From Hyphomicrobiales bacterium (GTDB lineage Bacteria > Pseudomonadota > Alphaproteobacteria > Rhizobiales > Rhizobiaceae): a stretch of DNA of 64,000 nt. Positions 1 through 64,000 of this stretch are shown one piece after another; the stretch's first letter is position 1, and every line of letters starts with the position of its first letter. The stretch is taken from contig UEIJ01000024.1 in the NCBI GenBank assembly GCA_900470195.1, forward strand, positions 1 through 64,000, read 5' to 3'. The notes under the pieces were generated by a model that was given only the letters and a program-made list of their open reading frames with translations, was not told where the DNA came from and ran no database searches. Both the position numbers and the translations under genes were made by a program.

Positions 1-28
1 TCCTGCCCCCGCAACCAAAAATACCAAC

Positions 29-56
29 AAAACCCGTCGCATCAGCGACGGGTTTT
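29..56 (-). terminator. Intrinsic terminator ending the 8.4-0.1 kb operon
   Basis: A perfect 12-bp inverted repeat (29-40 and 45-56) with a 4-nt loop and A/T ends. On the minus strand it lies 54 nt beyond the stop of the last hydratase gene and its stem ends in four T. It may also serve a gene that ends left of the window on the plus strand. Confidence 0.8.
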
Positions 57-110
57 GGCGTTCCAAACACCAAAACAAAACGTAAGGGGGTGCCGTTTCC
101 GCGCTCAACG

Positions 111-905
111 CTATTTCCCTTTCCAGACAGGATCGCGCTTTTCGGCAAAAGCCCTCGCGCCTTCCAGATTGTCGTCTGATCCATAGAGAATATCGACCGT
201 CGCTAACTTTCGCCGCATGATGAGGTTCATCATGGTCTGGAAGTCCTCGCTTTCAGCACGACGAACGGTCTCTTTGATTGCGGCGTAAACGAGTGGAGGA
301 CCGGAGGCGAGCAACCGGGCGATTTCCCAAACGCGTTCTTCGAGCTTTTCTTGAGGCAGGACCTCGTTGACGAAACCCCAGCGATGAGCTTCGTGAGCGT
401 CGATCCAACGGCCGGTCAGCAAAAGTTCCATTGCAATGTGATATGGAATGCGTTTCGGAAGCCGGATACTTGCTGCGTCCGCAATGGTTCCGGAGCGTAT
501 TTCCGGGAGAGAAAAGGTAGAGTGGTCGGAGGCATAGATTAGGTCACAGGATAGTGCGAGTTCGAAGCCGCCGCCTGCGGCCATACCACTGACACAGGCA
601 ATGATCGGCTTGTTCAGGTCTCTCAGTTCTTGAATGCCACCAAATCCGCCAATTCCGTAATCGCCATCGATGGGCGCACCCTCTGCCGCGGCTTTCAAAT
701 CCCAACCGGCAGAAAAGAAACGGTCCCCCGCCGTTTTGAGGATGGCAACACGCAATTCCGGGTCGTCGCGGAAGGCTGCAAAGGTTTGTCCCATCGCGCG
801 CGATGTTGGCAGATCGATGGCGTTGGCTTTGGGCCGATCCAGCGTAACTTCCAGAATAGCGCCTTCCCGGAGGGTGGTTATAGCAGTTTCGGTCTTGTGG
901 CTCAT
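111..905 (-). CDS. Enoyl-CoA hydratase, CaiD (carnitinyl-CoA dehydratase)-like
   Basis: A crotonase-superfamily hydratase of 264 residues, close to the family's usual 260. It is strikingly like CaiD, which hydrates crotonobetainyl-CoA: the segments around residues 20-32 (TLDRPKANAID), 63-72 (FFSAGWDLKA) and the C-terminal EKRDPVWKGK match CaiD as recalled. The two crotonase glutamates are present (Glu115 in GGGFELAL, Glu135 in LPE). ATG at 905 is chosen over a TTG at 923 because GGAAAGG lies about 11 nt upstream and the start then falls just after the previous stop (908). It is the last gene of the operon. Activity on a CoA ester with a cationic gamma substituent is inferred from the CaiD resemblance; the substrate is unknown. 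Confidence 0.9.
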   Translation of the reverse strand: MSHKTETAITTLREGAILEVTLDRPKANAIDLPTSRAMGQTFAAFRDDPELRVAILKTAGDRFFSAGWDLKAAAEGAPIDGDYGIGGFGGIQELRDLNKPIIACVSGMAAGGGFELALSCDLIYASDHSTFSLPEIRSGTIADAASIRLPKRIPYHIAMELLLTGRWIDAHEAHRWGFVNEVLPQEKLEERVWEIARLLASGPPLVYAAIKETVRRAESEDFQTMMNLIMRRKLATVDILYGSDDNLEGARAFAEKRDPVWKGK

Positions 906-907
906 TT

Positions 908-1696
908 CTATCTGCCTTTCCAAACCGGCTCGCGTTTTTCCATGGCGGCACGGGGACCTTCCAGCGCGTCCTCGCTTTCGATCAGCGATTTGAACAATGG
1001 AAAAATACCAGCTCGCATGGCTGCGTAACTTTCGGCGAGGCTCATATGCTCGGCCATACGCGTTGTCTGTTTGGCTGCCGCTACAGAAAGCGGTGCGGAG
1101 CGCAGGATACGTGCAGCGAGTGCCCGGGCAGCGCTTAACAGCTCAGCCTGCGGCACAACTTCGTTGACCAGGCCCCAGCGTAGGCAGTCCTGCGCGCTGA
1201 AACGCCGGCCCCCATACAGAACCTCGTTTGCTATAACCTTGGGCAGGAGTTTTGGCAGAACAAACGACCCGATATCCGGCAGGACACCGAGCGAAGTTTC
1301 CGGCAGCCAGAATTGTGCGTGGTCGGCGGCGATTATGAAGTCGGCGGTCAGGAGAATTTCGAAGCCCGCGCCGATGGCATAGCCATTGACTGCGCAAATG
1401 ACCGGCTTTTCCAATCCGGGCAATTCGGAAAAGCCGTAGATTCCGCCCTGACCATAGTCAGCGATATACCCATCTCCGCCTGTTGCCGCAGCTTCGTTCA
1501 GATCCCACCCAGCGGAAAAAAACTTCTCGCCGCCGCCTGTGAAAATAGCAACGCGCAGATCCGGGTCGTCGCGAAACATGGCAAAAGCATCGCCGAGCTT
1601 TCGGCTGGTTGGCTGGTCGATGGCGTTAGCCTTAGGCCGGTCGAGAGTGATCTCCAATATCTGACCGTTGCGCACGGTCTTCACCTCGTCAGTCAT
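908..1696 (-). CDS. Second CaiD-like enoyl-CoA hydratase
   Basis: A 262-residue crotonase paralogous to its downstream neighbour and equally CaiD-like (TLDRPKANAID, KFFSAGWDL, EKREPVWKGR). Both active-site glutamates are kept (about Glu113 in AGFEILL and Glu133 in LPETSLG). The ATG at 1696 shares one base with the stop of the ligase gene (TGATG) and has AGGAGA about 7 nt upstream, so it is preferred to the TTG one codon earlier. Two hydratases in tandem suggest two steps, for example hydration and isomerisation or retro-aldol-type cleavage, or two stereochemistries. This is inference. Confidence 0.9.
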   Translation of the reverse strand: MTDEVKTVRNGQILEITLDRPKANAIDQPTSRKLGDAFAMFRDDPDLRVAIFTGGGEKFFSAGWDLNEAAATGGDGYIADYGQGGIYGFSELPGLEKPVICAVNGYAIGAGFEILLTADFIIAADHAQFWLPETSLGVLPDIGSFVLPKLLPKVIANEVLYGGRRFSAQDCLRWGLVNEVVPQAELLSAARALAARILRSAPLSVAAAKQTTRMAEHMSLAESYAAMRAGIFPLFKSLIESEDALEGPRAAMEKREPVWKGR

Positions 1697-3747
1697 CAAG
1701 CTCTCCTGTTGCGTATTAGGGCATCCACGGCGATGGCATTATCCGCTGTGACGATGAGGGGGTTGATATCGAGCTCCTCGAGTCTCCCTGCCTGTGCGAG
1801 CGCATAGTTGCCAACCAGCCATGCGGCCTCGACCGCGGCCTCGATATTGGCTTTTGACCTGCCGCGAAAGCCGGTCAGGAGGGTAGCGGAGCGTAGCGAA
1901 AGAAGCGCTTCACGAATTTCATCGCGGCTCGCGGGCAAAAGCAGGGCGCGTGTATCGTTCCAAAGCTCAACCATCACGCCGCCAGCGCCAATGGTCAGAT
2001 AGAGCCCGAATTGCGGGTCGCGCGCGATGCCGATAATCAGTTCAGCTACTCCGTCCTGAACCATTTTCTCGACCAGAAAATCGCAATTCAGGCGGGCAAG
2101 CGAATGGGCGGCAGTACGGACTGCTTCGGCATTCGCCAAATTCAGGCACACTGCAGCCATTTCCGTTTTGTGGAGCAATTTTTCTCCGACGCCCTTGAGA
2201 ACGACGGGGTAGTCGAGCTTTTCGGCAAGCGCGACAGCATCATCGACAGTTGATACCACACCGCCTGTTGGGGTTGTCAGGCCGATTTCACGCAAGGCCG
2301 ATTTCGATGACCACTCGTCCATTGCGGTGGCTGCGGATGGCAACGCTGGCGCTTGGTCAGCCAGCATTGAAAGTTGCGGTTGGGACCAGATTTTGCCAAT
2401 CCAGGCAGCATTGGCTGCCGCCGCCAGCGCCGTTGCAAGGCCCATCATCGGGGCTATTCCGGCTGCCATCAGACGTTCGGCATGAGTTTCCGTCATGTTC
2501 TCCGGCAGACTGGCGACCAATGCAAAACGCCCCCCTCCGGCTTTGTGCGCCGCGATCGCCGCCTCGAGCGATGTTTCGCAACCATTGTCAACGCAACGGT
2601 CCCCACGGGGAAAGTCGAGCACCAGTATGGACAGGCCGAAATTGCTATCGAGCATGGCGCGATAGGTCGCCGTGAGCGCCGGTCCATTCCCCCATGTAAA
2701 GGTGTGGTAGTCGAGCGGGTTCGAAATGGTGACCATTTCGGGCAGGGTGGCGCGAAGTTTCGTTGCCTCGTTAGCTGCAAGCGGTCGGAGATCGAGACCT
2801 GCCGCGTTCGCAAGGTCGCCGACGAGAGAGGCTTCGCCGCCCGAACAGCTCATCGAACCCAGAGTGTTGTCAGGCGAGGGGCCAAGCACATGAAGCAGCT
2901 TCAGCGTTTCGACAAATTCGTCGAGCGTTCTTACACGCACGACGCCGCATCGCGCGAAAAAGGCGTCGGCGAGCATGTCGGCTCCAGCGAGCGATGCCGT
3001 ATGCGAAAGGGTCATCGCCTGCGCTGCGGCAGACGTTCCGACTTTGATCGCGACAACGGGCTTTCTCATTTCACGCGCTTTGGCGAAGACACGTTCCAGC
3101 CGTGAAATATTATCGAAGCCTTCTATGTGCAGGCCAAGAACAGTGACCCGCGGGTCTTCGAGTGCGGCTTCCGCCAATTCGGAAAGACCGGTTTGCGCCT
3201 GATTTCCGGCTGTCAGCACATAGGCAATGGGAAGACCGCGGCGCTGCATCGTAAGATTGATAGCTATGTTGGATGACTGCACGACGATGGCAGCACCGCA
3301 TTCAACCCTTTTGCCGCCGTGCTGGTCAGGCCAAAGCAGAGCCCCGTCGAGGTAATTGATGAAGCCGTAGCAGTTGGGGCCGAGAATAGGCATTTCGCCT
3401 GCTGCCGCCAGCAGGGCTTGATTGCGTTCGGCGCCATCGGATACTTCATTGAAACCGGAGGCGAAACAGACCGCGCCGCCACTTCCCCGCGCTGAGAGTT
3501 GGCGGACAATATCGATTGTGCCGTCGCGGTTCACGCCGATAAAACTTACATCCGGTGCGCCGGGAAGGTCGGCGACAGATCGAAAGCAAGGAATATCGTC
3601 GATAGTGTCGCGGGAGGGATGGACCGGCCAGAGTTCTCCCTCAAAGCCCATTTTACGGCATTGCCTGAGCACAGCCGTGGACCAACCTCCGCCAAAGATG
3701 GCAATGGAACGGGGACGTAAAACACGAGACAGGTTCTTTTTGCTCAC
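1696..3747 (-). CDS. Acyl-CoA synthetase, ADP-forming (NDP-forming) type
   Basis: A 683-residue single-chain ligase of the acetyl-CoA synthetase (ADP-forming) superfamily. It has an N-terminal CoA-binding Rossmann domain (about 5-100, starting PRSIAIFGGG), a succinyl-CoA-ligase-like region with the phospho-histidine motif SHTASLAG (around residue 245), and a C-terminal ATP-grasp domain (about 470-683, with VVLKGVGEKLLHKTE). The family activates a carboxylic acid with CoA at the expense of ATP. It sits between an acyl-CoA dehydrogenase and two hydratases, so it probably activates the acid made by the upstream decarboxylation branch. It takes the place that CaiC (AMP-forming) or CaiB (transferase) has in carnitine operons. 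Three-nt spacing from the upstream gene indicates tight coupling. Confidence 0.87.
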   Translation of the reverse strand: MSKKNLSRVLRPRSIAIFGGGWSTAVLRQCRKMGFEGELWPVHPSRDTIDDIPCFRSVADLPGAPDVSFIGVNRDGTIDIVRQLSARGSGGAVCFASGFNEVSDGAERNQALLAAAGEMPILGPNCYGFINYLDGALLWPDQHGGKRVECGAAIVVQSSNIAINLTMQRRGLPIAYVLTAGNQAQTGLSELAEAALEDPRVTVLGLHIEGFDNISRLERVFAKAREMRKPVVAIKVGTSAAAQAMTLSHTASLAGADMLADAFFARCGVVRVRTLDEFVETLKLLHVLGPSPDNTLGSMSCSGGEASLVGDLANAAGLDLRPLAANEATKLRATLPEMVTISNPLDYHTFTWGNGPALTATYRAMLDSNFGLSILVLDFPRGDRCVDNGCETSLEAAIAAHKAGGGRFALVASLPENMTETHAERLMAAGIAPMMGLATALAAAANAAWIGKIWSQPQLSMLADQAPALPSAATAMDEWSSKSALREIGLTTPTGGVVSTVDDAVALAEKLDYPVVLKGVGEKLLHKTEMAAVCLNLANAEAVRTAAHSLARLNCDFLVEKMVQDGVAELIIGIARDPQFGLYLTIGAGGVMVELWNDTRALLLPASRDEIREALLSLRSATLLTGFRGRSKANIEAAVEAAWLVGNYALAQAGRLEELDINPLIVTADNAIAVDALIRNRRA

Positions 3748-3749
3748 AG

Positions 3750-4910
3750 TCAGGCTCCGAGCGGGCGAAGAAGGTCGCGGGCGATAATATGGCGCTGGAT
3801 CTCGCTCGTGCCGTCCCAGATCCGCTCGACACGGGCATCGCGCCAGAAGCGTTCCAGTGGGAGGTCGTCCATCAGGCCCATGCCTCCATGCACCTGGATG
3901 GCGCGGTCGGTGACGCGAGCCAGCATTTCGGATGCGTAGACTTTCGCTGAGGCAATTTCGCGATTTGCGGGCAATCCCTGATCAAGACGCCAGGCCGCTG
4001 CCAGTGTCAGCCAGTCCGCGGCATCGATTTCGGTGACGGAGTCGGCAAGTTGGAAACCGACGCCCTGAAAGCGGCCGATAGGCTGGCCAAATTGCTTACG
4101 CTGTGCGGCATAATCCACCATCATGTCGAACACGCGGCGCGCGCGCCCCACCGCCATTGTCGCAACCGTTATGCGGGTGGCGTAAAGCCACTCGTTCATG
4201 ACCGCAAAGCCGCCATCCACCTCTCCGAGAACCTGCGCATCCGGAACGCGGCAGTCGTCGAATTCGAGGATCATATTCTTGTAGCCGCGATGGCTGACGG
4301 ATCTGTAGCCCTCGCGGATGGTGAAGCCCGGTGTGTCACGGTCAACCAGAAAGGTCGTGATTTTCTTCTTGGTTCCGGCAGAGGATTGCTCTTCGCCGGT
4401 AGCCATGAAGACAATCACGAAATCGGCGTGTTCGGCGCCTGAAATGAAATGTTTGGTGCCGTTGAGTAGCCAATCTCCTCCATCGCGGCGTGCATTGGCC
4501 ATCATTCCGCGAATGTCGGAGCCAGCGTCAGGCTCGGTCATGGCGAGCGCATCCATCCTTTCGCCGCGCACCGCAGGCAGGAGATAGCGCTCAATCTGTT
4601 CGCCCTTGCAGGCCATGAGGATATTCTGCGGGCGTCCGAAAAAATGGGTGAGCGCCATCGACCCGCGCCCCAACTCACGCTCCACAAGCGCGAATTCGAG
4701 ATGGGAAAGCCCCGGTCCCCCCGCCGATTCCGGAAAATTGCTGGCATAGAAGCCGAGTTCGATCGTCTTGCGCTTGATTTCTTCGCCGATTTCGTGTGGC
4801 ACATGGCCGAGACGTTCGACGGTCGTTTCATGCGGATAAATCTCGTTCTCGACAAAGCTTCGAACTGTCGAGACGATCATTTCCTGTTCTTCAGTCAGTC
4901 CGAAATGCAT
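3750..4910 (-). CDS. Acyl-CoA dehydrogenase family protein
   Basis: A 386-residue FAD acyl-CoA dehydrogenase of normal family length, with an N-terminal helical domain, middle beta domain (AMTEPDAGSDIRG near 120) and C-terminal helical domain (QRKQFGQPIGRFQ, HGGMGLMDD). It would oxidise an acyl-CoA to the 2-enoyl-CoA used by the CaiD-like hydratases. At the usual catalytic position (YEGT in medium-chain enzymes) it has WDGT, so Asp366 replaces Glu. An alternative base at the isovaleryl-CoA-dehydrogenase position was not evident. GGGAGG sits about 8 nt before the ATG. A 37-nt gap separates it from the ThDP enzyme gene. Confidence 0.9.
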   Translation of the reverse strand: MHFGLTEEQEMIVSTVRSFVENEIYPHETTVERLGHVPHEIGEEIKRKTIELGFYASNFPESAGGPGLSHLEFALVERELGRGSMALTHFFGRPQNILMACKGEQIERYLLPAVRGERMDALAMTEPDAGSDIRGMMANARRDGGDWLLNGTKHFISGAEHADFVIVFMATGEEQSSAGTKKKITTFLVDRDTPGFTIREGYRSVSHRGYKNMILEFDDCRVPDAQVLGEVDGGFAVMNEWLYATRITVATMAVGRARRVFDMMVDYAAQRKQFGQPIGRFQGVGFQLADSVTEIDAADWLTLAAAWRLDQGLPANREIASAKVYASEMLARVTDRAIQVHGGMGLMDDLPLERFWRDARVERIWDGTSEIQRHIIARDLLRPLGA

Positions 4911-4947
4911 AGCGTTCCTCCCAGTCGCTTTGCCAGACCGTCCCGGC

Positions 4948-6597
4948 CTATGGCGTCGTTATTTCTAAGAGTGCGGGGCCCTCAATGGCATGGGCGCGGT
5001 GCAGTGCCCCGGCGAGTTGCGTCAGATCGAGTGCGCCTGGATGAAGCGCTTCCTGATTGTCTTCATTTGTCAGTCGAATGCGCTCGCCCGGTATTCCATA
5101 GGCCTGCGCGAGCTTGAGAAAATCGGGAGGTGTAGGGCGCACGCCCACCGGCTCGATACCCCGAGAAAGCATGTAATCTTCGATTTCCTGATAACCATCA
5201 TTGTTCCAGACGACGAAGATCACAGGCGCTTTTTCGTCTGCGGCAGTGCCGAGCGTGCCGAGACAGAACTGCAAACCTCCGTCTCCCACCAGGCAGACGA
5301 CCGGAGCGCCAGTTTGCGCGAGACTGGCCCCCACTGCAGCTGGAGGACCAAATCCGAGCGCGCCGTAACCCGTCGAAGCATTGAACCAGCTTCGTGCGCC
5401 ATCGGCATCGAAGAACAGGTTGCCGGCATAGGCGAGCTGTGTGGAATCTCCGATTAGGATACTGCCGGGCAGGGCATCCCGAATGGTGTCCAGGACTTCG
5501 GTCAAAGCCTGCATCTTGGGTGAAAGGAAGTTGTATGCCGCAGCCCTGGCCGTCGATGCGCGCTCCGTTCCATCCTCACGCCGTGCCTGGGCAAGAAGGT
5601 GGAGAGCAGAGATGAGTTCTGCGGTTATCCGGGCTGCATCGCCCACGAGCATCAGCGTGGCTGGATAGCTGGTTACTTCGGCCTCGGGGTCGATGTCGAT
5701 GCGGATCATTTTGGCAGGCGGCTCGAAGCCTCCATCCACATACATATCGTAATCGGTCGGGCCGAATTGGGTTCCTATCGCGATGACAAGATCGGCATCG
5801 GCGATCAGCTGGCGGATCGGCGGCAGGCTGGGGCTTGCCTGTACCGCAAGCGGATGGCGGCCCAGCAAACCACGGGCGTTCGTTGTGGTCACCACCGGGG
5901 CATCGAGCATCCGCGAGAGGTCGGAAATGGGGTTACTCGCCCAGTTGGCGCCTCCGCCGGCAAGAATCAAAGGGCGGCGGGCTTCGGCGCAAAGAGTTGC
6001 AGCGGCTTTGATTTTCCCGACGTTGGAATCCATGGTCGTGGGGGCTGTGCCTGCCGGAGACTTACGCAAGGCTCCTTCAAATCGGGCTTCCATAAGGTCC
6101 GTCGGGATTTCAATATGCACAGGGCCCGGACGTCCGGATTTCATCAGGGCGAAGGCACGGCCAACCAGTTCTGCAAGGTCGCCGGGCTGTTCCAGTCGTT
6201 CTGACGACAGAGCGATTGTTCGCATGGTCGCGGACTGGTCGGGAAGCTCGTGCAGGTGCCCCTGATATAGCCCGAGCGTGTGGCGCGCGTTGACGCCCGA
6301 AATGACCAGCATCGGTATGGAATCGGCCCGCGCCTGGGCCATCGGCGTGATGGCGTTGGTAAGCCCCGGACCGGTAATCAGCAGGCAGACACCGGGCTTG
6401 CCGGAAACCCGCGCGTAGCCATCTGCCATGAAGCCCGCATCCTGCTCGTCGCGCGGAGTTACATGCCGGATGCTCGATCCGGCCAGGCCCCGATAAAGTT
6501 CTGCTGTGTGCACGCCCGGAATACCAAATACGGTATCGACATCGTGGGCTTCCAGAAGGCGGATCAGCGCTTGCCCGACTGTTATTTCGCTGCTCAT
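4948..6597 (-). CDS. ThDP-dependent decarboxylase, AruI-like (5-guanidino-2-oxopentanoate decarboxylase)
   Basis: A 549-residue member of the acetolactate synthase/pyruvate decarboxylase superfamily with N-terminal Pyr (FGIPGVHT, cofactor Glu in DEQDAGFMADGYAR), central TPP-M and C-terminal PP domains (ThDP motif from VGDGG to VWNND). The resemblance to Pseudomonas AruI is specific: FGIPGVHT near the start, STQLAYAGN, ASTGYGALGFG and MLSRGIEPVGVRP all recur. AruI decarboxylates 2-ketoarginine to 4-guanidinobutyraldehyde. The ATG at 6597 overlaps the aminotransferase stop by 4 nt (ATGA). The tight link with an AruH-like aminotransferase supports a 2-oxo-acid from arginine or a relative. No aldehyde dehydrogenase is in the operon. 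Confidence 0.85.
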   Translation of the reverse strand: MSSEITVGQALIRLLEAHDVDTVFGIPGVHTAELYRGLAGSSIRHVTPRDEQDAGFMADGYARVSGKPGVCLLITGPGLTNAITPMAQARADSIPMLVISGVNARHTLGLYQGHLHELPDQSATMRTIALSSERLEQPGDLAELVGRAFALMKSGRPGPVHIEIPTDLMEARFEGALRKSPAGTAPTTMDSNVGKIKAAATLCAEARRPLILAGGGANWASNPISDLSRMLDAPVVTTTNARGLLGRHPLAVQASPSLPPIRQLIADADLVIAIGTQFGPTDYDMYVDGGFEPPAKMIRIDIDPEAEVTSYPATLMLVGDAARITAELISALHLLAQARREDGTERASTARAAAYNFLSPKMQALTEVLDTIRDALPGSILIGDSTQLAYAGNLFFDADGARSWFNASTGYGALGFGPPAAVGASLAQTGAPVVCLVGDGGLQFCLGTLGTAADEKAPVIFVVWNNDGYQEIEDYMLSRGIEPVGVRPTPPDFLKLAQAYGIPGERIRLTNEDNQEALHPGALDLTQLAGALHRAHAIEGPALLEITTP

Positions 6598-7790
6598 GAA
6601 ACCAGACTTTCGGCTCTGTAGTTGAGGCTGCGGGCAAAACGAGCAATGCGGTCGCATGCCTCGATAATGCTGTCTTCGGGAACGGTGACGCTCATGCGGA
6701 CCAGATTCTTCGCGACCTGACCGAAAGACGTTCCGGGCATCATCGAGACATAGTGTTCTTCAAGCAGCCGACTGGCGAATTCCTCACCATTGAGGCCTGT
6801 CCCGCCTATATCCAGCAGCACGAACATGCCCGCTTCCGGCATCAGGGGCTTGATCCCGGCAACGCCGCGTAGCCGGTCCACGATCAGCTCGGACCGCGCT
6901 TTGTACTGCGCGCGCATGATTGAAGCTGTCGGCAGATCATGTGTCAGCGCATAGGCTGCCATGTCGGCGATGAAAGGCTGTCCACCGAAGAGCATGGATT
7001 CGGAGAAGGGCAGCAATCTCTGGCAAAACTCCTCCGAACCCACCGCCCAGCCGGAGCGGAAGCCGGGGGCTGCGTGCGATTTGGATATGGACGAGACCAC
7101 GATGGTGCGATCAGCCATTTCCGGGAGATCGAGCGGCGAGGCAAATGCGGCGCCGAAAGTAAGCTCTTCATAGACCTCATCGCACACGATCCAGAGATCG
7201 TGTTTGCGGCACACTTCGCTAATGGCTGCTATCTCGGGTTTTGTCAGCACTGCGCCGGTCGGATTGTGAGGATTGTTGAGAAGTAAAGCGCGGCAGCCGG
7301 GCGTGATTGCTGCCTCCAGTGTGTCGGCTCGGAGATGAAAGCCATCTTCGGCCCGTAATGGTACCGGGACGATATCGGCCCCTGGCGCCCGTACGACGCC
7401 TTCATAAGTTGCGTAATAGGGATCGGGAACGAGAACCTTGTCGCCACTTTCGACCAGTCCTGTCAAAACGGCATAAAGTGCAGTTTGGGTTCCCGGGAAA
7501 TAAAGGACATTATTGGTCGTGATGGCGCGGCCGGTGCGTTTTGAGTATTTTGCTGCCAGTGCTGCCAACACAGCCGGTTCGCCGCGACCGTTGGAATAGC
7601 GGGTTCGACCGGCGCGCATGGCGTTATTGCACGCCTCCAGCAGTGAGGAATCAGGAGCTACATCAGGCTCGCCGATCGTGAATTCAATGACCGGGTGACC
7701 AAGCGCGCGCAATTCCCTGCCACGGGCATGGACCCGCCATTTGTCCGATCCCAATCCTGAGAGCCTGTCGGTGATGGAAGCATAATGCAT
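6594..7790 (-). CDS. Class I/II PLP aminotransferase, AruH-like (arginine:pyruvate type)
   Basis: A 398-residue fold-type I aminotransferase. PLP-site residues are visible: Asn174 in NNPHNPTGA, Asp204 in CDEVYEEL, Lys237 in SSISKSHA and Arg in GFRSGWAVG. It resembles AruH in LLNNPHNPTGA, DEVYEEL and the PEMADRTIVVSSISKSHA block. It would convert a basic amino acid to its 2-oxo acid for the ThDP enzyme encoded next. It starts 2 nt after the regulator stop. A general aspartate/tyrosine-type specificity cannot be excluded from sequence alone; the context decides for an arginine-like substrate. Confidence 0.85.
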   Translation of the reverse strand: MHYASITDRLSGLGSDKWRVHARGRELRALGHPVIEFTIGEPDVAPDSSLLEACNNAMRAGRTRYSNGRGEPAVLAALAAKYSKRTGRAITTNNVLYFPGTQTALYAVLTGLVESGDKVLVPDPYYATYEGVVRAPGADIVPVPLRAEDGFHLRADTLEAAITPGCRALLLNNPHNPTGAVLTKPEIAAISEVCRKHDLWIVCDEVYEELTFGAAFASPLDLPEMADRTIVVSSISKSHAAPGFRSGWAVGSEEFCQRLLPFSESMLFGGQPFIADMAAYALTHDLPTASIMRAQYKARSELIVDRLRGVAGIKPLMPEAGMFVLLDIGGTGLNGEEFASRLLEEHYVSMMPGTSFGQVAKNLVRMSVTVPEDSIIEACDRIARFARSLNYRAESLVS

Positions 7791-7791
7791 G

Positions 7792-8436
7792 TCAATTTCT
7801 CGGAAGTGGTGGCGCGGCGGGAAGCTCGATGCCGAGAAGAGCGCCGACTGAGCTTAGTCCGATGCCAATTTGCGTGGTTTCGTCGATTTCGTCCGCGCTG
7901 AGACAGCCTTCGATCCAAAGGCCATCAATTAGTGCGTTGACTGCGATGGCGAGGCTTCGGCAGGATTCCGGCGTGGGCTCCCGGCCTTCCGCCGACAATA
8001 CTTCCGCAATCAGGGTCTCCGTGGCGCGGCGGAAAGCGAGATAGCCTTCGCGATGTTCGTGCTCCAGATCCGGATCAAGATGGACCTGGCTGACGAAAGT
8101 CGCCCAGAGCGAAAGCATCCTCGGATCTGCCACGGCCCCGCCAAGGCTGGCAGCGATGAAACGCGTCAGTCGGTCGTGGGGCGTGCCGCCGTCCGATTCC
8201 AGAACGCTCAATGCGGGCAGGGTCATCATTTCGATCATCCGCTGGTATGCGGCGGCGATGAGGTTGGCCTTCGATGCAAAATGGTGACGGATCAACCCAT
8301 TGCTGACGCCTGCGCGCGCGGCAACGGCGCGAACCGTCGTTGCCTGAATTCCTAGATCGGCAATGCAATCGAGCGTAGCCTCTATCATGTCTGTGCGACG
8401 ATCGAAGTCCGGCGCACGTCGAAACGATGCGGTCAT
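7792..8436 (-). CDS. TetR-family regulator, BetI-like
   Basis: A 214-residue TetR repressor with an N-terminal helix-turn-helix (about 15-60; VAARAGVSNGLIRHHFASK) and a C-terminal ligand domain ending in the BetI-like ALIDGLWIEGCLS. The ATG at 8436 is preferred to the one at 8466 because GGAGGAGA lies 4-5 nt before it and because the longer form would run through the operator repeat. It is the first gene of the minus-strand operon, so it probably controls itself, the catabolic genes behind it and the divergent transporter operon through the inverted repeat at 8457-8495. BetI senses choline; here the ligand is more likely the cationic substrate of the cluster (inference). Confidence 0.88.
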   Translation of the reverse strand: MTASFRRAPDFDRRTDMIEATLDCIADLGIQATTVRAVAARAGVSNGLIRHHFASKANLIAAAYQRMIEMMTLPALSVLESDGGTPHDRLTRFIAASLGGAVADPRMLSLWATFVSQVHLDPDLEHEHREGYLAFRRATETLIAEVLSAEGREPTPESCRSLAIAVNALIDGLWIEGCLSADEIDETTQIGIGLSSVGALLGIELPAAPPLPRN

Positions 8437-8456
8437 CTTCTCCTCCCTCGATGTCT

Positions 8457-8495
8457 GACTATGCACTTGCGCAATACTTATTCAAGTGTATAGTC
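8457..8495. promoter_or_regulatory. Candidate TetR operator between divergent operons
   Basis: Two 13-bp arms, gactatgcacttg (8457-8469) and caagtgtatagtc (8483-8495), are reverse complements at 12 of 13 positions, with a 13-bp spacer. The site lies 20 bp before the regulator start and about 130 bp before the ABC ATPase start. It is the only strong symmetry in the divergent region. Confidence 0.65.
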
Positions 8496-8503
8496 AACGT
8501 CAA
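8475..8503 (-). promoter_or_regulatory. Candidate sigma-70-type promoter of the regulator operon
   Basis: Reading on the minus strand, TTGACG (8503-8498), a 17-bp spacer and TAAGTA (8480-8475). The -10 and the spacer lie within the inverted repeat, so a bound repressor would block it. Assigned by eye only. Confidence 0.45.
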
Positions 8504-8624
8504 GGGAACGGTTGGCCGCTTGTCGAGAAGTCGAAAAGAACTCCGAAGTGGCTGATAAGAAAGCAATATCCAGACGGCTTGCGACAAACTCAAGGGTGGG
8601 CAGGCCAAGGGAGGTTCGTGCCGC

Positions 8625-9398
8625 ATGAGTCAGGGCGAAGAGGCGATCTCCGTCGTCGACCTTCATAAGCGTTTCGGTGATCTCGAGGTGCTTAAAGGCG
8701 TTTCACTCAGGGCGCGCGAGGGCGATGTTATCGCCATTATTGGCGGATCGGGCTCCGGCAAATCGACATTTCTTCGTTGCATCAACATGCTGGAGCTGCC
8801 AACGTCGGGGGCGGTCACCATCCATGGTGAAACCATCGCCATGAGAAATACCGGCAATGGCAGTCAGATACCCGCGGACAGAAGGCAGATCGAGCGTATT
8901 CGCACGCGGCTGGGAATGGTTTTCCAGAGCTTCAATCTCTGGCAACATATGACCGTTCTGGAAAATGTGATCGAAGCGCCTGTGCATGTGCTGGGCGTGC
9001 CGAAAGCCGAAGCGATAGATCGGGCCGAAGCTCTTCTAAAGCGCGTCGGGCTTTATGAGAAGCGAGACGTCTATCCCGCGTTCATGTCCGGTGGCCAGCA
9101 GCAGCGTGCCGCGATTGCGCGGGCGCTGGCGATAGAGCCGTTGGTGATGCTTTTCGACGAGCCGACATCCGCGCTCGACCCTGAACTGGTCGGCGAGGTT
9201 CTCACTGTTATCGGCGATTTGGCCCGGGAAAAACGCACGATGATTCTGGTTACGCATGAGATGAAATTTGCGCGTAAGGTCGCCAGTCACATCGTTTTTC
9301 TGCACGATGGCAAGATTGAGGAAGAGGGGCCCCCCGAAGAAGTCTTCGGATCGCCCAAATCCGAGCGACTGAAAAAGTTTATCAGTTCAACACACTGA
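8625..9398 (+). CDS. Polar amino acid ABC transporter, ATP-binding protein
   Basis: A 257-residue HisP/GlnQ-type ATPase: Walker A GGSGSGKST (about 40-48), Q-loop FQSFNLW, signature MSGGQQQR (Met in place of the usual Leu), Walker B VMLFDEPTSALDP and switch His in THEMKFA. It energises the two permeases encoded downstream. GGGAGG lies about 12 nt upstream of the ATG. It is first in a plus-strand operon divergent from the TetR regulator. Because the second importer set (13843-17013) has no ATPase gene, this protein could serve it too (inference). Confidence 0.93.
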   Translation: MSQGEEAISVVDLHKRFGDLEVLKGVSLRAREGDVIAIIGGSGSGKSTFLRCINMLELPTSGAVTIHGETIAMRNTGNGSQIPADRRQIERIRTRLGMVFQSFNLWQHMTVLENVIEAPVHVLGVPKAEAIDRAEALLKRVGLYEKRDVYPAFMSGGQQQRAAIARALAIEPLVMLFDEPTSALDPELVGEVLTVIGDLAREKRTMILVTHEMKFARKVASHIVFLHDGKIEEEGPPEEVFGSPKSERLKKFISSTH

Positions 9399-9419
9399 AA
9401 TGGGAATGGAGGAGTACCA

Positions 9420-10202
9420 ATGAAGTGTCTTTTAGCTAGTCTGTGCGTCGGTGTAACATTGGCTGTTGCGGGTGTTGCGGCGGCGAATGCCGAACAGGTG
9501 AAACTCGGTATCGCAGCCGAACCTTATCCGCCCTTCACGGAACCTGACGCCACGGGCAAATGGCACGGCTGGGAAATCGATTTTGCAGATGCCGTCTGCA
9601 AAGAGGCCAAGCTTGATTGCGTGATAACGCCTGTCGCCTGGGATGGCATCATCCCCGCGCTCACCACCGGCAAGATCGACATGATCGTCGGCTCAATGTC
9701 GATGACGCCTGAACGTCTCAAGACGATCGATTTCTCCGACAAATATTATAATACGCCGACGATCGTCATCGGCACCAAGGATCTCAAGTTCGACGCGACG
9801 CCGGAGGGATTGAAGGACAAGACGATTGGCGTGCAGGTTTCTACCATCCATCAGGCTTACGCGATGAAGCACTTCGCGCCAGCCGGTGTCACGATCAAGG
9901 AATATCAGACGCAGGACGAAGCCAACAACGACCTCACCGCCGGGCGCATCGACGCCGTGCAGGCGGATTCCCTGGCTCTGCGGACCTTCCTTGCGACGGA
10001 TAACGGCAAGGCATGCTGCGAGGAAAAGGGCATCGTCGCTCAGGATGTCGAGGTTCTGGGGCCGGGGGTGGGCATCGGATTGCGCAAGGGCGATACGGAG
10101 CTGAAAGACAAGCTGAACGCGGCGATCAAGGCCATCCGTTCCAACGGAACCTATGACACATTCACGAAAAAATATTTCGACTTTGACATTTACGGCCAGT
10201 GA
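9420..10202 (+). CDS. Family 3 periplasmic binding protein (Lys/Arg/Orn/His type)
   Basis: A 260-residue solute-binding protein with a Sec signal peptide (about 1-24, ending AANA before EQVKLG). Family 3 features follow: AAEPYPPFTEPD, GWEIDFADAVCKEA and the ligand motif SMSMTPERLKTIDFSDKYY. The Cys pair in CKEAKLDC recalls the disulfide in ArgT/HisJ-type proteins, which supports a basic amino acid ligand. GGAGGAG precedes the ATG. It captures the substrate in the periplasm for the ATPase and the two permeases around it. Confidence 0.92.
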   Translation: MKCLLASLCVGVTLAVAGVAAANAEQVKLGIAAEPYPPFTEPDATGKWHGWEIDFADAVCKEAKLDCVITPVAWDGIIPALTTGKIDMIVGSMSMTPERLKTIDFSDKYYNTPTIVIGTKDLKFDATPEGLKDKTIGVQVSTIHQAYAMKHFAPAGVTIKEYQTQDEANNDLTAGRIDAVQADSLALRTFLATDNGKACCEEKGIVAQDVEVLGPGVGIGLRKGDTELKDKLNAAIKAIRSNGTYDTFTKKYFDFDIYGQ

Positions 10203-10212
10203 ACGTCAGCAG

Positions 10213-10235
10213 CCAGCCGGCGTCCTGTCGGCTGG
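10213..10235 (+). other. Stem-loop after the binding-protein gene
   Basis: ccagccg (10213-10219) pairs with cggctgg (10229-10235) around a 9-nt loop, 10 nt after the stop codon. There is no T-run, so it is more likely an mRNA-stabilising or partial-stop element that lets the binding protein outnumber the permeases. Confidence 0.5.
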
Positions 10236-10266
10236 TCCCCTGATTTCAGCATGAACGGAACCGGCG

Positions 10267-10989
10267 ATGGATGCACCATTGATCAACTGGAGCCTGCTTG
10301 CGCTCAATCCGCCGGGATGGGGCGGGGTGCTTCTGCAGGGCTTCTGGCACACGCTGCAAATTGCCGTTGGTGGTTATTCGCTCGGTCTGTTGATTGGCAT
10401 GTTCGGTGCGTTGGGCAAGCTCTATGGCGGCCCGATCATTCGCGATCTGCTGGAAGTTTATACCACAGTCGTGCGCGCCGTGCCGGAACTGGTGCTGATC
10501 CTTATCCTCTATTACGCGGGCACCGATCTGTTGAACCAGTTGTTGGCGCTGTTTGGCCATGGCAAAGTGGATATCAGCGGGCTTGCGGCTGGCATTTTCG
10601 TCATCGGTGTCGTGCAGGGCGCATATTCGACGGAAGTTCTGCGCGGTGCGATCAAAGCCATCGCGCCCGGCCAGATCGAGGCGGCGCGTGCATTCGGCAT
10701 GCCGCCGTCCAAGATGCTCAGACGCATCACGATACCGGCCATGCTGCCCTTCGCCATACCGGGTCTTGCCAATCTTTGGCTTATCTCAACCAAGGATACA
10801 GCTCTTCTGGCGGTCGTCGGCTTCAGCGAATTGACGCTTGTGACAAGGCAGGCAGCCGGGACAACCAAGCATTATCTGCTGTTCTTCATGGCGGCTGGTG
10901 TGCTCTACCTCGGCCTCACACTGATTTCGAACGCCTTCATCGGCATTATCGAGCGCCGTGCGCGCCGTGGTTTTGCGCGGATCGACTGA
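10267..10989 (+). CDS. Polar amino acid ABC transporter permease (HisQ/ArtQ-like)
   Basis: A 240-residue membrane protein with about five hydrophobic segments and the EAA loop (GQIEAARAFGMPPSKMLRRI, about 138-157) that contacts the ATPase. RAVPELVLILILYY near 70 is typical of HisQ-type permeases. It pairs with the next gene, which begins 2 nt after its stop. The longer frame at 10251-10994 is out of phase with the domain and is not a gene. Confidence 0.92.
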   Translation: MDAPLINWSLLALNPPGWGGVLLQGFWHTLQIAVGGYSLGLLIGMFGALGKLYGGPIIRDLLEVYTTVVRAVPELVLILILYYAGTDLLNQLLALFGHGKVDISGLAAGIFVIGVVQGAYSTEVLRGAIKAIAPGQIEAARAFGMPPSKMLRRITIPAMLPFAIPGLANLWLISTKDTALLAVVGFSELTLVTRQAAGTTKHYLLFFMAAGVLYLGLTLISNAFIGIIERRARRGFARID

Positions 10990-10990
10990 G

Positions 10991-11794
10991 ATGAGCATAG
11001 CAGTACTGGAAAATCAGACGTCCGTCAGAAACTGGCTCGAACCGCACCGGCTTGTGCTGATTGTCATCGCAATCGCGTTGGTTGCTTCGGCGGTGATATT
11101 TGGTCGCTGGGAGTGGCTGCCGCAATACCTGCCCCGCCTGGGTTCCGGCATCGTGGTAACTCTGTTCATGCTGTTCGGGTCTGCGGTTCTGGGATTTATG
11201 CTTGCACTGCCGCTCGGGCTGCTCCAGGTGACTGGCCCATGGTGGTTGCGGTGGCCAGCGAAGGCGTTCTGCACCGTTATCCGGGGAACACCGTTGCTGC
11301 TGCAGCTGTGGCTGCTCTACTATGGCCTTGGTTCGCTGTTTCCCTCCATTCCCGGCATTCGGGGCTCTTTTATCTGGCCTTATCTGCGCGAGGCATGGCC
11401 ATATGGACTTGCCGCGCTGACGATCTCTTTCGCGGCCTATGAGGGGGAGGTCATGCGCGGCGCGTTTGCCGGCGTGCCGTCTGGCGAGCTGCAGGCCGGC
11501 CGCGCTTTTGGCATGTCCCCCTGGAAAGTGTTTCGCCGTATCTGGCTGCCGCGCGCCATCCATCGCGCCTTGCCCACGCTGAACGGCGAAACGGTTCTGC
11601 AATTGAAATCGACCCCGCTGGTGGCGACGATCACCGTTGTTGACGTCTATGGCGTCGTTTCGCGGGTACGCCAGGAAACCTATCTCACTTATGAGCCGCT
11701 TCTGCTGCTGGCCCTGATCTACATGATATTGACCGCGGGTCTGGTCCTGGTCTTCCGGCGTCTTGAGAACCGAATTCCGACAAGAGGTGCTTGA
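10991..11794 (+). CDS. Polar amino acid ABC transporter permease (HisM/ArtM-like)
   Basis: A 267-residue permease with an N-terminal extension of about 55 residues including one hydrophobic segment, then the conserved core: RGTPLLLQLWLLYYG, and the EAA loop GELQAGRAFGMSPWKVFRRI. ATG 10991 is chosen over an upstream frame start inside the preceding gene. The stop (TGA, 11792-11794) abuts the ATG of the amidohydrolase at 11795, so the transporter and hydrolase are translationally coupled. It forms the second half of the heterodimeric channel. Confidence 0.92.
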   Translation: MSIAVLENQTSVRNWLEPHRLVLIVIAIALVASAVIFGRWEWLPQYLPRLGSGIVVTLFMLFGSAVLGFMLALPLGLLQVTGPWWLRWPAKAFCTVIRGTPLLLQLWLLYYGLGSLFPSIPGIRGSFIWPYLREAWPYGLAALTISFAAYEGEVMRGAFAGVPSGELQAGRAFGMSPWKVFRRIWLPRAIHRALPTLNGETVLQLKSTPLVATITVVDVYGVVSRVRQETYLTYEPLLLLALIYMILTAGLVLVFRRLENRIPTRGA

Positions 11795-12967
11795 ATGCGC
11801 GATTTTTCACCCACTATTCTCAATAGCCTGCCCGAGTTGACGGCATTGCGGCACGACCTTCATGCCCACCCTGAACTGGGACTTGAGGAGAAACGGACCT
11901 CCGAGATCGTTGCGCGGCAGCTTGAAGCTCTGGGGTACAAGGTCACGCGAGGACTTGCGAAAACCGGGATCGTCGGCACTTTGACGAACGGATCAAGCCG
12001 CAAGTCCATCGGCATTCGTGCTGATATCGATGCGCTTCCCATTCATGAGCAGACAAATTTGCCCTATTCCAGCAAGTCTCCGGGTCTGATGCATGCCTGC
12101 GGACATGATGGCCATACGACCATGTTGCTCGGTGCTGCCAAGGCTTTGGCGGAACGCCGTAATTTCGACGGAACCATTCATCTGATTTTCCAGCCCGCTG
12201 AAGAAAACTTCGGCGGCGCCAAGATCATGATAGACGAAGGCCTGTTCGACCGGTTCCCCTGTGATGCTGTTTTTGCTCTTCACAACGATCCCGGCATTCC
12301 GCTTGGCAAATTTGCCTTCCGCGATGGGCCGATCATGGCCGCGGTCGATGAGGCTATTATAAGGGTGAACGGTTACGGGGGACACGGCTCGGAGCCGGAA
12401 AAGACCGCCGATCCGATAACGGCGGGCGCATCGATTGTGATGGCCCTGCAGACCATCAAGTCGCGTAACGTGCCGGCGCTCGACCCCGCAGTTGTGACCG
12501 TTGCCGCATTCCATGGCGGTTCAGCCAGTAACATCATTCCATCGACCGCAGAAATCGTCGTCGGTATTCGCACTTTTTCGCCCACCATCCGCGATCAGAT
12601 CGAACAGCGGATCAAGCGTGTTGCAGCGCATCAGGCGGAGAGCTTCGGACTAACTGCTGAAGTGGAGTATCTGCGCAGTTACGACGCAACGATCAATCAC
12701 AGTGCAGAAACAGATTTTGCACGTACTCTGGCCATCAAGTCGTTTGGCGCGACGAACGTGATTGATCTGGAGCGTCCTTTCATGGGCAGTGAGGATTTCG
12801 CCTATATGCTCGTTGAGCGACCCGGAACCTACTTCTTTGTGGGAGGAGGCAGGGGAGAGAACGATTTTCAGCTCCATCATCCCTCTTATGATTTCAATGA
12901 CGACCTGATTCCCATCGGCGCGGCCTTCTGGACCGAGCTTGCTGAAACCTACCTTAAATCTGAGTGA
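11795..12967 (+). CDS. M20 family amidohydrolase (hippurate hydrolase/N-acyl-amino-acid type)
   Basis: A 390-residue M20D metallohydrolase. The metal-binding core is clear: GIRADIDALPIHEQT, HACGHDGHTTML and FQPAEENFGGAK. The dimerisation domain follows, and a C-terminal metal His near the end (HHPSYDFNDD). Relatives hydrolyse amide bonds of N-acyl amino acids in the cytoplasm. Coupling to a basic-amino-acid importer and a DDAH-type enzyme suggests it removes an acyl or similar group from an arginine derivative (inference). Confidence 0.9.
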   Translation: MRDFSPTILNSLPELTALRHDLHAHPELGLEEKRTSEIVARQLEALGYKVTRGLAKTGIVGTLTNGSSRKSIGIRADIDALPIHEQTNLPYSSKSPGLMHACGHDGHTTMLLGAAKALAERRNFDGTIHLIFQPAEENFGGAKIMIDEGLFDRFPCDAVFALHNDPGIPLGKFAFRDGPIMAAVDEAIIRVNGYGGHGSEPEKTADPITAGASIVMALQTIKSRNVPALDPAVVTVAAFHGGSASNIIPSTAEIVVGIRTFSPTIRDQIEQRIKRVAAHQAESFGLTAEVEYLRSYDATINHSAETDFARTLAIKSFGATNVIDLERPFMGSEDFAYMLVERPGTYFFVGGGRGENDFQLHHPSYDFNDDLIPIGAAFWTELAETYLKSE

Positions 12968-12971
12968 TCCC

Positions 12972-13757
12972 ATGGCAGCCGTATATGAATTCAATGCAGC
13001 TATCGTCCGCACGCCGGGACGATCCGTCGTCAATGGTTTGCGTGCCGATGACAGGGGCAATCCGACCTATGAGGGCGTCAAGGAAGAGCACGAAGCCTAT
13101 GTAGAAGCGTTGCGGAACGCAGGTGTCGACGTGACCGTTCTTCCGCCGATGGAGGATTTTCCGGATTCGATATTTGTAGAAGACCCGGCGCTGGTGTTTC
13201 ACGAAGGAGCAGTTCTGTTGCGCCCAGGCGCACCATCGCGCATGGGCGAAACGGCTGAAATCGAACCGGTTCTGCGTTCCCTTTTCGAGAGGGTCGTGCC
13301 GCTTCCTTCATCGGGATTCGCCGATGGCGGGGACGTTCTGGTTACATCATCGACAGTGATGATCGGCCTGTCGGCGCGTACCGATAAAAGCGGCGCCGAG
13401 GGACTTCGTGCGGCGCTGGCCACCCTCGGTCGCGCCGCGGAAATCGTCGAGACACCGAAGGGCGTGCTGCATTTCAAGACCGATTGCTCACTGCTGGACG
13501 AAGAGACAGTGCTTGCAACGCACAGGCTGGCGGGTTCCGGTTTCTTTCGGGGTATGCGCGAAATTGTGACGCCGGAGGGTGAAGAGGCGGCGGCCAACGC
13601 GCTCAGGGTCAACGATGTCGTATTCGTCGGTGCGGATTATCCCCGCACAATCGATCTGCTGGATAAAGAGGGATACAAGGTCGTCGCCTTGAGGACCGGG
13701 GAAATCGGTCGGATCGATGCCGGTCTGTCGTGCATGTCGCTCAGGTGGCGACGGTAA
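12972..13757 (+). CDS. Dimethylarginine dimethylaminohydrolase (DDAH)-family guanidine hydrolase
   Basis: A 261-residue pentein-fold hydrolase. Family hallmarks are all present: RTPGRSVVNGL near the start, FPDSIFVEDPALV (63-75), FADGGDVL (116-123), His167 in GVLHFKT and the nucleophile Cys254 in LSCMSLRW. DDAH turns asymmetric dimethylarginine or monomethylarginine into citrulline plus an amine. ATG 12972 lies 4 nt after the amidohydrolase stop. It is the last gene of the importer operon and ends 23 nt before a terminator. Other guanidine substrates are possible, since bacterial members are not all characterised. Confidence 0.9.
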   Translation: MAAVYEFNAAIVRTPGRSVVNGLRADDRGNPTYEGVKEEHEAYVEALRNAGVDVTVLPPMEDFPDSIFVEDPALVFHEGAVLLRPGAPSRMGETAEIEPVLRSLFERVVPLPSSGFADGGDVLVTSSTVMIGLSARTDKSGAEGLRAALATLGRAAEIVETPKGVLHFKTDCSLLDEETVLATHRLAGSGFFRGMREIVTPEGEEAAANALRVNDVVFVGADYPRTIDLLDKEGYKVVALRTGEIGRIDAGLSCMSLRWRR

Positions 13758-13779
13758 TCAGAAACGGGCTTTAAAATGG

Positions 13780-13803
13780 ATCGGCGCGGTATTCCGCGCC
13801 GAT
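13780..13803 (+). terminator. Terminator after the DDAH gene
   Basis: atcggcgcgg (13780-13789) pairs perfectly with ccgcgccgat (13794-13803) around a 4-nt loop, followed by TTTTCG. It separates this operon from the convergent permease gene. Confidence 0.75.
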
Positions 13804-13842
13804 TTTCGTTTGTACCGTTCAGGCCTACATCCGATGGCGCGT

Positions 13843-14814
13843 TTAACGCGCCAAAGAACGTTTGAAGCGAGCTTCGAGTTTCGCCTGACCATATTCCAGA
13901 ACGACGGACAGGGCCCAGTAGATCATCGATGCAGTTATGAGCATTTCGATGTGCCGGAACTCGGTCTGGCCCTGTGTGCGGGCAAGATACATGAGTTCCC
14001 ATACCCCAATGACGGAGACCAGCGACGAGTCTTTGAGCATGGCGATGAACTGGTTGCCGGTTGGCGGAATAATGATGCGCATTGCCTGAGGAAGAATGAC
14101 GAGCCACATCGTTTGCGATGGTCCAAGACCCAAAGCGGCTGCGCCTTCCTGCTGGCCGCGAGGAATGCTTTCGATGCCGGCACGAAAGATTTCCGTCATG
14201 TAAGCGCCGTAGCACAGGGATAGTGCCAGAATACCGGCAGGGATCGGCCCGATGACATAACCCACCTGAGGCAGGCCGAGGTAGATAATGTAAATCTGCA
14301 TCAGCAACGGCAAGCCGCGGAAGAGCGAGGTGTAAAACGTCGCCAGGCCGTAAACCAGGCCGTTTTTTGAAAGTTTGGCGACGGCACCGATCAGCGCCAG
14401 AATGGTCGCGAATAAGATGGAGGCGGTGGAAATATAAAGCGTCGTGACGACGCCCTGACTGATGAGAAATCCGATCTTTCTGGCGATGAATTCAAACGAG
14501 AGATTGAATGAATAAAAGAAGATCATCAGCAGCAGGAACAGTTCCGTCCAAATGGCGATGATCTGTGCCCAACGCGGAAAAAGTCTCAGAAAGCTCCAAT
14601 TGGCGAAGATCACGAGACTGAGCAGAACAGAGGAAAGCAACGTCGCCTTGGTGAAACCCGCCTTCGCGACCTTCGGGTCGATGCCAAGCAGGTTTGTTAT
14701 GCCGGAAAACCGGACATTCATGAAACAGAAGAGTGCTGTCAGGATAACAAAAAACGCTACCTGAACAGTACGTTTGGCGGCCTCAGGCCGTGTCAGAAAA
14801 AACCTCCCGAGCAT
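13843..14814 (-). CDS. Polar amino acid ABC transporter permease, stand-alone
   Basis: A 323-residue HisM/GlnP-type permease with an N-terminal hydrophobic extension (about 1-115) before the conserved core: TSLFRGLPLLMQIYIIYLG and the EAA loop GQQEGAAALGLGPSQTMWLVILPQAMRIIIPP. ATG 14814 is chosen because GGGGAGA sits 5 nt before it; the ATG at 14850 would overlap the oxidase gene. It is the last gene of the set binding protein, oxidase, permease. No ATPase gene accompanies it. Confidence 0.9.
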   Translation of the reverse strand: MLGRFFLTRPEAAKRTVQVAFFVILTALFCFMNVRFSGITNLLGIDPKVAKAGFTKATLLSSVLLSLVIFANWSFLRLFPRWAQIIAIWTELFLLLMIFFYSFNLSFEFIARKIGFLISQGVVTTLYISTASILFATILALIGAVAKLSKNGLVYGLATFYTSLFRGLPLLMQIYIIYLGLPQVGYVIGPIPAGILALSLCYGAYMTEIFRAGIESIPRGQQEGAAALGLGPSQTMWLVILPQAMRIIIPPTGNQFIAMLKDSSLVSVIGVWELMYLARTQGQTEFRHIEMLITASMIYWALSVVLEYGQAKLEARFKRSLAR

Positions 14815-14827
14815 ATTCTCTCCCCTG

Positions 14828-16111
14828 TCAGCTTGCTTTTCGCTCGGCAAGCCAATCCTGCATCTGCAATTTCCAATAGGTCAGCTGGGCAGCTGCGAGA
14901 CCCGCAGCACCTCCGGCCCAGACGAGCCCGAACTTTTCGAAAAGCTTGTACCGGTCAGTTTGTCCGCAGATGGCTTCGGCTACGACCTTGCCGCCGATGG
15001 CGGTCGTGTTGAGGCCGTGGCCGCCAAATGCCGTGCAATACCAGGTGGCGCGATCCAGCTTGCCGATCTGTGGCATGAGATGTCTCGCATAAGACATCAG
15101 GCCGGACCATGCGAGTTCCGTCTTCAGCGAAGTAAGCTGAGGGTAGGTTCCCACCATTTCGTTGCGCAGTTCCCGCACGACACCGGGCGTATCGGCTGCC
15201 CGTGTCGTGATGCGCCCACCCCATAACAGCCTGCGGCCGCCATCGATCACGCGGTAATAGTCGCCCGCCCGTCGGTTATCACCGATCGCGGATGTGGTGC
15301 GGATTGCCGATGCAATGAGTTCCGGCGCTTCCTCACTCACCATCACATAGGTTGCGATGGGCAGGAAGGCCCGCTTGATCTGCCCGACCAGTCCGTCAGT
15401 GTAACCGCCAGTGGTTATCAGCACTGCGCCGGCTTTGACTTGTCCTTCGGCCGTCTTCACAAGCTTGCCATCACTATGGTCGAGCAATTGGACAACACGG
15501 CTATGCTCGAATATCCACCCGCCAAGCCGCTCTATCTCACGGCCAAGCGCCCGCAAATAATTCAACGGATGGATATGAAAGGCGTTCGGGTCGGTCACCG
15601 ACTGGAAGTAACGTCTGGAATTAAGGATGTTGCGCGTTTCGGCTGTTGTGTGAAAGTCGATCTTGTAGCCATAGTCGCGGTAGAGTTCATCGGCGTAGTG
15701 TTTCAGGCTGTCGCCATCGTCATATCGGCGAACGCTCATAATGCCGGGTGATAGCTGGGCTTCCTCGATCTTCAGCGCGGCAATGTTCTGGCGAACGAAC
15801 TCGACGCCTTCGATCGACATTTCGTGAAGCGTTTTGGCGGCAGCACTCCCGGCGCGGGCGGCAATCGCGTCGCCGCCAGTCGCGAAGCCGGGGCTGACAA
15901 ATCCGCCGTTGCGCCCGGATGCGCCAAAGCCGATGCTTTCGGCTTCCAGGACAACAACCTTCTTGCCTGCACGTGACATCTGCAAAGCGGCCGACAATCC
16001 GGCAAGCCCGCCGCCAATCACCGCGACATCTGCTGTTATTTCGCGATCAAGCGTCGGACGCGCGAAGTCGTCTGCCTTGGTGCGGCTGTAATAAGTGACG
16101 GGATATGTCAT
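14828..16111 (-). CDS. FAD-dependent amine/D-amino acid oxidase family protein (DAO; PuuB-like)
   Basis: A 427-residue DAO-fold oxidoreductase with the dinucleotide motif VIGGGLAGLSAA (about 31-42), a second FAD contact GFGASGRNGGF, and the C-terminal GGHGLNTTAIGG. Such enzymes oxidise amino groups to imines in the cytoplasm. ATG 16111 is preferred to 16138, which lies at the edge of a strong hairpin; neither has a clear Shine-Dalgarno. Being placed between a binding protein and a permease gene implies that the imported amine is its substrate. The Rid protein encoded upstream would deaminate the imine product. Confidence 0.88.
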   Translation of the reverse strand: MTYPVTYYSRTKADDFARPTLDREITADVAVIGGGLAGLSAALQMSRAGKKVVVLEAESIGFGASGRNGGFVSPGFATGGDAIAARAGSAAAKTLHEMSIEGVEFVRQNIAALKIEEAQLSPGIMSVRRYDDGDSLKHYADELYRDYGYKIDFHTTAETRNILNSRRYFQSVTDPNAFHIHPLNYLRALGREIERLGGWIFEHSRVVQLLDHSDGKLVKTAEGQVKAGAVLITTGGYTDGLVGQIKRAFLPIATYVMVSEEAPELIASAIRTTSAIGDNRRAGDYYRVIDGGRRLLWGGRITTRAADTPGVVRELRNEMVGTYPQLTSLKTELAWSGLMSYARHLMPQIGKLDRATWYCTAFGGHGLNTTAIGGKVVAEAICGQTDRYKLFEKFGLVWAGGAAGLAAAQLTYWKLQMQDWLAERKAS

Positions 16112-16137
16112 GGTAACACCACAATAAGCATATCGCA

Positions 16138-16160
16138 TGAGCCATCGTTACGATGGCTCA
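16138..16160 (-). other. Stem-loop between binding-protein and oxidase genes
   Basis: A perfect 10-bp inverted repeat (16138-16147 and 16151-16160) with a 3-nt loop, 26 nt after the binding-protein stop and just before the oxidase start. There is no T-run. It is likely a processing or stability element setting a high binding-protein level. Confidence 0.55.
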
Positions 16161-16185
16161 CGACAATATTGATGTAAAAGGCAGG

Positions 16186-17013
16186 TCAGTCGGCGCTATA
16201 GTCCTTGCCGTACCACTTTGCCGTGAGTGTCGCCAAAGTACCGTCGGACTTCATCTCCTTGATGATTTCGCCAATCTTGGCAGTCCAATCCGGGTCATTC
16301 TTTTCGGCAATAACGACGAGCGGTTCACGGAAGGCGTATTCGCCCTCAAGGATCTTTACAGGATAACCGTTCTTGATGGCATTCTGCGCTGTCTGCTCGG
16401 GTGCGACAATCGCATCGATACGAACGCCATCACCCAGTCTCAGATCGTCGAAAGGCAGCATGGAATCCGCGAAGGTGCGAATTTCGCCCGGGTCAAGCTT
16501 ATACTCGATCGGGGGAAGGCCGGGCGCGTCGATCTCCAGTTGGTGACGAGCATAATCTTCTGAAGTAGTTGCGGTCTCGACGCCGATAACCTTGCCTTTG
16601 AGGTCCGCGACCGACTTTGCTTCGCTGTCCTTGTGCACGACATAGACGTATGGGCTGTAATAATAGATGCCGGCAAAATCGATGACATTCGCGCGCGCTT
16701 TGGTCGGCGTGACGGATCCGACGCCGACGTCATAGCGCCCCTGCCAGCGCCCACCGGTCAGAGTTGCCCAGTCCGGGGTCTCGAAGGATACGGCGACGCC
16801 GAGACGCTTGCCAATCTCGTTGGCCACGTCGACGTCGAATCCTACGAGCTGGTTGGAATCATCCAGAAAGCTTTGGGGAGGCCAGCCTGCATTGGTTGCA
16901 ACAACCATGGCCTTCTTTTCCATGACGCGATCCAGCGTCTCTCCCGCATGAGCCGCGAATCCTGTTGCCAGAATGGCGCCTGCAATGCCCATTATTGTTA
17001 TGATTTTTCTCAT
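16186..17013 (-). CDS. Family 3 periplasmic amino acid-binding protein
   Basis: A 275-residue binding protein with a signal peptide (about 1-23, ending AAHA before GETLDR). Family 3 traits: NAGWPPQSFLDDSNQLVGFDVDVANEI, and a central GRYDVGVGSVTPTKARANVIDFAG. ATG 17013 is chosen for the GGAGGGG about 9 nt before it. It is first in the minus-strand set with an FAD oxidase and a permease. The ligand is probably an amino acid or amine, given the oxidase; it cannot be named. Confidence 0.9.
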   Translation of the reverse strand: MRKIITIMGIAGAILATGFAAHAGETLDRVMEKKAMVVATNAGWPPQSFLDDSNQLVGFDVDVANEIGKRLGVAVSFETPDWATLTGGRWQGRYDVGVGSVTPTKARANVIDFAGIYYYSPYVYVVHKDSEAKSVADLKGKVIGVETATTSEDYARHQLEIDAPGLPPIEYKLDPGEIRTFADSMLPFDDLRLGDGVRIDAIVAPEQTAQNAIKNGYPVKILEGEYAFREPLVVIAEKNDPDWTAKIGEIIKEMKSDGTLATLTAKWYGKDYSAD

Positions 17014-17211
17014 CTTATCGAACCCCTCCACTGGTTGGATGGATGAGCATTGCATAAACGCGAGAGTGTCGGCTAGGTGGCTAGAAGAAACGAATTATGA
17101 AATTAGCGTATGATTATATGCTGCTTACGCAGGATTCCTGCTGAGGCAGGGCGAATTCGGGGCCTTCTTGCTCGAGGCCCCGATATGGCGAACGACGCCG
17201 TCTGTCGTCGA

Positions 17212-17598
17212 TTATTGATTGCGTACCGCCATCGCCGTGACTTCAACCCGCATCCCGGGTGTGGCCAGCCCCGCAACGCCAACGGCGCAACGAACCGGAA
17301 AAGGCTTTTTGAAAAAGCGCAGATAGACTTCGTTAAAGGCGGGACGTTCGTTGATATCGGTCAGATAGATCGTCAAGTGAATGACATTCGCCAGACTGCT
17401 GCCCGCCTTTTCCAGCGATGTCTTGAGGCTGTTGAGCGTGCACTCGCTTTGAGCGGTTATATCGCCGGTTTCCATTGTCCCATCGGCCCGGATGGGAATG
17501 TGGGTGGTTACCAGAAAATTGCCGACACCTGCGACATCGGAAGAAATCTCGCTTTCGTCCGCGTCTTCGAGGAAGTAGGGCGCTGTGCTGTTTGTCAT
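17212..17598 (-). CDS. Rid family (YjgF/YER057c/UK114) protein
   Basis: A 128-residue Rid protein of normal family length. The conserved C-terminal block PFPVRCAVGVAGLATPGMRVEV carries the Arg that binds the carboxylate of 2-imino acids in RidA. Rid proteins speed hydrolysis of reactive enamines and imines to oxo acids and ammonia. The ATG at 17598 is 7 nt from GGAG; the one at 17604 would be too close. Lying about 200 nt upstream of the binding-protein/oxidase/permease set, it would dispose of the oxidase's imine product (inference). Confidence 0.9.
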   Translation of the reverse strand: MTNSTAPYFLEDADESEISSDVAGVGNFLVTTHIPIRADGTMETGDITAQSECTLNSLKTSLEKAGSSLANVIHLTIYLTDINERPAFNEVYLRFFKKPFPVRCAVGVAGLATPGMRVEVTAMAVRNQ

Positions 17599-17892
17599 GG
17601 TCATTCTCCAGGAGGTATTTCAAAAGGGCGAAGCGGTTGTTGGACACATTGCCCATTAAAACAACCGAATAGAACATCATTATGTATAAAGGCGAACTGA
17701 TCTTCCGTCTCTGAACATCGGAGCAATCGTTCCGTCCTCGCCTTGCTGCCGACTGCCATAACCGAGGTAGCAATAATGTGTACTGATCGGGCCGGGCAAC
17801 CTATTGCGATGGTGGCCGGGCAGGTCTAAGAAACAGGTCGGAAGCGAGGAGGCTTCCCTCAAAGACGACCGGTTCCGGTCCGAAGGCAATCC

Positions 17893-19356
17893 ATGACAGA
17901 AAAACATTCTCATCGCGGGCTCGTTGTTGCCGCGATTATGGCAAGCATGGCCATGATCGCCGTCGAGGCGACGATTGTATCGACCGCAATGCCGCAGATC
18001 GCTGCGCAGCTGGGCCAGCTCAATCTCTATTCCTGGGTTTTCTCATCCTTTCTTTTGACCCAGACAGCGACGACCGTTGTGTTCGGAAAACTGGCGGATA
18101 TTTATGGTCGCAAGCCGGTGCTTCTTTTCGGCATCGCCCTGTTCCTGATCGCTTCGGTACTGGCCGGTTTCGCATGGTCAATGCCTTCGATGATTGTTTT
18201 CCGGTTATTGCAGGGCATCGGGGCAGGGGCGATCCAGCCAGCATCCATGACTGTTGTGGCAGACCTTTTTCCCGGAGCTCAGCGCAGCAAGGTCCAGGGA
18301 TATCTTGCGAGCGTCTGGGCGTTGTCTGCGGTGGTTGGCCCGCTGCTTGGCAGTTTGATCATTCACAATCTCAGCTGGGCGTGGGTGTTCTGGATCAACG
18401 TGCCGGTCGGTATGCTGGCGGCGTCGGGCTTTCTCCTCTTCCTGCATGAGGAGAAACGCTCCAAACCCGTATCGGTCGATGTGCTTGGCGCAGCGCTTTT
18501 CGCCGTCTCCATTTCCTCGTTGATGATCGCGCTCACCCTGATGGAGAGCGCGGTTTCGCTGGAAGTGATTCTGGCGTTCATTCTCTTTGGCATCTCGCTG
18601 ATTGCCTTTATCTGGCAGGAGCGGCGCGCGAAGGAACCCATGGTCGCGCCCGGCTTGTGGCTGAAGCGCCCGATTGCATTCTCCAATCTGGCGGTTTTCC
18701 TGGCCAGCATGTCGATCATGGGGCTGACGACATTCCTGCCGATGTATGTGCAGACGGTTCTCGACCGTTCTCCGGTGGTTGCGGGTTTTGCCTTGACCAT
18801 GCTGTTGCTTGGCTGGCCATGCGGAGCAACGATTGCTTCGCGGCAGTTTACGCGGTTCGGATTGCGGCCAATCATGATTGTCGGAAGCATCTGCATTCCG
18901 ATAGGAACCTCTTTGCTCGTCATGCTGGACCCGTCAAGCTCAGCCACACTGGCGGGCGCCGGTTCGCTGATCATGGGATTCGGTATGGGCCTGCTCAATA
19001 TCGGGGCGCTGATTCTGACGCAGGATAGCGTGAACTGGTCCGAGCGCGGCAGCGCCACTGCATCGAATGTCTTTTCGCGCAATCTTGGCAGTACGCTTGG
19101 GGCGGCCATTCTGGGGGCGGTGCTGACCTACGGTCTTGCCAACGCAAATCACGGTGTAGCGATTACGTCAGACCAGCTTCGGGACCTGCTGAATGGCGCC
19201 GAGATGCTGATCGATCGGCAGGAGCTTCGGCTGGCGCTCCAACATGCCCTTCACACAACTTTCATTGCGATGATGCTTATCGCCGTGCTCATCGTACCAG
19301 CATGCCTCTGTGTTCCAGCGGCTAAAAGGACTTACGAAGAAAACGTGGTTACGTAA
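17893..19356 (+). CDS. MFS exporter, DHA2 (EmrB/QacA-type, 14 segments)
   Basis: A 487-residue inner-membrane major facilitator with about 14 hydrophobic segments. Motif A is GKLADIYGRKPVL (about 66-78), the segment-4 arginine is in FRLLQGIGAGA, and antiporter motif C is AVVGPLLGSL. The family exports drugs and other amphiphiles by proton antiport. It is a single gene, divergent from the Rid gene across 288 bp with no regulator beside it. The real substrate is unknown. Confidence 0.9.
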   Translation: MTEKHSHRGLVVAAIMASMAMIAVEATIVSTAMPQIAAQLGQLNLYSWVFSSFLLTQTATTVVFGKLADIYGRKPVLLFGIALFLIASVLAGFAWSMPSMIVFRLLQGIGAGAIQPASMTVVADLFPGAQRSKVQGYLASVWALSAVVGPLLGSLIIHNLSWAWVFWINVPVGMLAASGFLLFLHEEKRSKPVSVDVLGAALFAVSISSLMIALTLMESAVSLEVILAFILFGISLIAFIWQERRAKEPMVAPGLWLKRPIAFSNLAVFLASMSIMGLTTFLPMYVQTVLDRSPVVAGFALTMLLLGWPCGATIASRQFTRFGLRPIMIVGSICIPIGTSLLVMLDPSSSATLAGAGSLIMGFGMGLLNIGALILTQDSVNWSERGSATASNVFSRNLGSTLGAAILGAVLTYGLANANHGVAITSDQLRDLLNGAEMLIDRQELRLALQHALHTTFIAMMLIAVLIVPACLCVPAAKRTYEENVVT

Positions 19357-19484
19357 CACTTTGTGTTACTTCACAATCAAGGTTCAGCTCGCGGTCAGCA
19401 TTCCACGGGCTGAACTCGTGACCACACGGCAACCGCACTGCTCCGGAGTAATTCCTGCGGAATGTCAAATATGCTTGAAACGCA

Positions 19485-19510
19485 AAAATCCCGGACAAAG
19501 CCGGGATTTT
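19485..19510 (-). terminator. Terminator of the tRNA-Gly gene
   Basis: aaaatcccgg (19485-19494) and ccgggatttt (19501-19510) pair perfectly across a 6-nt loop. Read on the minus strand it follows the tRNA 3' end by 23 nt and ends in a T-run. Confidence 0.8.
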
Positions 19511-19533
19511 GTTGCCTTTACTTAACGGAAAAC

Positions 19534-19608
19534 TGGAGCGGGCGAAGGGATTCGAACCCTCGACCCCAACCTTGGCAAGGTTGTGCTCTACCCCTGAGCT
19601 ACACCCGC
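19534..19608 (-). tRNA. tRNA-Gly (anticodon GCC)
   Basis: A 75-nt cloverleaf including an encoded CCA. The acceptor pairs GCGGGTG with CGCCCGC (one G-U pair), the discriminator base is T, the D-arm region begins TAGCTCAGGGG, the anticodon loop centres on GCC, and the T-arm contains GGTTCGAATCC. No integrase or repeated 3' end was seen nearby, so it is not visibly used as an attachment site. Confidence 0.97.
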
Positions 19609-19957
19609 TCGCGCCAGTCTTTTCCGTCAGGCAGGCGGTATATGAACTAACGCTTCCGAGATTGCAACAGGGAAATTACAGGAAAATGTCGTTTCGACGA
19701 AATTAGCTGTCATGGTTTTGGTAACTTATTGTAAATATGGAATTATTTCAAAACGTAGAGCGTGGTTTCCGCTGTGATTTTCTCTCAAAACAACAAGGCA
19801 GGCGCGTATACGAATAAAGGAATTGGGCTTCGCCGGGACGAGTCATGCCGTCGCGCTGGATGGGAATAATCCCAATTTGTTTTGTCTGGTTTCTAAGCCT
19901 GCATCCATGGTTTATAAGCGCAGCTGTATGTCGTCGAAGCGTGAGGAGCGTGACGAC
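19609..19957. other. Intergenic region between tRNA-Gly and the deacylase gene
   Basis: About 350 bp, A/T-richer than the surroundings. It holds the tRNA promoter given separately and, presumably, the promoter of the plus-strand deacylase gene. No other gene was recognised; the in-frame extension of the deacylase frame to 19823 has no convincing start. Confidence 0.5.
19639..19667 (-). promoter_or_regulatory. Candidate promoter of tRNA-Gly
   Basis: On the minus strand TTGCAA (19667-19662), a 17-bp spacer and CATATA (19644-19639) lie about 31 nt before the mature tRNA 5' end. Assigned by eye. Confidence 0.5.
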
Positions 19958-20518
19958 ATGCACGACATATTCAGTACCGAACAGAATGGGTGGATCATGC
20001 CTTTGTCGCCGAGCGAGCTACACGACTATCTTCAGAAACTCGGTATCGAAGTGAAGACTGTCGAACATCCTCCCTTGTTCACGGTCGCCGATTCCCAAAG
20101 TCTGCGCGGTGAAATTCCCGGCGGTCATACCAAGAATCTTTTCCTGAAAGACAAGAAGGACAATTTTTTCCTCGTGACAGTCGAGGAAGATGCGACAGTC
20201 GACTTGAAGTCGATTCATCAGTTGATCGGTGCGGCAAGCCGGGTTTCGTTCGGCAAGCCGGAAAAGCTTATGGAATATCTAGGCGTGATCCCCGGTTCGG
20301 TCACAGTGTTCGGCGCGATCAATGATACTGAACATAATGTACAGATTATCCTCGACGCCGATCTGATGAAATACGATGTCATTAACGGGCATCCGCTGAC
20401 CAACGAAGCGACAACTTCGATCAAGCGCGACGACCTTGTGGCTTTTCTCAAGTCCACGGGACACGAGCCGCGCATTCTTGCCGTTTCCGAGGGTGCGAAG
20501 GCGGACGCTTCGGTATAA
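19958..20518 (+). CDS. YbaK/ProX-domain aminoacyl-tRNA deacylase (ProXp-ala-like)
   Basis: A 186-residue stand-alone editing domain of the prolyl-tRNA synthetase INS family. Visible traits are HPPLFTVADSQ, GGHTKNLFLKDKKDNFFLV (with the catalytic Lys region), SFGKPEKLMEYLGVIPGSVTVFG and NGHPLTNEATTSI. Such enzymes hydrolyse Ala-tRNA(Pro) or similar mischarged tRNA. The ATG at 19958 has GAGGAG about 9 nt upstream; an internal ATG at 19997 is an alternative that would keep the whole domain. The gene is isolated, ahead of the cnoX-like gene. Confidence 0.87.
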   Translation: MHDIFSTEQNGWIMPLSPSELHDYLQKLGIEVKTVEHPPLFTVADSQSLRGEIPGGHTKNLFLKDKKDNFFLVTVEEDATVDLKSIHQLIGAASRVSFGKPEKLMEYLGVIPGSVTVFGAINDTEHNVQIILDADLMKYDVINGHPLTNEATTSIKRDDLVAFLKSTGHEPRILAVSEGAKADASV

Positions 20519-20705
20519 ACTGCTTTTCAACAGGGACGGCCTGCTCTGCGATGGGCGATTGAAGTGGAAAGCAGGAGCGCTAGGTTACGGTGCAACTTGC
20601 TGAAACGACCGTCTTGAAAATGGCTTTCGAAGATACGAACTGAATGAACGACGCCGGTTTGCATGCGGAACATGGCAACGGCCGGAAAATACGAAGGAAT
20701 TCCTT

Positions 20706-21668
20706 ATGACCAGCCAGAATAATCCTTATGCAGGTGCAGGTGGCCAGATGACGGCGAATGTCTCTTTCGGTTCGACGCCGGCGGCTGCCGGGGGAACCGA
20801 TCTCGTCAGGGACACGACAACGGCAGGCTTTCAGGCGGATGTAATTGCTGAATCCCGCAATCAGCCGGTGCTGGTGGATTTCTGGGCGCCGTGGTGCGGC
20901 CCCTGCAAGCAGTTGACTCCGATCATTGAAAAGGCGGTCCGCGAGGCTGGCGGCGCCGTCAAGCTGGTCAAGATGAATATCGACGATCATCCGGCAATCG
21001 CCGGCCAGTTGGGCATTCAGTCCATTCCGGCGGTAATCGCTTTCGTCAACGGTCAGCCGGTTGACGGTTTCATGGGGGCTGTGCCTGAATCGAAGGTGAA
21101 GGAGTTCATTGCCAAGATCGGCGGGCCGAGCGACGCGGAAACTGCGATTGCCGAGGCAATCACTGCGGCGAACGAGCTGGTCGAAGCTGGCGATTTCGTT
21201 CAGGCATCGGAGATATTCTCGTCAATCCTTCATGCGGTCCCGGGTAATGTCGATGCAGTTGTGGGCCTTGCGACCTGCCTTCTGGAATCTGGAGACGCGG
21301 AAAAGGCACGGGAGATTCTGGCCCAGATTCCGGCAGACAAGCAGAATGCGCCTGCCGTTCGAGCCTTGGAAGCACGTCTTGCGCTGGCCGACCAGGTCAA
21401 GCTCATCGGCGACCCGATTGAACTCGAGAAACGAATTCAGGCCGACCCGAAGGATTATCAGGCGCGGTTCGACCTTGCGCAGGTGCGCAACGCGCAGGGA
21501 CGGCGTGAAGATGCGGCCAATGAGCTGCTTTTTATCATGAAAGCTGATCGCGAATGGAACGAGGACGGAGCACGCAAGCAATTGCTCCAGTTTTTCGAGG
21601 CTTGGGGCAATGCCGATCCGGCAACGCTCGGTGCGCGGCGCAAGCTCTCGTCGCTTCTCTTTTCCTGA
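20706..21668 (+). CDS. cnoX: Thioredoxin-TPR chaperedoxin (CnoX/YbbN)
   Basis: A 320-residue protein with a thioredoxin domain (about 40-145) carrying an intact WCGPCK (Cys64, Cys67) and a C-terminal tetratricopeptide region (about 155-320). This is the YbbN/CnoX architecture. E. coli YbbN lacks the redox CXXC, but the Caulobacter protein keeps it, which fits the alphaproteobacterial setting. The family holds unfolded proteins and protects them from over-oxidation before passing them to GroEL or DnaK. AAGGA precedes the ATG. The next gene is 100 nt downstream on the same strand. Confidence 0.9.
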   Translation: MTSQNNPYAGAGGQMTANVSFGSTPAAAGGTDLVRDTTTAGFQADVIAESRNQPVLVDFWAPWCGPCKQLTPIIEKAVREAGGAVKLVKMNIDDHPAIAGQLGIQSIPAVIAFVNGQPVDGFMGAVPESKVKEFIAKIGGPSDAETAIAEAITAANELVEAGDFVQASEIFSSILHAVPGNVDAVVGLATCLLESGDAEKAREILAQIPADKQNAPAVRALEARLALADQVKLIGDPIELEKRIQADPKDYQARFDLAQVRNAQGRREDAANELLFIMKADREWNEDGARKQLLQFFEAWGNADPATLGARRKLSSLLFS

Positions 21669-21768
21669 TCGCGAGCGGTCTGGAGCATGGCGGCAAACTG
21701 TGCTTTGCGCGCCATGCGGATTCCAACTGTTAGGACACATGCTCCGTGAGTCCTAAAAGGAGGTTGCA

Positions 21769-22464
21769 ATGCAGGTGGGCAATGCCCGTTACAGGACGGG
21801 CGCCGATATTCCTGAGACGGTGCCGGTTTTCCCGTTGAAGGGAGCGCTGCTTCTGCCCGGTGGCCAGCTTCCGCTCAATATTTTTGAGCCGCGCTATCTG
21901 GCGATGGTCGAGAATGCTCTGGCAGGCAAGCGCATCATCGGCATGATCCAGCCGAAAATCGACGGCGAGGATGACGAAGCGCTTGATGAGCTGGATGAAA
22001 GCCTTCGCCCGCAATTGAGTAGTGTCGGTTGCCTTGGCCGTATCACAACTTTTGCGGAAACGGGCGATGGCCGGTTACTGATTACACTTCAGGGAATCTG
22101 CCGTTTTCGTGTTCGCGAGGAAGTCAATTGCCGACAACCTTATCGGCAATGCCGGATCATGCCGTTTCTTGCGGATCTGGAGGAAGCCCGGGATTCATCA
22201 GAGATCGACCGTGAAGCCTTGCTGGGTGCGTTCCGCGACTATCTGGAAGCGCACAATCTGGAAGCTGATTGGGATAGTATCGCCCGGGCGAATAACGAAA
22301 CCCTCGTCAATGCGCTTTCCATCATGTCGCCCTTCGGCCCGGCTGAAAAGCAGGCGCTTCTGGAAGCTCCCGATTTGAAGACGCGTGCCGCGACTTTGAT
22401 CGCCATCACCGAAATGGTGCTGGCCCGGGTCAAGGACGACGATTTCGGATCGCGTTTACAGTAG
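21769..22464 (+). CDS. LON substrate-binding-domain protein
   Basis: A 231-residue protein made essentially of the N-terminal domain of Lon protease ([29 protein letters not shown], about 19-47), with no AAA+ or protease domain. Strong AAAGGAGG precedes the ATG. Stand-alone LON-domain proteins are common beside the chaperedoxin gene in alphaproteobacteria; their job is not settled. It is probably cotranscribed with the Trm112-like gene 17 nt downstream. Confidence 0.9.
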
Positions 22465-22481
22465 ATTTCAGGAATACGAAC

Positions 22482-22676
22482 ATGGACGACAAGACGGATA
22501 CCGGCAATATAGACGTGCGCCTGTTGGAACTTCTGGTATGCCCGATAACCAAGGGCCCGCTTGAATATGACGCGGAACATGGTGAGCTGATCTCGCACAA
22601 GGCGAAGCTCGCCTATCCGGTTCGGGGCGGCATTCCCATCATGCTGCCATCCGAAGCGCGCAGTTTGACTGAGTGA
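22482..22676 (+). CDS. Trm112 family protein
   Basis: A 64-residue protein of the bacterial Trm112/YcaR family ([25 protein letters not shown], then [17 protein letters not shown]). In eukaryotes Trm112 activates tRNA and protein methyltransferases; in bacteria the role is largely unknown. Of the zinc ligands only the Cys in VCP is retained, so zinc binding is doubtful. It follows the LON-domain gene closely and probably shares its transcript. Confidence 0.9.
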
Positions 22677-22961
22677 TTGCCAGGCTTTTCTGCAGGTTGC
22701 TCTGGGCGTCGAGGCTGGGCCGCGTCTGCTATCCTGTCTGTTATATAATTTCCACACAAGCCACTATCTTTTTCATAAGTTTCGGCCATGCGCATTATTG
22801 CTTGTCGGACAACGGGGCTCTATAACCCTCGCGGAACTTGATAAAGATGATGGCGGACGGTGCTGCGCTGTTCGTTATTGTCGTGAATTTGAACGCGGTA
22901 TTCTCGAAAAAGCGGGTCTCCGTTTTGCGGAATACGCGAAATAAAACAGAGGCTTGGCATT

Positions 22962-24077
22962 ATGGCATCCAGAAAACTCCTTCTCCTGCCCGGCGACGGC
23001 ATCGGTCCAGAGGCGATGGCGGAAGTCCGCAAGATCATCGCTTTCCTCAACTCAGGCCTCAATCTCGGTTTCGAGACCGAAGAAGGTCTGGTTGGCGGTT
23101 CCGCCTATGATGCGCATGGCCAGGCGATTTCCGATGCGGATATGGAGAAGGCGCTGGCCGCCGATGCCGTGCTTTTCGGTGCCGTTGGCGGTCCGAAGTG
23201 GGACAGCGTGCCTTATGAAGTGCGCCCTGAAGCCGGTCTTCTGCGTCTGCGCAAGGACATGCAGCTTTATGCAAATCTGCGTCCGGCCATCTGCTATCCG
23301 GCGCTGGCCCATTCTTCCTCGCTGAAGCCGGAAGTTATCGAAGGTCTCGATATCCTCATCCTGCGCGAGCTGACCGGCGGCGTCTATTTCGGTGAACCGA
23401 AGGAAATCATCGATCTGGGCAACGGCCAGAAGCGCGGCATCGATACGCAGGTCTACGACACTTACGAAATCGAACGCATCGCCGATGTCGCCTTCGAGCT
23501 GGCGCGCACGCGCCGCAACAAGGTCACGTCGATGGAAAAGCGCAACGTGATGAAGTCCGGCGTTCTGTGGAATCAGGTCGTGACCGCGCGTCACAAGGAA
23601 AAGCACGCCGACGTCGGACTGGAACATATGCTGGCCGATGCTGGCGGCATGCAGCTCGTGCGCTGGCCGAAGCAGTTCGACGTCATCGTCACGGACAATC
23701 TGTTCGGCGATATGCTGTCGGACGTGGCCGCGATGCTGACCGGCTCGCTCGGCATGCTGCCGTCGGCTTCGCTCGGTGCGGTCGATTCCAAGACCGGCAA
23801 GCGCAAGGCGCTTTACGAGCCGGTCCACGGTTCGGCACCGGATATTGCCGGCAAGGGCGTCGCCAACCCGATTGCGATGATTGCTTCGCTTGCCATGTGC
23901 CTGCGTTATTCGTTCAACCTTGTTGACGAAGCCGACCGTCTGGAAGCAGCGATTGCACAGGTTCTCGATGACGGCCTGCGCACGGCCGATATCTGGTCGG
24001 AAGGCACGACCAAGGTCGGCACCGTCGAAATGGGCGACGCCATCCTCGACAAGTTCTCAAAGCTTTCCGCTGCATAA
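22962..24077 (+). CDS. leuB: 3-Isopropylmalate dehydrogenase
   Basis: A 371-residue decarboxylating dehydrogenase of the leucine pathway (3-isopropylmalate + NAD to 2-oxoisocaproate). Signatures: [31 protein letters not shown] with substrate-binding arginines, the metal-site block [26 protein letters not shown], and the NAD site [17 protein letters not shown]. Length and motifs fit LeuB rather than isocitrate or tartrate dehydrogenases. AGAGG lies before the ATG. It stands alone, 285 bp after the Trm112-like gene, and ends at a strong terminator. leuD is about 7.6 kb away on the other strand. Confidence 0.97.
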
Positions 24078-24102
24078 GCAGGTCAGGATCGCTTGATATA
24101 TG

Positions 24103-24129
24103 GCCCGTCATGCACTCCGCATGGCGGGC
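24103..24129 (+). terminator. Terminator after leuB
   Basis: gcccgtcatg (24103-24112) pairs with catggcgggc (24120-24129) at 9 of 10 positions plus a G-U pair, and is followed by TTTTCTTTTTTT. Confidence 0.85.
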
Positions 24130-24197
24130 TTTTCTTTTTTTAATAAGTGCCCGATTTGAGGCTGTAAATTCATGCTTCGCTGCATAAGAATAGCGGC

Positions 24198-25247
24198 ATG
24201 TTGTTCACGCTCCCTGATCAAAACAAACTCTACGATGCACTCGTTGCCCGCGATGCCGCTTTTGAGGGCAGGGCCTATGTCGGCGTTATCTCGACCGGGA
24301 TTTTCTGCCGCCTGACCTGTCCGGCGCGAAAGCCGAAACAGGAAAACTGCCGCTTCTTCGCATCTGTTGCCGAATGCATGGCCGACGGGTTTCGGCCCTG
24401 CAAAAGATGCCATCCGTTACAGCCTGCTGCCGAAGCGGAACCTTCCGTCAGGAGGCTTCTCGAAGCGCTTGAAGCCGAACCGGAGCGGCGCTGGAGCGAG
24501 GAGGATGTGGCCCGGCTGGGGCTTGATCCTTCAACCGTCCGTCGCAGTTTCCGCCGCCATTTCGGGATGACGTTTCTGGAAATGGCGCGGCAGGAGCGCC
24601 TGCGGCACGGGTTTCAGGCGCTTGCCGATGGCGGGCGCGTGATCGATGCACAGATCGATGCGGGGTTCGAATCTCCCGAAGCTTTCCGCGGTGCCTTTGC
24701 GCGTATTCTTGGGCTTCCTCCCGGCAAATTGCGGGGCGACGGTTTGCTGCGCGCCGACTGGATCAAGTCACCGCTTGGCACGATGATCGCGATCTGCGAT
24801 GCGCGAAACCTGCATCTCCTGGAATTTGTCGACCGCAAGGCGTTGCCAGCCGAACTGAAGAAGCTTTATGCCACTTGTCGCGGTGATCTGGGGATCGGTC
24901 GTTTCGATACGCATGATCTTGTCGAGCGACAGCTGAACGCCTTTTTCGAGGGCAATTCTCCGACGTTCGATCTGCCGCTGGTCCTGCATGGGAGTGCCTT
25001 TACGCAGCATGTCTGGCGCGAACTTCAGAATATCCGGGCAGGGGAGACACGCAGCTATAGTGAACTCGCGCAGGCCATGGAAAAGCCGCTTGCCGTGCGT
25101 GCGGTGGCGCGGGCAAATGGCGCGAACCAGATTGCCATCATCATTCCCTGCCATCGCGTGATCGGTGCGGACGGGTCGCTGACAGGCTATGGCGGCGGTC
25201 TCTGGCGCAAGCAGAAGCTGATCGAGATCGAGGCGCAATATCGCTGA
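24198..25247 (+). CDS. ada: Ada: methyl-DNA repair methyltransferase and AraC-type activator
   Basis: A 349-residue protein with three domains in the Ada order. An N-terminal zinc/phosphotriester domain has Cys37, Cys41, Cys68 and Cys71. An AraC-type helix-turn-helix follows (about 90-175, FGMTFLEMARQERLRHGFQAL). A C-terminal O6-alkylguanine transferase carries the acceptor Cys318 in IPCHRV. All the key cysteines are in place, so it should both repair alkylated DNA by suicide transfer and activate an alkylation response. The gene is single, between leuB and a convergent transporter gene. No alkB or second transferase gene is adjacent. Confidence 0.93.
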   Translation: MLFTLPDQNKLYDALVARDAAFEGRAYVGVISTGIFCRLTCPARKPKQENCRFFASVAECMADGFRPCKRCHPLQPAAEAEPSVRRLLEALEAEPERRWSEEDVARLGLDPSTVRRSFRRHFGMTFLEMARQERLRHGFQALADGGRVIDAQIDAGFESPEAFRGAFARILGLPPGKLRGDGLLRADWIKSPLGTMIAICDARNLHLLEFVDRKALPAELKKLYATCRGDLGIGRFDTHDLVERQLNAFFEGNSPTFDLPLVLHGSAFTQHVWRELQNIRAGETRSYSELAQAMEKPLAVRAVARANGANQIAIIIPCHRVIGADGSLTGYGGGLWRKQKLIEIEAQYR

Positions 25248-25268
25248 AAATCTAGACTGACCACGCAA

Positions 25269-25294
25269 AAACGCCGCCCTTTGGGGCGGCGTTT
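25269..25294. terminator. Bidirectional terminator between ada and the MHS symporter gene
   Basis: aaacgccgccc (25269-25279) and gggcggcgttt (25284-25294) are perfect complements with a 4-nt loop and A/T ends on both sides. It lies between convergent genes. Confidence 0.85.
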
Positions 25295-25313
25295 CGCATT
25301 GCTGCTTGCAGGA

Positions 25314-27209
25314 TCAGTCGAGCTTGTGCAGGTCGACGCCCTTGGTTTCCTTGACGAAGATCATGCCGATCACAAAGGTGACGGAGGCGATGATGATCGG
25401 ATACCAGAGACCGTAATAGATGTCGCCCTTGGCAGCGCTGAGTGCGAACACGCCAGCCGGAAGCAGACCGCCGAACCAGCCATTGCCGATATGATATGGC
25501 AACGACATGCCGGTGTAGCGGATGCGCGTCGGGAACATCTCGACGAGGATCGCGGCAATCGGGCCATACACCATCGTCACATAGATGACGAGGACGGTCA
25601 GGATCGCGATTGTCAGAACCCAATTGACCTCTGCGGGGTCGGCAACCATCTTGAATGCGCCAGCGCCCGGGATCGTGAAGACGGCCTGCGGTGTGCTGAC
25701 ACCAAGGCCATCAGCTTCGGTCTGGGTCAGAAGCTTCTGCTTCACCAGATCGGCAGCCGGAACCATGGTCTTCTCGCCAGCGCGGATTGCTTCGGCATTC
25801 AGCTGAAGTTCCGGATTGGCGGCGACGAATGTGTCGAGCTTGCTGTCCGGCACTTTCGCGGGATCGCGAACGAGCGGGAAGCCGGCCTTCTGCAAGGCAA
25901 GATTCACGTCATGCGACAGCGCCGACTGCTTGGTCGCAGCGTCTGCTCCAGCCTGAACAGCGTCGTAAGACGTGATCGTGCTGTCACCGAGCGTGATGGT
26001 TGCAGGCGTTCCCGCTGCTGCCGTCTGCACGATTTCATAAGGCACAGAGCTCTTGGCGAGGAAGCTTGTCGCGACATCGCAAGAGGTGGTGAACTTCGAC
26101 GTGCCGGTGGCGTTGAACTGGAAGTTACAATCGCCGGGAGCAGCCGTAACGGTCGCCTTGATCGTCTGTTCCGCCTGGGCCAGAGCCGGGTTTGCGGCAT
26201 GGGTGAGCGCCTTGAACAGCGGGAAGTAGGTCACAGCCGCCAGAAGCAGGCCCGCCATGATGATCGGCTTGCGCCCGATCTTGTCCGACAACCAGCCCCA
26301 GAAAACGAAGAAGCCGGTGCCGATCAGAAGGGCAATGGCCACCATGATATTGGCCGACTGATTTTCCACCTTCAGAACGTTCTGCAGGAAGAACAGGGCG
26401 TAGAATTGACCGCAATACCACACCACGGCCTGACCGGCGGTAAGGCCGAAAAGGGCGATGAGTGCGATCTTGGCGTTCTTCCATTGGCCGAATGCTTCGG
26501 AAAGCGGAGCCTTCGAGGTCTTGCCTTCTTCCTTCATGCGCTTGAATGCGGGCGACTCGCTCATCTGCATGCGAATCCAGACGGAAATGCCAAGCAGGAG
26601 GATCGAAACGAGGAACGGAATGCGCCAGCCCCAGGCGGCGAAGGCTTCCTTGCTCATAATGGTCTGGATGCCCAGAATGACCAGCAGCGACAGGAACAGG
26701 CCAAGCGTCGCCGTGGTCTGGATCCATGACGTGAAGAAGCCACGACGATTGTTCGGAGCATGTTCCGCAACATAAGTTGCCGCGCCGCCATATTCACCGC
26801 CGAGTGCCAGACCCTGCAGCATGCGCAGGGCGATCAGGATAATCGGTGCGAAAATGCCGAGCGTGGCCGAACCGGGCAGGATACCCACGAGGAACGTGGA
26901 CGCGCCCATGATGACGATGGTTACGAGGAACGTGTATTTGCGGCCCACGAGATCGCCGATGCGCCCGAAGACCAGCGCGCCGAACGGGCGGACGAGAAAG
27001 CCTGCCGCGAAGGCGAGCAGAACGAAGATGTTTCGGGTTGCTTCCGGATATTCATTGAAGAAAGCCGCGCCGATAAAGGCCGCAAGCGTTCCGTAGAGAT
27101 AGAAGTCATACCATTCGAAGACGGTACCAAGCGATGACGCAAAGATCACCTTGCGTTCTTCGCTCGTCATTTTCTGTGTGCCGACCTCGGCACTTGACGA
27201 GACTGCCAT
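25314..27209 (-). CDS. MFS transporter, metabolite:H+ symporter (MHS) family, with large periplasmic insertion
   Basis: A 631-residue transporter. The MHS hallmarks are clear: FASSLGTVFEWYDFYLYGTLA (segment 1), LVRPFGALVFGRIGDLVGRKY (motif A) and the repeat GWLSDKIGRKP. The family imports organic acids, betaines or shikimate with protons and is normally 430-550 residues. The excess is an insertion of about 190 residues (about 337-527, DNA about 25630-26200) between segments 9 and 10, on the periplasmic side by the usual topology, holding a Cys pair (GDCNF, TTSCD). ATG 27209 follows GGGAGGAC, so the longer form from 27266 is rejected. The gene is isolated and the substrate unknown. Confidence 0.88.
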   Translation of the reverse strand: MAVSSSAEVGTQKMTSEERKVIFASSLGTVFEWYDFYLYGTLAAFIGAAFFNEYPEATRNIFVLLAFAAGFLVRPFGALVFGRIGDLVGRKYTFLVTIVIMGASTFLVGILPGSATLGIFAPIILIALRMLQGLALGGEYGGAATYVAEHAPNNRRGFFTSWIQTTATLGLFLSLLVILGIQTIMSKEAFAAWGWRIPFLVSILLLGISVWIRMQMSESPAFKRMKEEGKTSKAPLSEAFGQWKNAKIALIALFGLTAGQAVVWYCGQFYALFFLQNVLKVENQSANIMVAIALLIGTGFFVFWGWLSDKIGRKPIIMAGLLLAAVTYFPLFKALTHAANPALAQAEQTIKATVTAAPGDCNFQFNATGTSKFTTSCDVATSFLAKSSVPYEIVQTAAAGTPATITLGDSTITSYDAVQAGADAATKQSALSHDVNLALQKAGFPLVRDPAKVPDSKLDTFVAANPELQLNAEAIRAGEKTMVPAADLVKQKLLTQTEADGLGVSTPQAVFTIPGAGAFKMVADPAEVNWVLTIAILTVLVIYVTMVYGPIAAILVEMFPTRIRYTGMSLPYHIGNGWFGGLLPAGVFALSAAKGDIYYGLWYPIIIASVTFVIGMIFVKETKGVDLHKLD

Positions 27210-27399
27210 TAATCTGTCCTCCCAAACAGAGCCCCTGAGGGCAAATGTAAGACGATCCTTCTTCACCAGGTAAACGAAGTCCGCCTGATGTGCCGGGTAC
27301 AGTTCCTCTCAACTGTCCGGACACTCTCCTCACACTTGCATGATGAACCGAAAAAGGGGATTCGTGCAGTAGTCTTTAGTATGAGACAGAACTGACGGC

Positions 27400-27427
27400 T
27401 TGAAATACTGAAGGCAAGCAATAAAGC
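27400..27427 (+). promoter_or_regulatory. Candidate promoter for the asd leader transcript
   Basis: TTGAAA (27400-27405), a 16-bp spacer and TAAAGC (27422-27427). A modest match, chosen because it would start a transcript that includes the Thr-rich leader frame. Confidence 0.3.
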
Positions 27428-27579
27428 GCCAAAAAATGCGCCCCTTGCGGGGATGGAGAATTGACTCCATCTATAAACCGCGTAAAAGCAGTGGCGAACG
27501 AAGGAGAACCCGCGTGGATCGCGTCAACGTAGCGTCAGTTTCGCTTGGAACTGCCGGCATTTTTGCCGGGGCAGCGCGC

Positions 27580-27639
27580 ATGCCTTCGATTTCCAAAACA
27601 CTCACGGCCATTACTAAAACGACCACGAAAACGGTCTGA
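27580..27639 (+). CDS. Candidate Thr-rich attenuation leader peptide upstream of asd
   Basis: A 19-codon frame (MPSISKTLTAITKTTTKTV) ending in TGA 107 nt before the asd ATG. Codons 7-18 include seven Thr, with two Lys and one Ile among them, which recalls thrL of enterobacteria. The ATG has a GGGG tract about 7 nt upstream; the same frame also has a GTG at 27514 preceded by AAGGAG with ideal spacing, giving a 41-codon form. Asd supplies Thr, Lys, Met and Ile, so ribosome stalling at Thr codons is a sensible sensor. Too short to be judged by homology; the role is inference from composition and position. Confidence 0.55.
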   Translation: MPSISKTLTAITKTTTKTV

Positions 27640-27656
27640 TTCCCTTGGCCTGCTCG

Positions 27657-27731
27657 CCCTCTCCCCGGGTCTGGCCCGGGGGCGGAAGTCCCGCGTGGCC
27701 TGCGGGGTTCCGAATCTGGAAGCGGAGAGGG
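27657..27731 (+). promoter_or_regulatory. Leader RNA hairpins between the Thr-rich frame and asd
   Basis: A strong local hairpin, ccccggg (27663-27669) with cccgggg (27675-27681), competes with or nests beside a long-range stem, ccctctcc (27657-27664) with ggagaggg (27724-27731). The second arm ends 2 nt before the asd ribosome-binding site (AGGAG, 27734-27738). No T-run follows, so control would act on translation or through Rho rather than a classic intrinsic terminator. Confidence 0.45.
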
Positions 27732-27745
27732 ACAGGAGACGAAAA

Positions 27746-28780
27746 ATGGGTTTCAAGGTTGCAGTTGTCGGCGCCACCGGAAATGTCGGGCGCGAAATGC
27801 TCAATATTCTGGAAGAACGCGGCTTTCCGGCTGACGAAGTTGTCGCGCTTGCATCGCGCCGCAGCCAGGGCACGGAAGTGTCCTATGGTGACCGCACGCT
27901 GAAGGTCAAGGCGCTCGACACGTATGACTTCTCCGATACGGACATCTGCCTGATGTCTGCCGGCGGCGAGATCTCCAAGGAATGGTCGCCCAAGATCGGC
28001 AAGCAGGGCTGTGTCGTCATCGACAATTCCTCGGCCTGGCGTTATGACGCCGAGGTGCCGCTGATCGTGCCGGAAGTGAACCCCGACGCAATCGAAGGCT
28101 TCCGCAAGAAGAATATCATCGCCAATCCGAACTGCTCGACCGCCCAGCTCGTCGTGGCTTTGAAGCCGCTGCACGATGTCGCCAGGATCAAGCGCGTCGT
28201 GGTGTCGACCTATCAGTCGGTTTCGGGTGCGGGCAAGGAAGGCATGGATGAGCTGTTCGAGCAGTCCCGCGCTGTTTTTGTCGCCGATCCTGTCACGGCG
28301 AAGAAGTTCACCAAGCGCATCGCGTTCAACGTGATCCCGCATATCGATGTCTTCATGGAAGACGGCTACACCAAGGAAGAATGGAAGATGGTGGCCGAAA
28401 CCAAGAAGATGCTCGATCCGAAGATCAAGCTGACCGCAACCGCCGTTCGCGTTCCGGTCTTCATTGGTCACTCCGAAGCCGTCAATATCGAATTCGAGAA
28501 GCCGATTACGCCGGAAGAAGCACGCGAAATCCTGCGCGAAGCCCCGGGCTGTCAGGTTGTCGACAAGCACGAAAATGGCGGCTACATCACGCCTTATGAA
28601 TCCGCTGGCGAAGACGCGACCTATATCAGCCGTATCCGCGAGGACATCACGGTCGAGAACGGTCTGGCAATGTGGGTTGTTTCCGACAACCTGCGCAAGG
28701 GCGCTGCTCTCAACACGATCCAGATCGCCGAACTGCTGGTGGCGCGCGGCCTCATCAAGCCGAAGGCGCTCGCTGCCTGA
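27746..28780 (+). CDS. asd: Aspartate-semialdehyde dehydrogenase
   Basis: A 344-residue enzyme that reduces aspartyl-4-phosphate to aspartate semialdehyde, the branch point to Lys (and diaminopimelate), Thr, Ile and Met. NADP site VVGATGNVGREML (about 7-19), active-site Cys130 in NPNCSTAQ and the substrate block VFIGHSEAVNIEF identify it. ATG 27746 with AGGAG 7 nt upstream gives the expected N-terminus; the longer in-frame extension covers the leader hairpins and is rejected. It is a single gene closed by a terminator at 28805. Cell-wall precursor synthesis makes it probably essential. Confidence 0.96.
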   Translation: MGFKVAVVGATGNVGREMLNILEERGFPADEVVALASRRSQGTEVSYGDRTLKVKALDTYDFSDTDICLMSAGGEISKEWSPKIGKQGCVVIDNSSAWRYDAEVPLIVPEVNPDAIEGFRKKNIIANPNCSTAQLVVALKPLHDVARIKRVVVSTYQSVSGAGKEGMDELFEQSRAVFVADPVTAKKFTKRIAFNVIPHIDVFMEDGYTKEEWKMVAETKKMLDPKIKLTATAVRVPVFIGHSEAVNIEFEKPITPEEAREILREAPGCQVVDKHENGGYITPYESAGEDATYISRIREDITVENGLAMWVVSDNLRKGAALNTIQIAELLVARGLIKPKALAA

Positions 28781-28804
28781 TCTGCTTTCTCAGCACCGAT
28801 ATTG

Positions 28805-28830
28805 AAAAGCGCCGGGAAACCGGCGCTTTT
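28805..28830 (+). terminator. Terminator after asd
   Basis: aaaagcgccgg (28805-28815) and ccggcgctttt (28820-28830), a perfect 11-bp stem with a GAAA loop followed by T. Confidence 0.88.
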
Positions 28831-28892
28831 TGTTTGATGCGGGTGGCGGTCCCTTAAGCTCCGGGGTAAGAAGTGATCGGGATGGGGGCGAT

Positions 28893-29108
28893 ATGAGTTT
28901 GATACACCACGAACGAACCAAGTTGCTGGCGAACAATCTAGATCGCCTTTCCACGGCGTTTCTCGCTGTCGGAGTTCTGGGCAACACCTTTAACTTCACG
29001 CCGGGGAGCGGCCTGGTCGTCTCTTTTCTCGGCGTCACAGCTTGGATTTTGCCGGCGATTGGCTTACATTTAGCGGCAAGGCGCGTTCTAGGGAGACTAA
29101 AGCCATGA
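28893..29108 (+). CDS. Small hypothetical membrane protein (71 aa)
   Basis: A 71-residue protein with two hydrophobic segments (about 19-36 and 40-60) and a basic C-terminus (AARRVLGRLKP). The ATG at 28893 follows a GGGGG tract. The stop TGA (29106-29108) overlaps the ATG of a second tiny gene (29105), forming ATGA, which points to translational coupling. It lies between two strong terminators, so the pair forms its own unit. No family recognised. Confidence 0.6.
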   Translation: MSLIHHERTKLLANNLDRLSTAFLAVGVLGNTFNFTPGSGLVVSFLGVTAWILPAIGLHLAARRVLGRLKP

Positions 29109-29209
29109 CCTCTGAAGTGTTCTTCTGGTATGTTTTCCCGTTGATCGTAGCGGCTGCTGCTTTCGGCTGGCTTTGGTACGACAAGCATTACAACGACCAT
29201 TATCGCTGA
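29105..29209 (+). CDS. Tiny single-pass membrane protein (34 aa)
   Basis: A 34-codon frame beginning MTSEVFFWYVFPLIVAA, with one hydrophobic segment (about 5-24) followed by an aromatic, charged tail rich in His, Tyr and Asp (residues 25-34). It overlaps the preceding gene by 4 nt (ATGA) and ends 25 nt before a terminator, so it has all the marks of a real operon partner despite its size. In shape it resembles small subunits or accessory proteins of membrane complexes such as cytochrome oxidases, but no specific family is recognised. Confidence 0.55.
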   Translation: MTSEVFFWYVFPLIVAAAAFGWLWYDKHYNDHYR

Positions 29210-29233
29210 TCTGCGTGGCCTTATCAGAAATCC

Positions 29234-29254
29234 AAGCGCCGGTTTCCGGCGCTT
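29234..29254. terminator. Terminator after the two small membrane-protein genes
   Basis: aagcgccgg (29234-29242) and ccggcgctt (29246-29254) with a TTT loop, then TTTT. It also lies just beyond the stop of the convergent ohrR gene. Confidence 0.83.
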
Positions 29255-29259
29255 TTTTG

Positions 29260-29715
29260 TTAGCGGGATATGCTATTGGCGAGATTGCCGCGTATGTCGA
29301 GCAAGCGCCTGCGCAAATCCTGCAACTCATCGATAGGCTGGCCCAGTGCGCAGAACACCTGCTCGGGGATGTTCTGAGCCTCTTTGCGCAACTCCCGGCC
29401 CGCATCCGTCAATGTGATGCGCACCTGCCGCTCGTCCTGTGGGTCGCGCCGTCGTGCAATGCGTCCGGCGGCTTCAAGGCGTTTCAGCAGCGGGGTCAGC
29501 GTGCCTGAATCAAGATTGAGTTTTGCGCCGATCTCCGAGACGGTCCGGTCGTCCTGTTCCCAAAGCACGATCATCACCAGAAACTGCGGATAGGTGAGGT
29601 CGAGTTTGCTCAGAATTGGTTGGTAGGCACGCGTCAGCGCATTCGCGGTCGAATAGATCGCAAAGCAGACCATATTGGAAAGGGCGAGGTTGGAATCCTG
29701 TTCGTCGCGCTTCAT
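29260..29715 (-). CDS. ohrR: Organic-hydroperoxide-sensing MarR-family repressor OhrR
   Basis: A 151-residue MarR regulator. The reactive Cys17 in NMVCFAIYS and the second Cys122 in QVFCALGQP make it a two-Cys OhrR of the Xanthomonas type. The winged helix lies at about 55-105 ([17 protein letters not shown] and the wing [14 protein letters not shown]). ATG 29715 follows AAGGAGT; the upstream 29769 start lies in the operator region. It is divergent from ohr over 147 bp that include a palindrome. Peroxide would form an intersubunit disulfide and release the DNA. Confidence 0.92.
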
Positions 29716-29795
29716 CGTGATGACTCCTTGGCAAATATATACATCATGCGCAATTGAGTTGGGCGTCACATAATCGTGATATTGTATTTTGCAAA

Positions 29796-29817
29796 ATTAG
29801 ATTGTGCACAATTTAAT
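29796..29817. promoter_or_regulatory. Candidate OhrR operator
   Basis: A perfect 12-bp palindrome ATTGTGCACAAT (29801-29812) within a 22-bp site symmetric at 20 positions (atta...taat flanks). It lies between ohrR and ohr, 46 bp before the ohr start. A/T-rich flanks with a central dyad fit MarR/OhrR sites. Confidence 0.6.
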
Positions 29818-29862
29818 AATCTGCAAGCTTGGCTGCGGATACCAGCCAAAGGAGAAACTCGA

Positions 29863-30285
29863 ATGCCTATTCTGTACACAACCCAATCCACAGCAACCGG
29901 CGGCCGTACCGGCAGCGCCAAAACCGCCGACGGACGGCTCAGCGTCGTTCTCGACACGCCGAAGGAACTCGGAGGTTCGGGCGGTGAGGGCACCAATCCA
30001 GAACAGCTTTTTGCCTCCGGCTATGCGGCGTGTTTTCTGGGTGCGTTGAAATTCGTTGCGGCCAAGGAGAAAGTCAACATTTCGGCTGACAGCACCGTAA
30101 CCGCGACTGTGGGTATCGGCCCGCGTGAAGATGGTACGGGCTTTGGCCTCGATGTGGCGCTGCAAGTAGCGCTTCCCGGCGTGGAGAAGGCTAAGGCTGA
30201 AGAACTTGTTCAGGCAGCACACATCGTCTGCCCGTACTCTCACGCAACACGCGGCAACATCGACGTCCGCCTGAGCGTGGCTTAA
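29863..30285 (+). CDS. ohr: Organic hydroperoxide resistance protein Ohr
   Basis: A 140-residue OsmC/Ohr-family thiol peroxidase. The catalytic pair is Cys57 (GYAACFLGAL) and Cys123 (HIVCPYSHATR), with Arg15 and Glu48 near the active site as in Ohr rather than OsmC. It reduces organic hydroperoxides using lipoylated proteins. AAAGGAG precedes ATG 29863. It is divergent from its repressor ohrR and closed by a terminator at 30298. Confidence 0.95.
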   Translation: MPILYTTQSTATGGRTGSAKTADGRLSVVLDTPKELGGSGGEGTNPEQLFASGYAACFLGALKFVAAKEKVNISADSTVTATVGIGPREDGTGFGLDVALQVALPGVEKAKAEELVQAAHIVCPYSHATRGNIDVRLSVA

Positions 30286-30297
30286 GGAAGAAACATA

Positions 30298-30321
30298 AAG
30301 GCGCCCCAAAGAGGGCGCCTT
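30298..30321 (+). terminator. Terminator after ohr
   Basis: aaggcgccc (30298-30306) and gggcgcctt (30313-30321), perfect, with a 6-nt loop, followed by ATATTTTA. Confidence 0.75.
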
Positions 30322-30363
30322 ATATTTTATGATATCTTCCGATTTTTATAGGAGGATATATTG

Positions 30364-30570
30364 ATGATTAATTCGCCGAATATTCACGAACTCCGCTCCA
30401 CTTGTGAAAGAATGGAAGCGCGCTACCTCACAAATCCAGCAATAGATGCTTCATATCGCAGGCTTGCGGATCGCTTTGCCGCCGACCTTCCAGATGAACG
30501 AGACATCTGGCTCAGCCGGTGCGCCGCACTCATGGCAATCAAATTCTTGAAGGAAGATGGAGCGCTTTAG
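30364..30570 (+). CDS. Small hypothetical protein (68 aa)
   Basis: A 68-residue, apparently soluble helical protein (MINSPNIHELRST, YRRLADRFAADLPDE, LSRCAALMAIKFLKE). ATG 30364 has a very good AGGAGG 7-8 nt upstream, and the frame lies between ohr's terminator and the convergent metallopeptidase gene. The strong ribosome-binding site is the main support. No family recognised. Confidence 0.5.
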   Translation: MINSPNIHELRSTCERMEARYLTNPAIDASYRRLADRFAADLPDERDIWLSRCAALMAIKFLKEDGAL

Positions 30571-30591
30571 GACGCTCCAAACGGCGGGCGA

Positions 30592-31014
30592 CTACTCCGC
30601 TTGCGCCTCGATATTTTCCATATCGTCATCGGACAGGCCGAAATGATGGCCGATCTCGTGAATCAGAACATGGGTGATGATATCGCCCAGCACTTCTTCA
30701 TGCTCGGACCAGTAGTCGAGGATCGCGCGACGATAAAGCGTGATGCGGTTTGGGCCTTCGCCGGTCTGCAGGCTGAAACGTTCGCCGATGCCGCGGCCTT
30801 CAAAAAGGCCGAGGAGGTCGAACGGCGTTTCCAGTCCCATATCCTCGATGATCTGATCATCAGGAAAATCGGCAATCTGGATGATGATGTCGCCGCACAA
30901 CGCACGAAACTCCTGCGGCAGATGCGCAAGAGCTTCAATCGCGATGGATTCGATTTCGTCCAGCGAGGGCGAGAGACGTCCCGCCCAGTCGCCGCTTTGA
31001 TCTTCTCGGGCCAT
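30592..31014 (-). CDS. Metallopeptidase-like protein (zincin family PF06262/DUF1025)
   Basis: A 140-residue protein with the zincin motif HEIGH (His119-Glu120-His123) followed by HFGLSDDDM, typical of the small acidic 'metallopeptidase family' of actinobacteria and proteobacteria. No signal peptide, so it is probably cytoplasmic. The family has a zincin fold, but proteolytic activity is not well established. ATG 31014 is preferred over 31062 because the domain begins shortly after it. It sits downstream of leuD on the same strand, about 100 nt away, and may be cotranscribed. Confidence 0.85.
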   Translation of the reverse strand: MAREDQSGDWAGRLSPSLDEIESIAIEALAHLPQEFRALCGDIIIQIADFPDDQIIEDMGLETPFDLLGLFEGRGIGERFSLQTGEGPNRITLYRRAILDYWSEHEEVLGDIITHVLIHEIGHHFGLSDDDMENIEAQAE

Positions 31015-31113
31015 TCCAGCCAATCGTGTCCTATTCACTTGTGCAGGCCGCCAGACCTGCAACCGGGCGTTCTGGCGGGCATTCTGGCCGAGTATATATA
31101 GTACATGCCGTCA

Positions 31114-31719
31114 TTATGCCCAGGGACGCAGTTCAGCGCGCTTGACCTCGAATGCGTCGATGCTGCCAGCCTTTTCCATGGTCAGGCCGATGTCGTCGAG
31201 ACCGTTGAGCAGACAATGGCGCTTGAAATCGTCGAGGTCGAAGGAAATCGTGCCGCCATCCGGGCCGTGAATTTCCTTTGCTTCAAGATCGATGGTGAGG
31301 GTTGCATTGGCGCCGCGCGAAGCGTCGTCCATCAGTTTGTCCAGGTCTTCCTGGGCAACCTTGATCGGCAGGATGCCGTTCTTGAAGCAGTTATTGTAGA
31401 AAATGTCGGCGAAAGAGGTCGAGATCACGCAGCGGATGCCGAAATCGAGCAGGGCCCATGGCGCATGCTCGCGCGAGGAACCGCAGCCGAAATTGTCGCC
31501 AGCAACGAGGATCTGCGCGTTGCGGTAGCCCGGCTTGTTCAGGACGAAATCCGGGTTTTCCGTGCCGTCTTCGTTGAAGCGCATTTCGGCGAAAAGACCC
31601 TTGCTCAGACCCGTGCGCTTGATCGTCTTCAGATAATCCTTCGGAATGATCATGTCCGTATCGATGTTGACGATCGGCAGGGGGGCGGCGACGCCTGTGA
31701 GCTTGGTGAACTTATCCAT
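31114..31719 (-). CDS. leuD: 3-Isopropylmalate dehydratase small subunit
   Basis: A 201-residue swivel-domain subunit. Key signs: [42 protein letters not shown] (substrate-binding Ser-Arg) and [16 protein letters not shown]. With LeuC it isomerises 2- to 3-isopropylmalate. ATG 31719 is chosen for family length and an AGG a few nt upstream. leuC is not in the window and leuB is 7 kb away on the other strand, as is usual in alphaproteobacteria with scattered leu genes. The upstream region carries the palindromes at 31842-31897. Confidence 0.96.
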
Positions 31720-31841
31720 GTCCTGAACCTGTCGGTTGGGAATTTGCAATTTGCAAACTGGTTTACATCAGCTTGACCGAGAGTCAACGTTTGAGGCCGA
31801 AACTGCCCAATAGGTCGCAACTCCCGACCTGTTTCGCGAAT

Positions 31842-31871
31842 TATCCGGCGTGCTTGCAAGCGCGCCGGATA
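31842..31871. repeat. Palindromic intergenic element upstream of leuD
   Basis: tatccggcg (31842-31850) pairs with cgccggata (31863-31871), with gcttgcaagc as an inner palindrome, giving a nearly unbroken 15-bp hairpin. A second palindrome, ttatgcgcataa (31886-31897), follows. It resembles the dispersed palindromic repeats common in Brucella-group intergenic regions, but other copies cannot be checked here. Confidence 0.5.
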
Positions 31872-31957
31872 GTCCGGGTTTCGGGTTATGCGCATAATCC
31901 TGTCTGTAAACCGCGTCAAGTTTTCCGGATCATGCGCCTGGGGTGCATCTTGCGCAA

Positions 31958-32422
31958 TTATGAAACTTTAAGCGCGATGCCGCCGGTTTCGCTGCCGGTC
32001 AGTCGGCGCGATTTGCCGTCGGTGCCGACAACAGCCGTGACGCGCCTGCGCAGCATCAAGAGGTTGGGCGAAACCGCCACATCGATAGCCGGATCGAACT
32101 GGAGCGTGATGCGCCACAGTTCAGGCTTGATCGTTTCCTCGACCGCGATAATACGGGCGTCGAACGGCGTGGTGTGAAACATGCCGGTGATGCGCTGGCC
32201 GACGCGGTAAGGCGCGGTGTCGTCCTGAACGGGTGCGGCTTCCACGTTGCTGCCATTGGCGGCAAGCGTGTTCCAGTCGCGTGTGCCGGACTGGCGCGCC
32301 ACAAGGTCGAGCGCCTTGCCATGGCTGATGGCGATGCCTTCCTCGCTCAAAGCCTGCCGCAGGCGGCGGGCCTGATGCTTGAAGTCAGCGTTATTGGTCC
32401 CAGCGATGATAGCTGTGGTCAT
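31958..32422 (-). CDS. Glyoxalase-superfamily-related protein
   Basis: A 154-residue protein. The N-terminal half (HQARRLRQALSEEGIAISHGKALDLVARQSGTRDWNTLAA) matches the 'glyoxalase superfamily' small-domain proteins found in alphaproteobacteria, which carry a helical region linked to gene names such as LOV/ankyrin-type replication-region neighbours. The C-terminal half is a beta-rich domain (GQRITGMFHTTPFDARIIAVEETIKPELWRITLQFDPAIDVA). No metal-binding motif is certain. Cytoplasmic and of unknown function. It lies alone, about 240 nt upstream of leuD on the same strand. Confidence 0.65.
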   Translation of the reverse strand: MTTAIIAGTNNADFKHQARRLRQALSEEGIAISHGKALDLVARQSGTRDWNTLAANGSNVEAAPVQDDTAPYRVGQRITGMFHTTPFDARIIAVEETIKPELWRITLQFDPAIDVAVSPNLLMLRRRVTAVVGTDGKSRRLTGSETGGIALKVS

Positions 32423-32684
32423 TGTTTTCGCTCCTGTGTGTGAGCGGCGTTTTCATGAACGGGTGCCCGCATTGCCGTTTCTGCCGTCACCGGAACAAAA
32501 ACGAAATTTCAGAATGCTTTACCGTGGCTTGGAAGCTGCGGGCGGCAGGTGCACTCAACCGAAGGCCGGAAAATAAGCAGCCACGCCGTGGATTTCAAGT
32601 CCCGTCTCCGGCGAGGCTTATGGGGATCATATCGAATGCTTCGGGACCTTGCGCGTTCACACGGTTCGGTGCACAAATCGGGGC

Positions 32685-33560
32685 ATGAAAACCATTGTTC
32701 GTCCTCGCCGTTCCGTCCTCTTCGTTCCTGCCGCCAATGCTCGCGCTCTGGAGAAGTCGCTGACGCTGTCGGCGGATTGCGTGATCTATGATCTGGAAGA
32801 TTCCGTCGCGCCGGAGGCAAAGGTTTTGGCGCGGGATGCACTGGCGGCGCATTTTGCAACCCATCCGAAAGCAGGTTTCGAGCGGATCGTGCGGGTGAAC
32901 ACGGCAGAAACGCAGTGGGGCAAGGACGATGTGGCGGCGGCTGCGAAGATGGGCGCGGATGCGATCCTTTTACCCAAGGTTGAGCGCCCGCAGGACATTA
33001 TCGACGCGGCCAACCGGCTTGATCGCCAGGATGCCGATCCGGCAGTTGGCGTATGGGCGATGATCGAGACACCACGAGGCATTCTCAATGCCGACGAAAT
33101 CGCGGTTCTTGGGCATCGTTCGGCGGTCCGGCTCGCCTGTTTTGTCGTCGGGCCGAACGATATAGCGCGGGAAACGGGCGTTCGTCCGCAACCGGGGCGG
33201 CCTTATCTCGTCCCATGGCTGATGCAGATCATTCTTGCGGCGCGCGCTGGCGGGATCACCGTTCTCGACGGTGTTTATAATGATTTTCGCGATAGCGTGG
33301 GTTTCGAGGCAGAATGCGCGCAAGGTGCCGCCATGGGTTTTGACGGCAAGACGCTCATTCATCCGGCCCAGATCGAAGCGGCCAATCGGGCGTTTTCCCC
33401 GGCCGAGGATGAAGTGGCTCATGCGCGCAGTGTCGTTGAAATCTTTGCCCGCCCTGAAAATGCCGATAAGGGGGTCGTTTCTCTGGATGGACAGATGGTC
33501 GAACGGCTCCATCTTGAGATGGCCGAGCGGGTGCTCGCGAAGGCGGGCGTAAAGTTATAA
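32685..33560 (+). CDS. HpcH/HpaI aldolase/CitE-type citrate lyase beta-like protein
   Basis: A 291-residue TIM-barrel lyase of the CitE/malyl-CoA lyase family: RRSVLFVPAANARALEKS, DCVIYDLEDSVAPEAK, IETPRGILNA and the C-terminal GKTLIHPAQIEAANRAFSP. Catalytic Glu and Asp residues for Mg2+ are visible (in DLEDSV and IETPRG). Stand-alone members cleave or form malyl-CoA or citramalyl-CoA; citrate lyase alpha and gamma genes are absent, so true citrate lyase is unlikely. ATG 32685 has only a short GGGG upstream. The DUF1737 gene follows after 16 nt, probably in one operon. Confidence 0.88.
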   Translation: MKTIVRPRRSVLFVPAANARALEKSLTLSADCVIYDLEDSVAPEAKVLARDALAAHFATHPKAGFERIVRVNTAETQWGKDDVAAAAKMGADAILLPKVERPQDIIDAANRLDRQDADPAVGVWAMIETPRGILNADEIAVLGHRSAVRLACFVVGPNDIARETGVRPQPGRPYLVPWLMQIILAARAGGITVLDGVYNDFRDSVGFEAECAQGAAMGFDGKTLIHPAQIEAANRAFSPAEDEVAHARSVVEIFARPENADKGVVSLDGQMVERLHLEMAERVLAKAGVKL

Positions 33561-33576
33561 CAGAGGAAGTAACAAC

Positions 33577-33783
33577 ATGAAGTTATATCGTTTCATTACA
33601 GGTCCCGACGATTCCGCTTTCTGTCATCGGGTGACAGCAGCGCTCAACAAGGGCTGGCAGCTTTATGGTTCGCCGACCTATGCCTTCAATGCGGCGACCG
33701 GCGTCATGCATTGCGGCCAGCCGGTGGTGAAGGAAGTCGACGGCGTTGATTACACGCCCGACATCAAGCTCGGCGAATACTGA
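33577..33783 (+). CDS. DUF1737 family protein
   Basis: A 68-residue protein of the DUF1737 family (KLYRFITGPDDSAFCHRVTAALNKGWQLYGSPTYAFN, then CGQPVVKEV). These are short single-domain proteins of unknown function. Its stop shares one base with the ATG of the VOC gene (TGATG), so the two are translationally coupled, and with the CitE-like gene they form a three-gene operon. AGAGGAAG precedes the ATG. Confidence 0.85.
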   Translation: MKLYRFITGPDDSAFCHRVTAALNKGWQLYGSPTYAFNAATGVMHCGQPVVKEVDGVDYTPDIKLGEY

Positions 33784-34136
33784 TGGCCGTGCGCCGCATC
33801 GTCGCCAATATTGCAGCCGGTGATCCGGCGGCGGCAAAGCGCTTCTACGGCGACTTGCTGGGCCTTGATGTGGCGATGGATTTCGGCTGGATCGTCACCT
33901 ATGCCGCGGATGCGCAGGCGCGGGTACAGGTGAGCATCATGAGCGAAGGCGGGTCGGGCACGCCGGTGCCCGATCTTTCCATTGAGGTCGATGATGTCGA
34001 TGCCGTGCTGGAGCGCGCAATCGCGCTCGGATTTCCCGTGGAATACGGTCCGGTTAATGAGGAATGGGGCGTGCGCCGTTTCTACACGCGTGACCCTTAC
34101 GGTCGGCTCGTGAATATTCTGACCCATAGAAACTGA
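33783..34136 (+). CDS. VOC-fold (glyoxalase/bleomycin resistance) protein
   Basis: A 117-residue single vicinal-oxygen-chelate domain: IVANIAAGDPAAAKRFYGDLLGLDVAMDFG, then DLSIEVDDVDAVLERAIALGFPVEYGPVNEEWGVRRFYTRDPYGRLVNIL. The family includes lyases, isomerases and drug-binding proteins; the substrate cannot be read from sequence. It is the last gene of the CitE-DUF1737-VOC operon, ending at the terminator 34136-34159. Confidence 0.87.
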   Translation: MAVRRIVANIAAGDPAAAKRFYGDLLGLDVAMDFGWIVTYAADAQARVQVSIMSEGGSGTPVPDLSIEVDDVDAVLERAIALGFPVEYGPVNEEWGVRRFYTRDPYGRLVNILTHRN

Positions 34137-34159
34137 AAAGGCCGGTTTCCCGGCCTTTT
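34136..34159. terminator. Bidirectional terminator between the VOC gene and dcp
   Basis: aaaaggccgg (34136-34145) and ccggcctttt (34150-34159), a perfect 10-bp stem with a TTTC loop, starting in the stop codon of the VOC gene. It lies 5 nt from the end of the convergent dcp gene. Confidence 0.87.
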
Positions 34160-34164
34160 TGGCT

Positions 34165-36213
34165 TTAATTCAATCCACGCTTCTCGATCATCGCGTCCGG
34201 TGTCGGCATCTTGCCGCGGAAGGCCTTGTAAAGCTCTTCCGGATCGCGGCTTCCGCCAGCGGCATAAATATGCTGCTTCAGCTTGGCCGCCAGTTCGGGA
34301 TTGAAGGCGTCGCCGGTTTCTTCAAAGGCCGAAAAAGCGTCCGCATCCAGCACCTCAGACCACATATAAGAGTAGTAACCTGCGGAATAGCCGTCGCCGG
34401 AAAAGACGTGGGTGAAATGCGGCGTGCGATGGCGCATGATGATGGCATCCGGCATCGAAAGCTTTTCCAGCGTCTTCACCTCGAAGGCAAGCGGATCGGC
34501 GATCTTTTCCGTGCCGGTGTGGAATGCCATGTCCACGAGCGCGGATGAAGTGAACTCGACCGTGTTGAAGCCCGCATTGAAGGTGCGGGCCGCAAGCACC
34601 TTGTCGAGGAGCGCCTTCGGCATGGCTTCTCCGGTGCGATAGTGCACGGCGTATTTTTCGAGGACGGCCGGAACGGTCAGCCAGTGTTCGTAAAGCTGCG
34701 ATGGAAGTTCGACGAAATCGCGCGAGACGGCGGTGCCCGAAACGGCTGGCCATGTCACATCCGACAGCAGGCCATGCAGCGCGTGGCCGAATTCGTGGAA
34801 CAATGTACGCGCATCATCAAGTGAGAGCAGGGCAGGTTCACCAGCCTTGGGCTTCGCAAAATTCATCACATTGTAGATGATCGGCTTCTGCCCGCCGTCG
34901 AGCTTGTGGCTCGATTGCAGCGAACTCATCCATGCGCCCGAACGCTTCGAGGTGCGGGCGAAATAATCGCCGAGGAAAAGGCCGCGTTCGCTGCCATCAG
35001 CATTGAGCACCTGAAACACCCGCACGTCCGGATGCCATGCGGGGATGCCCGTCTTTTCCTCGAAGCGGATGCCGAACAGGCGGCCTGCGACGTCGAAAGC
35101 GGCTTCGATGATTTTTTCAAGCTGCAGATAAGGCTTCAGTTCCGCTTCATCGAAGGCAAAGCGTTCTGCGCGCAGCTTTTCCGCATAGAAGCGCCAGTCC
35201 CATGGCGCGACCTTGTGGTTGCCGCCATCGGCCGCGATCAGCCGTTCCAGTTCTGTTTCCTCTTCTGCCGCCTTGGCACGTGCCTTGTCCCAGACCGGTT
35301 CCAGCAGGTCCATGACTGCCTTGGGCGTCTTGGCCATGGTGTCGTCGAGCTTGTAGGCCGCAAAGTTGGCGTAGCCGAGCAGATGCGCCTTGCGCTCGCG
35401 CAGTTCCACCATTTCGCGCACGATCTCGCGATTGTCGCTCTCGCCGCCATTTTCACCACGCTTTGCCCAGGCATTGAATGCCTGTTCGCGCAAGGTGCGA
35501 TTCTGCGAGAAGGAAAGGAACGGCTCGACAATCGAGCGCGACAGCGTGACGGCCCATGCATCCGGCTTTCCGCGTTCGGCGGCGGCACTCTGCATGGCGT
35601 TCTTTAGAAAGTCCGGCAGACCGGCGAGGTCGGCTTCATCGGTGATAAACAGCGCCCAGCCGGACTCGTCCTTCAGCACGTTCTGGCCAAAGCGGGCACC
35701 AAGCCCCGCAAGCTTTTCATTGATGCCTGCAAGCTCCGTCTTGCCCGCTTCATCGAGCTTCGCGCCCGACCGGACACAACCCTTCCATGTCTTTTCAAGA
35801 ACGCGTTTGGTCTCGGTGTCGAGATCCAGCATGTCGCGGTTCTCATACAGTGCATCGATGCGGCCGAAAAGCGCCGGGTCCATCATGATGCGAGAATAAT
35901 GACGCGACATTTTCGGCGCGATCTCGCGCTCCAGCGCCTGGATCGTGTCGTTGCTATGCGCCCCGGCGCGCAGCCAGAAAATAGCCGATACGCGGTCGAG
36001 CGCCTTGCCCGTCAGCTGCAGGGCTTTGAGCGTGTTTTCGATGGTCGCTTCATCGGTCGCGCTGGTGATAGCTTCCACTTCCGCGAGGTCCGCGGCCAGT
36101 GCCGCGTCGAAGGCAGGCGCAAAATCTTCGTCCTTGAAAGCGGTGAAATCCGGCAGGCCCAGCGGTCCGCTCCATTCAGTCAGCGCGTGATTGTGTGCGG
36201 GCTTGTCGGACAT
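34165..36213 (-). CDS. dcp: M3 family peptidyl-dipeptidase Dcp
   Basis: A 682-residue zinc metallopeptidase of family M3, at the usual Dcp/oligopeptidase A length. The catalytic motif HEFGH (His473-Glu474-His477) lies in LFHEFGHALHGLLSD, followed by the Dcp-type block SGTAVSRDFVELPSQLYEHW. The segment KPIIYNVMNFAKP before it also fits Dcp better than oligopeptidase A. It removes C-terminal dipeptides from peptides in the cytoplasm, and no signal peptide is present. It is a single gene, convergent with the VOC operon. Confidence 0.92.
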   Translation of the reverse strand: MSDKPAHNHALTEWSGPLGLPDFTAFKDEDFAPAFDAALAADLAEVEAITSATDEATIENTLKALQLTGKALDRVSAIFWLRAGAHSNDTIQALEREIAPKMSRHYSRIMMDPALFGRIDALYENRDMLDLDTETKRVLEKTWKGCVRSGAKLDEAGKTELAGINEKLAGLGARFGQNVLKDESGWALFITDEADLAGLPDFLKNAMQSAAAERGKPDAWAVTLSRSIVEPFLSFSQNRTLREQAFNAWAKRGENGGESDNREIVREMVELRERKAHLLGYANFAAYKLDDTMAKTPKAVMDLLEPVWDKARAKAAEEETELERLIAADGGNHKVAPWDWRFYAEKLRAERFAFDEAELKPYLQLEKIIEAAFDVAGRLFGIRFEEKTGIPAWHPDVRVFQVLNADGSERGLFLGDYFARTSKRSGAWMSSLQSSHKLDGGQKPIIYNVMNFAKPKAGEPALLSLDDARTLFHEFGHALHGLLSDVTWPAVSGTAVSRDFVELPSQLYEHWLTVPAVLEKYAVHYRTGEAMPKALLDKVLAARTFNAGFNTVEFTSSALVDMAFHTGTEKIADPLAFEVKTLEKLSMPDAIIMRHRTPHFTHVFSGDGYSAGYYSYMWSEVLDADAFSAFEETGDAFNPELAAKLKQHIYAAGGSRDPEELYKAFRGKMPTPDAMIEKRGLN

Positions 36214-36541
36214 GATGAGACTCCGGTTCAGATGGCATTAATATGCTCAGACTTAGGCGTTGCTTTGCAGGCAGGCAAGGGGCCTCTGAGCCCTCTGAAG
36301 GTGGCTTTCGGGAAAAAGCGTTCGACAGTGACTTGCAGGGCTTGACTTTATTGGCGACCAAGCGCACATCACGCCCGCAGCCGAATTTCTGCGGCAGCAT
36401 TTTCAACCGGAGTTTTATTCTCTTATGCCAAGCGACAGTCACAGTCGATTGTTTCAGCCGTCAAGGCAGTTCGTGATCTGATCGCTCGCGGTCGGTTTGC
36501 ACGGTCTGCCTTTGACGGCGGATCGACAGAAAGGCAAGCCA
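36214..36541. other. Intergenic region between dcp and mgtE
   Basis: 328 bp separating divergent genes. It should hold both promoters; no convincing -35/-10 pair, terminator, small RNA or coding frame was seen. Metal-responsive control of mgtE cannot be recognised here. Confidence 0.5.
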
Positions 36542-37927
36542 ATGACCGACAACAACTTCTTCCCGGAAGTGCTCAATGTTGCCGACCTCCCTGCTGCTGC
36601 TCTCGCAAGCCGCATCGCGGATATGCGTACCGGCGACGCAGTGGAACTCGTTAACGAACTAGATGCCGATGATGCAGTCGCCGTCATCGCACAGCTTTCG
36701 CACGAAGATGCCATCCGTCTGCTCGACCAGCCGGAACTGCACCGTGCCACCGAAATCATCGCCATGCTTCCGCCCGGTCTTGCAAGTCTTTTGCTTGATG
36801 GAATGTCGGCGGACCGCGCAACCGACGTCTTTCAGGAACTCGAGGACGATGACCGCGCACGCCTGTTTCCCATTCTAGCGCCTGAAACGAAGATCGCGCT
36901 GAAAAAACTGATGGGCTATCCGCCGAACACGGCGGGTTCGCTCATGACCATCGAATTCATCGCAGTGCCTTCCAACTGGAATGTCGGCCAGACGTTGGAC
37001 TATATCCGCAAGGTCGAGCGCACGCGTGAAACGGTTTATGCCATTTATGTGGTCGATCCGGCCAGCCGCGTTCTGCTGGGTGTGGTCAGCTTGCGCCGTC
37101 TCATCATCCGCCAGCCGGACGAGCCGATTTTGTCCATCGCCCGCGATGACGAGCCGATCACCATTTCGCCGCTGGCAAGCCGTGAGGAAGTCGCCCGCCT
37201 GTTCCGCAAGCACGACCTTCTGGCTGTGCCTGTGGTGGATGAGAGCCGCCATATCATCGGCATCGTGACCGTCGACGATGTGCTTGACGCCATGACCGAG
37301 GAAGCGAGCGAGGATGCATACCGTTTCGGCGGTATGGAAGCGCTGGACAAGCCCTATATGCGCATCGGTTTCGGTGAGATGCTGAAGAAGCGCGCGGGCT
37401 GGCTCGGCATCCTGTTCCTCGGCGAAATGCTGACGGCAAGCGCCATGCAGCATTTCGAGGCGGAACTGGAAAAGGCGCTGGTGCTGACGCTCTTCATCCC
37501 GCTCATCATGTCTTCGGGCGGCAACTCCGGTTCGCAGGCAACGTCGCTCATCATCCGCGCGCTTGCCTTGCAGGAAATCAGGCTCAAGGACTGGTGGCGC
37601 GTCGCGCTGCGTGAAATCCCATCCGGACTCGCGCTCGGCAGTTTTCTTGGCTGTATCGGCATTCTGCGCATTATCGCGTGGCAGACGCTCGGCATCTACG
37701 ACTATGGCGAACACTGGATTCTCGTGGCGCTCACAGTCGGCATGGCGCTGGTGGCCATCGTCACCTTCGGCTCGCTGACGGGCTCCATGCTGCCCTTCAT
37801 CCTGCAAAGGCTCGGCTTCGATCCCGCCAGCGCATCGGCACCTTTCGTCGCCACGCTGGTCGATGTGACGGGTCTTGTGATCTATTTCAGCGTCGCGATG
37901 GTTATTCTGTCCGGCACGCTCTTATAA
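36542..37927 (+). CDS. mgtE: Magnesium transporter MgtE
   Basis: A 461-residue Mg2+ channel with the standard layout: N-terminal helical MgtE_N domain (about 25-130; DAVELVNELDADDAVAVIAQL), two CBS domains (about 135-265; MTIEFIAVPSNWNVGQTLDYI, VVDESRHIIGIVTVDDVLDAM) and five membrane segments (about 285-461), including the pore region GGNSGSQATSLIIRALAL. The CBS and N domains close the channel when cytoplasmic Mg2+ is high. ATG 36542 gives the normal N-terminus; an upstream in-frame start at 36497 adds residues not seen in the family. Confidence 0.95.
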   Translation: MTDNNFFPEVLNVADLPAAALASRIADMRTGDAVELVNELDADDAVAVIAQLSHEDAIRLLDQPELHRATEIIAMLPPGLASLLLDGMSADRATDVFQELEDDDRARLFPILAPETKIALKKLMGYPPNTAGSLMTIEFIAVPSNWNVGQTLDYIRKVERTRETVYAIYVVDPASRVLLGVVSLRRLIIRQPDEPILSIARDDEPITISPLASREEVARLFRKHDLLAVPVVDESRHIIGIVTVDDVLDAMTEEASEDAYRFGGMEALDKPYMRIGFGEMLKKRAGWLGILFLGEMLTASAMQHFEAELEKALVLTLFIPLIMSSGGNSGSQATSLIIRALALQEIRLKDWWRVALREIPSGLALGSFLGCIGILRIIAWQTLGIYDYGEHWILVALTVGMALVAIVTFGSLTGSMLPFILQRLGFDPASASAPFVATLVDVTGLVIYFSVAMVILSGTLL

Positions 37928-38144
37928 GGACAGGCATGTCGCGATATGACATGCCCGAAAGAATTCAAAAAACTGTCGAATTGACAGTGTAAAAGCGCGT
38001 TGAAAATAAGGTTTTGAAGCCTAAATAGGGGGCAGTATCGCGCTGCCCCTTTCTAAAACGCAAAAAAACCTGTAAGAGCGCCCCATTGTTTTTCCGCGCG
38101 GGTTTGTTGGCGCGGCTCCCAACTCATATAGAAGTGATCTCCAT

Positions 38145-39968
38145 ATGGAATTGCGTAATATCGCTATTATCGCACACGTCGATCATGGCAAAACCACACT
38201 GGTCGATGAACTCCTGAAGCAGTCCGGCTCGTTCCGCGACAACCAGCGCGTTGCAGAACGCATGATGGACTCCGGTGATATTGAAAAGGAACGCGGGATC
38301 ACCATTCTCGCCAAGGCGACCTCGGTTGTCTGGAAGAACACCCGCATCAATATCGTCGATACGCCCGGCCACGCCGATTTCGGCGGTGAAGTCGAGCGCA
38401 TCCTGTCGATGGTGGATGGCGCCATCGTTCTGGTTGACGCCGCCGAAGGTCCGATGCCGCAGACAAAGTTCGTGGTCGGCAAGGCTCTCAAGGTCGGCCT
38501 CAAGCCTATTGTCGCCATCAACAAGATCGACCGTCCTGATGGTCGTCACGAGGAAGTGGTCAACGAAGTCTTCGACCTCTTCGCCAATCTCGACGCCACC
38601 GACGAACAGCTCGACTTCCCGATCCTCTACGGTTCCGGACGCAACGGCTGGATGGCGCTCAACCCGGAAGGCCCGAAGGATGAAGGTCTGGCACCGTTGT
38701 TCGATCTGGTGCTCAAGCACGTACCGGCTCCGAAGGTCGCCGAAGGTCCGTTCCGCATGATCGGCACCATCCTCGAAGCCGATCCGTTCCTGGGCCGTAT
38801 CATCACCGGTCGCATCCATTCCGGCTCCATCAAGCCGAACCAGGCCGTCAAGGTTCTCACTCAGGATGGCTCGCTGCTCGAAAACGGCCGTATCTCGAAG
38901 ATTCTGGCTTTCCGCGGTGTCGAACGCCAGCCGGTCGAAGAAGCACATGCCGGCGATATCGTCGCCATCGCCGGTCTTTCCAAGGGCACCGTCGCCGACA
39001 CGTTCTGCGATCCGTCTGTGAGCGAGCCGCTCGCCGCGCAGCCGATCGATCCGCCGACCGTCACCATGTCCTTCATCGTCAACGACAGCCCTTATGCGGG
39101 CACCGAAGGCGACAAGGTGACAAGCCGCGTCATTCGCGACCGCCTGCTCAAGGAAGCCGAAGGCAATGTCGCGCTGAGGATAGAGGAATCGACCGAGAAG
39201 GATTCGTTCTTCGTTTCCGGTCGCGGCGAATTGCAGCTTGCCGTTCTGATCGAAAACATGCGTCGTGAAGGCTTCGAGCTTGGCGTTTCGCGTCCGCGCG
39301 TCGTCATGAAGGACGGCGAGAACGGCGAGAAGCTGGAGCCGGTGGAAGAAGTCGTCATCGACGTCGATGAGGAATATTCCGGCACGGTCGTGCAGAAGAT
39401 GTCCGAACGCAAGGCCGAAATGGTCGAGCTGCGTCCTTCCGGCGGCAATCGCGTGCGTCTGGTCTTCTATGCTCCGACCCGTGGCCTCATTGGCTATCAG
39501 TCGGAACTTCTGACCGATACGCGCGGCACGGCGATCATGAACCGCCTGTTCCATGACTATCAGCCTTACAAGGGTGAAATCGCTGGTCGCAACAATGGCG
39601 TTCTGATCTCCAACGATCAGGGTGAAGCTGTTGCCTATGCGCTGTTCAACCTTGAAGATCGCGGCCCGATGATCATCGACGCTGGCGTCAAGGTCTATCA
39701 GGGCATGCTGATCGGTATCCATAGCCGTGACAACGATCTGGAAGTCAACGTGCTCAAGGGCAAGAAGCTCACCAACATCCGCGCCGCCGGCAAGGATGAA
39801 GCCGTGAAGCTCACCCCGCCGATCAAGATGACGCTGGAACGCGCCCTGTCGTGGATTCAGGACGACGAGTTGGTGGAAGTGACGCCGAAGTCCATCCGCC
39901 TGCGCAAGCTCTATCTCGATCCGAATGAGCGCAAGCGCTTTGAAAAGAGCAAGTCGAGCGCTGCCTGA
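38145..39968 (+). CDS. typA: Ribosome-associated GTPase TypA/BipA
   Basis: A 607-residue translational GTPase. The G motifs are clear: AHVDHGKTTL (G1), DIEKERGITI (G2), DTPGHADFGGE (G3) and NKIDRPDGR (G4). EF-G-like domains follow, and the BipA-specific C-terminal domain ends in KRFEKSKSSAA. TypA acts on ribosome assembly, low-temperature and stress growth. The 217 bp upstream contain an A/T-rich stretch but no certain promoter. It is a single gene followed by a short terminator. The long antisense frame over it is a composition artefact. Confidence 0.97.
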   Translation: MELRNIAIIAHVDHGKTTLVDELLKQSGSFRDNQRVAERMMDSGDIEKERGITILAKATSVVWKNTRINIVDTPGHADFGGEVERILSMVDGAIVLVDAAEGPMPQTKFVVGKALKVGLKPIVAINKIDRPDGRHEEVVNEVFDLFANLDATDEQLDFPILYGSGRNGWMALNPEGPKDEGLAPLFDLVLKHVPAPKVAEGPFRMIGTILEADPFLGRIITGRIHSGSIKPNQAVKVLTQDGSLLENGRISKILAFRGVERQPVEEAHAGDIVAIAGLSKGTVADTFCDPSVSEPLAAQPIDPPTVTMSFIVNDSPYAGTEGDKVTSRVIRDRLLKEAEGNVALRIEESTEKDSFFVSGRGELQLAVLIENMRREGFELGVSRPRVVMKDGENGEKLEPVEEVVIDVDEEYSGTVVQKMSERKAEMVELRPSGGNRVRLVFYAPTRGLIGYQSELLTDTRGTAIMNRLFHDYQPYKGEIAGRNNGVLISNDQGEAVAYALFNLEDRGPMIIDAGVKVYQGMLIGIHSRDNDLEVNVLKGKKLTNIRAAGKDEAVKLTPPIKMTLERALSWIQDDELVEVTPKSIRLRKLYLDPNERKRFEKSKSSAA

Positions 39969-39995
39969 ACGGTATCGCTCAATCGAATTGAGAAT

Positions 39996-40011
39996 GGCGC
40001 CTTCGGGCGCC
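39996..40011 (+). terminator. Terminator after typA
   Basis: ggcgcc, a TTCG tetraloop, ggcgcc, then GTTTTA. The stem is short (6 bp) but very stable. Confidence 0.65.
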
Positions 40012-40138
40012 GTTTTACTTTATGGGTATATATTAGTTAAATAAAATATATTTGATATTAATCATCTTTAATAATTTTAATAGCATTTATTTTCTTTGGC
40101 GAATAGTATTCAATCTCCAATAACAGGAAAAACGCCAA

Positions 40139-41896
40139 ATGTGTTTAGCTTGTAATCCAGGAATGCTTTCTTTTGCAAATCATGCGGCAACGCGACGTGA
40201 TTTTCTGAAGTATATGGGTGGAGCCGCCGCGTCGGTCTTTGCGGCAACCGTAGCCGAGCCGTCGCTCGGCATCGCTCGGGCCTACGCCGCCGATGATCCG
40301 GCCGATGTGATCTTTCGCGGTGGGCCGATCCTATCCATCAACCCTGCTGCGCCCCGCGCAGAAGCCCTGGCTATACGCGGGGACCGGATATTGGCTATCG
40401 GTTCTGCAGAAGATGTCGACGCATATCGCGGCAGTTCCACGCAGATTGTCGATCTTGGCGGCAGGACGTTGATGCCGGGGTTGATCGATCCGCACATGCA
40501 TGCCGGTTTCACGATCTCGGATGACTGGGTGGATGTCGGTCCGATCGCCACACCGAGTTTCGAACAGGTCTGGAACAAGCTACGCGATGCGGTGGCGAAG
40601 ACAAAGGAAGGCGAATGGGTGCGTGCCCAGTTGTTCGATCCGAGCATTACCAAGGGCGCGCATGTTCCCACGCTTCAGGAGCTGGATGAGCTTGTGCCCA
40701 GCAATCCATTCTTCATGATGGAGGGCAACGGACATGTCGCGTACGTAAATAGCGTGGCCTTGAAGCTTGCCGGTGTTTCCGATAGTTCGGCTGATCTGCC
40801 GGAATCGCGGTTTGTGAAGGGCCTTGACGGCAAGCTGACAGGCCGTCTCGAAGAAGGGCCTTCCTATGCGCCGTTCTTCGCCAAAATGCCCACGCCCGAT
40901 GCTGCTGAAATGCAAAATCGTGTGTTGAGACTAATGAATCTTGCTGCTTCGGTTGGCTGCACATCCTTGCACGATTGCGGCATCGGCATGGTGGCCGGAG
41001 TGCCCGATCTGGCAATCATAGACAGTGCCTTGGCCAAAAATCCGCCGATCCGGTATCGAGGCATGCTGTTTTCGACTTTCATGGATGATTGGGAACGGCT
41101 TGGCATCAAGCCCGGTCGCGGTACGGATATGTATCGTCTGGGTGGCATCAAGGCGTGGGCCGATGGTTCCAACCAGGCAAAAACCGGCTACCAGCGAGAG
41201 AATTATCTGGGCACGAATAGCCGTGGTGCGATGAACTATACGCCTGAAAAGCTCACGGAGGCCATTCGCCGCGCTCATCAGGGCGGTTGGCAACTTGGCG
41301 TCCACGCCAATGGTGATGCGGCGATCGATGCCACGATTGCCGCCTATGAAACCGTGCTGAAGGAAACCCCGCGCGACGATCATCGTCATCGCATTGAACA
41401 TTGCAGTATGCTTCATCCCGAACATATGACGAAGATGAAGGAGCTTGGCCTGTCACCGAGCTTTCTGATCGGCCATGTTCATTGGTGGGGCAAGGCATTT
41501 CGCGATGAAATTCTGGGGCCGGATCGTGCGAAATTCTACGATCCATGTGCTTCGGCTTTGGCGGCGGGGTTGAAAATATCGCTCCACTCCGACTGGAACG
41601 TGACGCCCATCGAACCGCTTCGCTATATCGAAAATGCCGTAACCCGCATCATGAACGACGGTGGAGATGTGTTCTTCCCGAATGAACGGATTCCGGTCGA
41701 TGCTGCCTTGCGTGCCGTGACGATTGATGCGGCATGGCAATGTCACACAGACGATATCGTGGGCAGTCTGGAACCCGGAAAATATGCCGACCTGACCATT
41801 CTGGAACAAGACCCGACTGCAATCGATCCGGCCACGATCAGCAAGATCAAGGTCAGCGAAACATGGCTGTCGGGCCAGAAGCGCTATAGCGCCTGA
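40139..41896 (+). CDS. Tat-exported amidohydrolase (YtcJ-like)
   Basis: A 585-residue metal-dependent hydrolase of the amidohydrolase superfamily. A twin-arginine signal is present (RRDFLKYMGGAAASVFAATVA, cleavage near AYAADD, about residue 51), preceded by an unusual MCLACNPGM start also seen in related Tat enzymes. The metal site HMHAG (GLIDPHMHAG, about 115) and the later His residues (HANGDAAIDA, HRIEHCSMLHPEH) are present. It would act in the periplasm on a cyclic amide or ester; the substrate is unknown. An A/T-rich 127-bp leader lies upstream. It is convergent with the BMP transporter operon. Confidence 0.85.
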   Translation: MCLACNPGMLSFANHAATRRDFLKYMGGAAASVFAATVAEPSLGIARAYAADDPADVIFRGGPILSINPAAPRAEALAIRGDRILAIGSAEDVDAYRGSSTQIVDLGGRTLMPGLIDPHMHAGFTISDDWVDVGPIATPSFEQVWNKLRDAVAKTKEGEWVRAQLFDPSITKGAHVPTLQELDELVPSNPFFMMEGNGHVAYVNSVALKLAGVSDSSADLPESRFVKGLDGKLTGRLEEGPSYAPFFAKMPTPDAAEMQNRVLRLMNLAASVGCTSLHDCGIGMVAGVPDLAIIDSALAKNPPIRYRGMLFSTFMDDWERLGIKPGRGTDMYRLGGIKAWADGSNQAKTGYQRENYLGTNSRGAMNYTPEKLTEAIRRAHQGGWQLGVHANGDAAIDATIAAYETVLKETPRDDHRHRIEHCSMLHPEHMTKMKELGLSPSFLIGHVHWWGKAFRDEILGPDRAKFYDPCASALAAGLKISLHSDWNVTPIEPLRYIENAVTRIMNDGGDVFFPNERIPVDAALRAVTIDAAWQCHTDDIVGSLEPGKYADLTILEQDPTAIDPATISKIKVSETWLSGQKRYSA

Positions 41897-41905
41897 GAAC
41901 GGAGA

Positions 41906-41931
41906 GCCGCCAGATTGCAATGTCTGGCGGC
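41906..41931 (+). terminator. Terminator after the amidohydrolase gene
   Basis: gccgccaga (41906-41914) and tctggcggc (41923-41931), perfect 9 bp with an 8-nt loop, followed by CTTTTT. It lies 6 nt from the end of the convergent permease gene. Confidence 0.83.
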
Positions 41932-41936
41932 CTTTT

Positions 41937-42881
41937 TCATCGTTCGCCGCGGCGATAGGGCTGCATCAGCGCCTGTGGAACACGGGCGCGCCGCGCCATG
42001 ACGATCAGCGCCACAATCGACATGATGTAAGGGATCATGAGAAAAAGCTGGTAAGGCACGGCCTTGCCATAGACGGTTTGCAGGCGCAGCTGGAAGGCGT
42101 CGAACAGCGCGAAGAGCAGTGCGCCCAGAAGTGCACGCGCCGGTTTCCACGACGAGAAGACGACGAGTGCGATACAGACCCAGCCGCGTCCCTGCATCAT
42201 GGTCGGGAAGAAGGAGTTGAAGGCCGAAAGCGTCAGAAACGCTCCGCCGACTGCCATAAGCGCGCTGCCGAACATGATAGTGAAAATACGTACACGGATC
42301 GGATTGATGCCCTGCGCTTCCGCCGCATGGGGATTTTCGCCGGTCATTCGGATGGCAAGGCCAAGCGGCGTACGGAACAGCACGTAACCGAGCAGGAGCG
42401 CCAGCGGAATGGCGATCCAGGTGAGGGCCGTTTGGGTGCCAAACACCTGTCCGATGAAGGGGATGTCCATAAGCCAGGCCGGATTGAGCGGCTGGAAAGG
42501 CGTGATGGACGGTGGTGTTGAGGAAAGCGGCACCAGAAGCCGGAACAGGAAATAGCTGAGACTTGACGCAAACAGCGTGATGCCGAGGCCCACCACATGC
42601 TGCGACAGGCCGAGTGGTACGGTGAGGGCTGCATGAAGCAGGCCGAACAGCGCGCCAGAAGCTGCCGCAACCGCCACGCCGGTCCAAAGGTCCGCCCCAT
42701 TGAATACTGTCAGCCAGCCGATCATTGCGCCGAAGGTCATGATGCCTTCGATGCCGAGATTGAGCACGCCCGCACGTTCGCAATAAAGCGCGCCGAGCGT
42801 GCCGAAGATCAGCGGCGTGGCGATGCGCAGGACCGAAACCCACAGGCCGGCGGAGAGAAGAATATCCATCAGCGCACTCAT
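41937..42881 (-). CDS. BMP-type ABC transporter permease (NupQ/YufQ-like)
   Basis: A 314-residue inner-membrane permease of the branched-chain/ribose type with about eight hydrophobic segments. The conserved block is GVLNLGIEGIMTFGAMIGWLT (about 34-54), and the EAA-like loop is GLAIRMTGENPHAAEAQGI. It pairs with the overlapping upstream permease gene (4-nt overlap). With the ATPase and BMP protein it forms a nucleoside- or base-type importer. Confidence 0.92.
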   Translation of the reverse strand: MSALMDILLSAGLWVSVLRIATPLIFGTLGALYCERAGVLNLGIEGIMTFGAMIGWLTVFNGADLWTGVAVAAASGALFGLLHAALTVPLGLSQHVVGLGITLFASSLSYFLFRLLVPLSSTPPSITPFQPLNPAWLMDIPFIGQVFGTQTALTWIAIPLALLLGYVLFRTPLGLAIRMTGENPHAAEAQGINPIRVRIFTIMFGSALMAVGGAFLTLSAFNSFFPTMMQGRGWVCIALVVFSSWKPARALLGALLFALFDAFQLRLQTVYGKAVPYQLFLMIPYIMSIVALIVMARRARVPQALMQPYRRGER

Positions 42882-43921
42882 CGGGCGATCCTGTATTGTG
42901 TGAAGAACAGAGCGACCAGCATGGTCAGAAGCGACAGCGCAACGGTGACATCGGCGATGAAGCTCGGGATGCCGATGGCGCGGCTCATGCCGTCGGCGCC
43001 CACGAACATGGCGGCAGCAAAAAGTGCCGAGAAGATCGCGCCGATGGGGTTGAGATTGGCGAGCATTGCAACGATGATGCCAGAATAGCCGAAGCCCGGC
43101 GAAAGATCGGTCGTGACATAGCCCTTCACGCCCATGACCTGTATCGCGCCCGCGAGACCCGCCAGCCCGCCGGAAATGCAGGCAACCTTTACCAGCGTCT
43201 TGCCAAGCGGGACGCCGGCAAAACGCGCAGCGCGTGGATTGAGCCCGGCAGCCTTGGTTTCAAGACCGAAGACCGTGCGTTTCTGCACATAGGCAATGAC
43301 GAGCGCCAGCACGATGGCGATAACGATGCCGATGTGAAGCCGCATGCCGGACATGATTTTCGGCAGCACAGCAGCATCCGGCACAGGCTCGGATTGCGGC
43401 CAGCCAAAGGCGAGGGGGTCTTTCATCGGTCCTTCGATCATCATGGACACGATGAGCACGGCGATGAAGTTCAAAAGAAGCGTGGTCACGACTTCATCGA
43501 CGCCGAAGCGCAGGCGAAGCCCAAGCGGAATCAGGAGAAAAATCATGCCAGCAATCGCGCCGACGATGAGCAGCAGCGGAATGAGAATGGGGGCCGGCAG
43601 TTGCAATTGCGTACCGCAGGCGACGACTGCCAGCGCGCCCATGTAGAACTGTCCTTCCGCACCGATATTCCAGAGTTTGGAACGGAAGGCGACGGCGGCG
43701 GCAAGGCCGGTCAGCATCAGCGGCGCGGCGCGGGTAAGCGTTTCGGAGATAGAAAGCTTGTTGCCGAATGCGCCGATGGCGATCTGGCGGAAGGCCTCCA
43801 GCACGGATGCGCCGGCAGCGGCGATCAGCAGTCCGGCCAGAATGAAAGCGGCCAGAACGGCAATCACCGGCGCGGTTGCTACCAGCGCCATGGGGCGTGT
43901 TTCGCGTCGTTCAATACGCAT
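42878..43921 (-). CDS. BMP-type ABC transporter permease (NupP/YufP-like)
   Basis: A 347-residue permease with about nine hydrophobic segments; GAEGQFYMGALAVVACGTQ (about 90) and GLNPRAARFAGVPLGKTLVKV (the ATPase-contact loop) mark the family. Its first base is the last base of the ATPase gene stop, and its end overlaps the next permease by 4 nt, so the three are translationally coupled. It forms the heterodimeric channel with the 41937-42881 product. Confidence 0.92.
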   Translation of the reverse strand: MRIERRETRPMALVATAPVIAVLAAFILAGLLIAAAGASVLEAFRQIAIGAFGNKLSISETLTRAAPLMLTGLAAAVAFRSKLWNIGAEGQFYMGALAVVACGTQLQLPAPILIPLLLIVGAIAGMIFLLIPLGLRLRFGVDEVVTTLLLNFIAVLIVSMMIEGPMKDPLAFGWPQSEPVPDAAVLPKIMSGMRLHIGIVIAIVLALVIAYVQKRTVFGLETKAAGLNPRAARFAGVPLGKTLVKVACISGGLAGLAGAIQVMGVKGYVTTDLSPGFGYSGIIVAMLANLNPIGAIFSALFAAAMFVGADGMSRAIGIPSFIADVTVALSLLTMLVALFFTQYRIAR

Positions 43922-45450
43922 CAGTTCAGCCCCTTCGTGTTATTGGCCTGCCATTCGCCAGCCATCATCAGGCCCAACCGTTGCGCATTGGCTTCCTCCG
44001 CGTCGATGGGCGGGGAAAGACGGCCTTTAACAATCGCTTGAACCCGGTCCGCCAAGCCAATGATTTCATCCAGATCTTCGGAGATAAGCAGTACCGCAGC
44101 TCCCTTGGCGCGCGCTTCCAGAATGCGGGCATGGATGGCCGCCACTGCGCCTTCATCAAGGCCGCGCGTCGGCTGGGCCGCGATCAGGATACGCGGGGCT
44201 GTTTCCAGATTGCGGCCCAGAATGAGCTTCTGCATATTGCCGCCGGAAAGCAGGCGGATGCGGCTGTCAGGCGTACCGCCGCGCACATCGAAATCCTTGA
44301 TGATGCGGTCGGTAAACGCACGCGCCTCACTGCGATTGACAAGCAAGCCGTTTGAAAATTTCGGATCGCGCACACGTTCCAGAACGGCGTTTTCCCAGAG
44401 GGTCAGATCACCGATTGCGCCTTCCGCGTTGCGATCTTCCGGAATGCGGCCGACACCTTCGGCCACAAACTGGCGGGGATCGAATTTCGTCACCGTCTTT
44501 CCGAACATGACAAGTTCGCCGCTTGCCGGTTGGCTGAGGCCGGAAACGAGACGTCCAAGCGCCGCCTGCCCATTGCCCGACACGCCGACGATACCAAGCG
44601 TTTCGCCGGCGCGAACGTGGAAGTTGAGCTCTGAAAGGCGGGTGGCGCCGCCCTCCACAACCGTTACATTTCTCGCTCCCAGCAGGGTTTCGCCCGGCGT
44701 GGAAGCGGCGCGGGAAGGGCGCGAGACGCGGCGGCCGACCATCAGTTCGGCCAGTTCCTCCTTCGAGGTTTCGGAAGCCTTGCGCTCAGCCACGAGCTTG
44801 CCGCCGCGCAGGACGACCACGCGGTCGGCGGCGGACATGACTTCATGCAGCTTGTGAGAAATGAAGATCAGCGACAGGCCCTGCCGCGCCATTTCTTTCA
44901 GCGTCGCGAACAGGTTTTCGGCTTCCTGCGTGGTGAGAACCGCCGTAGGTTCGTCGAGAATGAGGATATCGGCGTCGTTATAGAGCGCCTTCAGAATTTC
45001 CACGCGCTGCTGCTCGCCTACCGAAAGATCGCCAAGCCGCGCATCGGGATCGACCTGCAAGCCGAAGCGCTTCGCGATTGCGGCGATCTTGGTGCGCGCG
45101 GGGCCATGCGCAGATTTGAGCTTCCAGAGGCTTTCGGTGCCAGTGATGATGTTTTCAAGCACGGTAAGATTGGGGGCGAGCGTGAAATGCTGGTGTACCA
45201 TGCCCACTCCCGCATTGATGGCGGCGCGCGGCTTGCCCTGCGGGATTTCCTCGCCCTTGACGAACACACGGCCTTCATCCGGCACATAATGGCCGAACAG
45301 GATGTTCATCAGCGTGGTCTTGCCCGCGCCATTCTCGCCGAGGAACGCGAGAATTTCGCCGCGCCCGAGCTTCAGCGAAATATCGTCATTGGCGGTCAGC
45401 GGACCAAAGCGCTTGGTTATGTTGCGGAGTTCGAGCACGGTGGAAGACAT
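43921..45450 (-). CDS. BMP-type ABC transporter ATP-binding protein (two nucleotide-binding domains)
   Basis: A 509-residue double ATPase, NupO/YufO-like. Domain 1 (about 1-245) is complete: Walker A GENGAGKTT, signature LSVGEQQR, Walker B DILILDEPTAVL. Domain 2 (about 255-509) has a degenerate Walker A (GVSGNGQAALG) and signature LSGGNMQKL, as is usual for sugar- and nucleoside-type importers. A stem-loop and about 100 nt separate it from the binding-protein gene before it. Confidence 0.93.
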   Translation of the reverse strand: MSSTVLELRNITKRFGPLTANDDISLKLGRGEILAFLGENGAGKTTLMNILFGHYVPDEGRVFVKGEEIPQGKPRAAINAGVGMVHQHFTLAPNLTVLENIITGTESLWKLKSAHGPARTKIAAIAKRFGLQVDPDARLGDLSVGEQQRVEILKALYNDADILILDEPTAVLTTQEAENLFATLKEMARQGLSLIFISHKLHEVMSAADRVVVLRGGKLVAERKASETSKEELAELMVGRRVSRPSRAASTPGETLLGARNVTVVEGGATRLSELNFHVRAGETLGIVGVSGNGQAALGRLVSGLSQPASGELVMFGKTVTKFDPRQFVAEGVGRIPEDRNAEGAIGDLTLWENAVLERVRDPKFSNGLLVNRSEARAFTDRIIKDFDVRGGTPDSRIRLLSGGNMQKLILGRNLETAPRILIAAQPTRGLDEGAVAAIHARILEARAKGAAVLLISEDLDEIIGLADRVQAIVKGRLSPPIDAEEANAQRLGLMMAGEWQANNTKGLN

Positions 45451-45507
45451 GAAGCGGGCCTGAAAAGCGGGAGCCGGGTTCGCGGAAATTTATCCGAGCC
45501 AATGGAT

Positions 45508-45542
45508 GCGCCGGTGCTGAAACAGGTGCCAGACACCGGCGC
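45508..45542 (-). other. Stem-loop after the BMP binding-protein gene
   Basis: gcgccggtg (45508-45516) and caccggcgc (45534-45542), a perfect 9-bp stem with a 17-nt loop, 9 nt beyond the binding-protein stop. There is no T-run on the minus strand. It probably sets the ratio of binding protein to the membrane components. Confidence 0.5.
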
Positions 45543-45551
45543 GAAGCGTGA

Positions 45552-46550
45552 TTATTTCGGCTCTTCAGCGTTGAGCTTCAGCGTGAATGCGCCCGATTTG
45601 ATCTCGTTGCGACGCGCTTCCATCTTCGCTTCGGCTTCCGCCGGTGCGACGCCCTTGACATAGATGATGTCGTTGCCGCCTTCCTTCATCATGCTGAAGG
45701 GGGTGTAGTCCTTGCCTGCGGGCTGCCCGGCCTTCACGTCTGCGATTGCAGCATTAAGGATCGGCCCGAAGTTCCAGATTGCGTTGGCAAAAACCGTGTC
45801 GGGATAACGCGGCGTATAGTCGGTCAGCGAGCCGATGGCCTTGATGCCGCGTTCCTTGGCGGCGTCCGCCGTGCCGATGCGCTCGCCAAACAGGATGTCC
45901 GCGCCGGAATCGATGGCCGCAAGCCCGGCCTCGCGCGCCTTCGGCGGGTCGAAGAATGTGCCCATGAAGGATGCGACGAATTTGGCATCGGGACGCGTTT
46001 CGCGCACACCATCCTGAAAAGCGTTGATCAGCATGTTGATTTCCGGGATCGGCACTGCGCCGACGGAGCCGAAGACGCCGGACTTGCTCATCGCGCCCGC
46101 CAGCATGCCGGTGAGGTAGCCCGCTTCAAAGTTCCAGGTGCCGAAGACGCCGAAATTGTCGCCCTGCGGCTTGCCGGAAGAACCCATGACGAAAGCCGTC
46201 TGCGGATAGTCGCCTGCAACCTGACGCGCCTCGCGTTCGACAGCATAGGATTCGCCCACGATCAGCTTGATGCCCTGTTCGGCATACTCGCGCATGGCGC
46301 GGGGATAGTCGCTCGCTGAAACGCCTTCCGAGAAGACATATTCGATCACGCCAGCGTCGTTGGCCTGTTTCAGGGCTTCATGCAGGCGCGAGTTCCAGGC
46401 ATTTTCCACCGGCGAGGCATGGATGCCTGCCACTTTCAGCTTTTCGTCAGCTGCGAAGACGCGTGTTGTAATTGCCGTTGCGCCCAGTGCCGCCGACAGT
46501 GCGAGAATATCGCGGCGGGTGAAGTTCGTTGTCTTGATGATCTTGGTCAT
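45552..46550 (-). CDS. BMP family nucleoside/base-binding protein (Tat signal)
   Basis: A 332-residue periplasmic protein of the basic-membrane-protein (PnrA/NupA) family. The signal has a twin-arginine motif (FTRRDILALSAALGATAITTRVFA, about 8-31), less usual for binding proteins. Core motifs: VAGIHASPVENAWNSRLHEAL and GTFFDPPKAREAGLAAIDSGADILFGE. ATG 46550 with AGGGGT upstream is preferred to the far upstream start at 46661. Relatives bind purine nucleosides; with the adjacent codA-like gene a pyrimidine or other base is a fair guess. Confidence 0.9.
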   Translation of the reverse strand: MTKIIKTTNFTRRDILALSAALGATAITTRVFAADEKLKVAGIHASPVENAWNSRLHEALKQANDAGVIEYVFSEGVSASDYPRAMREYAEQGIKLIVGESYAVEREARQVAGDYPQTAFVMGSSGKPQGDNFGVFGTWNFEAGYLTGMLAGAMSKSGVFGSVGAVPIPEINMLINAFQDGVRETRPDAKFVASFMGTFFDPPKAREAGLAAIDSGADILFGERIGTADAAKERGIKAIGSLTDYTPRYPDTVFANAIWNFGPILNAAIADVKAGQPAGKDYTPFSMMKEGGNDIIYVKGVAPAEAEAKMEARRNEIKSGAFTLKLNAEEPK

Positions 46551-46679
46551 TTGGTTAGGGACCCCTCGTATGTGTTGTCGGCACGCGAGCGCGCGCAGCC
46601 GGTTGCTTCGTTTTGACGTGCGGATTTGATGAGCAACGATTTCCATCATTGCCCAAACCACCTTTAATTCAAGAAGATT

Positions 46680-47975
46680 CTAACGCTGGCCGATTGGCGC
46701 GTAATCAGCCCCGTCAACCGAAGACGGGCGGCCTTCGAGGTTGAGGGCGCTTACACGCTGCGGGGTTTCGGCGATGACCTTGCCGCGCTTCACGACCTTG
46801 AGGCGGTTTGCCTTGAGGCGCAGCGCTTCAATCGGATCGCGTGCCTGCAGCACCACGAAGTCGGCATTGCAGCCCTTTGCAAGCCCGTAGCCATCGAGGC
46901 CGAGCGCCTTGGCGGAATTGACGGTCAGGGCGTCGAAAACCTGCCGCTTGCCTTCGATGGACGTCATCTGCGCGACATGGATCGCCATGTGCCCGACTTC
47001 CAGCATGTCGCCGGAACCCATTGAATACCATGGGTCCATCACGCAGTCGTGGCCGAAGGCTACATTGACGCCCGCCGCCATCAGTTCCGGCACGCGGGTC
47101 ATGCCGCGACGCTTTGGATAGCTATCGGCGCGGCCTTGCAGCGTGATGTTGATGAGCGGGTTCGGAATGGCGTTCATCTGCGCTTCCGCGATAAGCGGAA
47201 TGAGCTTCGAGACGTAATAATTGTCCATGGAATGCATTGAGGTGAGGTGCGAGCCGGAAACACGGCCCTGCAGGCCAAAGCGCATGGTTTGCGCTGCAAG
47301 CGTTTCAACATGGCGCGACAACGGGTCGTCGCTCTCATCGCAATGGATATCGACCGGCAGACCGCGTTCGGCGGCAATGCGGCAAAGTTCTTCCAGCGAG
47401 GCTGCGCCATCGGCCATGGTGCGTTCGAAATGCGGGATGCCGCCCACGACATCGAGGCCCATGTCGAGCGAACGGTTGACGAGATCGACTGCGCCGGGCG
47501 AGCGGTAATAGCCGTCCTGCGGGAAGGCGACCAGTTGCAGGTCGATGTAAGGTTTCACCTTCTCGCGTACCTCGATCATCGCTTCAGCGGTGAAGAGGCG
47601 CGGGTCGCTGACATCGACATGGCTGCGAATGGCGAGCAAGCCCTGCGACACGGCCAGATCGCAATAACGCAGTGCGCGCTCGACCATGGCTTCAACGGTC
47701 AGCATAGGCTTCAATTCACCCCAGAGCGCTATGCCTTCAAGCAGAGTGCCGGAGCGGTTGAGGCGCGGCAGGCCCAGCGACAGGGTGGCATCCATGTGGA
47801 AATGCGGGTCGACAAAAGGCGGGGTTACCAGCCGGTCCGTCGCATCGATTTCCTGAGCCGCCTGATGCTCTCCCGTGGAAGGCACGATATCGGCAATCTT
47901 GCCATCCTTGACCAGAATGTCCTGCTTCTCGCGACCGTCGGGGAGATTGGCGTTTCTCACGATCAAATCGAACAT
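46680..47975 (-). CDS. codA: Cytosine deaminase-like amidohydrolase
   Basis: A 431-residue metal-dependent deaminase closely resembling E. coli CodA along its length: PPFVDPHFHMDAT (metal His pair), RSHVDVSDPRLFTAEAMIEV, DLQLVAFPQDG, VDIHCDESDDPLSRHVETLA, SHLTSMHSMDNYY and NVAFGHDCVMDPWYSMG. The metal His and catalytic Glu (in HCDE) and Asp (in GHDC) are all there. CodA converts cytosine to uracil; related proteins act on isocytosine or creatinine-like rings, so specificity is probable, not certain. It is first in the minus-strand set with the BMP importer (129 nt before the binding-protein gene). Confidence 0.88.
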   Translation of the reverse strand: MFDLIVRNANLPDGREKQDILVKDGKIADIVPSTGEHQAAQEIDATDRLVTPPFVDPHFHMDATLSLGLPRLNRSGTLLEGIALWGELKPMLTVEAMVERALRYCDLAVSQGLLAIRSHVDVSDPRLFTAEAMIEVREKVKPYIDLQLVAFPQDGYYRSPGAVDLVNRSLDMGLDVVGGIPHFERTMADGAASLEELCRIAAERGLPVDIHCDESDDPLSRHVETLAAQTMRFGLQGRVSGSHLTSMHSMDNYYVSKLIPLIAEAQMNAIPNPLINITLQGRADSYPKRRGMTRVPELMAAGVNVAFGHDCVMDPWYSMGSGDMLEVGHMAIHVAQMTSIEGKRQVFDALTVNSAKALGLDGYGLAKGCNADFVVLQARDPIEALRLKANRLKVVKRGKVIAETPQRVSALNLEGRPSSVDGADYAPIGQR

Positions 47976-48079
47976 CGGCGGGACCTTTCATCTGGGTATG
48001 CAAGAACCGAGCCCAAAAAGAGGGGCTCATTTTTCAATTGCCTTATACCCTATAACGGGTGGGCGCAATGCCGGGAAAT

Positions 48080-48116
48080 ACCAAAACTCAATGAGTTTGG
48101 CTCATCGAGTTTTGGT
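48080..48116. promoter_or_regulatory. Near-perfect 16-bp inverted repeat upstream of codA
   Basis: accaaaactcaatgag (48080-48095) and ctcatcgagttttggt (48101-48116) are complementary at 15 of 16 positions with a 5-bp centre. It lies 105 bp before the codA start and 133 bp before the IMPACT gene. A smaller hairpin (gagccc/gggctc, 48009-48028) lies between it and codA. It could be an operator or an RNA structure. Confidence 0.5.
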
Positions 48117-48248
48117 CAAGCCCGTTCGGCGCTTGAGCATTTCCGGGCGTGACGCGTCAGCATCTTAGCGCCCAGCTATAGGTCGGCAGGGGTCGTCATC
48201 CGCAACAGAAAGTGTTAGGGCGCAAAAGATATTGTTTTCGGGATTGCC

Positions 48249-48836
48249 ATGTTCACCATCAGCCGCGTCGAAACCTTCAGCCAGGAAATCAAGAAGAGCC
48301 GGTTTCTGGCCATTGCCTCGCCCGTTGCAAGCGAACAGGCGGCGAAGGATTTCCTGAGCGAGCATTCCGACCCGTCCGCCAATCACAATTGCTGGGCGTG
48401 GCGCATGGGGCAGAATTATCGGTTCAGCGATGACGGCGAGCCCAGCGGCACGGCGGGCAAACCGATCCTGCAAGCCATCGACGGCCAGCAGCTCGACAAT
48501 ATCGCGGTGGTGGTCACGCGCTGGTTCGGCGGTATTCTGCTCGGAAGCGGCGGCTTGATGCGCGCCTATGGCGGCACGGCCGCGAGCTGTCTTCGTCAGG
48601 CCGAAAAGACCGAGGTCATTGCGCTGATCGGCTTTCACTTCGCTTGCGATTTCTCCGATCATGCGCTTTTGAAGGCGCGTCTCACTGCGGTCGAAAATCT
48701 CGCCATTACGGAAGAAAACTTTACCGGAACGGGCGTCGAGCTTGCTGGCGTCATGCCGATTGCAGCCCAGAGTGATCTCTCTCGGCTCGTGACTGACCTG
48801 ACACGCGGAAAATCGGTCATCAAGTTCGACGAATAG
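48249..48836 (+). CDS. IMPACT/YigZ family protein
   Basis: A 195-residue YigZ-type protein with the N-terminal IMPACT domain (KSRFLAIASPVASEQAAKDFLSEH, then FSDDGEPSGTAGKPILQAIDGQQLDNIAVVVTRWFGGILLGSGGLMRAYG) and a C-terminal DUF1949-like domain. The family is linked to translation regulation and possibly RNA binding; the bacterial role is unclear. It is a single gene, divergent from codA and convergent with the diguanylate cyclase gene, whose end lies 11 nt beyond its stop. Confidence 0.92.
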   Translation: MFTISRVETFSQEIKKSRFLAIASPVASEQAAKDFLSEHSDPSANHNCWAWRMGQNYRFSDDGEPSGTAGKPILQAIDGQQLDNIAVVVTRWFGGILLGSGGLMRAYGGTAASCLRQAEKTEVIALIGFHFACDFSDHALLKARLTAVENLAITEENFTGTGVELAGVMPIAAQSDLSRLVTDLTRGKSVIKFDE

Positions 48837-48847
48837 GCTGATCGATC

Positions 48848-50293
48848 CTACAGGTCCGTGATCGTCCGCTGCTGGCGCTTGTTCTCATACATCAGCAGGT
48901 CGGCGCGCTTGGCGACGGTTTCCAGCTTTTCGCCCGGCAGGCTCGTGGCCGTGCCAATGGAAAGATTGAGCTTCAACTGCGAATAATACTGGTTGTTGAT
49001 ATCGACCAGCCGCTGAATGTCCTCGACCATAGCCTCGGCGCCGCGCTCGTCCACATAAGGCAGCACGACCGCGAATTCGTCGCCGCCGATGCGGGCCGCA
49101 TGGCCGGGTTGCTTGACCGCCTCATTCAGCACTTCGCCAAGGCGCCGCAGCAGTCCGTCGCCCGTAGCGTGGCCCCATTGATCATTGGCGGCCTTGAGGC
49201 CGTTGAGATCGATGATGATGATCGAAATCGGCGTGTGGCCCTTGCGCTCCAGCCGGTTGAGTTCATCGACATAAAAGGCGCGGTTGTGCAGCTTCGTCAG
49301 CACATCGTGCTTGCCCAGATATTCCAGATAGGCTTCCGCCTTTTTGCGGGCCGTGATGTCCGTGAGGGCAACCTGCACCAGCGACCAGTCCTTCTCGTGT
49401 CCCGGCAGGACCGAGAATTGCATCAGCACGTGCCGTTCGGTGCCATCGAGCGCATAGTTCACCACTTCGCGGCGCTGGAACAGCGCGCCGTTCCACAAGT
49501 CGATCAACTGCTCGCGGAACGATGTCTCCATCTCATCCTTGAGGATGAGCGGCAGGTTTTGCAGCAGGGTTTTCTTGTCGGGCGCAAGGAAGAGGGTAAG
49601 TGTTTCGGAGTTGATTTCGAGCACGCGGATTTCGCTCATGCACTGGCGCACGAATTCCGGATGCACGTCGGTGAACACGCGAAAATCGACGATCCCGCGC
49701 TGGCGCACATCGTCCATCAACTGCTTGATGCGGCTGAAATCCTCGACCCAGAGCGAAACCGGCGAATGCTCGAAAAGCCCTTGGGCATGCTGCTTGTGAC
49801 GGTCCTGTTCGCGGCGTGCATCCTCGCGGGCCGTCACGTCCTCGATGGAAAGCAGGACACGCTCCCAGGTGTGTTCATAGCCGGGCAGCACGACGCCCTT
49901 CAACTGAATGTCGAGCCGCTTGCCTGCAAGCGAATAGTTGATGGTATCGCTTGAAAAAGCATTGCCGCCATTCCAGAGCTGCACCATTTCTTCGATATGC
50001 GGGTCCAGCATGTCGTCGCGGAACACGCGTTCCAGATTGTTGACCAGATGTTCGACACTTTCCGCGTCGAATAGCGAAAGCGTCTTGCGGTTGACCTTGA
50101 GCACGCGGATATGGCTGGTGCAGATGCGCAGCCGGGTCGTGTCTTCCTGCAGGAAAGCGCGGAGATCGGTAACGCCAAGCGCACGCCATTCATCGAACTG
50201 CTTGCGCAGGCCGCTATAGTCCTCAAGCCACAGGGAGATTGGCGCAAGGTCAAAAATATTGGCGCTGTCGCTCAGGGCAGACTCGATATTCAT
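48848..50293 (-). CDS. PAS-PAS-GGDEF diguanylate cyclase
   Basis: A 481-residue, apparently cytoplasmic signalling protein with two similar PAS-like sensor units (about 12-135 and 148-290; both start with a 'P-SLW-ED-S' pattern) and a C-terminal GGDEF domain (about 315-481). The active-site motif GGDEF (403-407) is intact, so it should make cyclic di-GMP. The RxxD inhibitory site is not at its usual place, so product inhibition may be absent. ATG 50293 is preferred since the residues upstream of it to 50431 look unstructured and unlike the family. No membrane segment was seen. Signal unknown. Confidence 0.88.
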   Translation of the reverse strand: MNIESALSDSANIFDLAPISLWLEDYSGLRKQFDEWRALGVTDLRAFLQEDTTRLRICTSHIRVLKVNRKTLSLFDAESVEHLVNNLERVFRDDMLDPHIEEMVQLWNGGNAFSSDTINYSLAGKRLDIQLKGVVLPGYEHTWERVLLSIEDVTAREDARREQDRHKQHAQGLFEHSPVSLWVEDFSRIKQLMDDVRQRGIVDFRVFTDVHPEFVRQCMSEIRVLEINSETLTLFLAPDKKTLLQNLPLILKDEMETSFREQLIDLWNGALFQRREVVNYALDGTERHVLMQFSVLPGHEKDWSLVQVALTDITARKKAEAYLEYLGKHDVLTKLHNRAFYVDELNRLERKGHTPISIIIIDLNGLKAANDQWGHATGDGLLRRLGEVLNEAVKQPGHAARIGGDEFAVVLPYVDERGAEAMVEDIQRLVDINNQYYSQLKLNLSIGTATSLPGEKLETVAKRADLLMYENKRQQRTITDL

Positions 50294-50462
50294 GGATTTC
50301 CGTTCCAACTTTTTGCCGAAACACGTGTCCAGATGGAAAGCCGTCTCACAATGTTCGGGATGCGTTGTCCGTTCCATCGGGAAATGCCGCGATGGTTTGT
50401 TGGGCCGCCTTATATTATGGTTATCTTGCATAAACTAGGGGCTTCGTGCGCAAAAAAACGGA

Positions 50463-50487
50463 ACGGGCGGCCCGCCGGGCCGCCCGT
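50463..50487 (-). terminator. Terminator of the 58.7-50.5 kb operon
   Basis: An 11-bp perfect GC-rich stem (50463-50473 and 50477-50487) with a 3-nt loop, 23 nt after the M20 stop on the minus strand, followed by TCCGTTTTTTT. Confidence 0.87.
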
Positions 50488-50510
50488 CATAATTCCTCAA
50501 ACTCTATTAT

Positions 50511-51683
50511 TCAGTTGCTGACCGGCAGGCGATGCCGGACGAGGGTCGTCCAGTAGGAGCAGCCCCAGGCGATCACATCGTCGTTAAAGTCATATTTCGG
50601 GTGATGCAGATTGGCGCTGGGGCCGTTGCCGATATTGATCATCGCGCCCGGAACTTCATTCAGCATGAAGGCGAAATCCTCGCCGCCAAGCGTCGCGGGC
50701 ATGTCGCGCGTCACACGGTCGGCGCCGGCCACCGCCTCGGCGGCAATGGCTGCGAGTTCCGTTTCCTGCTCGTGATTGACCGTCACCGGATAGTTGCGCT
50801 GATAATCAAGCGTGGCTTTTGCCCCGAAAGCATCGGCAATTCCTTGCACGGCGCGGGTGAGCTTCTCCTCGATATGGTTGCGCACTTCCTCGCGCAGCGT
50901 GCGGACAGTGCCGGTGAGGCGGATTTTCTGCGGAATGACGTTGAAGGCATCGCCGCCCTGAATGGTGGTGATCGAGATCACAGCGGAATCGAGCGGGTCG
51001 ATGGTGCGTGCCGTCAATGTCTGGATCGCCTGAATGAGCGCTGCAGTCACCGGAATGGGATCGATGGTCTGGTGCGGCGAGGCCGCATGTCCGCCAACGC
51101 CTTCAATGGTGATATCCAGCACATCGACCGATCCCATGATCGGGCCGGAATTGATGGTGAAATGGCCGACCGCGAGGTTCGGGCGATTGTGCATGCCGTA
51201 GATTTCATTGACCGGCCAGCGCTTGAACAGACCGTCGTCGATCATCGCCTTTGCGCCCGCGCCGCCTTCTTCGGCGGGCTGGAAGATCACGATGACCGTG
51301 CCGTCGAAGGCGCGGCTTTGCGCCAGTTCGCGGGCAGCGCCCAGAAGCATGGTCGTGTGGCCGTCATGTCCGCAGGCATGCATCTTGCCCGGCACTTTCG
51401 ATGACCATTCAGCGCCGGTTTCTTCGAGGATCGGCAGTGCATCCATGTCGGCGCGCAGGCCGATGGCGCGGCCTGAACGGTTCGACTGGCCGCGGATGAC
51501 GCCGACGACGCCGGTGCGCCCGATGCCGGTCACCACCTCGTCGACGCCTGCGGCGCGCAGCGCCTCGGCCACCTTTTCGGCGGTACGGTTGACGTCATAG
51601 AGCAGTTCCGGATTCTGGTGCAGGTCGCGGCGGAATGCGACCAGTTCCTCGATCTGGTTTGAAGTCCAGTTTTCAACCGGCAT
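50511..51683 (-). CDS. M20 family amidohydrolase (M20D)
   Basis: A 390-residue metallohydrolase with the M20D core GLRADMDALPILEETG, HACGHDGHTTMLLGAARELA and FQPAEEGGAGAKAM, and the C-terminal LHHPKYDFNDD. Its homologues hydrolyse hippurate, N-acetyl or indole-3-acetyl amino acids. It is a paralogue of the 11795-12967 product. It is the last gene of the operon, 1 nt after the ATC-hydrolase-family gene. In Pseudomonas, ATC hydrolase works with an N-carbamoyl-cysteine amidohydrolase, so this enzyme may finish ring-opened products (inference). Confidence 0.9.
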   Translation of the reverse strand: MPVENWTSNQIEELVAFRRDLHQNPELLYDVNRTAEKVAEALRAAGVDEVVTGIGRTGVVGVIRGQSNRSGRAIGLRADMDALPILEETGAEWSSKVPGKMHACGHDGHTTMLLGAARELAQSRAFDGTVIVIFQPAEEGGAGAKAMIDDGLFKRWPVNEIYGMHNRPNLAVGHFTINSGPIMGSVDVLDITIEGVGGHAASPHQTIDPIPVTAALIQAIQTLTARTIDPLDSAVISITTIQGGDAFNVIPQKIRLTGTVRTLREEVRNHIEEKLTRAVQGIADAFGAKATLDYQRNYPVTVNHEQETELAAIAAEAVAGADRVTRDMPATLGGEDFAFMLNEVPGAMINIGNGPSANLHHPKYDFNDDVIAWGCSYWTTLVRHRLPVSN

Positions 51684-51684
51684 G

Positions 51685-52173
51685 TCAGGCTTCCCCGTCT
51701 TTCGTGTCGTTCTGTTCCAGGCGATAGCGGAAATCGCAGTGGCTGGCGCCCTTCATGATGGTCTGCGTGCGCTCCAGCTTCATGGCCGGGTTGTAGCCGA
51801 TGCAGAAATCGCCATCGCGATTGCATGACAGCAGGTGACCGATATGGCCAAGCCCCATGTCGCGATACATTTCCGAATAGCGGCAGCGCGTGACGTTGAA
51901 ATCGAAATGATCTTCGCCCTGCGAAATTACATCGATTTCCAGCGCGTTTTCCTTCGTCCACAACGGCTGGATATCGGCGAAATCCTGTATCGTCGGCGTG
52001 CGGCCCAGCTCATCGGCAAAGCTCTTGCCCTGTTCGATTGCCGAGCGGCTGACTGCCTCGCCGATAGCGGCCTGCGCTTCTTCCTCACCGGAACGTTCGC
52101 GAATGACTTCGTAGACGTTCTTGAGAACCAGCGCTTCGATGCGGCGACGTTCGAGAATTGACATTTGATTCAT
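51685..52173 (-). CDS. L-2-amino-thiazoline-4-carboxylate (ATC) hydrolase family protein
   Basis: A 162-residue protein of the ATC hydrolase family (PF14196): RRRIEALVLKNVYEVI, then FNVTRCRYSEMYRDMGLGHIGHLLSCNRDGDFCIGYNPAMKLERTQTIMKGASHCDFRY. The conserved Cys/His cluster (CRYSEMY, LSCNRD, SHCDFRY) is intact. The founding member opens the thiazoline ring of ATC to N-carbamoyl-L-cysteine. Most relatives are untested, and several sit with transporters and amidohydrolases as here. ATG 52173 is chosen for AGGTCAGG upstream. It is flanked by oxidase and M20 genes of the same operon. Confidence 0.85.
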   Translation of the reverse strand: MNQMSILERRRIEALVLKNVYEVIRERSGEEEAQAAIGEAVSRSAIEQGKSFADELGRTPTIQDFADIQPLWTKENALEIDVISQGEDHFDFNVTRCRYSEMYRDMGLGHIGHLLSCNRDGDFCIGYNPAMKLERTQTIMKGASHCDFRYRLEQNDTKDGEA

Positions 52174-52210
52174 GGACCTGACCTTTCACATGAACATTGA
52201 AGAAGCGGAT

Positions 52211-53512
52211 TTATAAGTTCGGTTCCGAGAGATCCTTGCGCCGAAGCCATGCGAGATAGAACGGCGCAATCTTCCGTGCGACCTTGTGAAAAGGCAACGG
52301 CGCCGGTTCCGAGACGGGAAGGGCAAGCTCCTGCACCGGCTCGCCATCCAGCGCGCGCGCAAACTCCCGGCCAAGCGATGTGCCGAGCGCCACGCCGCGA
52401 CCGTTGCAGCCGATCCACGCCCAGCCATTGGGGCCGAGCTGATGGACACGCGGGAAACGATCCCACGTCATGCCGATATAGCCGCTCCACACATGGGTGA
52501 TTTCCGGCTCGCCAAGGGCCGGGAAAGCTTCGGCCATATTGCGTGCCGTCTTGCGTTTGACGCGTTCGGGAACATTGTAGTCGCCCATCACGATGCCGCC
52601 GGTAATCAGCCGGTTGCGGGCATCATAGCGGAAGAAGCGCAGGTCGCCGCGCGTGTCGGAAACGGCTTGTCTTCCGGGCAGGATCGTTGCGCGCAGATTG
52701 TCGCTGACGGGCGCGGTCGCCATCTGCCACGAGAGCACCGGCACGATGGTGCGGGCAAGGCGCGGCGCAAGCCTTTCGCGCAGCTCGCCGGTATAGGCGT
52801 TGGTCGCGAGCAGAAAACCCTTGGCGCGCACCGTCGCATTGTCGGTGCGCACTTCCCAGTGGTCGCCCACTTGAGCATAGGACGTGACCGGGCTTTGCTC
52901 GTGGATGATTGCGCCATGGCGTTCGGCAGCAGCGGCAAGACCGCGCGCGAAAGCCAGCGGATTGATATGCCCGCCGGTCGGATTGAACATGCCGCCATAC
53001 CAGAAATCGCTGCCCAACAGCCGCGATGTTGCCGTGCGGTCGAGAAACTCCGCCGGGAAGCCGAAGCGCTTCCATGCTTCCACGCGACTTTGCGAAAGCT
53101 TTACCCGGCCCGGCGAATGGGCGGGCTGGAACCAGCCGTTCTGCTCAGCTTCGGCCTCGATATTCTCATCGCGCACGATGGAGAAAAGAATGTCGGCGCT
53201 GTTGCCGATCAGTCTGGCGAAGCGTTCGCCCGAAGCGCCGTAGCGTTTGGCGATGGCATCCGGCTCGGCCGAAGTCATGGTCGGGATCACCTGGCCATTG
53301 TTGCGGCCTGATGCGCCCCAGCCGACCGCATTGCCTTCCAGCAGGACGACGCGCTTGCCGCGTTTGGCCAGATGGAGCGCAGCCGAAAGCCCCGTAAAAC
53401 CGCCGCCGACAATCACGACATCGGCTTCCGCGTCGCTTGTCAGCGGCTTTGCCGGGGTGCGGACCGGGGCGGTTGCAGCCCAGATGGAGGGTGGAAATTC
53501 TATCTTCTGCAT
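52211..53512 (-). CDS. FAD-dependent amine oxidase (DAO family; gamma-glutamylputrescine oxidase-like)
   Basis: A 434-residue DAO-fold enzyme: ADVVIVGGGFTGLSAALHLAKRG (FAD motif), GWGASGRNNGQVIP, and the C-terminal GCNGRGVALGTSLGREFARAL. The closest recalled relatives are PuuB-type oxidases that act on N-substituted or secondary amines. The ATG at 53512 follows the ATPase stop; one at 53524 would overlap it by 8 nt, and the choice is uncertain. It is encoded between a peptide-type importer and the ATC-hydrolase-family gene, so the imported compound or a hydrolysis product is probably its substrate. Confidence 0.86.
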   Translation of the reverse strand: MQKIEFPPSIWAATAPVRTPAKPLTSDAEADVVIVGGGFTGLSAALHLAKRGKRVVLLEGNAVGWGASGRNNGQVIPTMTSAEPDAIAKRYGASGERFARLIGNSADILFSIVRDENIEAEAEQNGWFQPAHSPGRVKLSQSRVEAWKRFGFPAEFLDRTATSRLLGSDFWYGGMFNPTGGHINPLAFARGLAAAAERHGAIIHEQSPVTSYAQVGDHWEVRTDNATVRAKGFLLATNAYTGELRERLAPRLARTIVPVLSWQMATAPVSDNLRATILPGRQAVSDTRGDLRFFRYDARNRLITGGIVMGDYNVPERVKRKTARNMAEAFPALGEPEITHVWSGYIGMTWDRFPRVHQLGPNGWAWIGCNGRGVALGTSLGREFARALDGEPVQELALPVSEPAPLPFHKVARKIAPFYLAWLRRKDLSEPNL

Positions 53513-53516
53513 GGCT

Positions 53517-55151
53517 TCACGCATTTTCCAAACGAGGCGGTGTCCAGCTCTTGCCGGGGATGGAGGCGAGCAGGCGTTGTGTATATTCATGTTGCGGGTT
53601 GGCGAAGACTTCCGCCGTTGGGCCGGCTTCGGCGATCTCGCCCTTCGACATCACGATGATGCGGTCGCAAAGCTGCGCTGCTACGCGCAGATCATGCGTC
53701 ACGAATAGCAGCGACAGGTTGAGTCTTTCCCGCAGGTCGGCCAGAAGACGCAGCACCTGCGCTTGCACCGAAACATCGAGCGCCGAGACCGGTTCGTCCG
53801 CGACGATGATGCGGGGTTCAAGCGCCAAAGCGCGGGCGATGCCGATACGCTGGCGCTGCCCGCCTGAAAATTCATGCGGGAAACGGTCGGCGGCAGCGGG
53901 CGAAAGCTCGACCAGCTCCAGCAATTCGCGGGCTTTCGCGTGTGCCTCAGCCTTCGGCACGCCATGGACGATTGGCCCCTGCGCGATGAGATCCACGACG
54001 CGGCGGCGTGGGTTGAGCGAGGCCATCGGATCCTGAAAGACCATCTGGATGTCCTTACGCATGGCGCGCACTTCACGCGGGCTGGCGCTCAGAAAATCGC
54101 GGCCATTCACATCGACCTTGCCGCTATCGGCTTCCAAGAGACGGGTAACGATGCGCGAGACGGTCGTCTTGCCCGAGCCGCTTTCGCCGACGACGCCGAG
54201 CGTCTCGCCCTGACGCAACTCGAAGGAAAGGTCCTTTACGGCAGGCACGGCACTGCGTCTTCCGGTAAGCAAGCCGCCGCGCGCCTTGAAGGTCTTGCGC
54301 AGGGATTCCGCCCTGAGAATGACCGGTTGTTCAAGAGACGGTTTGGTCGCCGGGGGAGAGAGCGCTGGAACCGAAGCGATCAGCGCCTTGGTGTAAGCGT
54401 GCTGGGGATGGTTCAGCACCTCATTTGCCGGGCCTTGTTCGACCAGTTCTCCAAGCCGCAGCACGGCAACGCGGTCGGCAATTTCCGCCACCACGCCGAA
54501 ATCATGCGTGATGAAGAGAATGCCCGTGTCATGCTCGCGTTGCAGGTCGCGGATCAGCTTCAGGATCTGCGCCTGCGTCGTCACGTCGAGCGCTGTAGTT
54601 GGCTCATCGGCTATGATGAGACGGGGTTTGAGGATCAGCGCCATGGCAATCATGACGCGCTGGCGCTGCCCGCCGGAAATCTGATGCGGATAGGCGTTAT
54701 AAGCGGATTCCGGGTCCGGAATCTTCACCTCTGCCAGCATGTCCAGCACAGCGGCACGGCGTTCCTTGCGGCCAAGCTTGGTATGCAGGCACAAAACTTC
54801 GTCGATCTGCCAGCCCACCGTCTTCTGCGGGTTGAGTGCAGTCATCGGCTCCTGAAAGATCATGCCGATGCGGTCGCCGCGGAGCTTCTTCATGTCGGCT
54901 TCGCTGAGCGAATAAAGATCGGTGCCTTCAAGCATGATCGTGCCGTGGGTCACGCGCACATGCGGTTCCGGCAGAAGGCGCATGATCGCGCCTGCCGAGA
55001 GCGATTTTCCAGAGCCGCTTTCGCCGACGAGGCAGACGATTTCGCCGGGGTTTATGGTGAGTGAAAGGTCCTGCAAGGCATAAGGACGGTCGGCGCCCTT
55101 CGGCAGCGCGATTTGCAGGTTTTTGATTTCAAGAACGGGTGCGGCGGTCAT
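53517..55151 (-). CDS. Dipeptide/oligopeptide-type ABC transporter, fused double ATPase (DppD-DppF)
   Basis: A 544-residue fusion of two OppD/F-type ATPases, each complete: Walker A GESGSGKS and GESGSGKTT, signatures ISGGQRQR and FSGGQRQR, Walker [13 protein letters not shown] and [12 protein letters not shown]. The linker is at about 265-285. Such fusions replace separate DppD and DppF proteins. Its ATG overlaps the DppC-type gene by 1 nt. It drives uptake by the two permeases encoded before it. Confidence 0.93.
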
Positions 55152-56026
55152 TATTTCTTCTGCCTCGGATTGAGCGCGTCGTTCAGTCCTTCGCCAAGCA
55201 GGCTGAAGGAAAGAACGGTGAGCAGAATGGCGATGCCGGGAATGACCGAGCAGAACCAGTCGGTGCGCAGCACGGCGCGGCCCTGGCCGATCATGTTGCC
55301 CCAGCTTGCATAGTTCGGATCGCCGAGACCTAGGAAGGCGAGCGCGCTTTCCATCAGAATGGAGGTTGCCATGACCACGGATGCGAAGACGATCACCGGG
55401 GGCAAAGCGTTAGGCAGGATTTCGCGGAAGATGATCGACATATTGCCGACGCCCAGATTGCGCGCCGCGTCGATGAATTCACGCTTGCGCAGCGCCAGAA
55501 ATTCGGCGCGTACCATGCGGGCGGGCGCGGTCCACGACACAATGCCGATGCAAATGATGATGTTTTCGATGGACGAGCCGAAGATCGCCACCAGTGTCAG
55601 CAGCAGCACAAAGCTTGGCACGGTCTGGAATGCTTCGGTGACGCGCATCAGCACGTCATCCACCCAGCCGCCGTAATAACCGGCCAGCGCGCCGATAATG
55701 ATGCCGATGAATATCGAAATCAGCGTGGCGACGACGCCGATCATGAGCGAGATGCGTGCGCCATGGAAGATGCCGGCCATAATGTCACGACCGAGCTGGT
55801 CGGTGCCGAGTGGCGTGGCCGCATTGAGGAATGGCCAGACGAGCGGATCGCCCGCGCGGCGCAGCGGGTCGCCGGGCGCAATGACGTCGGCCAGCAGTGC
55901 GATCAGCACCACGGCGATGAAGAGGAGAAGGCCAAGCACGGCAGCGCGGTTGCGGCTGAAACGCTGCCACAGAACTTTTGTGCGGGAGACCTGCGGGCGG
56001 GTGAGGGAAAGGTCCTGTGAAGTCAT
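55151..56026 (-). CDS. Dipeptide-type ABC transporter permease (DppC-like)
   Basis: A 291-residue permease with the DppC N-terminal OppC region (VLWQRFSRNRAAVLGLLLFI), GTDQLGRDIMAGIFHGARISL and the ATPase-contact loop (REFIDAARNLGVGNMSIIFREILPN). About six hydrophobic segments. Its start overlaps the end of the DppB-type gene by 4 nt (ATGA), so the permeases are made together. Confidence 0.93.
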   Translation of the reverse strand: MTSQDLSLTRPQVSRTKVLWQRFSRNRAAVLGLLLFIAVVLIALLADVIAPGDPLRRAGDPLVWPFLNAATPLGTDQLGRDIMAGIFHGARISLMIGVVATLISIFIGIIIGALAGYYGGWVDDVLMRVTEAFQTVPSFVLLLTLVAIFGSSIENIIICIGIVSWTAPARMVRAEFLALRKREFIDAARNLGVGNMSIIFREILPNALPPVIVFASVVMATSILMESALAFLGLGDPNYASWGNMIGQGRAVLRTDWFCSVIPGIAILLTVLSFSLLGEGLNDALNPRQKK

Positions 56027-57006
56027 GACAGTTCGATCCTGGAATCAAGCCGCGCATAGATGAGATCGGTGATGAAATTCACGATCACCACCAGCACCGA
56101 GCACAGGAAGATGATGCCCATCAGTGTGTTGAGGTCGCGCTTGATCACGGACGTATAGGCAAGCTGGCCGAGACCCGGCAGCGAGAAGATTGTCTCGATG
56201 ACGACCGAGCCGCCGAGCACGGTTGAAAATTGCAGGCCGAGCAGCGTGACGACCGGCAGGAAGGCGTTACGCATGATGTGGTGGAACATCAGCCTTGCGC
56301 CGCTAGCGCCCTTGGCGCGCGCGGTGCGAACATAATCGAGGTCGGCCACTTCCAGCACGCTGGTGCGCATCAGGCGCATGTAGAAGGCGAGATAGATGAG
56401 CGAAAGCGCCGTCGTCGGCATGACGAGATGGACGGCAATATCCCAGACATTCTTCCAGCCGGTATAGAAACCGCCAAGCGTCTTGTAACCGCCGACCGGC
56501 AGCCAGCCAAGCTTGACGGAAAAGATGAACATCAAGATGAGACTGAGGAAGAAACTTGGCATGGCATAAAAGACGAGACCGAGCGTGGAAATCGCGTTGT
56601 CGGTCAGCGAATAGGCGCGCCGTGCCGCGAAAGCGCCGAGCGCGATACCGAAAATGAACGCGACCGAAAGGGAGCAAACCATCAGCAGGAGCGTCGGCAC
56701 GAGGCGGGCCATCAGCACGTCCAGCACCGGCTGCTCATAGACATAGGACCAGCCGAAATCGAACTGCGCCAGTTTCGTCATGTAAATCCACAATTGCACC
56801 CAGACCGGCTGGTCCAGGCCATATTCGGCGCGCAGATTGGCGACGAATTGCGGGTCTGCGCCGCCCATGTCGCCGACAAGCGCGTCCACCGTATCGCCGG
56901 GGGCAAGCTTGATCAGCAGGAACGACCCGATCATGATGAGGAGAATGACGGGGATCGCCTGCAGGATGCGCCGCAGCGCAAAAGTCAGGAGCGGGGGCAG
57001 GGGCAT
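56023..57006 (-). CDS. Dipeptide-type ABC transporter permease (DppB-like)
   Basis: A 327-residue permease: LRRILQAIPVILLIMIGSFLLIKLAPGD at the start, GLDQPVWVQLWIYM, and the ATPase-contact loop DYVRTARAKGASGARLMFHHIMRN. About six hydrophobic segments as usual. It follows the binding-protein gene after an 83-nt gap that holds a perfect hairpin. It forms the translocation channel with the DppC-like protein. Confidence 0.93.
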   Translation of the reverse strand: MPLPPLLTFALRRILQAIPVILLIMIGSFLLIKLAPGDTVDALVGDMGGADPQFVANLRAEYGLDQPVWVQLWIYMTKLAQFDFGWSYVYEQPVLDVLMARLVPTLLLMVCSLSVAFIFGIALGAFAARRAYSLTDNAISTLGLVFYAMPSFFLSLILMFIFSVKLGWLPVGGYKTLGGFYTGWKNVWDIAVHLVMPTTALSLIYLAFYMRLMRTSVLEVADLDYVRTARAKGASGARLMFHHIMRNAFLPVVTLLGLQFSTVLGGSVVIETIFSLPGLGQLAYTSVIKRDLNTLMGIIFLCSVLVVIVNFITDLIYARLDSRIELS

Positions 57007-57052
57007 TACGGATTTTCCTGCAAGATATTCATTTCAGCATTCACATTAGGGG

Positions 57053-57080
57053 AGCCGCTGCCAAATGATCGGCAGCGGCT
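57053..57080 (-). other. Stem-loop after the family 5 binding-protein gene
   Basis: agccgctgcc (57053-57062) and ggcagcggct (57071-57080), a perfect 10-bp stem with an 8-nt loop, 9 nt after the binding-protein stop, with no T-run. It fits a 3'-end-stabilising element for the abundant binding-protein message. Confidence 0.55.
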
Positions 57081-57089
57081 GTGTTTGGC

Positions 57090-58676
57090 TTATTGGTCGA
57101 TCCAGAGGTCGTACCAGCTGGAAGAATCCCATCGTGGCGTATTGTGATGGTTCTTCAGCACCTTGTTGGTCACGCCGACGAACGGATGTTCGATGGCGAA
57201 GATGACCGGCAGGTCTTTCATCTCCAGCTGCTGGATCTGGTGATAGAGATCGGCGCGCTTGGCCGGATCAAGCTCGGATGCGGCCTGATCAATCAGACTG
57301 TCCATCTCGTCCGACTTGTAGCCAAACTGGTTGGACCACGCCGTGCCGACCGGAGCGCCGGAACGCAGCCAGACGGTGGTGGAGACAGCCGGATCGGAGC
57401 GGAACTGGTGCCAGCCGCTGGCCGTGTCGAAGTCGTGGTCACGATAGACGCCATTCAGGAAGCCCGGCGCATCATTGGTCAGGATTTCGACATCGATGCC
57501 GACTTCCTTCATTGCCTGAGCATAATATTCAGCCCAGAGCTGCGTATATTCACCCCACGGGGCCGGGCGATGGCGCAGCTTGAACCGGATGCCGTTTTCC
57601 TTGACGGGATAACCGGCCTCGTCGAGCAGTTTCTTTGCCTTTTCAACGTCATACGGGTAAGTCTGCACCTGATCCGTATAGTTGGCGCCGCCAGCGCTCG
57701 GGATCGGGCCGCGACCCGGCTTGGCATAGCCGCGCATGATCGTCTTGATCGCGAAATCGATATCGAGCGCGTGATAGATAGCCTGACGGACCTTGAGATT
57801 GGCAAGGATCGGATTGCGCAGGTTGAACTCGATGGTCGAGTGCGCGACGTTGTTCTCGAAACCCTTGGTGCCGGTGTCGAAGCGGCCATCCTTCTGAAGA
57901 CGCTCGGTGTCCGACATGGAAATGCCGTTGAAGGCGGTTTCCATCATTTCGCCAGCTTCAAGTGCTGCGGCGGCAGCCGCCTTGTCCGGCATGAAGCGCC
58001 AGATGATGCGGTCCAGATAAGGATATTCCTTGCCGCGCCAGTAATCGTCGTTGCGCTCGGCGATGATGTGCTGGCCGCGCTCATATTCGACGAACTTGAA
58101 CGGGCCTGTGCCAACGGGTGCTGCGTTGTATTTGTTCTTGAGGATGTCGGTGCCTTCATAAAGATGCTTCGGCACGGGGTGACCGAGATCAGGCATGGCG
58201 GCGACGAGCAGCTCCAGCGGCATCGGCTTGGAATAGCGGAACACTGCCGTGTGCGGATCGGTGCAGTCGACGGCTTCCAGATTGGCCTGAAGCGTGGTCG
58301 AATAGTTGAGCAGCTTCTTCCACAGGTTCATCGCGCTATACGAAACGTCATCGCAGGTGAAGGGCTGTCCGTCATGCCAGCGCACATTCTCGCGCAGCTT
58401 GAAGGTGATGGCCTTGCCGTCTTCCGAGGATGACCAGCTTGTCGCCAGAACCGGCACATAGCCCTCATAGGTACGGTCGATCAGCGGCTCCATGATGCGG
58501 CCGGTGATCTGATAGACGCCGGTGGAAGCGCGCAGCGCAGGGTTGAGCACACCCTGCTCGGTGTTCATATGGACGATGACAGTGCCGCCGCGCTTCACTT
58601 CTTCGGCGTGGGAAGACGCCGCCGCAAGCGAAAACGCTGCAACTAACAGGCCAAGGCCGGCTTTTCTGATATGCAT
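57090..58676 (-). CDS. Family 5 (peptide/nickel/opine-type) periplasmic binding protein
   Basis: A 528-residue solute-binding protein with a signal peptide (about 1-24, ending ASSHA before EEVKRGG). Family 5 motifs: GTVIVHMNTEQGVLNPAL, TWSSSEDGKAITFKLRENVRWHDGQPFTCDDV (about 80-110) and NPILANLKVRQAIYHALDIDFAIK. ATG 58676 with AGGGGA about 8 nt upstream is preferred to one at 58748. The family binds peptides, opines, nickel chelates or other compounds, so the ligand must be judged from the operon: an FAD oxidase, an ATC-hydrolase-family protein and an M20 hydrolase follow. Confidence 0.92.
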   Translation of the reverse strand: MHIRKAGLGLLVAAFSLAAASSHAEEVKRGGTVIVHMNTEQGVLNPALRASTGVYQITGRIMEPLIDRTYEGYVPVLATSWSSSEDGKAITFKLRENVRWHDGQPFTCDDVSYSAMNLWKKLLNYSTTLQANLEAVDCTDPHTAVFRYSKPMPLELLVAAMPDLGHPVPKHLYEGTDILKNKYNAAPVGTGPFKFVEYERGQHIIAERNDDYWRGKEYPYLDRIIWRFMPDKAAAAAALEAGEMMETAFNGISMSDTERLQKDGRFDTGTKGFENNVAHSTIEFNLRNPILANLKVRQAIYHALDIDFAIKTIMRGYAKPGRGPIPSAGGANYTDQVQTYPYDVEKAKKLLDEAGYPVKENGIRFKLRHRPAPWGEYTQLWAEYYAQAMKEVGIDVEILTNDAPGFLNGVYRDHDFDTASGWHQFRSDPAVSTTVWLRSGAPVGTAWSNQFGYKSDEMDSLIDQAASELDPAKRADLYHQIQQLEMKDLPVIFAIEHPFVGVTNKVLKNHHNTPRWDSSSWYDLWIDQ

Positions 58677-58808
58677 TCTCTGTTCCCCTGAAGGACGTTG
58701 AGGGAGGGCTTTCAAGCCTCTTTTCCCGCACGTCCCAATATTGTTCAAGCCCCTGAAATTGCAACGAAATGCCGCTTCAGAGGCTCTTTATTGTATGCAA
58801 GCATTGAT

Positions 58809-58836
58809 ATGCTAGATTCCGTGGCGATATTGTCAA
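58809..58836 (-). promoter_or_regulatory. Candidate promoter of the peptide-type importer operon
   Basis: On the minus strand TTGACA (58836-58831), a 16-bp spacer and TAGCAT (58814-58809), about 133 nt before the binding-protein start. The 247-bp divergent region is otherwise A/T-rich with no certain operator. Confidence 0.45.
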
Positions 58837-58923
58837 GATAAACTAATATGTCGGGCAAAATTGGTAAAATTTCTCGACCAGACCGGGTTAATAAATGTCA
58901 ATTTTTTACGATGGAGTTTGCCT

Positions 58924-59682
58924 ATGAGCCAGATTTCTAACGACCAGAGCGCCAGTTCGGGCAAAAGTGAGCGTGGTGCGGTCTGGATCACCGGTGCAGG
59001 CTCCGGCATCGGTGCCGCAATGGCGCGGCGGTTCGCACGCGAGGGCTGGCAGGTGGCGCTGACGGGCCGCAAGGCGGATGCGCTGGCAGCGATTGCCGAG
59101 GAAATTGTCGCGGATGGCGGCAAGGCGCAGATATTTCCGGCGGATGTTCTCGATCGGGAGGCGATTGCCGCCACGGCCGGAGCTATCGTCGAATGGGCAG
59201 GCAGTCTTGACGTGCTCTGCAACAATGCGGGCCTCAATATTCCGCGCCGCAGCTGGGCGGATATCGATTTCGATTCATGGGACGATGTCATCGATATCAA
59301 CATCAAGGGAGCGATCAACGTGATTGCGGCTGCCCTGACGCCGATGCGAGCGCAGGGCGGCGGACTGATGATCCACACATCGTCATGGGCGGGGCGGTTT
59401 TCTGCGCCCGGCGGCGGCGTTCCCTATGGCGCGTCCAAACATGCGCTCAACGATCTGAGCGCCAGCCTCAATGCGCAGGAAGGGCAGAACGGCATCCGGT
59501 CGACCGTGCTGTGCCCCGGCGAGGTGGCGACGCCGCTTCTGGCGCGCCGTCCCGGCTTCGATCTTTCCCGCATGGATGATGTCATCCAGCCGGAGGATAT
59601 GGCTGAAACGGCACTTTATGTTGCCAATATGAATCCCAAGGTTACGATCCACGAGATCGTTCTGGCTCCGACCAAGAAATAA
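58924..59682 (+). CDS. Short-chain dehydrogenase/reductase
   Basis: A 252-residue classical SDR: cofactor motif TGAGSGIGAAMA (about 23-34), NNAG (about 100), catalytic Ser in HTSSWAG and YGASK with the catalytic Tyr and Lys. It has a family-typical Asn in INIKGAINV. It would oxidise or reduce an alcohol/ketone; the substrate is unknown. GGAG precedes ATG 58924. It is divergent from the importer operon and 14 nt before a VOC gene, so the two form a small operon that may belong to the same pathway. Confidence 0.9.
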   Translation: MSQISNDQSASSGKSERGAVWITGAGSGIGAAMARRFAREGWQVALTGRKADALAAIAEEIVADGGKAQIFPADVLDREAIAATAGAIVEWAGSLDVLCNNAGLNIPRRSWADIDFDSWDDVIDINIKGAINVIAAALTPMRAQGGGLMIHTSSWAGRFSAPGGGVPYGASKHALNDLSASLNAQEGQNGIRSTVLCPGEVATPLLARRPGFDLSRMDDVIQPEDMAETALYVANMNPKVTIHEIVLAPTKK

Positions 59683-59696
59683 GAAGGAATTTTTGC

Positions 59697-60557
59697 ATGT
59701 CTCATCCGGTCAAAGGCGTCGATCATATTTTCCTGCTGGTCGGGGATCTGGAGAAAAGTGCCGCGCAATATCGCCGTTTCGGATTCACGCTGAGCCCACG
59801 CGGGCTGCACAGCAAGGAAAAGGGCACCGGCAACTATACGATCATGTTCCCGGAGGACTATTTCGAGCTGCTTGGCATCGTTGCCGAGACGCCGGGCAAT
59901 CTGCACCAGCGCGAGAAGCTGACGGCGCAGGGCGAGGGCCTGCATGCCATTGCCTGCCGGATCGACAATGCGCGCGACGCCAAGGCGGAACTGGGTGCGC
60001 TCGGCATCACGACGGGAGAGGTCGGCGCGTTTCAGCGTCCCGTTCAGCTGCCGGGTGGCGGCGAGGGTATCGCGGCTTTTGAAACCGTATCCTTCGCGGA
60101 AAGCGAAGTCCCACAAGGCATGGTGTTCATGTGCCAGCACAAGACCCGCGAGACAGTCTGGCTGCCGGAGCTGATCGAACATGCAAATGGTGCGAACGGC
60201 CTTTCCGCCATTATTGCCATTTCATCCGATCCGGAAACAGCCGCCAAGGGGTTTGCTCGCCTGTTCGCGGACGGCAAGGCCGGGGCACAGGATGGCGGAT
60301 GGAAGGTTTCGACCGGCCCTCGTTCGGCGGACATATGGGTTGTGACCGGGGAAAAAGCAGCCGCGCTCTATCCCGGTGTGGATTTCGCCCAGACTCCGGG
60401 CAAGGCTTTTGCCGCCCTGCGCATCCGCGTTGCGTCGCTGGACAAGGCGCGTGGCGTGCTTGGCGCCAACGGTGTTTCCCATGTGACGACACCGGCAGGC
60501 ATCGCCGTGCTGCCGAAAAATGCCAGCGGTACTGTTCTCGAATTTTCGGAACAATGA
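59697..60557 (+). CDS. VOC/glyoxalase-3-like domain protein
   Basis: A 286-residue protein with an N-terminal glyoxalase-like domain (HPVKGVDHIFLLVGDLEKSAAQYRRFGFTLSPRGLH, NYTIMFPEDYFELLGI) of the PF13468 type and a second, weaker VOC-like half (about 155-286; LDKARGVLGANGVSHVTTPAGIAVLP). AAGGA precedes the ATG. It follows the SDR gene by 14 nt and ends at the terminator 60568-60591. The role is unknown; such proteins often act as isomerases, lyases or dioxygenases. Confidence 0.87.
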   Translation: MSHPVKGVDHIFLLVGDLEKSAAQYRRFGFTLSPRGLHSKEKGTGNYTIMFPEDYFELLGIVAETPGNLHQREKLTAQGEGLHAIACRIDNARDAKAELGALGITTGEVGAFQRPVQLPGGGEGIAAFETVSFAESEVPQGMVFMCQHKTRETVWLPELIEHANGANGLSAIIAISSDPETAAKGFARLFADGKAGAQDGGWKVSTGPRSADIWVVTGEKAAALYPGVDFAQTPGKAFAALRIRVASLDKARGVLGANGVSHVTTPAGIAVLPKNASGTVLEFSEQ

Positions 60558-60567
60558 AAGGCTGGAC

Positions 60568-60591
60568 AAGCGGGGCCGCGAGGCCCCGCTT
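60568..60591. terminator. Bidirectional terminator between the VOC gene and betC
   Basis: aagcggggcc (60568-60577) and ggccccgctt (60582-60591), a perfect 10-bp stem with a GCGA loop between convergent genes. The T-run is weak, so efficiency is uncertain. Confidence 0.7.
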
Positions 60592-60597
60592 CATAAT

Positions 60598-62106
60598 TCA
60601 GCGCGGAAAGCGCTGGTTTTCTTCCAGCACGTTCAGGTCCATGTGGTTGCGCATGTAGCGCTCGGACGCCTTTTGCAGCGGCTGATAATCCCATGGATAA
60701 TAGGCGCCGTTGCGCAACGCCGGATAGACGACGTGGCGGCGGGCCTGGCTGGCGCGAACATCGGCATCGTAGCGGTCCAGATTCCAGCGCTGTTCCGCCT
60801 TGGCCAGAAGCTTGTCCAGAACTGCCTTGAACTCCGGATTTTCCGCCAGATTGCGCAGCTCGTCAGGATCGTCGACAAGGTTGAAAAGTTGCGGCGGGTC
60901 GGCGCGGCACAGGTTGAGCTTCCAGTCGCCGTCGCGCAGCGAAACCATCGGCGCGACCGTGCCTTCGGCGGCATATTCCACAGGCACCGCGCCGCGTTCG
61001 GCGGAACCTGATGCAACGTCTGTCAGTGAAACCCCATCGGTCCATGGCATGATGCCCTTGAGGTCTATGCCGGCAAGGTCTGCCAGTGTCGGCAGGACGT
61101 CGAGCGTGGAGACCGGCGCGTCCACGCGGCCAGCCTGCAATTGCGGCGCGGCAATCATCAAAGGAACGCGGGCGGAACCTTCATAGAAGCTCATCTTGAA
61201 CCACATGCCGCGCTCGCCGAGCATGTCGCCATGGTCGGAGGTGAAGACGACAATCGTGTCGTCCGCCATGCCGCAGCGCTCGATCACATCGAGCAGCGCA
61301 CCGATCTTCTCGTCCACGTAGGAAATATTGGCGAAATAGGCCTGCCGCGCCGTGCGAACCTGTTCGCGGGTCAGATCGTAGTCCTCCGCCTTGCAAGCCC
61401 TAAGCAGGCGCTCGGTGTGCGGATCGATCTCGCTTTCTGGCAGTGGTCCGATCCGCGGATCGAGTTCGGGAATGTCCGCATAGAGATCGAAGAAGCGCTT
61501 GCGCGCCACATAAGGATCGTGCGGATGGGTGAAGCTGACCGTCAGGCACCATGGCCGCTCGTCATGGCCGCGCGCCAGATCATAGAGCTTCGCTTCGGCC
61601 TGATAGGCAACTTCATCGTCATATTCGAGCTGGTTGGTGATTTCGGCAGAACCTGCTCCGGTGATGGAGCCCAGATTATGATACCACCAGTCGATGCGCT
61701 CGCCGGGCTTGCGATAATCCGGCGTCCAGCCGAAATCCGCCGGGTAGATGTCGGTTGTAAGCCGCTGTTCAAAACCGTGCAACTGGTCCGGTCCGACGAA
61801 ATGCATCTTGCCGGAAAGGGCTGTCTGATAACCCGCGTTGCGCAGATGATGTGCATAGGTCGGGATTTCAGACGAGAACTCCGCAGCATTGTCATAGACG
61901 CCGGTTCGGAACGGCAGCTGGCCCGACATGAACGATGCACGCGCCGGGGCGCAAAGCGGGCTCGCCGTGTAGCAATTGGCAAAACGGGTGGAGCGTTCGG
62001 CCAGCTTTCTCAAATGTGGAACATGGAGAAATTCGGCCGGACCGTCGGGAAAGAAGATGCCGTTCAGCTGGTCGACCATAAGGATGAGGATATTCGGCTT
62101 TTTCAT
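60598..62106 (-). CDS. betC: Choline-sulfatase
   Basis: A 502-residue type I sulfatase that splits choline-O-sulfate to choline and sulfate. The formylglycine site is Cys52 in CAPAR (CxPxR); metal residues begin at Asp12 (MVDQLNG), and TSDHGDMLGERGMWFKMSFYEGSARVPL is a BetC hallmark. Length fits the rhizobial enzyme. ATG 62106 is chosen because the upstream residues to 62253 fall in the choX-betC hairpin region. It follows choX by 79 nt. betA, betB and betI are not adjacent here. Confidence 0.93.
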   Translation of the reverse strand: MKKPNILILMVDQLNGIFFPDGPAEFLHVPHLRKLAERSTRFANCYTASPLCAPARASFMSGQLPFRTGVYDNAAEFSSEIPTYAHHLRNAGYQTALSGKMHFVGPDQLHGFEQRLTTDIYPADFGWTPDYRKPGERIDWWYHNLGSITGAGSAEITNQLEYDDEVAYQAEAKLYDLARGHDERPWCLTVSFTHPHDPYVARKRFFDLYADIPELDPRIGPLPESEIDPHTERLLRACKAEDYDLTREQVRTARQAYFANISYVDEKIGALLDVIERCGMADDTIVVFTSDHGDMLGERGMWFKMSFYEGSARVPLMIAAPQLQAGRVDAPVSTLDVLPTLADLAGIDLKGIMPWTDGVSLTDVASGSAERGAVPVEYAAEGTVAPMVSLRDGDWKLNLCRADPPQLFNLVDDPDELRNLAENPEFKAVLDKLLAKAEQRWNLDRYDADVRASQARRHVVYPALRNGAYYPWDYQPLQKASERYMRNHMDLNVLEENQRFPR

Positions 62107-62142
62107 TGTGCGGAACCGTTGGCAGGTGTGGAAACGCGAAAG

Positions 62143-62163
62143 GGCGGGCGCCGAACGCCCGCC
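62143..62163 (-). other. Stem-loop between choX and betC
   Basis: ggcgggcg (62143-62150) and cgcccgcc (62156-62163), a perfect 8-bp GC stem with a 5-nt loop, 23 nt after the choX stop. It could lower read-through into betC or stabilise the choX message. Confidence 0.5.
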
Positions 62164-62185
62164 TTGCAGGTCTTGCTTGTCAGGA

Positions 62186-63130
62186 TCAGAGGCCGAGGCT
62201 TGCCTTGACGGCTTCGGCGCCCGGTTCGCCCTTGAAGGTGGTGACACCCGCAAGCCACTTGTCGATCTGCTCGGGATGCGCCTTCAGCCATTCCTTCGCC
62301 GCTGCGGGGCCCTCCGCACCGCCGTCGAGAATCTTGCCCATCAGCTCGTTCTCGATGTCGACGGTGAAGACGAGGTTCTTGAAGAAGCTTGCCGCGTTCG
62401 GGCACTGCGCGGCCCATCCGGTGCGGCCAAGCGTGTAGACTTCCGCGCCGCCGAAATTCGGGCCGAAATAGTCATCGCCGCCCGCCAGATATTCGATCTT
62501 CAGCTTTGTGTTCATCGGGTGCGGCGCCCAGGCGAGGAACACGACCCAATCCTTGTCCTTGTTCTTGCGGTCCACCTGCGCGAGCATGGCCTGCTCGCTC
62601 GATTCCACCAGCTTCCAGCCGTCGAGCTTGAATTTCTGGTCCTCGATGATCTTCTGGATATTCTGGTTGGCGGGCGCGCCCGGTTCGATGCCGTAGATTT
62701 CCTTGCCGAACTTGTCGGCATGGGCGGCAAGGTCGGCGAAATCCTTCACGCCCTCGCTCGCCACATAATCCGGCACGGCAAGCGTGAACTTCGCCCCTTC
62801 GAGGTTCTTCACGATGACTTCGGCAGCTTTCGCCTTGTCGAGATCGTCGCGGAATTTCTGCTGCGCGGGCATCCAGTTGCCGAGGAAAACGTCAAGATTG
62901 CCGGTCTTGAGCGCTTCATAGCCGATCGGGACGGACATGGTCTTCACATCCGGCTTGTAGCCGAGACCTTCCAGCAAAACGCTGGCGATGGAGTTGGTGG
63001 AGGTAATGTCGGTCCAGCCCGGATCGGACAGGCGGATGGTTTCGCAGGCTGCCGGATCGGCTGCGGAAGCCGCTCCTGAGAGCCCCGTCAGTGCCGTGAA
63101 TGCCATTGCCGCAATCTTGAAAAAGCGCAT
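62186..63130 (-). CDS. choX: Choline ABC transporter periplasmic binding protein
   Basis: A 314-residue binding protein of the ChoX/ProX-type betaine family, with a signal peptide (about 1-23, ending GAASA). Recognisable blocks: IRLSDPGWTDITSTNSIASVLLEGLGY, GNWMPAQQKFR, DWVVFLAWAPHPMNTKLKIEYLAGGDDYFGP; Trp residues in these blocks fit the aromatic box for the trimethylammonium group. ATG 63130 has GAGGGGT upstream. The permease and ATPase genes (choW, choV) are not seen after it; betC follows directly. Confidence 0.92.
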   Translation of the reverse strand: MRFFKIAAMAFTALTGLSGAASAADPAACETIRLSDPGWTDITSTNSIASVLLEGLGYKPDVKTMSVPIGYEALKTGNLDVFLGNWMPAQQKFRDDLDKAKAAEVIVKNLEGAKFTLAVPDYVASEGVKDFADLAAHADKFGKEIYGIEPGAPANQNIQKIIEDQKFKLDGWKLVESSEQAMLAQVDRKNKDKDWVVFLAWAPHPMNTKLKIEYLAGGDDYFGPNFGGAEVYTLGRTGWAAQCPNAASFFKNLVFTVDIENELMGKILDGGAEGPAAAKEWLKAHPEQIDKWLAGVTTFKGEPGAEAVKASLGL

Positions 63131-63248
63131 GTGATGACCCCTCTGATTAATTAACACCGATTATGTCTCGCATTCCTACTTTAAGAAAAACATCATTTAG
63201 GCTAAGGAGAAACCCATTCATTTTTTATCGAAGCTATAGAAGGTTTTT

Positions 63249-64000
63249 ATGGTTTCTCCATCCTGGGACCTTGGCAGCCTTGGCGTTTTCGAAGCGGTGG
63301 GACGATTGGAAAATCTGACCCTTGCAGCGCGTGAACTCGGCATGACCCAACCGGCAGTAAGTTATCAGATAAAACGCATCGAGGAGCGTCTGGGCGTCGC
63401 GCTGTTCGCGCGGCGCGCCCGCGGCGTCGAGATATTGCCCGAAGGCCGCATTCTTTACGATGCGGTGCGCAGCGGTCTGGATGGAATCGATGAGGCGGTG
63501 CAGCAGATCAGACGTCGCCGGCGCGCGCCGGGATTGCGTATTGCGACCGACTACGGCTTCGCGACATTCTGGCTGATGCCGCGCGTCGCGCAGTTCCGTC
63601 CCAAGCACCCGGAGGTAGACGTGCGCATCATGGCGTCGTCTATGCTCCAGCCACTCGACCGGCGTGACGCGGATATTTCAATTCTCTTCGGCGGACGCGA
63701 GGACTTTCCAAAGGATGCTATCGCCTTCATCGGCGAAAAAGTCGTGCCGGTCTGCTCCCCGGCCTATCTTGCCGCGCATGGCCCGTTTGCGGGCGGAAAG
63801 CGGCTGGGTGCCGCCTCGCTGCTGCATCTCGACACCTTGCAGGGCGACCGCTGGTTCACCTGGCAGTCATGGCTCGATGCTATCGGGGAAGATATTGAAG
63901 ACGGCAATTACGGGTTGGTCTTCAACACCTATAATCTGGTGATCGAGGCAGCCATTGCCGATCAGGGCGTGGCGCTTGGCTGGGCCGGGCTGATCGATGG
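63249..64000 (+). CDS. LysR-family regulator of choline-sulfate genes (3' end beyond window)
   Basis: A partial LysR regulator, 250 codons to the window edge with no stop. The N-terminal winged helix-turn-helix (LGSLGVFEAVGRLENLTLAARELGMTQPAVSYQIKRIEERLG, about 8-49) is complete, and the inducer-binding domain begins near 90 (LRIATDYGFATFWLMPRVAQF). It is divergent from choX with 118 bp between, the standard arrangement for a LysR regulator that controls choX-betC. The start ATG at 63249 has AGAAGG a few nt upstream. Choline or choline sulfate as inducer is inference. Confidence 0.88.
   Translation, partial: MVSPSWDLGSLGVFEAVGRLENLTLAARELGMTQPAVSYQIKRIEERLGVALFARRARGVEILPEGRILYDAVRSGLDGIDEAVQQIRRRRRAPGLRIATDYGFATFWLMPRVAQFRPKHPEVDVRIMASSMLQPLDRRDADISILFGGREDFPKDAIAFIGEKVVPVCSPAYLAAHGPFAGGKRLGAASLLHLDTLQGDRWFTWQSWLDAIGEDIEDGNYGLVFNTYNLVIEAAIADQGVALGWAGLID

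What the first reader, a model, noticed from the sequence alone, without database searches (positions are those of the whole stretch)
111..13757. Divergent regulon that looks like an undescribed route for arginine-like compounds, combining transaminase/decarboxylase, DDAH and CoA-ester chemistry
Seen: an AruH-like aminotransferase and AruI-like decarboxylase overlap by 4 nt, and the same operon continues with an acyl-CoA dehydrogenase, an ADP-forming-type CoA ligase and two CaiD-like hydratases. The divergent arm holds a basic-amino-acid importer, an M20 amidohydrolase and a DDAH. Known: AruH/AruI take arginine to 4-guanidinobutyraldehyde; in Pseudomonas the chain then goes through guanidinobutyrate to GABA by guanidinobutyrase, without CoA. 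Here neither guanidinobutyrase nor an aldehyde dehydrogenase is in the unit. Inference: a methylated or acylated arginine enters, is trimmed by M20/DDAH or transaminated, and the resulting acid is degraded as a CoA ester.
Basis: partly seen in the sequence, partly recalled or inferred. Interest (0 to 1): 0.8.

Follow-up and report, generated by a model that had tools for sequence, protein, structure and literature searches.

The report
Arginine regulon wired to carnitine-type β-oxidation
A bacterial gene unit that takes up arginine-like compounds and strips them to a four-carbon acid carries, in the same operon, enzymes related to those that burn the carnitine precursor gamma-butyrobetaine, which suggests an untested way of breaking such amino acids down.

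Summary
Window 111-13757 holds two divergent arms around a TetR gene and a 41-bp palindrome found once in the genome. Left arm: TetR, aminotransferase, AruI-type ThDP decarboxylase, acyl-CoA dehydrogenase, NDP-forming CoA ligase, two CaiD-like hydratases. Right arm: basic-amino-acid importer, M20, DDAH.

The CoA genes are identifiable. Elsewhere the same ligase-dehydrogenase-hydratase set stands in gamma-butyrobetaine/carnitine operons beside carnitine 3-dehydrogenase and BKACE. The link to AruI-type genes recurs: in the window's family the two lie within 20 kb in 15 of 105 genomes holding both (5 of 41 genera, about 0.3 expected), and also in Paracoccus, Sulfitobacter and another family of the order.

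Only in the window's lineage has the ligase lost an aromatic residue kept in 74 of 81 sequences, near the onium-binding segment of DddX. I read this as a substrate shift, most likely to 4-guanidinobutyrate. Gene content and linkage are shown; substrates are inferred. The aminotransferase-decarboxylase pair is already studied in S. meliloti (PMC7268258, passages).

The parts
111..905 (-). ECH1, carnitinyl-CoA dehydratase-like hydratase (open frame from 923)
   Evidence: Nests among hydratases of carnitine operons; differs from their conserved columns in 2 of 108
908..1696 (-). ECH2, diverged CaiD-like hydratase
   Evidence: Best NCBIfam model crotonobetainyl-CoA hydratase, below cut-off; differs in 22 of 108 conserved columns
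1696..3747 (-). ACS, NDP-forming acyl-CoA ligase of the carnitine-operon type; Cys at position 390 in place of an aromatic residue
3750..4910 (-). ACD, acyl-CoA dehydrogenase of the carnitine-operon type
   Evidence: 56-82% identical to dehydrogenases next to carnitine 3-dehydrogenase
4948..6597 (-). TPP, AruI-type ThDP-dependent 2-oxo acid decarboxylase
   Evidence: NF005712 712 bits, cut-off 500; start ATG overlaps the AT stop
6594..7790 (-). AT, class I PLP aminotransferase, AruH-like
   Evidence: Pfam Aminotran_1_2; 66% identical over the aligned part to the S. meliloti homologue in the same gene order (L126)
7792..8436 (-). TetR-family regulator of the BetI-like group
   Evidence: TetR_N and TetR_C_6; BetI models below cut-off
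8456..8496 (.). 41-bp palindromic presumed operator between the arms
   Evidence: 14-nt arms, 93% complementary; recognisable in Brucella group, Paracoccus and, more weakly, Antarcticirhabdus; single site in the genome at up to 3 mismatches
8625..9398 (+). ABC importer ATPase
   Evidence: ABC_tran
9420..10202 (+). Substrate-binding protein, lysine/arginine/ornithine type
   Evidence: TIGR01096 238 bits, cut-off 256
10267..10989 (+). ABC importer permease A
   Evidence: Open frame and conserved synteny; not scanned against family libraries
10991..11794 (+). ABC importer permease B
   Evidence: Open frame and conserved synteny; not scanned against family libraries
11795..12967 (+). M20 amidohydrolase
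   Evidence: TIGR01891 373 bits, cut-off 154
12972..13757 (+). DDAH-like methylarginine hydrolase
   Evidence: Best solved relative a DDAH (3rhy), E 3e-53; Cys, His and ligand positions kept, Glu114 is Asp (residue roles recalled)

Best explanation
It is a locally controlled uptake-and-degradation unit for arginine and Nω-methylated arginines in which the arginine transaminase route is continued by β-oxidation enzymes taken over from gamma-butyrobetaine/carnitine degradation. Proposed steps: import; M20 and DDAH trim part of the substrates (DDAH would give citrulline and methylamines); the aminotransferase makes the 2-oxo acid; the ThDP enzyme makes 4-guanidinobutyraldehyde; an aldehyde dehydrogenase encoded elsewhere makes 4-guanidinobutyrate; the ligase makes the CoA ester; the dehydrogenase makes 4-guanidinocrotonyl-CoA; a hydratase makes 3-hydroxy-4-guanidinobutyryl-CoA. 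Downstream, the unlinked carnitine 3-dehydrogenase and BKACE could give acetoacetate and guanidinoacetate. Shown: gene content, operon order, conserved linkage, kinship of the CoA module, change in the ligase. Inferred: every substrate and product, the aldehyde step, and everything after the hydratase.
For: AruI model passed. In S. meliloti the equivalent pair acts on arginine and related 2-oxo acids (PMC7268258, passages). The ligase-dehydrogenase-hydratase set equals that of carnitine operons; S. meliloti BcoAB was used elsewhere as a gamma-butyrobetaine:CoA ligase (PMC8364193 passage). AruI-type decarboxylase and the module's dehydrogenase lie within 20 kb in 15 of 105 family genomes with both; without the window's own genus 4 of 40 genera. 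Paracoccus methylarcula has one string with carnitine 3-dehydrogenase and BKACE; Sulfitobacter has the two units side by side; 5 of 5 ligase-bearing g53 genomes of another family have AT, TPP, ACD, ACS, ECH together. An aldehyde dehydrogenase lies beside the decarboxylase in 3 of 3 g161 genomes and 1 of 2 g148 genomes viewed. The ligase lost the aromatic residue only in the window's lineage. Two hydratases in one module were seen only in that lineage among the window-type module loci, and one of them is diverged. DDAH ligand positions are kept.
Against: No enzyme was assayed. The window-type module is the only copy found in this genome, while carnitine 3-dehydrogenase and BKACE stand on another contig without one, so the module may still serve gamma-butyrobetaine. 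ECH1 has hardly changed from carnitine hydratases. In the g144, g148 and g161 loci viewed and in Sulfitobacter the carnitine operon has a GlxA-type regulator gene of its own and an aromatic residue in the ligase, so neighbourhood there need not mean one pathway. The operator is absent near the genome's carnitine genes. The g53 ligases keep an aromatic residue (Phe). The register of position 390 against DddX is uncertain. An arginase-family gene beside an OCD-like frame (my reading) suggests that plain arginine can be used another way.
Confidence: 0.47

Rival explanations
1. The module still makes carnitine or a homologue. The aminotransferase and decarboxylase act on a trimethylated basic amino acid (δ-trimethylornithine giving gamma-butyrobetaine, or trimethyllysine giving δ-valerobetaine), and the CoA genes plus the distant carnitine 3-dehydrogenase and BKACE finish it.
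For: Kinship of the module; ECH1 nearly unchanged; carnitine 3-dehydrogenase present in the genome; full set in one string in Paracoccus; δ-valerobetaine is described as microbiome-derived (PMC11773067, abstract start in listing). A longer chain could also explain the smaller residue at ligase position 390 (inference).
Against: DDAH and the AruI model point to guanidino amino acids; the ligase lost the aromatic residue otherwise kept; trimethylornithine is not a common nutrient (recalled).
Confidence: 0.2
2. Citrulline branch: DDAH makes citrulline from methylarginines, and aminotransferase, decarboxylase and ligase then handle the ureido compounds (4-ureidobutyrate).
For: A DDAH or other arginine-deiminase-fold enzyme accompanies 34 of 53 AruI loci; an uncharged head group would explain loss of the cation-binding aromatic residue.
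Against: In the S. meliloti passages read, the listed AspC substrates are arginine, agmatine, ornithine and putrescine, not citrulline, although citrulline was in the assay mixture.
Confidence: 0.12
3. Two separate nutrient pathways share one promoter: arginine goes to 4-guanidinobutyrate, and independently scavenged gamma-butyrobetaine or a similar acid is handled by the CoA module. There is no chemical continuity.
For: In several genera the carnitine operon is a neighbour with its own GlxA-type regulator gene; both nutrient types could come from the same biomass (inference).
Against: In the window the module stands without the GlxA-type gene and transporter that accompany it elsewhere and follows the decarboxylase by 37 bp; the ligase and ECH2 changed in this lineage; the coupling also exists in g53.
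Confidence: 0.17

Closest known systems
Arginine transaminase pathway, AruH/AruI (P. aeruginosa) and AspC/IlvB1 (S. meliloti, PMC7268258, passages)
   Same: Aminotransferase-decarboxylase pair; in the S. meliloti locus L126 also importer, M20 and TetR in the same order
   Different: Here ligase, dehydrogenase and two hydratases follow in the same operon, and a DDAH is in the other arm
Gamma-butyrobetaine to carnitine to glycine betaine operon of rhizobia (bco/cdh; Bazire 2019, not held, known to me by recall and by mentions)
   Same: Homologous ligase, acyl-CoA dehydrogenase and carnitinyl-CoA dehydratase
   Different: Carnitine 3-dehydrogenase and BKACE are not in the unit; ligase residue 390 is Cys instead of aromatic; extra hydratase; TetR instead of GlxA-type regulator gene
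DddX, ATP-dependent DMSP lyase (PMC8163506, passages)
   Same: Nearest solved relative of the ligase (7cm9, E 7e-61); the phosphorylated His292 is kept
   Different: Trp391 and the Glu432/Phe435 segment are not kept
4-Guanidinobutanoyl-CoA as proposed starter unit of marginolactone antibiotics (PMC4737276, abstract start in listing)
   Same: The same CoA ester has been proposed as a natural intermediate; its origin from arginine is recalled
   Different: Biosynthetic use, no β-oxidation

Membership tests
AruH/AruI arginine transaminase pathway | AruI-type decarboxylase above curated cut-off | tested here: met
   712 bits, cut-off 500
AruH/AruI arginine transaminase pathway | Arginine-specific aminotransferase next to it | tested here: inconclusive
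   Adjacent and overlapping, but no model among the hits is specific for AruH; best model GntC below cut-off
AruH/AruI arginine transaminase pathway | Guanidinobutyrase or aldehyde dehydrogenase in the unit | tested here: not met
   None seen in the unit; two ureohydrolase-family genes elsewhere; aldehyde dehydrogenase candidate on C56, 66% to the decarboxylase-adjacent one of G260
AruH/AruI arginine transaminase pathway | Activity on arginine and 2-ketoarginine | not testable with these tools
   Needs enzyme assay
Gamma-butyrobetaine/carnitine operon | Ligase-dehydrogenase-hydratase set of this type | tested here: met
Gamma-butyrobetaine/carnitine operon | Carnitine 3-dehydrogenase and BKACE in the same unit | tested here: not met
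   They lie on contig C20
Gamma-butyrobetaine/carnitine operon | Aromatic residue at ligase position 390 | tested here: not met
   Cys here; aromatic in 74 of 81. This criterion is my own, not an established one
DDAH | Curated family cut-off | tested here: not met
   212 bits, cut-off 450
DDAH | Catalytic Cys and His, ligand residues | tested here: met
   Kept in the alignment to 3rhy; Glu114 replaced by Asp; the role of each residue is recalled
DddX DMSP lyase | Trp391, Glu432 and Phe435 | tested here: not met
   His at the Trp391 position, segment around 432-435 different
M20 amidohydrolase (TIGR01891) | Curated cut-off | tested here: met
   373 bits, cut-off 154
BetI regulator | Curated cut-off | tested here: not met
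   100 bits, cut-off 201; second model 95, cut-off 118

The most novel reading that the evidence does not exclude
A β-oxidative arginine pathway: arginine or methylarginine is turned into 4-guanidinobutyrate and then degraded as the guanidino analogue of the gamma-butyrobetaine-carnitine route (4-guanidinobutyryl-CoA, 4-guanidinocrotonyl-CoA, 'guanidino-carnitine', finally guanidinoacetate and acetoacetate), built by capture of a carnitine module and loss of the ligase's quaternary-ammonium cage.
Probability: 0.35. Interest if true: 0.75.

Novelty: new variant of a known kind. Interest (0 to 1): 0.6.

Why it matters
The arginine routes I know of (recalled) remove or hydrolyse the guanidino group by arginase, deiminase, agmatinase or guanidinobutyrase. 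A route that keeps the guanidino group on and burns the carbon chain as a CoA ester would be a different strategy. It could suit methylated guanidino acids that ureohydrolases may not split (inference). It would also show how an operon for carnitine precursors was re-tooled. The ligase residue gives a single-enzyme test, and orthologues are in environmental bacteria.

Tried and rejected
1. I first read the ligase change as Trp to Gly in both aminotransferase-linked lineages (and a note). A better alignment gave Cys/Ser in the window's lineage and Phe in g53, so a convergent loss of the aromatic residue is rejected; it is a single-lineage loss. The one shared changed column in the ligase is no more than chance (p 0.23). 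Three shared changed columns in the dehydrogenase (p 0.003) and eight in ECH2 (p 0.04) are suggestive only.

2. I looked for further regulon members through the operator and found only the divergent promoter, so the missing aldehyde dehydrogenase was not found that way. The half-site was also not found in the 20-kb stretches around the carnitine genes of the own genome and of Antarcticirhabdus. One weak half-site at window 31030 (3 mismatches) is within chance.

3. A second module on contig C14 was considered as the gamma-butyrobetaine module. Its ligase is a different type (38% identical) and it has its own ThDP enzyme and transporter, so I left it out.

4. The four f89/g242 ligase hits without Trp, and the C14 ligase itself, are of the C14 type and were dropped from the count of 81. 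Some of the 81 are two reads of one gene (for example L104 and L179) or close relatives.

5. In the tally of 53 loci I left out L106 (a 10.9-kb contig, same genome as L083) and L112, L121, L123 (short). Its 12.5-kb limit misses the CoA genes of L237, L238, L241 and L243. Loci L095-L099 are further AruI copies without the importer. The loci were partly chosen because they hold the module, so the better figure is 15 of 105 (recounted).

6. The null for co-location assumes random gene positions and treats genera as independent; it is crude. The 15 includes the window's own genus (3 genomes); 12 of 102 genomes and 4 of 40 genera remain without it. Positions were compared by hand from the listings; the list is capped, and for G418 only one of three dehydrogenase places is shown. 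I viewed the gene order in 7 of the 10 genomes of g144, g148 and g161, not in G333, G343 and G405 (of G405 only the stretch around the decarboxylase).

7. Literature: no paper on degradative 4-guanidinobutyryl-CoA was found (11 papers, listing only; they concern antibiotic biosynthesis or unrelated uses as far as the listing shows). Searches (no paper) gave nothing on this unit. Bazire 2019 is not held.

8. Structure prediction and fold search were not used: they give no coordinates to map the ligase residue.


Full report
WHAT IS THERE. The window is the first 64 kb of contig C43 of a 5.15-Mb genome. The nearest named relatives of its decarboxylase are Brucella/Ochrobactrum species (B. pseudintermedia 89%, B. 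tritici 84%, Ochrobactrum sp. 82%, B. cytisi 81%, B. daejeonensis 78%). The left arm reads TetR (7792-8436), aminotransferase AT (6594-7790), ThDP decarboxylase TPP (4948-6597), acyl-CoA dehydrogenase ACD (3750-4910), NDP-forming CoA ligase ACS (1696-3747), hydratases ECH2 (908-1696) and ECH1 (111-905). AT and TPP overlap by ATGA. The right arm reads ABC importer (8625-11794), M20 amidohydrolase (11795-12967), DDAH (12972-13757). Family scores are: TPP passes the AruI model and M20 its family model; most other names are below curated cut-offs and stand as resemblances.

CONTROL. Between the arms lies a palindrome, TGACTATGCACTTG-N13-CAAGTGTATAGTCA (8456-8496). It is kept in the Brucella group; in Paracoccus, and more weakly in Antarcticirhabdus, it is the recognisable part of an otherwise diverged spacer. 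A pattern from it, with up to 3 mismatches, occurs once in the whole genome. So TetR most likely controls this unit alone.

WHAT THE CoA GENES ARE. Some modules stand without the two carnitine genes, as in Ruegeria pomeroyi and L032. The R. acidisoli carnitine 3-dehydrogenase passes its curated model. A paper on gut bacteria used S. meliloti BcoAB as gamma-butyrobetaine:CoA ligase (PMC8364193, passages), and another cites the S. meliloti carnitine work of Bazire 2019 (PMC12482172, passages); that the module equals the published bco genes is my recall plus gene context. Against carnitine-linked copies the window's ACD is 56-82% identical, ECH1 mostly 60-80%, ACS 42-54%. In trees the window's ACS and ACD fall among carnitine-linked ones, and the aminotransferase-linked label needs 3 changes on the ACS tree and 2 on the ACD tree. 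ECH1 nests among carnitine-operon hydratases and differs from them in 2 of 108 conserved columns; ECH2 in 22 of 108.

THE LINK IS REAL. In the window's family (297 genomes searched) 111 have the decarboxylase (E 1e-120 or better), 156 the dehydrogenase (E 1e-135 or better), 105 both. In 15 of these 105 the two lie within 20 kb on one contig: 5 with direct linkage (genera g1 and g198), 2 at about 10 kb (g148), 4 at 10-11 kb (g144), 4 at 17-18 kb (g161). That is 5 of 41 genera against 0.3 expected for random positions (p 2e-5; a crude null); without the window's genus it is 4 of 40. In the other 90 genomes with both, no such linkage was seen in the listing. In the 7 genomes of g144, g148 and g161 that I viewed, the carnitine operon (BKACE, carnitine 3-dehydrogenase, ACD, ACS, ECH1) lies beside importer, in most an arginine-deiminase-fold enzyme, TetR, AT and TPP, with a peptide-type transporter between in g161. 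In 3 of 3 g161 genomes and 1 of 2 g148 genomes viewed an aldehyde dehydrogenase lies next to TPP. Outside the family: Paracoccus methylarcula has carnitine 3-dehydrogenase, BKACE, ECH1, ACS, ACD, DDAH and importer in one direction, divergent from TetR, AT, TPP; Sulfitobacter sp. W027 has gabT, DDAH, TPP, AT, TetR, importer and the carnitine operon side by side; the 5 ligase-bearing g53 genomes of family f50 have AT, TPP, ACD, ACS, ECH in one direction (g53 genomes without a ligase, if any, were not listed). In Antarcticirhabdus the AT-TPP-ACD-ACS-ECH2-ECH1 operon stands apart, and the importer lies near BKACE and carnitine 3-dehydrogenase. Each of the 10 genomes with the coupled unit has one such dehydrogenase at E 1e-100 or better; of 3 same-genus genomes without the unit, two have only a C14-type enzyme (46-47%) and one none. 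In the own genome, carnitine 3-dehydrogenase and BKACE sit on C20 without a module.

WHAT MAY HAVE CHANGED. The closest solved relative of the ligase is DddX (7cm9), where docking and mutants point to Trp391 and Phe435 as cation-pi partners of the sulfonium and Glu432 as base (PMC8163506, passages). The window's position 390 lies in the segment that aligns with 432-435 (the exact register is uncertain). Over 81 ligases of this type (some are two reads of one gene) the residue is Trp in 62, Tyr in 7, Phe in 5, Cys in 5 and Ser in 2. All seven non-aromatic ones belong to the window's lineage (Brucella group and Aurantimonadaceae). Paracoccus, whose module still stands with carnitine 3-dehydrogenase, keeps Trp. 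I take this as a hint that the window's ligase no longer serves a quaternary ammonium acid; a longer betaine or a ureido acid are also possible.

MECHANISM. In S. meliloti AspC transaminates arginine, agmatine, ornithine and putrescine, and IlvB1 decarboxylates 5-amino-2-oxopentanoate seven times better than it does the arginine product (PMC7268258, passages). The DDAH keeps Cys, His and the ligand positions of the solved DDAH, with Asp for Glu114 (residue roles recalled). Together these suggest import of arginine-type compounds, conversion to a four-carbon aldehyde and acid, and activation of that acid by the captured module. 4-Guanidinobutyrate is the simplest candidate: like gamma-butyrobetaine it is a butyrate with a positive charge at C4. 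An aldehyde dehydrogenase is needed; the genome has one 66% identical to the decarboxylase-adjacent enzyme of G260, unlinked. What follows the hydratases is open; the genome's carnitine 3-dehydrogenase and BKACE could act, which I did not test.

WHAT SPEAKS AGAINST. No substrate is shown. The module could still serve gamma-butyrobetaine: it is the only one found in the genome and ECH1 is nearly unchanged. In the co-located genera viewed the carnitine operon has its own GlxA-type regulator gene and an aromatic ligase residue. Many AruI loci lack the CoA genes (38 of 53 without ACD and ACS within 12.5 kb), and two have a ureohydrolase near the decarboxylase (L099, L112), so guanidinobutyrase-type ends may exist as well; a ureohydrolase also lies near the Antarcticirhabdus unit.

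KNOWN OR NEW. Both halves are known kinds. Their union in one operon was not found in print in my searches (open-access library only, listings). I call it a new variant of a known kind.

Noticed in passing
own genome contig C14, locus L050 1-13826: A second, more distant module: 3-hydroxyacyl-CoA dehydrogenase, PRK07586-type ThDP enzyme, CoA ligase, TetR, acyl-CoA dehydrogenase, two hydratases, Pot-like ABC transporter and a FabK/nitronate monooxygenase-like gene on a 16-kb contig (some names by eye). Its substrate is unknown.
   Followed up: partly
window 13843-17055: FAD-dependent oxidoreductase weakly like L-pipecolate oxidase (158 bits, cut-off 600) with a permease and a cystine/basic amino acid binding protein, next to the unit and kept in B. 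pseudintermedia.
   Followed up: partly
L110 7257-8135 and 24 of 53 AruI loci: A 292-residue arginine-deiminase-fold enzyme without an NCBIfam match at 1e-40 (L110 copy tested) stands beside importer and TetR in rhizobial AruH/AruI loci, apparently in place of DDAH.
   Followed up: partly
L099 8347-9249; L112 7651-8433: Ureohydrolase-like gene near an AruI-type decarboxylase: a possible alternative end of the pathway.
   Followed up: no
L120: In B. cytisi several genes of the unit give only partial or shifted hits, as if broken or misassembled.
   Followed up: no
CP090106.1 (S. meliloti Ak57): A 3.7-Mb record labelled pSymB holds the AT-TPP locus and the carnitine operon; its size suggests a chromosome filed under a plasmid name (normal sizes recalled).
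   Followed up: no
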